Source: Microcaldota archaeon (lineage in GTDB: Archaea; Micrarchaeota; Micrarchaeia; Micrarchaeales; CABMGC01). Taken from it: a DNA stretch of 35,636 bases. The notes under the pieces are model-generated. The model was not told the DNA's origin. It worked only from the letters and a program-made list of their open reading frames with translations, and ran no database searches. The stretch is taken from positions 1 through 35,636 of the forward strand of contig JAKAUU010000027.1 in assembly GCA_021817505.1 (NCBI GenBank). The letters are read 5' to 3'. Shown in pieces: positions 1-35,636 of this stretch (position 1 is its first letter; every line of letters starts with the position of its first letter). The position numbers and the translations under genes are program-made.

Positions 1-235
1 GTACGAGAGAGAGCAGCTCAGGCTTTATTGACATGAGCAGTATTCTTGTAGCATCCCCTATTCCAGGCATGCTTACCTCGTATTCCGGCACGAATCCCCC
101 ATTATCCACTATGCTTATGTTTGCGGTCATGCCCTGTACGTTAAGGGAATAGGATTCGTAGACACCATTAGCATCAGGCTGCGGGCCAGCCTTCTTAATA
201 TCAAGCTCCTTATCCTCATCTTTCTTATCTGCCAA
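1..235 (-). CDS. Partial CDS: N-terminus of a probable archaeal type II/IV secretion ATPase (FlaI/TadA/GspE-like)
   Basis: Manual reverse-strand translation from TTG at 235 (upstream GGTGGATGG): LADKKDEDKELDIKKAGPQPDANGVYESYSLNVQGMTANISIVDNGGFVPEYEVSMPGIGDATRILLMSIKPELLSLV..., open to the window edge. The 'VPEYEVSMPGI...TRILL..IKPEL' stretch resembles the N-terminal region of archaeal secretion ATPases. Walker motifs lie outside the window. Confidence 0.45.
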   Translation of the reverse strand, partial: MADKKDEDKELDIKKAGPQPDANGVYESYSLNVQGMTANISIVDNGGFVPEYEVSMPGIGDATRILLMSIKPELLSLV

Positions 236-243
236 CCATCCAC

Positions 244-1446
244 CTACTTGCCAAGGGCATCAACCTTCTTCGTAAGCTCCTCATAATGCGCATTCATAGT
301 GGACAAGAGCTCCTTTGCCTTCCTCGCCCTTGCCTCAAACTTAAGCATGGCCTCATCGCGCTTCGAATCCGGCATCTTCGGGGAAATCGCATGTATCCCG
401 TCAAGTATGCCGCTTATCTCCTTGCTCAGGGCCTGCTGCTCTTCCCTTATCGTCTCTATATCTGCCTGGACCTGCCCTACGCTGCCGGCAAGCGCCGCGC
501 CTTTGCCGACCTTATCCTTAATGTCAGATATGTTCTTCTTTATGAAATTGAAATCGGCCTCGGAAGATTTTGTTATTGCGTCTATCTCATTGCGGTATTT
601 GGTTATCTCATCTACAAAGTGCTCCGCCCTCTTCGCAGCGCGCTGCCCGCTCAGCCTCGAGTCCTTATAGTATTTGGAGCTCTGCTCCTGGACGCTCTTT
701 ATCTGCTCTGCCTGGAGCTTTGCAAGTTCCGAGAGTTCCTCTATCTTAAGCAGTACCTTGTCAGACTGTATCTTAGAGCTCTTCCTGTACTCATCTATGC
801 TCTTCTCCGCTGTCTTGTTGAACGTATCGAGGCCCTCCCTGAATATGTTTATCTCATTCCTTATGTCCTGTATCATCGCATTGGCCCCTGAGCTGTCAAG
901 GCTGAACTTGTTGACGCTCTCGGAGTATTTGCTTATGTCCGAAAGGCTTGCATCTATGACGGCCTGCAGCTTTTCGAGTTCCGTCCTTCTAGTATCTATG
1001 TGCTTGTAAGCCTTCTCGACCTTCCTCTCAATCTCAGAGATGCGCTTTATCGAATCATACATCTGCTTATTCTTTGTCTTGAATACCTCCTCTATGCCCT
1101 TCATTGATTTCGAATAATCGTCTATCTGCTTAGATATCCTGTTGAGAACGGCATCCTGCGCAGAGACATCCGCCACGACATCCGCCTTCTTTACCTCCTC
1201 TACCTTCTTCTGCGCCTCTACGACATCTGCGCTCCTGTCCGTTGATGTTGCAGGTGCAACATACATCTTGCCTAGCTTGTAAGTTATCTTCACAATGCTT
1301 GCCTTCTCAAGGATCTTGACAAGGTCTGTCATCGTGTCCTCTCCTATTCCCAGATTTCCGGAGAGTATGGATACCTCTGTTTCCCCATTCTTCTTAAGAT
1401 ATGAGACGAGCCTGTCAACGCTTGTCTCTATTGATTTATCAGCCAC
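244..1446 (-). CDS. Winged-helix (N-terminal) plus long coiled-coil protein, unknown function
   Basis: 400-aa ORF. N-terminus 'VDRLVSYLKKNGETEVSILSGNLGIGEDTMTDLVKILEKASIVKITYKLGKMYVAP' reads as wHTH; the rest is rich in heptad-like Lys/Glu helices. Only 8 nt from the downstream partial ATPase gene. Confidence 0.8.
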   Translation of the reverse strand: MADKSIETSVDRLVSYLKKNGETEVSILSGNLGIGEDTMTDLVKILEKASIVKITYKLGKMYVAPATSTDRSADVVEAQKKVEEVKKADVVADVSAQDAVLNRISKQIDDYSKSMKGIEEVFKTKNKQMYDSIKRISEIERKVEKAYKHIDTRRTELEKLQAVIDASLSDISKYSESVNKFSLDSSGANAMIQDIRNEINIFREGLDTFNKTAEKSIDEYRKSSKIQSDKVLLKIEELSELAKLQAEQIKSVQEQSSKYYKDSRLSGQRAAKRAEHFVDEITKYRNEIDAITKSSEADFNFIKKNISDIKDKVGKGAALAGSVGQVQADIETIREEQQALSKEISGILDGIHAISPKMPDSKRDEAMLKFEARARKAKELLSTMNAHYEELTKKVDALGK

Positions 1447-1647
1447 TGATTACGCCCGATATGGTATCTTTGATTATGTTTATAAATATTAACCATGCGA
1501 AAAGCGAAACCGCATTTATATTATAAAAAGCATTATTTTTCTTTAATCCGCATCTGCCAAATCCCCATGCACATCCTGCTGTGAGGAATTGCAAATTGCC
1601 AAAACAGCATACAGGGTAACGGCATGCCCTGTACGCCATCAGAAAGC

Positions 1648-1656
1648 TATTTAAAT
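1648..1656 (+). promoter_or_regulatory. Archaeal TATA-box-like element TATTTAAAT upstream of the pilin candidate
   Basis: AT-rich TATTTAAAT about 31 nt before ATG at 1688. The spacing suits a leaderless or near-leaderless transcript starting near 1680-1688. Confidence 0.5.
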
Positions 1657-1687
1657 CTGGAAGATGACTATTGTCCGTAGTGGTTTA

Positions 1688-2137
1688 ATGAATTGGACTA
1701 CAATAAAAACAAATCTGGCGAACTTTATGGCGATGAACAAGATGCTGATGTTTGCAGCATTGTTTATTGGCATAACAGTTGCTTCTGCACAGACTAGCTC
1801 TTTCAACGTATCTGGGCTACAGGGCACTCTCTGCAATGTAATCTCCGCAGTACAGGAGGTAATTGGAGTAATAGCCATACTGCTCTTCGTAATAGGCGGA
1901 GTGATGTATGCCGTAGCGCATATGATGCCTAGCGCAGGGTCACTGAGAGCAAACCTGCAGGGATGGTCTATGGGAATGATAGTCGGCGGAGTTGTAGGAC
2001 TAATACTGGTAATACTCGCTCCTGGAATAGTCGGCTTCATAGTTGGCAACGGTCTAAGCACAACTGCAAATGGACAAAACGCTGGCTTAAGTGCAGTTTC
2101 CGGTTGCTCAGGATTGGGAATATTCGGCGGCTACTAA
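1688..2137 (+). CDS. Small secreted/membrane two-TM protein, VirB2/TrbC/CedA1-like pilin candidate
   Basis: Track ORF begins at 1664; ATG 1688 fits the promoter spacing better. Hydrophobic signal-like segment 'MLMFAALFIGITVASAQ', then two hydrophobic helices 'VIGVIAILLFVIGGVMYAVAHMMP' and 'MGMIVGGVVGLILVILAPGIVGFIVG' separated by a short basic loop. This is the size and topology of conjugative-type pilins. Confidence 0.6.
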   Translation: MNWTTIKTNLANFMAMNKMLMFAALFIGITVASAQTSSFNVSGLQGTLCNVISAVQEVIGVIAILLFVIGGVMYAVAHMMPSAGSLRANLQGWSMGMIVGGVVGLILVILAPGIVGFIVGNGLSTTANGQNAGLSAVSGCSGLGIFGGY

Positions 2138-2149
2138 AGCTATAAAAGC

Positions 2150-2178
2150 AGAAGATGGGGCATCCCCATCTTCTTTTT
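2150..2178 (+). terminator. Hairpin plus T-tract, terminator-like
   Basis: AGAAGATGGGG (2150-2160), CAT loop, CCCCATCTTCT (2164-2174): perfect 11-bp stem with a 3-nt loop, continuing into TTTTATTTTTTATTT. Confidence 0.65.
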
Positions 2179-2282
2179 ATTTTTTATTTATCTTTCGGCG
2201 CTAACTATTGTTTTGCAAAATGAGCAGCAAGCTAACATATGCCTTAAATAAGTTATCCGAATCTTAAATCTAATGTTCATAC

Positions 2283-3029
2283 ATTGGTGTTTATCTGGGA
2301 AGCATACTTGCAGAGTCATTCGAGACATATAAGTCCAATATAAGGCTCGTAGTCCTATTCTCGATACCCTTCCTCATAGCATTCATCATACCATTCCTTG
2401 CCCCGCTTCCCACTTACGTCAGCGCAGGAGCAATCTTCCTCAGGAGTGCAAGCCTCTTCTATAATGCAACCCCAGTAAACCTTAGCATAATGGCGATAGC
2501 AGAATTCTTCTCACTGCTCTTCCTAAGCCTGGCATTCGTTCTTATAAGCCTGATAGTAAAATCCAGAAGGACTCATGTCAAGATAGGGCAGATGGCATTC
2601 AAGGAGATAGAGAAGAACATAAGCAAGATCTTCACAGTCCTTCTGATCAGCACCTTCATCCTGATAGTGGCAAATGTTGCAGGGTACTACAGCGGGCATG
2701 AAGCGATAATAACGAGTGTCGTAGGGTTCATCATCTTCACGGCAATATTCTATATGCCTAGCGCCATAGTCGTAGATGGGAAGAGCATAACGCGCGCATT
2801 AAAGGAGAGCATAAAGCTGCATTCAAAGGAGCCGCAGTACTTCCTAATCTGGCTTTTCAGCCTGATAGTGATAATATCTGCGGTTGACCTGATAGTGATG
2901 GCACTAACCGGCGGTGCAATATTCTCAAGCTACATAGTTTTGGTGATAGTCTCATTGTTTGTACTTCCATATTTTGTCATCTTCCAGGCTGAAGCATACA
3001 TGAATAAATTCAAGCTGCTGAAACACTAA
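2283..3029 (+). CDS. Polytopic membrane protein, unknown function; start uncertain
   Basis: The track ORF starts at ATG 2490. The frame is open back to a stop at 2271 and encodes a plausible protein: ...IGVYLGSILAESFETYKSNIRLVVLFSIPFLIAFIIPFLAPLPTYVSAGAIFLRSASLFYNATPVNLSIMAIAEFF... No in-frame ATG/GTG/TTG exists between 2271 and 2490; ATT at 2283 is only a placeholder start. Confidence 0.65.
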   Translation: MGVYLGSILAESFETYKSNIRLVVLFSIPFLIAFIIPFLAPLPTYVSAGAIFLRSASLFYNATPVNLSIMAIAEFFSLLFLSLAFVLISLIVKSRRTHVKIGQMAFKEIEKNISKIFTVLLISTFILIVANVAGYYSGHEAIITSVVGFIIFTAIFYMPSAIVVDGKSITRALKESIKLHSKEPQYFLIWLFSLIVIISAVDLIVMALTGGAIFSSYIVLVIVSLFVLPYFVIFQAEAYMNKFKLLKH

Positions 3030-3037
3030 TCCCATTA

Positions 3038-3045
3038 TTTATAAA
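3038..3045 (+). promoter_or_regulatory. TATA-box-like TTTATAAA directly upstream of the six-gene membrane protein array
   Basis: TTTATAAA ends 21 nt before ATG 3067, the spacing expected of a leaderless archaeal promoter. Confidence 0.5.
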
Positions 3046-3066
3046 TGATTCAGGAGCAACTATATC

Positions 3067-4365
3067 ATGCGACTGCAAGCTCTTGTACTGCTCTCTGTAT
3101 TCATTATGCTTACCGGACTCCTGCATGCCTCATTATTCATAACTCCGCCTGGTTATTCCACAATAGTATCTAACTCTCCGCTCCCATGCACCCCCGTAAT
3201 TACTGTTGGGAGCGCCATACCTGCTACAGAAGGCGGCGGCGCGATACTTACCTCACTACCTGCAAACTCTTATGCGATAGAAATAGCCATAGTTGCTACA
3301 ATCCTCTCAATAATGCTTGTAGCAATAATGTACATGGTAGGGAAACTCTTCCCCCATTCCGGCATAATGGGATGGATCAACCAGGAATACTGGGAGATAG
3401 CGAAATCCGTGCTTATTGTCATAATAATATTCGGGCTCCTCGCTTTCCTTAGCAACGTTGCCGTAAGCATGACGAATACGCCGGTTACTGCTTATTCAAA
3501 GACTAATTCCTATCTTAACAATCTCAATGGCCTGGTATACTCGTCAGAGACGTACCTGCTCACAGTTGACTCTTATACTGCTGCAGGCTGGTGCACTCTG
3601 GGCACTGTGGAGTTCGGAACAGCCCTGCTCAACAGCATCGTGGCAAATTATTACGTTCCGATACCAATACCAATAATACTCGCAGGCATCAAGCTGGGCC
3701 TGTCGTTCAAACTTCTTTCAACGTCAACTCTGCTGATAGGGACAGACCCTACAATAGGGCAGCTGCAATCCCTATTGACAGATACCGTGCTACTGCTCTA
3801 TTATCCGTTATCTATGCTCGACCTCATACTAATCGAGATACTTCCGGCACTCGTGTGGATAGGCCTTGGATTCTTCATACCGTTTGGCCTTGTCTTCAGA
3901 TCACTCCCATTCATACGCAGGATAGGGGCATCGTTCATAGCCATAGGCATAGCGCTATCCCTGTTGCTGCCAATGACATTGGTCATGCTGAACTATCCTG
4001 TAACTCAGGCATTTCAGGGAATACTGCCTATTGTCACTATAAAGTCAACATCTTCGCTCAACTGCAACCTCAACAGCGTTGTACTGGATTTTGTATGCAA
4101 AGCAGTTGGCGAGGTAATAAGCCTAAGCTCTGCATACCAGGCAAATCAACTCAGGCTCTTTGCCGGATTTTACTGGGGAGGTTCGGCCTTTGCAGGCATA
4201 TACACGATACTAAACGTCCTGGTCCCGTACATGGCATTCATGCTGCTTCAGGAAGTATTGCTGATAATTGATGTAGTTATAATATATTCCATAGCAGATA
4301 ATATTGCAAGGGCTCTTGGAGGCTCCTTAAGGACAAGCCTGGGTGGAAAGCTGAAATTGATATAG
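3067..4365 (+). CDS. Polytopic membrane protein, VirB6/TrbL/CedA-like candidate (paralog 1 of 6)
   Basis: 432 aa, signal-like N-terminus, TM hairpin with 'QEYWEIAKS' between helices, and the shared motif 'FRSLPFIRRIGASFIAIGIALSLLLPMTLVMLNY'. Confidence 0.7.
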   Translation: MRLQALVLLSVFIMLTGLLHASLFITPPGYSTIVSNSPLPCTPVITVGSAIPATEGGGAILTSLPANSYAIEIAIVATILSIMLVAIMYMVGKLFPHSGIMGWINQEYWEIAKSVLIVIIIFGLLAFLSNVAVSMTNTPVTAYSKTNSYLNNLNGLVYSSETYLLTVDSYTAAGWCTLGTVEFGTALLNSIVANYYVPIPIPIILAGIKLGLSFKLLSTSTLLIGTDPTIGQLQSLLTDTVLLLYYPLSMLDLILIEILPALVWIGLGFFIPFGLVFRSLPFIRRIGASFIAIGIALSLLLPMTLVMLNYPVTQAFQGILPIVTIKSTSSLNCNLNSVVLDFVCKAVGEVISLSSAYQANQLRLFAGFYWGGSAFAGIYTILNVLVPYMAFMLLQEVLLIIDVVIIYSIADNIARALGGSLRTSLGGKLKLI

Positions 4366-4372
4366 TGGTAAG

Positions 4373-5536
4373 ATGTTTTTCCTGTTTTCAACCGCAACGG
4401 CCTCTTATACTGCCTGCACATTCGGAGGAATCGATTCTAACAGCTGGATCCAGATTAACACCCTGCTTCTTGTGATAGCCATATCATTGGGAGGCGTCTT
4501 TTACGCATTCAGCAATCTTCTGCCGCTAAGACAGGGTGAGAAGATGAAAGGGATGGTAAAGGCCGAGATCTTCCAGGGGATAATAGGGATAGTGATAGTG
4601 CTCATACTATTCACTTCGGCAGTTACCTGGTGCAATATAGGCGCATCACTGACGAGCTCTTCAGGCATAACTGCCAGCAATCCTATGACCTTCTCAGAGT
4701 CATATCTTCAGAAGCTCCTATTCTCAACAGGGCTTTCCCTGTTTACTAAGGTGTACTCCGAATCAGCCATTCTTTTCATAGACGGCCAGGTGCTGAACAG
4801 TCTCTCAACTTTCATAGAGCGTTTGCAGGTCAGCTACAAGTATGTCGCAGTATCATTTGCCGGGATCGGAGACCCGTGGGAGTCATACGCACTTGCATTT
4901 GTTGAATCTAACACTATAATATTTTCCGTGGTATTCGGGGTATTATTTGTAATATACCTTGTCCTTCCAATAGTTTACTCCACGGCGTTGACCGTGGTAG
5001 TGCCTACTGCGCTGGTAATGCGCATGGTTCCGTTTCTCGGCCCCAAGATACGCGAGGTATCCGATGCAATATTTTCAATAGCAATAGCGGCATACTTCAT
5101 ATTTCCGCTTATGATAATTATGAACCAGCTGTTCATAACGGCCATGTATACCCCATGTACTGCAACCACCACTGCCTTATGCAACCCATACTCCAGCTAT
5201 CTCAGTTCCTACAATCTGGCCAACATCCCTGTGAGTTCCCTATTCAGCAATCCTCAGGAGAATCTAGGCAGCGGCTTTTCAATATCGGCAAATTTCTTCC
5301 AAAACATAATCACAAGCACAGGAGGCATATTGCCGACTATAGAAAGGATGTTCACCGATTTGGTATTCTTCCCAAGCCTTCTTGTAAGCTATTCGCAGGA
5401 TGTTGCAATATTTGCATTCCAAGGCGTATTCCTAATAGGTCTTGACATACTTGTCACCGTTGCATTCGCACAAGCGGTAACCAAGGGCCTCAATTCAGTA
5501 TCCGGATACGTATCCGGAGGAGGCTTCTGGGGCTGA
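4373..5536 (+). CDS. Polytopic membrane protein, VirB6/TrbL/CedA-like candidate (paralog 2 of 6)
   Basis: 387 aa, TM hairpin 'GGVFYAFSNLLPLRQGEKMKGMVKAEIFQGIIG', shared motif 'MRMVPFLGPKIREVSDAIFSIAIAAYFIFPLMIIMN'; 7 nt from previous gene. Confidence 0.7.
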   Translation: MFFLFSTATASYTACTFGGIDSNSWIQINTLLLVIAISLGGVFYAFSNLLPLRQGEKMKGMVKAEIFQGIIGIVIVLILFTSAVTWCNIGASLTSSSGITASNPMTFSESYLQKLLFSTGLSLFTKVYSESAILFIDGQVLNSLSTFIERLQVSYKYVAVSFAGIGDPWESYALAFVESNTIIFSVVFGVLFVIYLVLPIVYSTALTVVVPTALVMRMVPFLGPKIREVSDAIFSIAIAAYFIFPLMIIMNQLFITAMYTPCTATTTALCNPYSSYLSSYNLANIPVSSLFSNPQENLGSGFSISANFFQNIITSTGGILPTIERMFTDLVFFPSLLVSYSQDVAIFAFQGVFLIGLDILVTVAFAQAVTKGLNSVSGYVSGGGFWG

Positions 5537-5541
5537 TCACC

Positions 5542-7191
5542 ATGGATAATAAATTGCTAATATTCTCGCTTCTTGTCTTTGCCTTAGTCTCAAATCACGC
5601 ATCCGCCAGTACGACGACCACGAGCAACTTTGTAACGCAGTACTCTGCGTTAAGCGCATGGCTCCCGGTTGTATTCATCGGGATAATCCTGAGCATGGCC
5701 CTGATTGGAATATACTATATGATAGGCTACCTGTTCAATAACAGCGGCATAAAATCAGCAGCCCTATACGAGTATGCAAAACTGGTTGGACTGACTATCG
5801 TAGTGATAGTGATAATAGGGGTATTCTACATGTTCGGCTCAACGCTCCTATTCACAGGCTCTGCGACCCAGACACAGATAACCGGTGTCTGCAACCAGCT
5901 GGTCAATTCAAAGATATCCTTCCTGAGCAGCAATATAAACTCCAATTCCCCGGCAAACACGGTATGCAGCCAGATAATAGACCCTTCATCAAATACTGGT
6001 TCGGTAACGAGGAATCTTGATTACGGCCTCGGAGCCACATACATAATCGAGGATAACCTTACCAACCAGTCCGTGCAGTCGCTGAACGCAGTATATGTCT
6101 TCAATGCAATGCTGGGTTTCCTGAGGAACTATAAGGTATCAGATGCCATATGCTTCCCGGTCGACTGCCTCATTCCGGACGGCCCTCAGGCATTCTCTGT
6201 AGGCATACAGGCAGCTCCTTATTCCGGATATCAGCTTGGAAACACCATACCTGTAATATTGGGACTGGAAGCGCAGCTGATATTCTACTTCTTGCTATTC
6301 CAGCTTGTAATAACAATACTGATGCTCCTAATCTGGCCTTACCTTCTTGCAGCAGGCCTTATCCTGGAAACTAACATGTTTACCAGAAGGCTCGGCGGAT
6401 TTCTGATAGCAATGGTGATATCAAGCATGCTGGTGTACCCTACAGTATTCCTGTTCGAGTACTCCTCTCTGAACAACATCCAGAACCTGCAGCCTTATGG
6501 TGCCTCGGCAATACCAAACCTTGCACTATGCGGTGCGCCTGCAAGCGGACTATCATACAGCACTCTGGGAGTACTGACATTACTGGTAAAACTCCCGTTA
6601 ACCCCGCAACTCACAGGGAACCAGAACAACGGGGTTTACTGCTATACCAGCGCGAGCCAGCTTCCCTTAGGTTACATATACAAGGCCACCTTGCCTGAGT
6701 CATACAGCGATATGGTGCCTAACGCCTACGCCAACTATCCATCCAATACCCTGATACCTGCATGCCCTCAGAAAAATAACGGAATGTGCTTCATAAAAAA
6801 GAGCCTAAGCTTCTATGTCTTCCCTAAGATAAAAGACACTCTTGCACTGTATTTCACATGGCCGCAGAGCGGAAATATCCTGAATTTCGAACTGCCATTC
6901 ATACTTCCATCGGCAGACATAGCCTCAAGCATAACGAACGCGGTCACTCAGCTTGAAAACCTTCTATCGGGAAATTTTGCAGGATCCTTCCCTACGGGCC
7001 TTTACTATTATGTTGATCCTGCACACACAATCGCAGCACTGTTGGCTCTCATCAACATCTATGCGATAGATGCCGTAACGGGATTCATACTGCCCATATT
7101 CAACATACTCATACTCATATCGTCAATATTGGAGATATCAAAACTGCTCGGAGGAGAGGCAAGCATACTGGGATTATCTAAATTCGTGTGA
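5542..7191 (+). CDS. Polytopic membrane protein, VirB6/TrbL/CedA-like candidate (paralog 3 of 6), largest predicted extracytoplasmic loops
   Basis: 549 aa, signal peptide 'LLIFSLLVFALVSNHASA', hairpin 'YYMIGYLFNNSGIKSAALYEYAKLVG', motif 'ETNMFTRRLGGFLIAMVISSMLVYPTVFLFEY', several Cys in predicted loops. Confidence 0.7.
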   Translation: MDNKLLIFSLLVFALVSNHASASTTTTSNFVTQYSALSAWLPVVFIGIILSMALIGIYYMIGYLFNNSGIKSAALYEYAKLVGLTIVVIVIIGVFYMFGSTLLFTGSATQTQITGVCNQLVNSKISFLSSNINSNSPANTVCSQIIDPSSNTGSVTRNLDYGLGATYIIEDNLTNQSVQSLNAVYVFNAMLGFLRNYKVSDAICFPVDCLIPDGPQAFSVGIQAAPYSGYQLGNTIPVILGLEAQLIFYFLLFQLVITILMLLIWPYLLAAGLILETNMFTRRLGGFLIAMVISSMLVYPTVFLFEYSSLNNIQNLQPYGASAIPNLALCGAPASGLSYSTLGVLTLLVKLPLTPQLTGNQNNGVYCYTSASQLPLGYIYKATLPESYSDMVPNAYANYPSNTLIPACPQKNNGMCFIKKSLSFYVFPKIKDTLALYFTWPQSGNILNFELPFILPSADIASSITNAVTQLENLLSGNFAGSFPTGLYYYVDPAHTIAALLALINIYAIDAVTGFILPIFNILILISSILEISKLLGGEASILGLSKFV

Positions 7192-7197
7192 TTACAA

Positions 7198-8361
7198 ATG
7201 AGAAAGCAAATATTATTAGCGGCTGTCCTTGCAATTCTTGCAATGCCAATTCTAAGCGCATCATCAACAAGTTTGTTGCCCAGCGGCCAGAATTTATTTG
7301 ACTGCACCACCTTATTCTCCAATAGCGTCAACGGGGCAAACCTGGTAAGCCCCCAGATAAATACTTATTCATCTTACAGCGGATTATTGTCCATATCCCT
7401 GATCATAGTGCTGATGATGTTTGTCCTAATGGGGTTAATATTCGTACTTGGGATCGCCTTCAAATGGGATACTCTAAAGAATTTTGCAAAAACAGAGTAT
7501 CTTGAAGGATTTGTCAGCATATTGATAATACTTCTAATAATGGGGGGCGTGGCAGCATTTAACGGTACTATGAATTTCATGGGGAACCTTTTTGCAGTAG
7601 GCACCGGAACAACGGCACCCACAACATTCCAGACGCTATACTCTTCATTATGCTCAAATATATTTCAAAAGATGATCTTGCCAGGCTTCCTTACCTACAT
7701 CTGGATAGACATCAATAAACTCATGATCAACCTTATCAGCAGCCTTACCATCACGATCCAGCCTGGAGGCTTTGGCATAGCCATACAGCCTTTCTACGGA
7801 TTTTCTATGATAAACCAATTGCTTTGGCTAGAAGGTCCGTCCTCAATATTCATGCTTGTCGGAGGTGCAATGATAATAGTCCTGCTTTTCGTGATCTATT
7901 ACCTATTCCCGCTCTTCCTTTTCTTAGGAGTGGCCCTGAGAACATTCCCATGGACAAGGGCTGCAGGAGGGGCATTCATCGCGCTGTTCATAGCCTTTTA
8001 CATATTCTTCCCTGTCATAATGTATCCGTTTACTGTCTCTTACTCACAGTATAATTCTCCAAGCAGCAGCGCGCTTGGGATATGCAATGTTGGCAACACC
8101 CAGTGCCCTTCCGGAATCGGCGTATTTCTTGGTTCATTCAGCGCATATCTGGGCGTTCTCGATCTTGATGTAGGATATACTGCTTACACCAACCTCGTAT
8201 ATTTCTCGCAGATACTGCTTTATTTTGCAACAAATGTTTTCGGGTTAGTCATATCATTGTTGATATCATATGAAATCCTGGGGATATTCGGAAGCCTTCT
8301 GGGATCCCGTTCGGTAAAAGGCGATAGCATATTTAAGAAGATATTATCACCTAAAAAATAG
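7198..8361 (+). CDS. Polytopic membrane protein, VirB6/TrbL/CedA-like candidate (paralog 4 of 6)
   Basis: 387 aa, signal peptide 'ILLAAVLAILAMPILSASS', hairpin 'FVLGIAFKWDTLKNFAKTEYLEGFVS', motif 'LRTFPWTRAAGGAFIALFIAFYIFFPVIMYPFTVSY'. Confidence 0.7.
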   Translation: MRKQILLAAVLAILAMPILSASSTSLLPSGQNLFDCTTLFSNSVNGANLVSPQINTYSSYSGLLSISLIIVLMMFVLMGLIFVLGIAFKWDTLKNFAKTEYLEGFVSILIILLIMGGVAAFNGTMNFMGNLFAVGTGTTAPTTFQTLYSSLCSNIFQKMILPGFLTYIWIDINKLMINLISSLTITIQPGGFGIAIQPFYGFSMINQLLWLEGPSSIFMLVGGAMIIVLLFVIYYLFPLFLFLGVALRTFPWTRAAGGAFIALFIAFYIFFPVIMYPFTVSYSQYNSPSSSALGICNVGNTQCPSGIGVFLGSFSAYLGVLDLDVGYTAYTNLVYFSQILLYFATNVFGLVISLLISYEILGIFGSLLGSRSVKGDSIFKKILSPKK

Positions 8362-8369
8362 TTGAAACG

Positions 8370-9443
8370 ATGAACCTGCTGTTTGGAAACTTTTCAGGAT
8401 TCCTCTTGTCGGCAGCTTGCTCCATGACAAGCATACTCTCATCCCCTTACACCTTCTGGTTCCCAATAGTGGTATTGGCCGCAATAACGGTAATATTAAT
8501 AGCAATAGTGATAGGCATGCTTGCCCCTCTTCTCGGCAGGAATGCCCTCGGTTCATGGGCGAGGATAAAGGCCTACGAAGAGATAGCCACCGTAGTGCTG
8601 GCGATAATATTCCTGCTGTTTTCATCAATGCTATGTTCGATAAATCCGGCACCTGCAGTGAGCTCAATAGGAATTCTTCCAAGCGAATGCTCCGCCACGT
8701 CAAGCGTCCCAGTTGATAATCTTTGGGGGCTTGCGCTATGCAACATGCATACATTCAACCAGCACATTACCGATGTGATGTATTCAGTATATTGGCTAAA
8801 TTTCATACAGGATCTTCCGTTGCAGATAACTATCCGTGGAGGTTTCTCCGGAATAGGGCTGCGTTCAACCGCAGGCCTATCTACGGGGAGCGGGGATCTA
8901 TACCTTACGCCTTTATTCAGCCTTCTTTTTGCAGAGCTAATGGTTTCAATGCTGCAGGTAGTGCTTCTTGCAGCTGCACCTCTGTTATTCTCATTCCTCA
9001 TAGGCATAGGACTTATAGCAAGAGCCTTTGGAATAACGAGGACATTTGGAAATGCCATGATAGCACTGGGGATAGGGATAGGCTTCATATACCCGCTATT
9101 GGTAAGCGTAAGCTACGGCTTCATAAACACCACATTCAGCAATGTCCTTTCCGCCGCAGGAACCTCTGGAATATACCTGCTTAAGGATTTATCATTTTCA
9201 TCATTCCTTGCGATATTTCTGCCACTATTCAGTCCAACTACCTATCTTTCTGCAACCGTAGGGGTAGGGGCGCAGTTATGGAACCTGGTCAGCCTGATAG
9301 TATTCCTATTCTCCATAGTGGGGATAGGCCTGATATTCATACCTCTGCTAAACTTCATGATACTAGACGCGTTCGTAGTGGACTTCTCCAGCTCGCTTGG
9401 CCAGAGAATATCATTCATGGAGCTGCTTACCAATGTGATATGA
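8370..9443 (+). CDS. Polytopic membrane protein, VirB6/TrbL/CedA-like candidate (paralog 5 of 6)
   Basis: 357 aa, hairpin 'GMLAPLLGRNALGSWARIKAYEEIATV', motif 'ARAFGITRTFGNAMIALGIGIGFIYPLLVSVSYGF'. Confidence 0.7.
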   Translation: MNLLFGNFSGFLLSAACSMTSILSSPYTFWFPIVVLAAITVILIAIVIGMLAPLLGRNALGSWARIKAYEEIATVVLAIIFLLFSSMLCSINPAPAVSSIGILPSECSATSSVPVDNLWGLALCNMHTFNQHITDVMYSVYWLNFIQDLPLQITIRGGFSGIGLRSTAGLSTGSGDLYLTPLFSLLFAELMVSMLQVVLLAAAPLLFSFLIGIGLIARAFGITRTFGNAMIALGIGIGFIYPLLVSVSYGFINTTFSNVLSAAGTSGIYLLKDLSFSSFLAIFLPLFSPTTYLSATVGVGAQLWNLVSLIVFLFSIVGIGLIFIPLLNFMILDAFVVDFSSSLGQRISFMELLTNVI

Positions 9444-10531
9444 TGAAACTTTACCCGATATATGCTGCGCTTATCGCCCTGGCATTAATATCAGGAATCT
9501 CAAATGCTTCGCCATACTTTTCATCATCGTATTGCAGTGCAGGAGGCGAGATAAGTTCGGTAGCCCCATGGTACTGCAGCCAGATAAATGTGCAGACGCA
9601 GAACGTATGGTCGCAATGGGCCCCTCTTGCGCTTACAGTGGTGTTATTCTCATTCCTCATAGGCGTGATAATATTCATGGCAGGGTTTGTTGCAAACAGC
9701 CAGAGGGTAAGGAATTTCGGAGTAGGGGAGATGTATGAATCCCTTGCCTCTCTTTTAATAGTGGCAGGATTCCTATTCATAACAGCTGTGATATTCGGGC
9801 TAATTCCTGCAATAGTTACAGGTCCAATAAACCCTTACAACACATCACTTAGCTATATATCATCTACGATAAATACGACCAGCTCTCTTGCATCAAGGCT
9901 ATTCACAATAGCAGCTCTTGACAGGTATTACGCTGGAACAACCGTAAGACTGTGCTTCCTAGAACAGTCCCGCGCTACATGCACCCCAAGAGCCTACAAG
10001 CCATTTGCAATAACCGTGTTGCTATTCTACTGGCCTGCATGGGCTCTAATGCAGTTTATGCTGGATGCGCTCATCTCGCTTTATACGCAGTACTACTTCA
10101 TATTATTCTTCCTGTACGCAGGAATGCCCGTATTCCTTATACCTGGTATAATCCTCCGCGCATTCCTTCCAACTAGAGGCGTAGGCGGAATTATGATAGG
10201 GATAGCGATAGGCTTCTTCCTGGTAATGCCTGTTCTTTTCTCTGTTGCCTATTACTTCACAAATCTGGGCGCTGTGAGAGGCTTATCCAGTACTTATGCT
10301 ACGCTTACGCAGTACGGGGCTGGCTCCGGAGCGCAGACCAACGCGCTCTCTCCATATTCGCCTCTTGTCCTTTCAGTAGCCAATGCGAATAGCGTCATGA
10401 GCGGCTTCTGGCTTGCAATATTATTCTTCCCCGCACTGATACTTGCGATAACCTACACCGTAGTGACAAACATCGCCAACCTCATAGGTGGAGTGACTGC
10501 AACCAGCGGCAGGTTAAGATCGCTTGTATAA
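9443..10531 (+). CDS. Polytopic membrane protein, VirB6/TrbL/CedA-like candidate (paralog 6 of 6)
   Basis: The track ORF opens at 9278, but ATG 9443 (MKLYPIYAALIALALISGISNASPYFSSS, signal peptide) overlaps the preceding TGA by one base (TGATG). Hairpin 'FMAGFVANSQRVRNFGVGEMYESLAS', motif 'LRAFLPTRGVGGIMIGIAIGFFLVMPVLFSVAYYF'. Confidence 0.75.
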   Translation: MKLYPIYAALIALALISGISNASPYFSSSYCSAGGEISSVAPWYCSQINVQTQNVWSQWAPLALTVVLFSFLIGVIIFMAGFVANSQRVRNFGVGEMYESLASLLIVAGFLFITAVIFGLIPAIVTGPINPYNTSLSYISSTINTTSSLASRLFTIAALDRYYAGTTVRLCFLEQSRATCTPRAYKPFAITVLLFYWPAWALMQFMLDALISLYTQYYFILFFLYAGMPVFLIPGIILRAFLPTRGVGGIMIGIAIGFFLVMPVLFSVAYYFTNLGAVRGLSSTYATLTQYGAGSGAQTNALSPYSPLVLSVANANSVMSGFWLAILFFPALILAITYTVVTNIANLIGGVTATSGRLRSLV

Positions 10532-10611
10532 AGCCATCATCTGTTTGGCAATATGCACCGGCCTGCCGACAAAGCTTAAAAATGAGCCAGCCTGATTAAT
10601 AGTTATAGGAG

Positions 10612-10776
10612 ATGTTAATGACATTGTACTTCTGGGAGATTGCTGTTCCTGTGCTTGGCTTTCTCCTGATTGGTTCGTACTATGCGACACGCTGGTGGAT
10701 CCGCTCCATAAAGAGAGATTTAGAAGCCCGAGACCTCCAGAAATCAGTCCAGAATAAAAAGAAGAAGACAGAATGA
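10612..10776 (+). CDS. Small single-TM protein (54 aa), unknown function
   Basis: Manual translation MLMTLYFWEIAVPVLGFLLIGSYYATRWWIRSIKRDLEARDLQKSVQNKKKKTE*. Preceded by 'ATAGGAGATG'; TM then basic tail. Too short for the supplied ORF track. Confidence 0.55.
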   Translation: MLMTLYFWEIAVPVLGFLLIGSYYATRWWIRSIKRDLEARDLQKSVQNKKKKTE

Positions 10777-10816
10777 TGGGATTACATAATTATCCGATTC
10801 TGAGATTTTGGCATGC

Positions 10817-11641
10817 TTATCCGTTCTTACTTTTATCAATTCCAATGGCAGCTGCAATCCCCAGCCCAAGTGCACAATAAACGCCTCCGACTATCTCCGC
10901 GCCCTTTGCAGAAGAAGTGGTGGCAGCAGCAAAGATATCGATAGGTACTACAAACAAGGTGGCGGCAAAGGCTCTTGGAATTAACGCTCCAAAATCCATA
11001 TCCTTGAACCAGCTAGCTAAAGGATTTTCTCCAGATTCCCTATACTTGAATTTGTCCTTTATTTCCCATACCTTGGTAGCCCATGCAAGTATCCCAAGTG
11101 CAGAGAGATCTACGATATCCCGAAGGTCCTTCCCAGGTACATTTGTATCATCAGCCACTCTTGTAATTGTATTCTTCTTCAGTCTTTCTTCAAGCATGTT
11201 TTCCTTCCGTTCAATGGATATAATGGCATAATTCCTCTCTGCAGGGGTTTGATTGCCATAATTCTTGTCGTATACGTGTCCATATCCCTGGTTATGCTCA
11301 GTTTTACGATATGCTCTATATGCCAGTTCCTTACCTGTTACCTCGACGTAAGCCTCATTTATTCTTTTTTCAGCAAAACTGTCTCTCAAGCTCTCGGCTT
11401 TGTCATAAGCAAATCCAAGTGCTTGCTTGGCATCTTTGACATTGCCTCTATCAACATCGCCTATAACAGCTACAGCATAGGGGCCCAAATCCCTATCATA
11501 CAATATCGGATAAAGCGTATTCTGGACAGAATTTACGGAGTTAGTTAATCCATGAGACGGGTTCGCATCAGCCCGCAGAGAGATGCCTGCCAAAGCTACG
11601 CCTGCTGTTGCAACTGTCGCATACCTCTTAACCTTTTGCAT
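10817..11641 (-). CDS. Predicted exported/membrane protein, unknown function, antisense to the surrounding cluster
   Basis: 274 aa, signal-like N-terminus 'MQKVKRYATVATAGVALAGISLRADA', C-terminal hydrophobic segments. TATA-like GTTTAAATAC on minus strand at 11666-11675, about 25 nt upstream of the ATG. Confidence 0.7.
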   Translation of the reverse strand: MQKVKRYATVATAGVALAGISLRADANPSHGLTNSVNSVQNTLYPILYDRDLGPYAVAVIGDVDRGNVKDAKQALGFAYDKAESLRDSFAEKRINEAYVEVTGKELAYRAYRKTEHNQGYGHVYDKNYGNQTPAERNYAIISIERKENMLEERLKKNTITRVADDTNVPGKDLRDIVDLSALGILAWATKVWEIKDKFKYRESGENPLASWFKDMDFGALIPRAFAATLFVVPIDIFAAATTSSAKGAEIVGGVYCALGLGIAAAIGIDKSKNG

Positions 11642-11695
11642 ATTCTCAATTCAATTGATGTTCTAGTATTTAAACGAATGCCAGAAAAGCACAAG

Positions 11696-11704
11696 TTTTA
11701 TAAT
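11696..11704 (+). promoter_or_regulatory. TATA-box-like TTTTATAAT
   Basis: 20 nt before ATG 11725; leaderless-type spacing. Confidence 0.45.
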
Positions 11705-11724
11705 TAAAAAGCCTATAGTCAATC

Positions 11725-12954
11725 ATGTTGTTGGTGCTCGCCCTTATCCATATAACATTATCCCTAGGGGACATCAACGCAATAATACCTATAATAATCA
11801 TAATCATACTAATAGCCGCAGCTGCTGGTTTAACCAGGGGTTTTGATATATTCAGCCTCTTCGGGTTAGGAACTCTGGCAGGAATAGGCCTAGGTTCAAG
11901 GGGGTCCGTAGCGAAGAGGGGGGCATACGACAAATCCAAGATTGACGAGTATAACCTGGCTTCAGGTACCAATAAAGACGTTAAAGATGCTGCGCTTACC
12001 GGCGGCACGCACAAGGGGCTTGACTATAAAAAACTAAACTATCTGCAGAGATTCAGGAAACAGGGAGCAATACTCGGCGGCGAGCATCCGGATAAATCCA
12101 GCCCGGTTGCAGGCGCATACCACACGTATAGGACATTTACTGGCAGAACCATAATAGATAAGGGCACTGCAGAAGGATTCCTTTATGGGGGATCGGCATC
12201 AACACTGACTAAAAATTCCGAACAGCAAAAGATTAAGTGGCACCAGATGCCAAAAGAGTATCAGACCAGGGATCTGAACAGGGAGGTTGCAAACAGGGTA
12301 AGAATGGCGATATTAAACGAATCGCCAAATACAAAACCTAGACAGAATGTGCCTGAGCAGCCTTTTTCAGGATTCAGGATTCCGGGAAGCCGCGTGATAG
12401 AGGAGAAGAGTCTGAAGGGACTGGCGTTCTCGACAGCAGACAACGCCGCAGCATGGGCTCTTGCCGAACATAAATTCTCCAGAGGCAGGTCCGACTTCGC
12501 ACAAAGGCTAAGGTCAAAGGAGATGCGTGATCTTGCAAAGAACAATCCGCAGGCATTCAATAGGAAGTTCGGCAGCATGCTTAACATGGAGCTGTACAGG
12601 CACATAAGGGAGGAGTCTCAAAAGAAACATAATGGCAATCTTAGTCAGATATACAAACAATATCTTATGAAAGATGACTCTAAACCGTTAGAAGATGACT
12701 CTAAACAGTTAGAGTTCAGCGCTGCATTGTCGCATCCTTTGAAGAAAAAGCCAATATTTGGCTATGAATATAAAGGGGAGAAGGCAAAAGGGGAGGAAAA
12801 ACTAAAGAAAGGCAGGCCTGAAAAAGGCCCTGAAGAGCCTATGGAAAAAGAAGCAGACGAAAGAAGAAAAGCGAAGTCAAGGGAGAGCATGGCCGAAGAG
12901 GAGAGGAAGGCGGATGAAAAAAGGCGCAAAGGGAGCCACACCGATACCAAATAA
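11725..12954 (+). CDS. Membrane protein with N-terminal hydrophobic helices and long charged cytoplasmic region
   Basis: 409 aa; 'INAIIPIIIIIILIAAAAGLTRGF' TM followed by basic/hydrophilic region and a highly charged Lys/Glu C-terminus. Confidence 0.75.
   Translation: MLLVLALIHITLSLGDINAIIPIIIIIILIAAAAGLTRGFDIFSLFGLGTLAGIGLGSRGSVAKRGAYDKSKIDEYNLASGTNKDVKDAALTGGTHKGLDYKKLNYLQRFRKQGAILGGEHPDKSSPVAGAYHTYRTFTGRTIIDKGTAEGFLYGGSASTLTKNSEQQKIKWHQMPKEYQTRDLNREVANRVRMAILNESPNTKPRQNVPEQPFSGFRIPGSRVIEEKSLKGLAFSTADNAAAWALAEHKFSRGRSDFAQRLRSKEMRDLAKNNPQAFNRKFGSMLNMELYRHIREESQKKHNGNLSQIYKQYLMKDDSKPLEDDSKQLEFSAALSHPLKKKPIFGYEYKGEKAKGEEKLKKGRPEKGPEEPMEKEADERRKAKSRESMAEEERKADEKRRKGSHTDTK
12673..12714 (+). repeat. 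Two-copy 21-nt in-frame tandem repeat
   Basis: GATGACTCTAAACCGTTAGAA / GATGACTCTAAACAGTTAGAG (19 of 21 identical), encoding DDSKPLE DDSKQLE. Confidence 0.8.
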
Positions 12955-13041
12955 GATGAAAGATTCCGGCAGTGATATCTTCATAATCGGATTGCGGATG
13001 GTTTATTAAGCTGACTCCTTATTTTATATCAGGTAATCTGG

Positions 13042-13863
13042 TTGAACAAGAATTTTTACTTCATAATATTCTTGGCGTTTCTCAGCGCATCGTTCATATT
13101 TGCAGTAATAATATCAATTCTCCCACCAAGCTTATTCCCATTAGCAATATTGCTTATGATAATAGGGCTATTCCTTGACGTGCTTGCAGCATCTACAAAG
13201 TTCTATGCGTATTACTTCACACCTTTCCTAAAGCGCAAGAATAATACAGTGGTATTGAATGCCGAGCCTCCATTCTACGTAACTGCATCAGGCAATGCGA
13301 TAATAGTAAGGGAGGATGAGAACGTATATGCAAGCGTCTTTGTGAAGATACCTGTCTATCTATCATCAACGGAGATGTCAGATGAAGATAAACTGAACTT
13401 CGCAAGGTCATTTTCAAAGCTGATAACGATAAACAGCAAATATCCGATGAAGCTGGCTTCGCAGCTATACTATCTAAACAAGGATGAATACATACGCAGA
13501 ATAAGCGCAAAGCTTAATGAGGTCGAGGACAGGTATGAAAAGCTAAAGGCAGACAAGACCACTCCAGACAGGCTTCTGGGGCGTGCCGAGGGGGAGCTAG
13601 CGATGTGGCATAATCTATTCGACGGTGTGAACAAATCGCCTTCGCAGAACCAGATCGCCTATACTATGGTGAGCGCCATGGGGGCAAACGAAGAGGAAGC
13701 GGTGGCGATAGCGATGCAGCGCGCAGAGGAGATCTCAGCAGGAGCAGGTTCAATATTCGGAGTCACTGCGAGCATAGCTTCCGGGGAAGAGATGCTTACT
13801 TTCATAGAGCCTGAATACAGCATACCTCCAGCCACAATAAGCGAACTTTTGAAGAAGGATTGA
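13042..13863 (+). CDS. Two N-terminal TMs plus soluble domain resembling VirB3 + VirB4 N-terminal domain
   Basis: 273 aa, TTG start. TM pair, then 'GNAIIVREDENVYASVFVKIPVYLSS...KLNFARSFSKLITINSKYPMKLASQLYYLNKDEYIRRISAKL...AMWHNLFDG...EEEAVAIAMQRAEEISAGAGSIFGVTASIASGEEMLTFIEPEY', the element order of VirB4 N-terminal domains. Confidence 0.55.
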   Translation: MNKNFYFIIFLAFLSASFIFAVIISILPPSLFPLAILLMIIGLFLDVLAASTKFYAYYFTPFLKRKNNTVVLNAEPPFYVTASGNAIIVREDENVYASVFVKIPVYLSSTEMSDEDKLNFARSFSKLITINSKYPMKLASQLYYLNKDEYIRRISAKLNEVEDRYEKLKADKTTPDRLLGRAEGELAMWHNLFDGVNKSPSQNQIAYTMVSAMGANEEEAVAIAMQRAEEISAGAGSIFGVTASIASGEEMLTFIEPEYSIPPATISELLKKD

Positions 13864-13867
13864 TATC

Positions 13868-14692
13868 ATGGACGAAGAGACTATAGCAAGAGTCGGCATA
13901 ACCTTGGTAGTCGCGATGATATTTGCCACTTACTCTTCAGCTTACGGCCCCTTATACATACTTGCGCTAGCAATATTCATAATCGCGGTTATACTGATAA
14001 CGATACTTAGCCTTGCAGACTTCCTCCTATTCCCATTATTCACAAAGATGCTAAAGATCACTACAATACCTGCGAAAGATTATACGATTCCAAAGGAGAA
14101 TGAAGGTGTGGTCAAATATGTTAACGGGCTGTACTATGCTACAGGTTACATAACTGCAAACGTCTACAATTACGTCTTCCAGGCAGAGCAGATGACGGAG
14201 GGAGAGGATTCAGAGATGGCCATGGGTCCGGACAAATGGGAGAAGGCCCTAATGAGCATAAAGTTCCCGTTCAAATTCGTGGCGATAGGCCAGGCGGTCG
14301 ACATCCAAAAGTACAGGGATGACCTGGAAGGCAGGAGGGGCTATCTCGAATTCCAGTTCTCCAGAAGCGAAGGAGATGCCCACACTTCATCAACAGTGCT
14401 TGATGATCTAAAAAGGAGAATGCGCGTTATCCAGGTAAGGATAGACAGGCTTGGCGCCGGTGAGCGTCCTCTGAGCAGCATGATGTACATAGAGACTACC
14501 TCTGTCGGAATAACCCTTAATGACTCTTTAACCAATCTGACCCAGCAGGTAGACCAGCTCCAAACGGTATTCAACGTATTCGACCTCAATCTGGTAAGGG
14601 TCGTGGGCAGGGAGATGTACCAGCTTTACAAACTGAATTACTACCTTCCGGAAATGGACAGGATTATATCAGATTTCCAATTCCAGAAATGA
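13868..14692 (+). CDS. Second two-TM + VirB4-N-like protein (diverged paralog of the preceding gene)
   Basis: 274 aa, TM pair followed by 'EGVVKYVNGLYYATGYITANVYNYVF...KWEKALMSIKFPFKFVAIGQAVDIQKYRDDLEGRRGYLEFQFS...LKRRMRVIQVRIDRLGAGERPLSSMMYIETTSVGITLNDSLTNLTQQVDQLQTVFNVFDLNLVRVVGREMYQLY'; same architecture and size as 13042-13863; 4 nt apart. Confidence 0.55.
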   Translation: MDEETIARVGITLVVAMIFATYSSAYGPLYILALAIFIIAVILITILSLADFLLFPLFTKMLKITTIPAKDYTIPKENEGVVKYVNGLYYATGYITANVYNYVFQAEQMTEGEDSEMAMGPDKWEKALMSIKFPFKFVAIGQAVDIQKYRDDLEGRRGYLEFQFSRSEGDAHTSSTVLDDLKRRMRVIQVRIDRLGAGERPLSSMMYIETTSVGITLNDSLTNLTQQVDQLQTVFNVFDLNLVRVVGREMYQLYKLNYYLPEMDRIISDFQFQK

Positions 14693-14722
14693 TAATTAAA
14701 TTAATGATCGTATAAATCTTAT

Positions 14723-16237
14723 GTGAGTGGCATGGGACTGATCCGCATACAGAATATAATGAGCAACGAACTTGCAAAGCGCGTCTTCCTTAGCAGGCCT
14801 CCCGAGCCTCCGCCTGAATTCCTGCTCAATGATCCTACAGACTCGATATTCATAGGTATAACGCGAAGATATGGCGTACCATTGACATGGACATTCTCAA
14901 CTCTGACAAATCCCCACATATCCGTAGTCGGAATAACCGGCGCAGGAAAATCATTCTTTGTCAAGACCTTCCTCATAAGGGCAAGTTATGTGTGGAATGC
15001 AAACGCGATAATAATAGACTGGGCAGGGGAGTACAAATCCTGGGTTACCCAGAGCGGAGGGAAGATAGTCGCATTGGGCAAGGGCGACTTCATAAATATA
15101 ATGGACCTTGCAGGAATGAAGCCTCTTGACAGGGCAAAGCAGATAATGAACGCATTGGATATACTTACCGACATAACCCAATTCGCCGAGCAGCGCAGGC
15201 TGACTGCAGAAGCACTGGAACAGACATATGTAAATGCGGGTTTCCCTCTCACCCAGATACCTTCCGGTGAGAAGGAAGCTCCTACCCTTAAGAATGTCAC
15301 AACGCTTCTGGAAGAGAAACTTGGAGAAGGAAACTACGCCTATCCTGCAGAGCTTGAGAATGCAATATACAGGCTCAGGGAGTTCTCCAGGGAAGGAGAG
15401 GATTTTTTTGCAAGAAAGAGCACGATAGATCTTGACAAGCTGATAACATCAGGACTTGTGGATATAGACCTTTCCAGCCTGCCTGACGAGCGCTTCAGGG
15501 CGCTTGCAGGACTATTCATACTACAGACCTTAAAGGAGAAGATGCGTTTTGAGGGATGGAGCGCCAATAAGGGATTAAAGGCCATAGTTGTTCTTGATGA
15601 GGCATGGAAGATAGCCAGCGATGAAAGGAGCGATGCAATAACTATAATAAGAGAGGGCAGAAAGTACCAGTTCGGGCTCATAGTCGCTTCGCAGAACCCT
15701 ACGGATATAAACGAAGCGATATTCTCAAACGTTGGAACATCAATAATACTGAGGATAAGGTTCGAAAAGTTCCTGGACTATCTGCAGGGCTCGCTGGGCT
15801 TCACTCCATTCATAAGGGAAGAGATAAGCAGATTCGGCGTGGGGCAGGCAGCGATAGACCTTTCATTCCAGACCTCGGTAATATTCCCATCCGTATTTAT
15901 AATAGAGAGAATAGTGGGCGAGATGCCATTGAACGTATATAATATAACCCTGGGAGATATAGTGCAGGAGAGTGAAATGGGAGATACTAATATACAGAAG
16001 GACTACTATCTAAAGAAGATGGACATAATGGCAAAACTCGTACGCACGAACGCAAGCACCGATTCAATAAACAGCATAGTTTCAGAGATGGACAGGATAA
16101 ACAGAACGGTGGATGTAAAGACCATGGTGACAATCCTGACCAAAAACAATGTAAACAGGGAAGCCATAATACAGTTCTTAAGGGAGGTGGGCATACCTGA
16201 CAATATTATAAGCAGGGTATTCATATATACAAGATGA
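14723..16237 (+). CDS. HerA/VirB4-type (CedB-like) P-loop ATPase
   Basis: 504 aa. 'NPHISVVGITGAGKSFFVKTFLIRASYVWNANAIIIDWAGEYKSW' (Walker A and 'D-x-x-GEY'), 'KAIVVLDEAWKI' (Walker B), 'IREGRKYQFGLIVASQNPTDI' typical of the HerA/FtsK superfamily. GTG start at 14723 or ATG at 14732. Confidence 0.85.
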   Translation: MSGMGLIRIQNIMSNELAKRVFLSRPPEPPPEFLLNDPTDSIFIGITRRYGVPLTWTFSTLTNPHISVVGITGAGKSFFVKTFLIRASYVWNANAIIIDWAGEYKSWVTQSGGKIVALGKGDFINIMDLAGMKPLDRAKQIMNALDILTDITQFAEQRRLTAEALEQTYVNAGFPLTQIPSGEKEAPTLKNVTTLLEEKLGEGNYAYPAELENAIYRLREFSREGEDFFARKSTIDLDKLITSGLVDIDLSSLPDERFRALAGLFILQTLKEKMRFEGWSANKGLKAIVVLDEAWKIASDERSDAITIIREGRKYQFGLIVASQNPTDINEAIFSNVGTSIILRIRFEKFLDYLQGSLGFTPFIREEISRFGVGQAAIDLSFQTSVIFPSVFIIERIVGEMPLNVYNITLGDIVQESEMGDTNIQKDYYLKKMDIMAKLVRTNASTDSINSIVSEMDRINRTVDVKTMVTILTKNNVNREAIIQFLREVGIPDNIISRVFIYTR

Positions 16238-16241
16238 TTTT

Positions 16242-16541
16242 ATGGCAGGTACATTCATAATAAACAAGATAGAGCTCAAACGCATACTGAATTCATTCGG
16301 AGTAAACATAAAGAGCGTTGAGAACATGCTCGGTGCACTTGACAAGATGCACAAGAACGTCAATGCCATAGCGTTTGCAAAGATGCTGTTCGGAGTAGGC
16401 CTCAAGGAGAGCCAGGTAGAAACCATATTGAGAAGGATAGGGATAGATGACCTCTCAATATCAGACATATTTGACAGTATAGACGAGGATAAGATACATC
16501 AGTCATTCGGAAGGGTCGTCGAGTTGAATGTAGATTTGTAA
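16242..16541 (+). CDS. Small helical protein related to the C-terminal domain of the upstream ATPase
   Basis: 99 aa. Aligns without gaps to the ATPase tail (see findings). Starts 5 nt after the ATPase stop. Confidence 0.65.
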   Translation: MAGTFIINKIELKRILNSFGVNIKSVENMLGALDKMHKNVNAIAFAKMLFGVGLKESQVETILRRIGIDDLSISDIFDSIDEDKIHQSFGRVVELNVDL

Positions 16542-16552
16542 TAGATGGTCAA

Positions 16553-16933
16553 ATGCCTGATAGCTACTGTATTATATGCGGGAAAAAGAAGGACGGGATA
16601 GAGGTTGCCGATGACAATGTCCTTGCCACATTACGGTGGATCAAGACGAATGTAACTAAAAATGCCAGGAACAACAGGCTTGTCGTGTGCAAAGCATGCT
16701 ATCCTGAATACAGCAAGATGCGGAAGAAGTATATGGGCAGAAGGACAGCCTACGTTGCCCTGGGCGTACTCTTTCTGGTATTATCACTGATAATATCTTC
16801 AGGAGCGTGGCCATCAGCATTACTGATAAGCATAATCATAATTGCACTTCTTTACCTGCTTTCGCTCATCAATTATATGCCTGGACTAAGGATCAAGAAA
16901 GAGGTACCAAAAAACAAGAAAAACAAGGCGTAG
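16553..16933 (+). CDS. Zinc-finger (CxxC...CxxC) membrane protein
   Basis: 126 aa 'YCIICGKKKDG...LVVCKACYPEY' followed by two hydrophobic helices and a basic tail. Confidence 0.7.
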   Translation: MPDSYCIICGKKKDGIEVADDNVLATLRWIKTNVTKNARNNRLVVCKACYPEYSKMRKKYMGRRTAYVALGVLFLVLSLIISSGAWPSALLISIIIIALLYLLSLINYMPGLRIKKEVPKNKKNKA

Positions 16934-16988
16934 TGCACCTTTTTATTCTTTCATTTATCAATAATAACTGTTAACGGAGGTAGTTGTT

Positions 16989-17714
16989 TTGGCTGAGAAT
17001 ACCGTATTGCTTCCAAAGGTCGAAGAGCTGCAGATAGACGGCAAAGTTAAGACCTCAATTTCTGATATAAAATCAAAACTTTCAAAGCTGCCGTTTTATG
17101 ACGTTGGCTCTGATGGCACTTCGGTAACGGTGGCAAGAGTGGAGAGCAGGAACATAGACAAGATGCCATACCTGTTCCATATAGTCAAGGTCAATCAAAG
17201 CGGCATCGACGTAACCTATTCGATAATACCCGATACCAGCGAAAGCATGAGAAGAGCATATGTCATAAAGAGCGTTGCAGGAATCCTCTCATTGCTGAGC
17301 AATGATTATGAGGCAGATATGCCAAAGCTTCTTCAGTATATAGAGTCAACTCTGGGGAATCTTATGGAAGGAATATCCCAGAATTACAACATACTTTATA
17401 ACAAATACGAGGCTCTTACTACCGAATACAGGGAGATAAAGAGGCTTAACAACGAGCTCAGTGCATCAAACAAGAACATAACTGTGCAAATATCACAGCT
17501 GAGCGAAGAAAACAAAGAGCTGCGGGATGAACTGGACAAGCTTAAGAAATACTCTGACGAGGCGCTGATGGGCTTGGTGCAGGAGTGGGTAGAGGTGCAT
17601 GACAACTCGATAGATACGGAGCAGTTTGCAAAGAATTATTCAGTGTCGGTTCCAAGAGTCGAACAGATACTAAACAAGATGGTGACTCTCGGATATCTTG
17701 AGGTAAAGTCATAG
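16989..17714 (+). CDS. Coiled-coil protein with C-terminal winged-helix-like domain
   Basis: 241 aa, TTG start. Coiled coil 'ALTTEYREIKRLNNELSASNKNITVQISQLSEENKELRDELDKLKK', C-term 'IDTEQFAKNYSVSVPRVEQILNKMVTLGYLEVKS'. Confidence 0.7.
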   Translation: MAENTVLLPKVEELQIDGKVKTSISDIKSKLSKLPFYDVGSDGTSVTVARVESRNIDKMPYLFHIVKVNQSGIDVTYSIIPDTSESMRRAYVIKSVAGILSLLSNDYEADMPKLLQYIESTLGNLMEGISQNYNILYNKYEALTTEYREIKRLNNELSASNKNITVQISQLSEENKELRDELDKLKKYSDEALMGLVQEWVEVHDNSIDTEQFAKNYSVSVPRVEQILNKMVTLGYLEVKS

Positions 17715-17722
17715 GTCATCTA

Positions 17723-17869
17723 ATGAAGTACAATGTCTTAGTAAAGAGACGTTTTCAGGACATACGCGTATACTACGTTATAAAGAAGATAAACGACAGG
17801 TCGAACAAGATATCTAGAGCCGTGATGGGCTTCCTTGAGAAGAAAATGAATGAGGAAAACAAGAAGTAA
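17723..17869 (+). CDS. Small basic protein (48 aa), unknown function
   Basis: Manual translation MKYNVLVKRRFQDIRVYYVIKKINDRSNKISRAVMGFLEKKMNEENKK*. Fits tightly between 17714 and 17890 in a co-directional gene run. Confidence 0.5.
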   Translation: MKYNVLVKRRFQDIRVYYVIKKINDRSNKISRAVMGFLEKKMNEENKK

Positions 17870-17889
17870 TCCTTTGTTTTAGTGGTCTA

Positions 17890-20319
17890 GTGTTGATAAA
17901 AAGGAAGAAAAAGATACCTACTGCCCTTCTAATAGGGATAATCGCAGTCTTATTAGTCGTAGTGGTAATAGGCGGTATTTATTTTGCAGTCCAGAGCTCG
18001 ATAAAACTGCCACCGATAATCAATTCACAGCCTAAGCCTATCACAGGATCGCTCCAGTTACAAAAATCATTTTTCGGGAACTATAACAGCTCTGCAGAAT
18101 ATGCTGCTTATGCAAAAATAAGCTATAACGAGCTTAACGCAACAAATTCCTTATTCAGCCTCAGGGTCTTTGCCAAGAATCCAATGACGAAGATATACCT
18201 GATAGACACGGACAATTACTGCATAAACTGTTTCCTAGGCTCTACAATGGAGCAGGACCTTAAAAGTTATCTAAACCAATACGGGCTTATACTTAACCAG
18301 AGCAGTTTCAATTACATACAGCTAAATAACATCTCAACAATAGCTCCAAATTCAATAGTCATAGTTCCCTCCGGTCTGATACCATTATCATTCCTGCCCA
18401 TCCAGAACAGCTCCCTCCAGGGCTATAATTCATGTCCGCTCGACTATAATTACAGCATGTTAAACCTGCTCAACAAGGGCGACGCCATAATATACATAGG
18501 TGACAACTTCTCAAGGTCAGTATCGTGCGGCCAGCAGATAATACAGACCCCGCAAAGTATCCTGAACGGCATGGCAAACATCGGGATATTTACGCATTAT
18601 CTTAATAAAACAAATGCTGCAGAGTCAAGGAATCAGACCTATCTCACGTTCAAGAATCCAACCTTTATAATCGGAGGACAAATGTATTACAGTTCATCCT
18701 ATACCCGGATCTATAACGGCAGTATAATCTCCCTGAGCAATTATCCTTCTTATGGGTGGAAAAACGCAACCACTCTATCAAGAGACATAGCTGCGCTTAT
18801 AGACCTCCACTACTGGGACTCCGAAGTGGCTTCCGGTTCTTCAAACAACATATCATTTAATAAGAGCACCTCATCAGGAACAGTTGAAGTGGTTACAAAT
18901 ACCACGCAGATAACGGCATCAACTCTTCAGGGACTTAGCCTGGTTAACACATACGCGCTTGCTACTGCTTACTTCTCCGCTTCAGGGAAATTCAGCGAGG
19001 CCAACCTGCCGTTCAGGATAAACGGAAGATCTGACGGGAGCATAAACATGTCCTCTGCATTCTCCCAGACCAAGGGCAGTACTATAAGCGCAGTAGCAAC
19101 AAACATAAGCGGGAATTTCGACTCGTTCCACATATACATATACAACATGAGCGGCAACGAACCCGTCCAATCCCTTTATGTGGGCCAGATGACTCCAAAC
19201 GTTACTTTCATAAAGCCGATATCATTTTATCTTCCTGGGGGATACTATTACGCTTCTCTGATAGACGCAAACAACAAAACTTACGCTACCGGGATATTTT
19301 ACATATACCCTACTTCCATAACCCCGATATTCAACCTTTCTGCATTCACCAGAAAAGCGTTCAAATTCTCCCTATCCAGCGGAGGCTATCCCATAAGCGG
19401 AATACCTTACAACATATCGATAAACGGGCAATATCTGCAAAGCGGGACAGTAAACAACACCATAGTGAACTACACCCTTCCGGAGAGTGCGGTTCTGAAC
19501 TACGGGAATGAAACATTCAAAATAGGAATATTCGGTTCATCTGTAACTTACTTAATTCCATACCCTAATAATCAGCTGCAACCGCCTATATTATTGATAT
19601 TATTCGGAATAGCAGGAGTCTTCATAATAATAATAAACAAGATACTGGTGCCTCCGAATATAGACAGGTATTACATAAACGTACAGGAGTTCAGGCACAT
19701 GGACAGGGCAAAGGTGAAGGAACCGCCTGAAACTATACTAAAGGTATTCGATCAGGTAAACTACTATTATCATTGGAGATACATGCCCCTTACTGCGGAA
19801 GAGATAAAATCAGGAATATCGGCAAATGTGAGATATGGGAACATGCCCATAGCGGTTACCCTGCAAAATACTTATAATGTGCTGAACAAGATGTCCAGAA
19901 AAGGCCTTATCGTAGAGGCTGCAGATTACTTCGCCCCGAAGAGCTGGGAAGATGCATCAAAACACGACATAGAGTATCTTGTCATATTCAGGAAGCTTAG
20001 GGACTACAGCGTTGCAAATGCCATGCTGTTTACTGATGTAGACGCATATGATAATATGGACATGATAATAACAAACAAGGGAGTTCAGAATTATGTGTAT
20101 ATATATTCGAAGCTCTCTGAAAATCTGAAACTAAGCGGCATACCTCTTAGCAAGAACCACAGGACCTTCATAGTCTTCCTTACGGATGAAGACAGATTAT
20201 CATTTATCGACAGGCTAAATACTTCGTACGGCGAGGCAAGCGAGATACTCAGATTGAGCATAGAATCTCTGGATGTAAGACTGATAGATACGGGCGACCT
20301 TAACGAGCTAAAGCTCTGA
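17890..20319 (+). CDS. Large membrane protein: N-terminal TM, ~530-aa predicted ectodomain, second TM, cytoplasmic winged-helix-like domain
   Basis: 809 aa, GTG start. 'IPTALLIGIIAVLLVVVVIGGIYFAV' TM; long Asn/Ser/Thr/Tyr-rich region with many N-x-S/T sequons; 'ILLILFGIAGVFIIIINKI' TM; C-terminal ~210 aa with 'LQNTYNVLNKMSRKGLIVEAADYFAPK' wHTH-like segment. Confidence 0.75.
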   Translation: MLIKRKKKIPTALLIGIIAVLLVVVVIGGIYFAVQSSIKLPPIINSQPKPITGSLQLQKSFFGNYNSSAEYAAYAKISYNELNATNSLFSLRVFAKNPMTKIYLIDTDNYCINCFLGSTMEQDLKSYLNQYGLILNQSSFNYIQLNNISTIAPNSIVIVPSGLIPLSFLPIQNSSLQGYNSCPLDYNYSMLNLLNKGDAIIYIGDNFSRSVSCGQQIIQTPQSILNGMANIGIFTHYLNKTNAAESRNQTYLTFKNPTFIIGGQMYYSSSYTRIYNGSIISLSNYPSYGWKNATTLSRDIAALIDLHYWDSEVASGSSNNISFNKSTSSGTVEVVTNTTQITASTLQGLSLVNTYALATAYFSASGKFSEANLPFRINGRSDGSINMSSAFSQTKGSTISAVATNISGNFDSFHIYIYNMSGNEPVQSLYVGQMTPNVTFIKPISFYLPGGYYYASLIDANNKTYATGIFYIYPTSITPIFNLSAFTRKAFKFSLSSGGYPISGIPYNISINGQYLQSGTVNNTIVNYTLPESAVLNYGNETFKIGIFGSSVTYLIPYPNNQLQPPILLILFGIAGVFIIIINKILVPPNIDRYYINVQEFRHMDRAKVKEPPETILKVFDQVNYYYHWRYMPLTAEEIKSGISANVRYGNMPIAVTLQNTYNVLNKMSRKGLIVEAADYFAPKSWEDASKHDIEYLVIFRKLRDYSVANAMLFTDVDAYDNMDMIITNKGVQNYVYIYSKLSENLKLSGIPLSKNHRTFIVFLTDEDRLSFIDRLNTSYGEASEILRLSIESLDVRLIDTGDLNELKL

Positions 20320-20334
20320 ATCCAAGGCAGGGTC

Positions 20335-21951
20335 CTAATCGCTCTCTTCCAGCAATCCGGTATCCGCATCACTCTCTTCCTCATCAGCGGTATCATTTCC
20401 CATATCATACTTATTCTCAACTATCTTCTTCAAGGATTCCTCTATCTTTACAGGCTCCTCGCCGGTTATCTCGCTGAGATCTGCGGACAGCTGGCCTATA
20501 TATCTCATTATCGTCTTGTATCTGGATTCCCGGACATGCATGCTTCTCTGCTTGTTAATATGGATCTGGAGCTTCCTTGCGCACTCCATTATGCCTAGCT
20601 TAAGTTCTTCTATTATCTCTGCCTCTTGCGATACTGCCTGTTTGCCAATCCCGTTATAAGGTATATAGACGCTTGATATGTTTACGAAGACGCTTATCGG
20701 TTCATCTCCAAAATCCCTTATCCCGTACCTCTTCCACTGGATCTGGTTGACTGCTTCTGTTATTGCGCATACCGATCCGTCAAAGAGCAGCGGGACCTTG
20801 TTTGCAAAGCGCATTATCGTGCCTTTTGTGCCTTCTTCAGTCTTTTTGCCAGCATCCCCTCCATAAGCTATGCCTGCCTCAACAACGAATGGTATGCCTC
20901 CCTTGAATATCTTTGGCTTCCTTTCAGTAACGCTTATGAACTGTGGATTGATTATGTTGAGCATAGCAGTTTCCATCTGTTTTGCGCCTATTACTGAAAG
21001 GGAATCGGTCTCAGGCGCAATCCACTTTATCTTTCCAAAAGCTTCGACGACCTTTTCCGCATCAGGCCATGTAAGCTCCCGAGGGCGCTTGTCAAAATTG
21101 ACGCCATCCGCTACTGCCTTGAGCTCATCTATCTTAGCGGCGCTTACCCTGGAGAAGCTCTCCATAAGGAACGACGATACGTTCTTGCTATCTGCAATGT
21201 GGGCAAAGTCAAGCAGGTCCCGTGCGCTTATCCCAAGCGGATGCGGTTTTGTCTGCTTCGGCCTCTTCGGCATCTCGTTAACAGACCTTGGGAAGACGGT
21301 CTCTTTTCCATCAGGCTCCACAAGCCTTATTGATGCATGCGGATTCGACAAGGCCGTCCTTTTTATATATTCAAAGACCCCGTGATCGCTCCTTTCATAT
21401 TTTGTATCGCCAAACTCTCCGCTTACCGAAGTGCCTCTGAAATCCTCCAGAACAGTCTTCATGTTTGTTATCAATGGCTTGTTAGTCTTGATGTCTATTG
21501 CTATGTCACACTCGAACGAAGAGCCCTTTCCCGTACCTGATCTGGCATGTATCGGTTTTCCAGTGGTTATTGCTGAGAAAAGAGTGCATCCTCCGGCGCC
21601 TATCCCCTGCTGTCCGCGCTGCTGGAGGTATCTATGAAACTTTGTCCCTGAAAGTATGCTTGCAAGCGCCTTCCCTATATGCTTCTGGGGTATTCCAGGG
21701 CCGTTGTCAGTGACGGTAACATGATGCCTGCTCTCCGATATCTCCTTTACCTCAACGCTTATATCCGGGAAGACTCCCGCCTCTTCGCATGCATCGAGAG
21801 AGTTTGCAACATACTCATGTATTACTGTGGTAAGAGACCTGACCTTGCCCGAATAACCGAGCATCTGGCTGTTCTTCCTGAAAAACTGTGTTATCGACTG
21901 CTCCTTGAATTCCTTGAATATCTCTTCAGCATTCTTCTCATCTGCCGCCAT
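20335..21951 (-). CDS. top6B: DNA topoisomerase VI subunit B
   Basis: GHKL ATPase motifs 'HEYVANSLDACEE', 'VTDNGPGIP', 'QQRGQQGIGAGG'; characteristic start 'ITQFFRKNSQMLGYSGKVRSL'. Confidence 0.97.
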   Translation of the reverse strand: MAADEKNAEEIFKEFKEQSITQFFRKNSQMLGYSGKVRSLTTVIHEYVANSLDACEEAGVFPDISVEVKEISESRHHVTVTDNGPGIPQKHIGKALASILSGTKFHRYLQQRGQQGIGAGGCTLFSAITTGKPIHARSGTGKGSSFECDIAIDIKTNKPLITNMKTVLEDFRGTSVSGEFGDTKYERSDHGVFEYIKRTALSNPHASIRLVEPDGKETVFPRSVNEMPKRPKQTKPHPLGISARDLLDFAHIADSKNVSSFLMESFSRVSAAKIDELKAVADGVNFDKRPRELTWPDAEKVVEAFGKIKWIAPETDSLSVIGAKQMETAMLNIINPQFISVTERKPKIFKGGIPFVVEAGIAYGGDAGKKTEEGTKGTIMRFANKVPLLFDGSVCAITEAVNQIQWKRYGIRDFGDEPISVFVNISSVYIPYNGIGKQAVSQEAEIIEELKLGIMECARKLQIHINKQRSMHVRESRYKTIMRYIGQLSADLSEITGEEPVKIEESLKKIVENKYDMGNDTADEEESDADTGLLEESD

Positions 21952-21955
21952 AGGA

Positions 21956-22462
21956 TCACATGCTCTTTAGCTTTCTCCTCTCCTTCTCCATAACTGCATA
22001 CGCCGTGCTGTGCTTTCCACCGTCAAGCAGTATGTTTATCCCTGATTTTGCGATTCTTATTTCATCTATGCTGCCTATAAGGCTTATGGTGTCACCGTAT
22101 ATCTCAACGGAAGCGCCGCTCACCTCTTCCATATAAAGCTTTGCCTTGCCATCAGTTCCTATTATCCGGGATACCATCCGCTTCTTCTTCAGTTTATTGG
22201 AAGCAATATCGCCTATATCTATACTGTCAAAGAAATAATTATCATTAAGAAGCTTGAGTGCCGTGCTGAGCTTGAAGCCACGGGCTATTGCCTGCACAAT
22301 ATTTCTTGCAACATATTCGGAATAGGAATCCCCCTCTATTCGGACCTCATTCCTATTCTCTATAACTATCTTGCAGGTGATCCTCTTTTCTATGGTTGGC
22401 AACGCCTCTTTCAGAGCACGTACTCTTGCATTAGGTATGAGTATCTGTTCCATATCAAACAC
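21956..22462 (-). CDS. KH-domain RNA-binding protein (Dim2/Pno1/Krr1-like)
   Basis: 'EQILIPNARVRALKEALPTIEKRITCKIVIENRNEVRIEG...ARGFKLSTALKLLNDNYFFDSIDIGD...RMVSRIIGTDGKAKLYMEEVSGASVEIYGDTISLIG' typical archaeal Dim2-type double KH; next to top6B. Start may be the internal MEQ. Confidence 0.88.
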   Translation of the reverse strand: MFDMEQILIPNARVRALKEALPTIEKRITCKIVIENRNEVRIEGDSYSEYVARNIVQAIARGFKLSTALKLLNDNYFFDSIDIGDIASNKLKKKRMVSRIIGTDGKAKLYMEEVSGASVEIYGDTISLIGSIDEIRIAKSGINILLDGGKHSTAYAVMEKERRKLKSM

Positions 22463-22654
22463 GCAGATTGCGCATTCTTTTATTAATAACCTTGCGCTTC
22501 GAAGTGTAACATCAGTGCCCTATGCCCTATGTGCACCAGGCATCATGGCGAGAAGCCACTTAAATAATGGTCAAAAAGAATGCGCTCCGTCAGCATACCG
22601 AGAATTGGAAGTTTCAAAGCTTCCAGTAAGCTTTAAATATCTTATTTTATACAT

Positions 22655-22671
22655 TCATGATTGAATCATGA
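22655..22671. promoter_or_regulatory. Perfect inverted repeat TCATGATT-G-AATCATGA, candidate operator
   Basis: 8-bp arms with 1-nt centre, 15-20 nt downstream of TATA-like TTTAAATAT (22632-22640). A second palindrome TTCATGAA lies at 22687-22694, upstream of the wHTH gene. Confidence 0.45.
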
Positions 22672-22711
22672 TTCATTCAGAAACAGTTCATGAATGTTTC
22701 ACGATTCTGTT

Positions 22712-23215
22712 ATGAGCCGTGTGGGTATGGATACAAACAAACAATTGACAGAAGAGCTTAATAAGCTTAGGGAGGAGATCCGCGTACTCTCCGAAAAGAA
22801 GGAATCCGACCAGGGAGCGGGCATGATCGCGCTCATAAAGTATGTTACGGAAGAGAGGGAGAGGACGGAGAAGCTACTCATGACAATGGCAGAGAAGATA
22901 AGGAGAATGGAAGGCAGGCAGCAGCTTGCCGTACAGGAGCCTATCCAGGAAAACTCAAAAAAGAAGGACTTTGATGAAATCGCACTCTCAGACACGGACA
23001 GGCTTATAATTGAATTTATACAGACAAAAGGCCTGGCATGTGCAGATGACATAAAAAGCATAATGAATTACAAAGGAAGAAATGCTGCATGCACAAGGCT
23101 GAAGAAGCTCTGCAACGAGGGCTTACTGCAAAGATTCCAACTAGGTCACAAGGTTTACTACAGATTTGATGCTGGCAAGGCGACCAACACGCTAATCATA
23201 TCACCTCCACAGTAA
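22712..23215 (+). CDS. Predicted winged-helix DNA-binding regulator with N-terminal coiled coil
   Basis: Track ORF 22694-23215; ATG 22712 is a plausible in-frame start. C-term 'LSDTDRLIIEFIQTKGLACADDIKSIMNYKGRNAACTRLKKLCNEGLLQRFQLGHKVYYRF' is a wHTH pattern. Confidence 0.75.
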   Translation: MSRVGMDTNKQLTEELNKLREEIRVLSEKKESDQGAGMIALIKYVTEERERTEKLLMTMAEKIRRMEGRQQLAVQEPIQENSKKKDFDEIALSDTDRLIIEFIQTKGLACADDIKSIMNYKGRNAACTRLKKLCNEGLLQRFQLGHKVYYRFDAGKATNTLIISPPQ

Positions 23216-23222
23216 CTCGATT

Positions 23223-23249
23223 GGGCCTGCACTATTTCCCCGCAGGCCC
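23223..23249 (+). terminator. Hairpin downstream of the wHTH gene
   Basis: GGGCCTGC (23223-23230), 11-nt loop, GCAGGCCC (23242-23249): perfect 8-bp stem 8 nt after the stop; no strong T-tract. Confidence 0.35.
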
Positions 23250-23368
23250 GTCTACTTATCTGATTGCGTGTTCTTGCCATTTTATTCTACTCGTTAGCTG
23301 TGCCTGCAATCTCCCATGATTCTAAGAACTTTTAAAAGGATTCACAGTCAATTATCTATCTCCGTGAT

Positions 23369-24352
23369 ATGATGGATGCAAACAACTTATTCTCCCTTAC
23401 ACACCAGAGCGACATAGATGGTGTTGGTAGCGCTGCACTTATAAAGATGAATTATGGTCTACCGAGCAAAAACATGTTCTTTACTGATTACTCTGTGGAA
23501 AATGTAACAAAGTCAGCCACAGCGATAAAGAAAGCTGCGAAAGAGGGCGCAGTCCTTATAATAGCAGATTTCGGCCTCAATAAGCTGATAGAAGACCAGA
23601 TGTCCGGTCTTATCGATAATATAAAGAAAAAGAAGGGCAGCGTATACTGGTTCGATCATCATCCATGGAGCGAAGAGCACATAAGGCGCATTGCCTCGAA
23701 ATGCGATGCTGCGATTGTCAATGAAAATGCAAAATTCTGCGCAACCGAGATAGTAAGGAATGAACTGATGCTGAACAGCAAGTTCTGCAAAAGGTTTGCA
23801 GAGATCGTCCATCACTGCGACTTTAACCTAATGCCAAGGGAGAAGCAAAAGCGAGATCTATTCATAGCATACGGCATGTGCATAACATCGTACAACCAGA
23901 TAAAAAACTATCAAAAGAGGTGCGATAAGCTAAGGCATGCGGCAGGGGTAATAGCTGCAGGCAAATTCTCAGATAAGATGATGGAGAGAGACGCCGCGAA
24001 GTTTGACAAGATGAACAAGGAGCGGATAAGCGATATGATAAAGAACAAGCTGTTCATCCTTGATACTGTTGCTGTTGGTTTCCAGAAAAGGGTGCAGGCG
24101 ACAGTTGCAGGTTCAGAGATCATAAAGAAGAGCGGAAAGGATATCTCAATCTACGTCAACCTGGATAATATGCAGGGGCATATAAGGACAGTAAAGGCAA
24201 ACTGCACACCTCTCGCAGTATATCTCGGCGGCGGAGGGCATCCCCATGCATCTGGCTTTCCAGTTGACAAAAGATATAACCTATCAAAGGAGGCTGACAG
24301 GAATAAGTTTGCACTTTTCATCGATAAAAAAGCAGCAGAGCTATGCCGATAA
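23369..24352 (+). CDS. DHH-family phosphoesterase (RecJ/oligonucleotide phosphodiesterase-like)
   Basis: 'THQSDIDGVGSAALI', 'IIADFGLN', 'YWFDHHPWSEEH' (DHH), C-terminal DHHA1 motif 'GGGGHPHASGFPV'. Confidence 0.9.
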   Translation: MMDANNLFSLTHQSDIDGVGSAALIKMNYGLPSKNMFFTDYSVENVTKSATAIKKAAKEGAVLIIADFGLNKLIEDQMSGLIDNIKKKKGSVYWFDHHPWSEEHIRRIASKCDAAIVNENAKFCATEIVRNELMLNSKFCKRFAEIVHHCDFNLMPREKQKRDLFIAYGMCITSYNQIKNYQKRCDKLRHAAGVIAAGKFSDKMMERDAAKFDKMNKERISDMIKNKLFILDTVAVGFQKRVQATVAGSEIIKKSGKDISIYVNLDNMQGHIRTVKANCTPLAVYLGGGGHPHASGFPVDKRYNLSKEADRNKFALFIDKKAAELCR

Positions 24353-25543
24353 TGTCCCATAGCCGTATAATCTCCATCTCTGTTTTATGTTTCTAAGAAC
24401 CGATATCTTCATCTGCTTGTCTATGCAGAATGCATGCCTCAACATTATCGTTACTGTATTCTTCTTTACCTTCTTAACGTAGCCTACTGCGGTTCCCGTG
24501 CCTATGCCGAGAAGTACAGGCTCCATGTCCGCGAATCCCTGCTTCGGGAGGTCGTCCCTGTTGAGCGAGCTGTAGTTTATTGAAATCTCTGATTTTGACT
24601 CAGGCAGCTTTCCCACATGCCCGATTACCTGGCCCACAAGGCCATCTGCCTTTGTCATAGCAGGATCCATATCCGTCCCTATCGCTATGAGGCCTCCGGC
24701 TATGGCTTGGTCAAGTTTGTCTTCCCCTGCAGATATGCTCTCTATAGTGACGATCAAAGGCTTGTAGTTTGCATTGCCCTTCTTGTCCTTTGCAACGTTT
24801 ATCCCGGGCCTTATCTCGGCCTTGTCTCCTGGCTTGAATGTCCCTCTTATCACAGAACCGCCTATCACTCCCCCTACCAGTTGGTCTATCTCGGTTCCCG
24901 GTTTATTGACATCAAACGACCTGGCTACATACATGATAGGATCAGATTCGGTATCCCTGTCCGGAACAGGTATCTTCGCTATTTCTTCAAGAACCATATC
25001 CACGTTTATGTTCCGGTTTGCCATTACCGGTATTATTACCGCATCGGCTATCTTGCTCCCCTTGACAAAATTCTTTATCTGCAGGTAATGCTGCTTTGCC
25101 TTCTCCCTGCCGACTATGTCCACCTTGGTCTGCACTATTATTACGTTCTTTATCCCAAGGGCGTTTATTATCATAAGGTGTTCCTTTGTTTGAGGCATAG
25201 GGCAGGGTTCCGTCGCCGATATCACGAACAGGGCAGCATCTATTATGTTGGAACCGGCAATTGCTGTTGCCATGAGCGTCTCGTGGCCCGGAGAATCAAG
25301 AAGCGAGATCTTGACCAGCTCTTCAGCTCCGGGAAGCTTTTCTGTCGTATATCCGGTCTTGCCATCCTTCTTATATGTGTAGATGATGGCATCAGAGTAC
25401 CCGAGCTTTATGGTCATGCTCCTCTTGACGCTCTCGCTGTGTATATCCGTCCACTTATGCGCTATCGCTGCCGTCAGGGTTGTCTTACCATGGTCTACAT
25501 GGCCCAGGGTTCCTATGTTGAGCTGGCTCTGCTTTATTGTCAT
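24341..25543 (-). CDS. Translation initiation factor aIF2 subunit gamma
   Basis: 'LNIGTLGHVDHGKTTLTAAI', 'LLDSPGHETLMATAIAGSNIIDAALFVISATEPCPMPQTKEHLMIINALGIKNVIIVQTKVDIV', C-term 'RHAFCIDKQMKISVLRNIKQRWRLYGYGTL'. Adjacent to S6e as in many archaea. Confidence 0.95.
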   Translation of the reverse strand: MTIKQSQLNIGTLGHVDHGKTTLTAAIAHKWTDIHSESVKRSMTIKLGYSDAIIYTYKKDGKTGYTTEKLPGAEELVKISLLDSPGHETLMATAIAGSNIIDAALFVISATEPCPMPQTKEHLMIINALGIKNVIIVQTKVDIVGREKAKQHYLQIKNFVKGSKIADAVIIPVMANRNINVDMVLEEIAKIPVPDRDTESDPIMYVARSFDVNKPGTEIDQLVGGVIGGSVIRGTFKPGDKAEIRPGINVAKDKKGNANYKPLIVTIESISAGEDKLDQAIAGGLIAIGTDMDPAMTKADGLVGQVIGHVGKLPESKSEISINYSSLNRDDLPKQGFADMEPVLLGIGTGTAVGYVKKVKKNTVTIMLRHAFCIDKQMKISVLRNIKQRWRLYGYGTLSA

Positions 25544-25547
25544 CTAT

Positions 25548-25946
25548 TTACTCCTCTTTCTTCTCCTTAGGCTTGAAGAGCTCCTCTGCGCTTTTCGATC
25601 CCATCTCTAGTATAAGCGTATTTATCTGCGAGGTCTCATTCCCTATCGTATTTCCTCTTATAAGCCGCTTTACCCTATAGCCTTTCTTAACCTTCTTTAT
25701 CCCAGGGCCTCTGCTCAGCAGCGGCCTGGATTTAAGTGTGCCTTCTATCTCCTTTCTTGAAGGCGCGCCGGTATTGTCGCTAAGGCCTGTTATCTGGAAC
25801 TTCATGCCTTCAAGGCCTACGATAAACCCATCAACAGTATCTCCTATCTTAAGGCCTATCAGCATATTTTCCTTTTCCTTAGGCACTTCCTGCTGTGCTG
25901 TCTTTCCACTCTTCTTATCAGAGTACACTATCTTCATGCAAATCAA
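25548..25946 (-). CDS. rps6e: Ribosomal protein S6e
   Basis: 'MKIVYSDKKSGKTAQQEV...LIGLKIGDTVDGFIVGLEGMKFQITGLSDNTGAPSRKEIEGTLKSRPLLSRGPGIKKVKKGYRVKRLIRGNTIGNETSQINTLI'. Start may be the second Met (25937). Confidence 0.96.
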   Translation of the reverse strand: MICMKIVYSDKKSGKTAQQEVPKEKENMLIGLKIGDTVDGFIVGLEGMKFQITGLSDNTGAPSRKEIEGTLKSRPLLSRGPGIKKVKKGYRVKRLIRGNTIGNETSQINTLILEMGSKSAEELFKPKEKKEE

Positions 25947-25972
25947 CTATCTTTCGTATAATATTAACTTAA

Positions 25973-28135
25973 CTACCTGTACATGCTGTCAGGCTCATCC
26001 TTAAATCTTGCTATCCTGTCAGCGAGCTCCTTAGGTATGGCCGGCTTTATCTCGTCAAGAGCCTTCTTAAAGTCCTCTCCCTTGACTATGTCGCGGCCTG
26101 CCCGTATTGCACTCATGCCTGCTTCCCTGCAGAGGTTCTCTATCTCAGCTCCAGTATAATTATCGGTTACCTTTGCAAGTTCAATGAGGTCAACGCTCTT
26201 GTCAAGAGGCATCTTCTTCGTATGTATCGTAAATATCTGCTCCCTTGCCTTCTGGTCAGGCATCGGTATGTCTATTATCTTGTCAAACCTTCCTGCGCGC
26301 AGTATGGCAGGGTCTATCGCATCGGGCCTGTTCGTTGCTGCGAGCACCACCACATTCTTCAGCTCCTGCAGCCCGTCCATCTCTGTAAGCAGCGTATCAA
26401 CTACGCGCTCGCTAACCATCGAATCTCCCGAGTCTGCGCCCCTAGGATGCGCTATCGAGTCAATCTCGTCTATGAATATTATGCACGGGGCCGCGAGCCT
26501 TGCCTTCCTGAATATCTCGCGCAGCGTCTTTTCGCTTTCACCGACGTACTTCGAGAGTATCTCCGGACCTTTTATCGATATGAAGTTTGACTCTCTTTCC
26601 GTAGCGACCGCCTTTGCAAGAAGCGTCTTACCCGTTCCTGGAGGTCCTACAAGCAGCATCCCCTTCACCGGCCTTATCCCCATCTTCTCAAAAGCTGCAG
26701 GATCCTTCAGAGGAAGCTCTATGCTATCTCTCAGTTCATCCTTAACCCTTTCAAGGGCTCCGACATCATTCCAGTGGACATTCGGCCTCTCTACAAATAC
26801 CTCTCTAAGCGCGCTTGGCTGGATGCTCTTCATAGCTTCCATGAAATTCTCCCTGGATACCTTGAGATCAAGCAATATCTCATTAGGGATCGACTGCCTG
26901 TCTGCTATCTTTGGGAGAAGCTGTCTGAGAGTGGACATCGCTGCCTCTCGGACAAGCGCATTGAGGTCGGCTCCAGTATAACCGTGAGTCTTGTTTGCAA
27001 GTTCGTCTATATCAACATCCTTCATAGGCATATTCCTCGTATGTATCTGCAGTATCTCCTTTCTTGCGTTCCTGCCAGGAACCCCTATCTCTATCTCCCT
27101 ATCGAATCTTCCAGGCCTTCTCAGTGCAGGGTCTATCGCATCGGGCCTGTTCGTTGCTGCGAGCACTATGACCTGCCCGCGCTGTCCAACTCCGTCCATG
27201 AGCGTCAGCATCTGCGATACCATCCTTCTCTCGACTTCATTGGTAGACTCCTCTCTTCTCGGAGCTATTGCGTCTATCTCATCCATGAATATTATTGATG
27301 GTGCTTTTTCATTGGCACTCTTGAATATCTCCCTGAGCTTCTCTTCACTCTCACCTACGAACTTGGATACGAGTTCCGGTCCTGATATTGATATGAAGTT
27401 TGCATCGCTCTCATTAGCGACCGCCTTTGCAAGAAGCGTCTTTCCGGTTCCTGGCGATCCGTAAAGAAGAACGCCCTTCGGCGGCTCTATACCAAGCCTC
27501 TCAAACAGCTCCGGGTATCTTATCGGAAGCTCTACAAGCTCCCTTATCTTCTGCTTTGCATCCTCAAGCCCTCCTATGTCCTCATAGTGTATATTCCCAA
27601 CCTTTACTACGGACTCGGATACAGGTTCCTCTTTAACGACAAGGTTGGTATCCCTTGTTATCTTTACCACGCCATGTGGCACTACCTGTACAACTATGAA
27701 ATTGAAGACTATGCCGAACATCGGTATCGGTATCGAGTCTCCTTTTACGAGAGGTCTTCCATCAAGCCTCTTTTTTGCAAACTCAGGAAAATCCGGAGAC
27801 AGCGGCATCTTCTGACCCACAGGAGGCGCCAGTATCACCTTCTCAGCATCTTTTACGGCTGCTTTTGATACAAATATCTTGTCCCCTATGCCGACTCCAA
27901 GATTCTGCCTTATGTAACCGTCTATCCTTATGAAGCCAAGACCCTCATCGCTAGGGTGGGACTGCCAGGTTATCGCAGCGGTGGACTTCTTCTTGCCCTT
28001 TATCTCTATAATATCTCCTGAAAGGACGTCAAGCATCTTCCTTGATTTTGAGTCAATCCTGGCTACGCTCCTGCCGGAATCGGTCACAAGAGCATCTGCC
28101 ACAGTCAATTCTATACCATCAGACATCAATATCAC
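25973..28135 (-). CDS. CDC48/VCP-like AAA+ ATPase with two AAA domains
   Basis: Two AAA modules: '[18 protein letters not shown]', '[17 protein letters not shown]' and '[20 protein letters not shown]', '[15 protein letters not shown]'; N-terminal double-psi barrel '[24 protein letters not shown]'. Confidence 0.97.
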
Positions 28136-28198
28136 CTAAGAACAAGGTACTTTCCCTTGATATTACTCTAATAGATTAATGCTAAAAGTTAAAAAAGC

Positions 28199-28206
28199 TT
28201 TATAAA
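28199..28206 (-). promoter_or_regulatory. TATA-box-like TTTATAAA, likely promoter of the CDC48 gene
   Basis: Minus-strand CATTTATAAAGC about 65 nt upstream of the CDC48 ATG, in the 83-nt gap after the neighbouring gene. Confidence 0.4.
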
Positions 28207-28218
28207 TGGCCTGCAAAA

Positions 28219-29487
28219 TCACTTGCCGCTTGCAGTTTTCCCGCTTTTAGCGGTTACTATTTCTACAGTATGGGAATTAAGCTTTATCGAAAGAACCCCG
28301 ATTGTGCTCTCGGCTGTTGACCAGTCAAAATTTCCGCCTACTTTAAGAGGTACGAGATTCCCGCCTTTCCTTTCTTCTATACTAAGAAAACCCTTTACCT
28401 CTTTTGCGTGGAAATATGAACCTCCGCCAATCCCGGCTATAATAAGCCCTGTATCATAAATCTTGCCAAACTCGATCTTTGCACTTTTCAATCCCGGCAC
28501 TTTATACGATACAGTATCAAAATTTACCTCTTTATTAAATTCAGGCTTATTATTCTTAAGCGGAGCTATGCCAAAATTCAAGTATACTATATCCTGCCTT
28601 TCCTTTACTTTTATGTCAAGCGCAAACCTTAGGCTATCCGAGGTTTTAGTATCTCCTCCGCCTATGGTCCATTTTCCGTTCTTTTTGGCTGTTGTGTAAT
28701 CAGGGTAAATATATGTGGGCTCTGCCCCCATCGACAATGCTGTCTTCCCCCTGCCTGCAATGCCGTTCAATCTAAGGCCATTCAGCTCCTGCTGGCTTAC
28801 AGGTTTGCCTTCTATCGCTTGCACATCGGCCTTAAAGGAATTCTTGAAGATCTCAGAGATGCTCCCATAAGTGTAAGACGGCTTTTCTGATTTCCTATTC
28901 CCATGTATGAATACCTGCACTCCGTTCTGCACCCATAAACGCTCCTTTCCATTATTGCCAATTATGCTTACGTAGGTATTCAGCTGCACAGAGGCGCCAT
29001 TTACCGTTCTCCCTCCATTAATCGTCTCAGATGAATTGCCTTTCAACCTGTTTATATTGACTATCCCAACAATCTGATCAGTGGCTCTGCCTCTAGTTAC
29101 CTCCTCTCCCTTTGCAGAGTATTTCGTATCTGTTTTGATAAATTTTTCAAGCACAGTAGTTTCCTGCTGCACATATCCAGATTCGCTTACATTCTGCCCT
29201 GCAAAAGCGGCAGGCAACATTGCGATATAAACTGCAGCAGCTGCCCCTGCCAAGTTCAAAATCTTATCTCTCCTTTTTCCAAGCCTGTCAGAAACTCTCC
29301 CTGCCTTTTCGATAAATTCCATTGCTCCTTCGCTTTTGCCTGCCAATTGCGCTTCAATTCGCACCCTGTTTCTTGTACTTCCAACTTCAGAGACAACGTT
29401 GTGGATATCTGCCTGTTCATCATTCTTTTCTCTTTTTTCTCTTTTCTGTCTCTTCAATTTGCTCCCAACCAAGATTATCCCAACCAT
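28219..29487 (-). CDS. Predicted exported/membrane-anchored protein of unknown function
   Basis: 422 aa; basic N-terminus, hydrophobic segment 'ILNLAGAAAAVYIAMLPAAFAGQ', then a region with many predicted beta-like stretches (VYLNFGIAPLK..., VSYKVPGLKSAKIEFGK...). Confidence 0.7.
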   Translation of the reverse strand: MVGIILVGSKLKRQKREKREKNDEQADIHNVVSEVGSTRNRVRIEAQLAGKSEGAMEFIEKAGRVSDRLGKRRDKILNLAGAAAAVYIAMLPAAFAGQNVSESGYVQQETTVLEKFIKTDTKYSAKGEEVTRGRATDQIVGIVNINRLKGNSSETINGGRTVNGASVQLNTYVSIIGNNGKERLWVQNGVQVFIHGNRKSEKPSYTYGSISEIFKNSFKADVQAIEGKPVSQQELNGLRLNGIAGRGKTALSMGAEPTYIYPDYTTAKKNGKWTIGGGDTKTSDSLRFALDIKVKERQDIVYLNFGIAPLKNNKPEFNKEVNFDTVSYKVPGLKSAKIEFGKIYDTGLIIAGIGGGSYFHAKEVKGFLSIEERKGGNLVPLKVGGNFDWSTAESTIGVLSIKLNSHTVEIVTAKSGKTASGK

Positions 29488-29664
29488 AACTGGTTTCTAC
29501 TTATCCAGATAGCCTTATCTCCCTTAGATCTGCGAGATTTATTAGGATTAGTGCAAATTCTGATTTATATAAATGCCTATTAACATACGGCCATGCTGTG
29601 CGTCGTCATGCGTAAACTTGGCCAAGCCGAAAACCAGAGGAATCCGATACTCCGGTCTGTTACA

Positions 29665-30840
29665 TTACTTCTTAGTGTCAAACACCACAGGTATGGATAT
29701 CTCTTTCCATAGCCTGCTCCTCTTAGGCTTACCTGCAGTTTCATTTGTTCTTACAGTTTCGTCCTTCCTCTGAGCCTCTTTAAGCTCAGGACCTGCATTC
29801 TGTTCTACAGGGGCATGCTGCGGGACCGCCTCCTCCTCCAATTCCACTGCCGAGTTGCCAGCAGAATTTTCTTCAATTGCCTTTTTATCAGGCTCTGCAG
29901 CTACAAATGAGACAGGCCACTCAGAATCGCCGTTATAAGTCCTGTATACATAAGGCTGCGTGTTTATAACCGCAATTGACATTATTATCTGGTCCGAAAG
30001 AGACTCGAAATCGCTGAATCTGTAAAGGAAGACCTTGCTCTTTGGGTCAAGCCTCTCCTTTATCTTCAGAATGTCCTCATCTATGCTCGCAATCATGTTT
30101 CTTGACGAATCGCCATTCTCGCATTTCAGCACGTTTGAGCCTAGTCTAAAAAGCAAATTATCATCTTTTCCTGCACTATACATGCCAGTTTGCAGATTCT
30201 CTACCTCCTGCATCAGCATAGGTATCCTACGGGTCCCTACCTGTTTGCTCTTTCCTAAATTCTCTAATACGGAATTTGCCTTAACTCCTGTTGCGTCAAG
30301 ATACTCCAAAAGATTTTCGACAACAGATTCGGAATTAATCCTGATCTCGCTTTTAGGATCCGGATTATTATTTGCGATGCTCTCCTCAGCCTTAAGAATG
30401 AAATTCTTATACGCGTTTATCTCTGCAAAGAGCTTTACATTCTCAACAGACAGCTTCTTCAGTTCAATATTGGTTATTGTCGATCTCTCCCTTTCCATCA
30501 ATCCTTCAGCGACTTTGCTTATACCATCTGCCCTTTTAGATATCCTTTCCTCTATCAGCTCCTTCTGCTTAAGAAGCTCCTTGTCACTCTCTATACGTGC
30601 AGAGTCAAAAAACGCAGCATGATCTGTACTTTTTTCTAATGTGTCGGATATTCGTGCATCTGCCTTGGGTGCATCCGCCGTTTCCGTGACTCTGCCTGCT
30701 CCAGAAGCAATAGCATTAACCTGCCTGCTATCCGTACCATTGTTCATTTTCTTTGTTGTCATAATCTCTCCTAAGACATCTTCGCCCGCCGTACTCCCCT
30801 GAAGATAATAGAACCGCACTATCGAATGCAGTATTTTCAT
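29665..30840 (-). CDS. Helical protein, unknown; paralog 1 of a three-member local family
   Basis: 391 aa, shared region 'LSVENVKLFAEINAYKNFILKAEESI...LLFRLGSNVLKCENGD', C-terminus 'SIPVVFDTKK'. Confidence 0.7.
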   Translation of the reverse strand: MKILHSIVRFYYLQGSTAGEDVLGEIMTTKKMNNGTDSRQVNAIASGAGRVTETADAPKADARISDTLEKSTDHAAFFDSARIESDKELLKQKELIEERISKRADGISKVAEGLMERERSTITNIELKKLSVENVKLFAEINAYKNFILKAEESIANNNPDPKSEIRINSESVVENLLEYLDATGVKANSVLENLGKSKQVGTRRIPMLMQEVENLQTGMYSAGKDDNLLFRLGSNVLKCENGDSSRNMIASIDEDILKIKERLDPKSKVFLYRFSDFESLSDQIIMSIAVINTQPYVYRTYNGDSEWPVSFVAAEPDKKAIEENSAGNSAVELEEEAVPQHAPVEQNAGPELKEAQRKDETVRTNETAGKPKRSRLWKEISIPVVFDTKK

Positions 30841-30924
30841 GCAAACATGAAAAATCTAACGCTAAATAATCAATTTACACATACTTAATTCTTTCGATTG
30901 AAAGATGAAATGCATCATTGGATA

Positions 30925-31812
30925 TCATTCAGCCCCGAATACGAGAGGGGACATTGCAAGCTCCTCCTGCCTATCAGCTTCTTCCTTGCTCCTCATGCCA
31001 TATCTGCCAAACTCAACCCCTATCGCAGCAAGCCTGCCTATTACCAGCTGTGAGGCGTCAGGGTATTCCTCATCATATCTGCCGAGCAGCTTTATGCTGC
31101 TCTCATTAAGCTTACTCACAAGTTCGACATGGGTGTTATAGGCACTCTCCCCCAATCCAGCATCTCCATCTCCTTTTTCAAGTGTAATCACGTTTTCGCC
31201 AAGCTTCTTTGACAACGCCCTCTTGTACAGGCTACTCTCAGAATCGCCAAGCCCATCCATATCATTATGCAGTTCGCGCATCTCATGAATGAATATTGGC
31301 ATCTTCTTTACTCCAAGATCCTTCGAAGCTCCCAGTTCGGCCATGGTCTTGTTTGTTGCAGTTCCGCTTCCCTTCATTTCGTCAAGCAGTTTCTTCACTG
31401 AATCCGAGAACTCTTTGCGCGATTTATCAGCCTCTTTTCCTGTTCCTGGAAACAGTTTGTTAACGTCGTCTTTCATCTCCATTAACATGTCAGTATAAGT
31501 TTTGATCTCTACGAACAGCTTGACATTTTCATCAGATATGTCCGTAAGCTCCTCTTTTTTAATATCGGCACGCTCTTTCTCAGACATCTTTGCAGCCATG
31601 CTATGAATCTCTTCAACTCTTGCCTGTATATTCTCATGCATTCTTTCCAGTTTCTTCATGGGCGTATCTAACTTTTTAGAGTGTGCGCCTGAACCGAATA
31701 CTACCGGGCCTTCAGCCTCAACTGCATTTTTGCGACCTGTCGACAGGTCCGCTTCAACTCCCAGGCTCCCTGTTTTATGCCCTTCTGAACTCTTCTTTTT
31801 TATATCGTTCAT
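30925..31812 (-). CDS. Helical protein, unknown; paralog 2 of the local family
   Basis: 295 aa, 'ISDENVKLFVEIKTYTDMLMEMKDDV...LSKKLGENVITLEKGDGD', C-terminus 'SPLVFGAE'. Confidence 0.75.
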   Translation of the reverse strand: MNDIKKKSSEGHKTGSLGVEADLSTGRKNAVEAEGPVVFGSGAHSKKLDTPMKKLERMHENIQARVEEIHSMAAKMSEKERADIKKEELTDISDENVKLFVEIKTYTDMLMEMKDDVNKLFPGTGKEADKSRKEFSDSVKKLLDEMKGSGTATNKTMAELGASKDLGVKKMPIFIHEMRELHNDMDGLGDSESSLYKRALSKKLGENVITLEKGDGDAGLGESAYNTHVELVSKLNESSIKLLGRYDEEYPDASQLVIGRLAAIGVEFGRYGMRSKEEADRQEELAMSPLVFGAE

Positions 31813-31834
31813 ACAAACAAAATATGGTATTTCT

Positions 31835-31848
31835 CATATTTAAATATG
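31835..31848 (-). promoter_or_regulatory. Palindromic TATA-like element CATATTTAAATATG upstream of the 31812 start
   Basis: 14-bp perfect palindrome about 23 nt before the ATG (minus strand), leaderless spacing. Confidence 0.45.
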
Positions 31849-32037
31849 CCTATGGGCCGGGTTGCCCAATAATAGTCCAAAAGAGTGCTACCTGCCACCG
31901 GCCTCTTGCAGAAGTAGATCAACAACATGCCGTAATGAATAAATCCAGCGCATTTGTTTTTATCATAATCTCCTTCTCAATCAATTCATGTTTCTTTGAG
32001 AAGACAAATTCGCCGAAAGTGCCCTCTTACTGCCAAT

Positions 32038-32736
32038 TCAATCCTTCCACGCAGCCCTTTCCGCGATAATGCGTATCTGTTCAGATTCAATCTTGCGCCA
32101 CCCCGGGGCATGTGCATCAAGCATGTCTATCCCATCCTTGGTTATGGCAACACGCAGCAACCCTTCCTTACTGCCTATCCTTACCATGTCGCAGCGGCCC
32201 ATATCCTTGACAACATCCACAAGCCTGCGAAGCTTAACCTTCGAGGCCTTGACAAGTTCCGTCAGCCCCATGGACGAGGTCTCGAAAAACATATCGCAAT
32301 CCCTATTTTTCCTGTGTGCATCATCTGCATCTTCTGCCTGGCCTGAGACTGCAAAGAGCATGCTCTCCCGTGCATTCCTCCCAAGGACGTGTAATATTGG
32401 CAATGCCTCCTTGTGTTTTGTAATGGCCATATGTCCGGTGTTTTCAGACGTCTTATTCAATACAAACTGCAGCACGCCCTCCATCACCTCCCGCATTCCT
32501 TCGGCATAAGCCCTATTCCTGCCGTTCATGCTCTTCCTGTCAAACCCTTCCCATGCCTGCCGTTCGTATCTCAACACGCTCATTGCCTGTTCATGGTCTT
32601 TCCTAAGCGCTGCCTGTGCGGCCGGCTTTATCAGTTTCTCAAGCTGTTGTATGATCGTGTCCTGATTTTCCGCATGCTTCTTATGCGCATCCTGCAATCC
32701 TCCCTGCCCTCTATTTTGTCCTCTTTCCAAATGCAT
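32038..32736 (-). CDS. Hypothetical protein, unknown function
   Basis: 232-aa ORF, helical, with start overlapping the 3' end of the upstream gene by 26 nt (operon-like). Confidence 0.65.
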   Translation of the reverse strand: MHLERGQNRGQGGLQDAHKKHAENQDTIIQQLEKLIKPAAQAALRKDHEQAMSVLRYERQAWEGFDRKSMNGRNRAYAEGMREVMEGVLQFVLNKTSENTGHMAITKHKEALPILHVLGRNARESMLFAVSGQAEDADDAHRKNRDCDMFFETSSMGLTELVKASKVKLRRLVDVVKDMGRCDMVRIGSKEGLLRVAITKDGIDMLDAHAPGWRKIESEQIRIIAERAAWKD

Positions 32737-34093
32737 TGTATAACCTTGGTCTCTTCAACTCTTCCTCACTCAACCCGAAGACAAGAGGTTCTAGAACAAT
32801 CTCATCCTCATCATCCGCTACGCTCAAGCGAACGCTTCCAACAGGCACGCTTGTCTGTACTGTCATACTGCCATGTCCCTGCCCTGCATTTTTGATTATC
32901 TCCATCGGCGTAATCACGTCTGCATCAACGATTCGCGGCATGCTTCTTCCGGTATTAACATGCTCACGCATCCTGGACTCCGAATCAATTGGCTTGATCG
33001 CATCAGGGTCTTTTCTGCCCGCGGTCTTAACCGTGCTTTGCGGTACCTGCTGCATCCCGTCCCGTATAATGCACACTGCATCACTGCCAGCTTCCTGCGA
33101 CGTCCCAGCGCCTCTCGCTATGATCTCTTGAACTTCCAACGGGGAGAACTTCACCGCACCGTCCTCCTCATCTTCTCCAGACCTTTTTTCATTGGGATGT
33201 ACAGTCTTTCCCGCATCTGAATCAGCTCCATCAACGTACTGTACCGTATTATGCACGGCTAAAGTTCCCAGCCTTACCTCTATGACTGACAGCTCCCTTA
33301 TTATGCCCATGGAGAGCGTGCTGCCTCCTACCACTGCAAGCCTGCTGAGGAATTCCCTGTCCTGCTTGGGAAGCCTCTCCGCTATCTCCACCTCGTCGTT
33401 TACTATGCTCTCCTGAACAGACCTTGGAGGAGCGGCATTTTCAAACTTCACAAGGTTTGTGCCCAGCCTTGCAGAAAGGCAGTTCCCATCATCATCCTTT
33501 ATCTCGGAGATATCCTCCTTGAGGCTCTTCACCTCCTTTTCAGACATCGGCATCCTGTAAAGGTCCCTCATTTTTTTATCCGCAAGCTCCTTCATTGTTT
33601 TATTTGCATCTTTCGCAACATTGCCAAGTTCCTTCATGAGTTCCTTCAGCTGTGTCTCCCTCTCAATCCTTGACGGGTTTGTAGCTTCGGGAAACTGCTT
33701 TGCTATGCTCTCCCTTGCATCAGCAAGAAAGTTCTTATATACATTCAAATCGACGAACAGCTTTACGTTTGCAGATGATATGCTCTTAAGGTGCCTGTCA
33801 AGCCTTTCACGTTCCTTAAGCTCCTTCGCACGCCCATGCTCGTCTTCCGCAGGCACCATTGGCATTTCCATCTGCATTATCTGTCCGGCAAGCCTGCTCA
33901 CACTAGTTGCCCTACTGCCTATATTCTCCAGTATGAACTCCCTCTGTTTTGAAAACGCCTCTGCGGAAGGGCTTTTCCCTATCCTGAGAAGGTCTCCAAA
34001 AACCTGCGAATGCCCATCTGCTATGTTCTTCACATCCTTACTTACTCTATCTCCCATAACTTCAATTGCGGTTGCCATGATCCTTCCTCTCAA
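32711..34093 (-). CDS. Helical protein, unknown; paralog 3 of the local family
   Basis: 460 aa, 'ISSANVKLFVDLNVYKNFLADARESIAKQFPEAT...LSARLGTNLVKFENA', near-C-terminal 'EPLVFGLSEEELKRPRLYNAFGKRTK'. TATA-like TTTAAATAG upstream on the minus strand. Confidence 0.75.
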   Translation of the reverse strand: MRGRIMATAIEVMGDRVSKDVKNIADGHSQVFGDLLRIGKSPSAEAFSKQREFILENIGSRATSVSRLAGQIMQMEMPMVPAEDEHGRAKELKERERLDRHLKSISSANVKLFVDLNVYKNFLADARESIAKQFPEATNPSRIERETQLKELMKELGNVAKDANKTMKELADKKMRDLYRMPMSEKEVKSLKEDISEIKDDDGNCLSARLGTNLVKFENAAPPRSVQESIVNDEVEIAERLPKQDREFLSRLAVVGGSTLSMGIIRELSVIEVRLGTLAVHNTVQYVDGADSDAGKTVHPNEKRSGEDEEDGAVKFSPLEVQEIIARGAGTSQEAGSDAVCIIRDGMQQVPQSTVKTAGRKDPDAIKPIDSESRMREHVNTGRSMPRIVDADVITPMEIIKNAGQGHGSMTVQTSVPVGSVRLSVADDEDEIVLEPLVFGLSEEELKRPRLYNAFGKRTK

Positions 34094-34136
34094 TTCCTAT
34101 TTTTCCTATTTAAAAGTGCAATCAATGCTGCGCTTA

Positions 34137-34640
34137 TCAGCGCCTTTTCAGCGAGCTTATAAGCGCTTCGGCCCTTTCCGATCTGCGCTTATCAAACGTG
34201 TACGCGTAACGGACCTGTCTAGGCTTGTAAATATCTGCACGCAGTATCAAGCAGCCATATGTGCCTTCAAAGCATGCGTTGCTTGCAAGGACCGTGCTTG
34301 TTCCAGGGATACGCACCGATCTGTTCCCTGAAGATAAACCAATGAATGCATCACGCGATATGTCTCTCGTTATCGCACCGTGCCTGTCCAGTTCCCTGTA
34401 TTCCATATGCTCTATGCCTGTCTGTGATGTAAGTGTCCAGCCTGCCTTCCATGCCGCCGACCTGAAAAAGACGCTCTCCGCATACTGCACCTCAAAATCG
34501 TCAGGAGACGCGAGCCTGCACCCTCTTTCACGCAGTGTGTCTTCAAGGATCTTGACGTACAGCGGAAGCATAGGTATCTTCTCTTCAGATATGTGCACCG
34601 ATACCTCTTTGTCTATAGGCCTAAGCGTTGCTCCTACCAT
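34137..34640 (-). CDS. Hypothetical protein, unknown function
   Basis: 167-aa ORF in the co-directional minus-strand gene series; no recognised motif. Confidence 0.6.
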   Translation of the reverse strand: MVGATLRPIDKEVSVHISEEKIPMLPLYVKILEDTLRERGCRLASPDDFEVQYAESVFFRSAAWKAGWTLTSQTGIEHMEYRELDRHGAITRDISRDAFIGLSSGNRSVRIPGTSTVLASNACFEGTYGCLILRADIYKPRQVRYAYTFDKRRSERAEALISSLKRR

Positions 34641-34722
34641 GATCTCACCAAATTCTCAATCCTGCCGTCCTGATCTTTTCCATCGGCGATTCGGTTTTGG
34701 CTGCCATATGCTCCCATCTTTA

Positions 34723-35052
34723 TTATCTGACGAGCCTGCTGAACTGAACCACATTGGTCCTGCCAGGCATCTTGACTGCAAGTACCGGTATCGCAGTGCT
34801 ATTTATCACAGGCACAACCTCCCCCATATCAGTTGTCCTGTGCATTCTGCGATTCATATGCCATACAAAATCAGGATCACCGCATGCTTTCACGGTCTCC
34901 TGGAGCGTAGCTACCCTGAATCCCCGTTCATTAAGCACCGCTTTAACCGGCTTTCCATGGCTATCATCAATAAAAACCAGGAAAAAGTCCGTTTTGCCAA
35001 TCGCGTATACCTCAACATCGTGTTTCTTCTGGGGCTTCATTATTGTTATCAT
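34723..35052 (-). CDS. Hypothetical protein, unknown function
   Basis: 109-aa ORF; competes with plus-strand ORFs, preferred because it continues the minus-strand series. Confidence 0.5.
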   Translation of the reverse strand: MITIMKPQKKHDVEVYAIGKTDFFLVFIDDSHGKPVKAVLNERGFRVATLQETVKACGDPDFVWHMNRRMHRTTDMGEVVPVINSTAIPVLAVKMPGRTNVVQFSRLVR

Positions 35053-35259
35053 GACGTCAACAAGGAAAAATTATGACCATCCTCATTCTTAAACTTGTGC
35101 GTCTGCCGTTATTCTGTCCGTCATGCGCCGATATGTGGCAAAACGCACCTTGCATGTATTGTCAATGAAAAATGCAAACAGCACAAGATTTTTAATAATG
35201 CTCCTTCATAGTTACAGGTAGTTAGGTTCTATTCTTAGATCCAAAAATAAGTGCTTATC

Positions 35260-35412
35260 ATGGGAAAGTTTCCAATAGCAGATGCACAGCTGACCAAGAC
35301 CTGGATTTGCAGGAAGTGCAAAGGCAGGAACAGGGCAGGCGTGGAGAAATGCAAGAGATGCGGCTACAAATACCTGCGCCCTAAGAGAAAGGAGAAGAGA
35401 GTAAAGAAGTAG
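35260..35412 (+). CDS. rpl40e: Ribosomal protein L40e
   Basis: Manual translation MGKFPIADAQLTKTWICRKCKGRNRAGVEKCKRCGYKYLRPKRKEKRVKK*; C-x2-C...C-x2-C zinc motif typical of L40e. Confidence 0.93.
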   Translation: MGKFPIADAQLTKTWICRKCKGRNRAGVEKCKRCGYKYLRPKRKEKRVKK

Positions 35413-35436
35413 TGACTGATGTTTCTCTGAAGTGAG

Positions 35437-35636
35437 ATGATGGTAGATTTAAACCCTATAGAAACACTCGTAGTGCAGTCTATGAAAGAGATAGGCGCAA
35501 CAAGCGAGGAGAAGAAGAAGACAGCTGACGACATTGCAAAGAAGTGCAACAGGCCGAAGAGCATGGTGAACAATGCCCTTGTATCATTGACGCAGAAGAA
35601 CGTTGTTAAGAGAGTCGCAAGGGAAAAGGCATCAGG
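35437..35636 (+). CDS. Partial CDS, winged-helix-like N-terminus
   Basis: Manual translation MMVDLNPIETLVVQSMKEIGATSEEKKKTADDIAKKCNRPKSMVNNALVSLTQKNVVKRVAREKAS..., open at window end; helix-turn-helix/wing pattern. Confidence 0.6.
   Translation, partial: MMVDLNPIETLVVQSMKEIGATSEEKKKTADDIAKKCNRPKSMVNNALVSLTQKNVVKRVAREKAS

Follow-up and report, generated by a model that had tools for sequence, protein, structure and literature searches.

In T4SSs the pilus platform is VirB6, a protein known to form rings of identical subunits. The locus described here has six diverged VirB6-like genes in tandem and raises the question of what such a set assembles, as six parts suggest a ring of six distinct subunits. 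It lies in a contig of 35,636 nucleotides (JAKAUU010000027.1, contig C8; hereafter the window, meaning the whole stretch analysed) from a Microcaldota archaeon genome of 839 kb in 34 contigs.

The six genes are consecutive open reading frames spanning positions 3067–10531 of the plus strand, as the initial annotation had described (Table 1). The gaps between them are 7, 5, 6 and 8 nt, within the 5–8 nt given there, and the final two genes share 4 nt (ATGA at 9440); the reported 1-nt overlap applies only if translation begins at the second ATG (9443). When lengths are compared by position, the third gene is usually the site of the largest insertions. All six proteins contain the shared hydrophobic motif that had been noticed in their second halves, with the pattern G-x3-R-x5-R-x2-G-G...P and a location in the VirB6-like helical core. 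Across an alignment of 33 sequences only R246 (the Arg of a TR pair) and P264 (the closing Pro of the motif) are invariant, and G236, R240, G249 and A254 are conserved in at least 90% (protein 6 numbering). The proposed N-terminal hairpin with a conserved acidic loop residue aligns in all six and is acidic at five of the positions, although the window's fifth protein has a K there, with an E a few residues later.

Table 1. Features of the T4SS-type operon in the window (protein lengths are approximate because start codons were chosen mechanically).
Feature	Coordinates	Strand	Evidence
VirB2/TrbC-type pilin, signal-peptide-like N-terminus	1664..2137	+	Pfam PF04956, E 9.7e-7, 29.4 bits vs cut-off 27.9
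Multi-TM protein directly upstream of array	2490..3029	+	Conserved neighbour in 31/32 loci
VirB6-like paralog, position 1 (A1), 432 aa	3067..4365	+	hhalign to other five 98.8-99.6; positional orthogroup in 58/58 arrays
VirB6-like paralog, position 2 (A2), 387 aa	4373..5536	+	hhalign to other five 96.6-98.9; N-terminal hairpin VirB2 pilin-like
VirB6-like paralog, position 3 (A3), 549 aa	5542..7191	+	hhalign to others 96.6-99.3
VirB6-like paralog, position 4 (A4), 387 aa	7198..8361	+	hhalign to others 98.6-99.6
VirB6-like paralog, position 5 (A5), 357 aa	8370..9443	+	hhalign to others 96.9-98.9
VirB6-like paralog, position 6 (A6), 363 aa	9440..10531	+	hhalign; AF2 model and Foldseek; best conserved of the six
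X273, membrane-anchored, VirB4 N-terminal domain-like, first copy	13042..13863	+	Paralog of X274, hhalign 97.8%
X274, membrane-anchored, VirB4 N-terminal domain-like, second copy	13868..14692	+	NCBIfam VirB4; AF2 and Foldseek
VirB4/CedB/HerA-type ATPase	14723..16237	+	Pfam DUF87 7.8e-16, AAA_10, TraG P-loop above cut-off
Three small conserved genes	16242..17714	+	Same order beside virB4 in nearly all loci
Large membrane-anchored protein, 809 aa, last in operon	17890..20319	+	Conserved in 31/32 loci

The six open reading frames are paralogs. Searches of Pfam and NCBIfam name no family for any of them, and single-sequence BLAST matches within the set are weak (E 0.03 for A1–A6, 4e-6 for A3–A4). 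For 40 loci from related genomes, one alignment was built per gene and the alignments were set profile against profile (hhalign); all 15 pairs have probabilities of 96.6–99.6 with E-values of 6e-10 to 6e-24. This HMM-HMM comparison had been named beforehand as the test of refutation; it finds similarity beyond TM composition, and the annotation as six diverged paralogs stands. Nearly all control pairs of the six with neighbouring membrane proteins fall below 13%, and those with four neighbour families (TM8, X273, X274 and X126) below 7%; among pairs of neighbour proteins X274 and X126 stand out at 49%, and X273 and X274 as paralogs at 97.8%. Against the VirB2 pilin, A2 reaches 86% (E 5e-6) and the other five 0.7–29% (A5 being highest at 29%), and the pilin HMM matches A2 at 2e-7. 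A pilin-like N-terminal relation has been reported both for CedA with CedA1 and for VirB6 with VirB2 (PMC9905601), and the A2 hairpin may parallel it.

The proposed T4SS context is supported, in that a pilin, VirB4-N-like proteins and a VirB4/CedB-type ATPase are encoded in the same chromosomal operon. Relatives of the multi-TM protein upstream of the array are longer (about 245 aa), so its true start is probably upstream of 2490. Two variable genes separate the array from X273. X274 matches the N-terminal part of the NCBIfam VirB4 model at E 0.0014, under the model cut-off, and the top PDB match of its AF2 model (pLDDT 75) is R388 TrwK/VirB4 (Foldseek probability 0.99, E 0.084), while other entries for R388 VirB4 occupy ranks 9–12 and 14. 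Because X274 resembles the N-terminal part of VirB4 and the ATPase is encoded apart, VirB4 appears to be encoded in separate pieces, with membrane/N-terminal parts (X273 and X274) and a motor ATPase. The ATPase scores against the NCBIfam models for CedD (8e-20) and CedB (5e-18) as well as VirB4/TraC, all below the equivalog cut-offs, and its closest public relatives are in Ca. Micrarchaeota MAGs. The three small genes that follow encode proteins of 99 aa (resembling the C-terminus of the ATPase), 126 aa (two TM segments) and 241 aa (coiled coil); the 809-aa protein has no Pfam family.

The operon is a core system rather than a mobile element. At a threshold of E<=0.001, 281 of the phylum's 295 genomes have a relative of the ATPase; most of these matches lie below 1e-100, and the weaker ones may be other HerA-type ATPases. 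The scan of operon proteins matched no relaxase (Pfam) and recognised no outer-membrane parts of the R388 type. Single-protein searches of viral contigs gave no match for A6 or the ATPase, and those of plasmids none for A6. An origin as a mobile or conjugative element was rejected, as the system is chromosomal phylum-wide and A6 is without plasmid matches.

Arrays were surveyed in genomes of the Micrarchaeota phylum, many of them MAGs. Complete arrays number 58 and represent 14 families of the class; all contain exactly six genes in one order, and a 59th (L082) also reaches six when start choices may overlap. Apparent arrays of five, four or three genes (L064, L072, L118, L126 and L147) were rejected because the end of a contig or region truncates them, and L062 is not credited with a seventh gene, its additional A6-like hit being a 95-aa antisense fragment. 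With position profiles that leave out one family at a time, the best score falls on the correct position for 346 of 348 proteins (1 in 6 being expected by chance), and joint assignment recovers the order in 58 of 58 arrays; the alignment under these profiles was built from all sequences, without position labels. On a tree built from 162 proteins and 285 columns, the position labels are explained by 11 changes, where the minimum is 6 and the shuffled mean 106. Mean identity in core columns is low both within positions (24%) and between them (19%), and the differentiation of the positions is therefore old. Copies of VirB2 vary from 0 to 3 across 32 loci in which each of the six occurs once.

Families close to that of the window have the array beside virB4, with the exception of ARM-1, where it is relocated: the six genes are at about 342.7–350.5 kb of AP024486 and VirB4 is at about 427 kb. 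More distant families have it apart from virB4, and include genomes with two arrays of six and a single member elsewhere. Conserved gene order also follows from operon selection, which is a counterpoint to joint assembly.

Many genomes have two arrays, alpha and beta, duplicated whole. Several alpha arrays are followed by a giant protein of about 1100–1640 aa, in some cases with a lipobox. A divergent protein of about 1000 aa often accompanies beta arrays; neither protein has a significant Pfam family. In all 25 typeable alpha/beta arrays (16 of which had defined alpha/beta sets, with the array's own family left out of the test) the six members agree on the set and no subunit is exchanged. Three families (the window's, its sister and f11) do not fall clearly into alpha or beta, which fits a split before the alpha/beta duplication, although distance may also explain it. 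Given the constant number and order, the whole-set duplication and the lack of subunit exchange, it is the six as a whole that selection keeps. The exact six, the fixed order, the alpha/beta duplication and the absence of exchange are new beyond the initial annotation.

A solo member also occurs in at least eight genomes, either on its own or flanked by a VirB2-like pilin and VirB4 parts. In the genome of the window it lies on another contig (C29), with its own small VirB4, and such loci (e.g. G000 contig C29 and L146) combine a VirB2-like pilin, a VirB4-N-like protein and a small VirB4 ATPase. One family (f17, genome G073) has only the solo form; f10, f13 and f15 have no solo member in the genomes sampled. 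As solo VirB6-type loci are present in the same genomes, a machine with one VirB6 is possible in these lineages. The solo loci share with the array the VirB6-like family and the B2/B4-type partners, and differ in having one VirB6-like gene instead of six; they are thus a built-in comparison for the six-gene machine.

The assignment of the six to VirB6 is a matter of structure and operon context combined. The AF2 model of A6 (pLDDT 77.8, pTM 0.73), searched with Foldseek against 350,542 PDB chains, ranks the stalk protein TrwI/VirB6 of R388 first (7o3v_F; E 0.072, probability 0.75), a match that at this E-value and a TM-score of about 0.3 is not significant alone. The VirB6/TrbL profiles of Pfam and NCBIfam give no significant match for the six, the TrbL model PF04610 has no match in the window genome, a sequence search of the PDB with the six has none, and hhalign against eight plasmid VirB6 proteins is not significant (0.2%). 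The sole stretch aligned in this last comparison pairs the archaeal motif with TrwI 179–199. The VirB6-type identity put forward in the initial annotation is likely on its best PDB structural match, weak as that is (E 0.07), and finds no counterpart in sequence or profile matches to VirB6/TrbL. It is just this lack that would suit a membrane family unrelated to VirB6 and merely located in a T4SS operon. That R388 VirB6 should rank first among so many chains speaks against such a family, as do the pilin-like N-terminus of A2, of the kind reported for CedA and VirB6 (PMC9905601), and the solo members placed between VirB2 and VirB4 parts in a minimal B2-B6-B4 locus, and we regard it as very improbable. 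With the E-value weak, operon context and modelled structure together make it highly probable that the six are VirB6-type proteins.

On balance, the six are probably non-interchangeable subunits of one Micrarchaeota T4SS-type machine, jointly assembled and probably present in one copy each. A constant six, duplication as a unit and no exchange or loss are the pattern expected of obligate parts of one complex, and with an order invariant in 14 families they lend strong indirect support to the hetero-oligomer suggested in the initial annotation, although solved VirB6 rings are pentameric and not hexameric, as had been offered there by way of example. Each subunit would comprise an N-terminal hairpin and, after it, the VirB6-like helical core that contains the motif, and the six would assemble in a fixed arrangement into a membrane platform equivalent to the bacterial VirB6 homopentamer. 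This platform would sit on the VirB4 motor made of separate pieces (X273/X274 and the ATPase), would assemble or dock a VirB2-type pilus, and might move macromolecules at the contact with a host or partner. We infer the joint assembly, the one-each stoichiometry and the exchange function; for a 1:1:1:1:1:1 hexamer, one copy of each in a ring that would match the VirB4 hexamer is the simplest reading.

Because VirB6 rings and archaeal pili are near fivefold, the main alternative is a hetero-oligomer of other stoichiometry, with five subunits in a pentamer and one elsewhere (at the pilus base, as a gate, or as an adaptor to the giant surface protein), or with two stacked rings. Every VirB6 ring solved is a pentamer (PMC9259494, PMC12857230), archaeal VirB2-type pili twist by about 74–77 degrees per subunit, near five per turn (PMC9905601), and position 3 is distinct by its large insertions. 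However, hairpin, motif and core are kept to a similar degree in all six, no position falls outside the family in the tree, and six would match the R388 VirB4 hexamer, so that such an arrangement seems rather unlikely. Less likely still is a set of isoforms in which every paralog would build a homo-oligomeric ring by itself, to serve different substrates or hosts. The strong divergence of the loops would agree with this, as would the variable VirB2 pilin arrays of Patescibacteria, explained by host versatility (PMC12102498), but isoforms are expected to come and go and none is gained or lost in 58 arrays of six, while VirB2 copy number does vary in the same loci and the window array is accompanied by only one set of VirB4 parts.

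The reading of the six as jointly assembled subunits has a more tentative extension, possible but somewhat short of probable, in which the ancestor of most Micrarchaeota would have exchanged its homo-oligomer for an obligate hetero-hexameric VirB6 ring (1:1:1:1:1:1) that matches a hexameric VirB4; a later duplication of the whole set would have given each cell two parallel machines. If true, this would be a rare membrane-channel case of the evolution of a homo-ring into a hetero-ring, for which MCM2-7 and Rpt1-6 are the comparison cases. The six-subunit set is ancient, numbers exactly six throughout the depth of an archaeal class and has been duplicated only whole.

For host contact in Micrarchaeota, the array provides a class-wide candidate machine with named genes. 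ARM-1 (Microcaldus variisymbioticus) carries the array (L131; AP024486.1), and its co-culture, with published cryo-ET and proteomics, is an available system for this candidate (PMC11329633). By cryo-ET of ARM-1, host nanotubes dock on a 21-nm barrel in its envelope (PMC11329633), and the six-part set could be part of it, a possible link.

No description of a six-part VirB6 set was found in open-access full text, the scope of the literature search. The statement that T4SSs normally use one VirB6 needs qualification, as Rickettsia has five VirB6-like proteins (RvhB6a-e; PMC2653234) and Anaplasma four in tandem (VirB6-1 to -4; PMC7648143); the latter paper also cites work on interacting VirB6 paralogs in Ehrlichia. 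As in the array, the paralogs of the Rickettsiales vir homolog T4SS are strongly diverged, conserved only around a short region and interrupted by large insertions, and these bacteria are likewise host-dependent cells with small genomes (PMC2653234, PMC7648143). They differ in having four or five members rather than six, in belonging to diderm bacteria, and in a TrbL/VirB6 domain that is recognisable by sequence. The bacterial and archaeal sets would be separate expansions, linked at most by VirB6 ancestry.

The Ced (Sulfolobales) and Ted (Thermoproteales) systems import DNA and have one VirB6-like protein (PMC9905601). They resemble the window in being archaeal chromosomal T4SS derivatives with a VirB2-like pilin, a VirB6-like CedA/TedA and a VirB4-like ATPase, and the window ATPase scores best with the CedD and CedB models; unlike the window, they make do with the one VirB6-like protein, and two-copy VirB4 N-terminal parts are absent from their description (PMC9905601). 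Rings of VirB6 type are known as pentamers in DotA (PMC12857230) and in R388, where the VirB6 homopentamer is the proposed base of pilus growth and VirB4 is a hexamer of dimers (PMC9259494). The R388 Trw system supplies the top structural matches for both A6 (TrwI/VirB6) and X274 (TrwK/VirB4), but builds its VirB6 homopentamer from one gene and its VirB4 as a single polypeptide, whereas the window has six VirB6-like genes and an apparently divided VirB4.

VirB2-type pilin genes number two or three in five loci from related Micrarchaeota genomes (L065, L069, L071, L082, and L089), with the VirB6-like genes constant at six. The two genes separating the window's six-gene VirB6-like array from X273, which codes for a membrane-anchored protein resembling the VirB4 N-terminal domain, are found in some relatives only and are strongly variable, and this position is a possible cargo or effector slot.

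Several of the giant proteins encoded beside alpha arrays, one of the two types of whole six-gene array, begin with a lipobox (e.g. FLFGC, ILGC) and for this reason look like surface lipoproteins; a Pfam search of these giant proteins gave no significant match. They are possible candidates for host-contact adhesins.

The thermopsin-family gene product is predicted to be an acid-protease-like secreted protein, and the related-looking proteins in the 3′ part of the window, none of which was assigned above cut-off in a Pfam scan, constitute a putative lineage-specific tandem family. The window's own genome contains a second, minimal T4SS-like locus (L146) with VirB2-like, solo VirB6-like, and VirB4-N-like genes and a short VirB4 ATPase gene.

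Locations of further features in the window, elsewhere in its genome and in related genomes.
Feature	Location	Strand	Details
Variable gene pair	window 10817-12954		first 274 aa, minus strand; other 409 aa with charged tail
Housekeeping block	window 20335-28135		topoisomerase VI subunit B, KH-domain protein, DHH-like protein, eIF2 gamma, ribosomal protein S6e, CDC48-type AAA ATPase
Thermopsin-family protein	window 28219-29487	minus	Pfam PF05317, E 4e-11, above cut-off
Putative tandem family	window 29665-34093	minus	at least three proteins (391, 295, 460 aa); common 'VKLF.E...YK' stretch
Giant 1-TM proteins	immediately downstream of alpha arrays (L107, L116, L152, L154, L157)		~1300-1640 aa or cut by stretch end
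Minimal T4SS-like locus	G000 contig C29, L146:2895-5932		second in the window's genome
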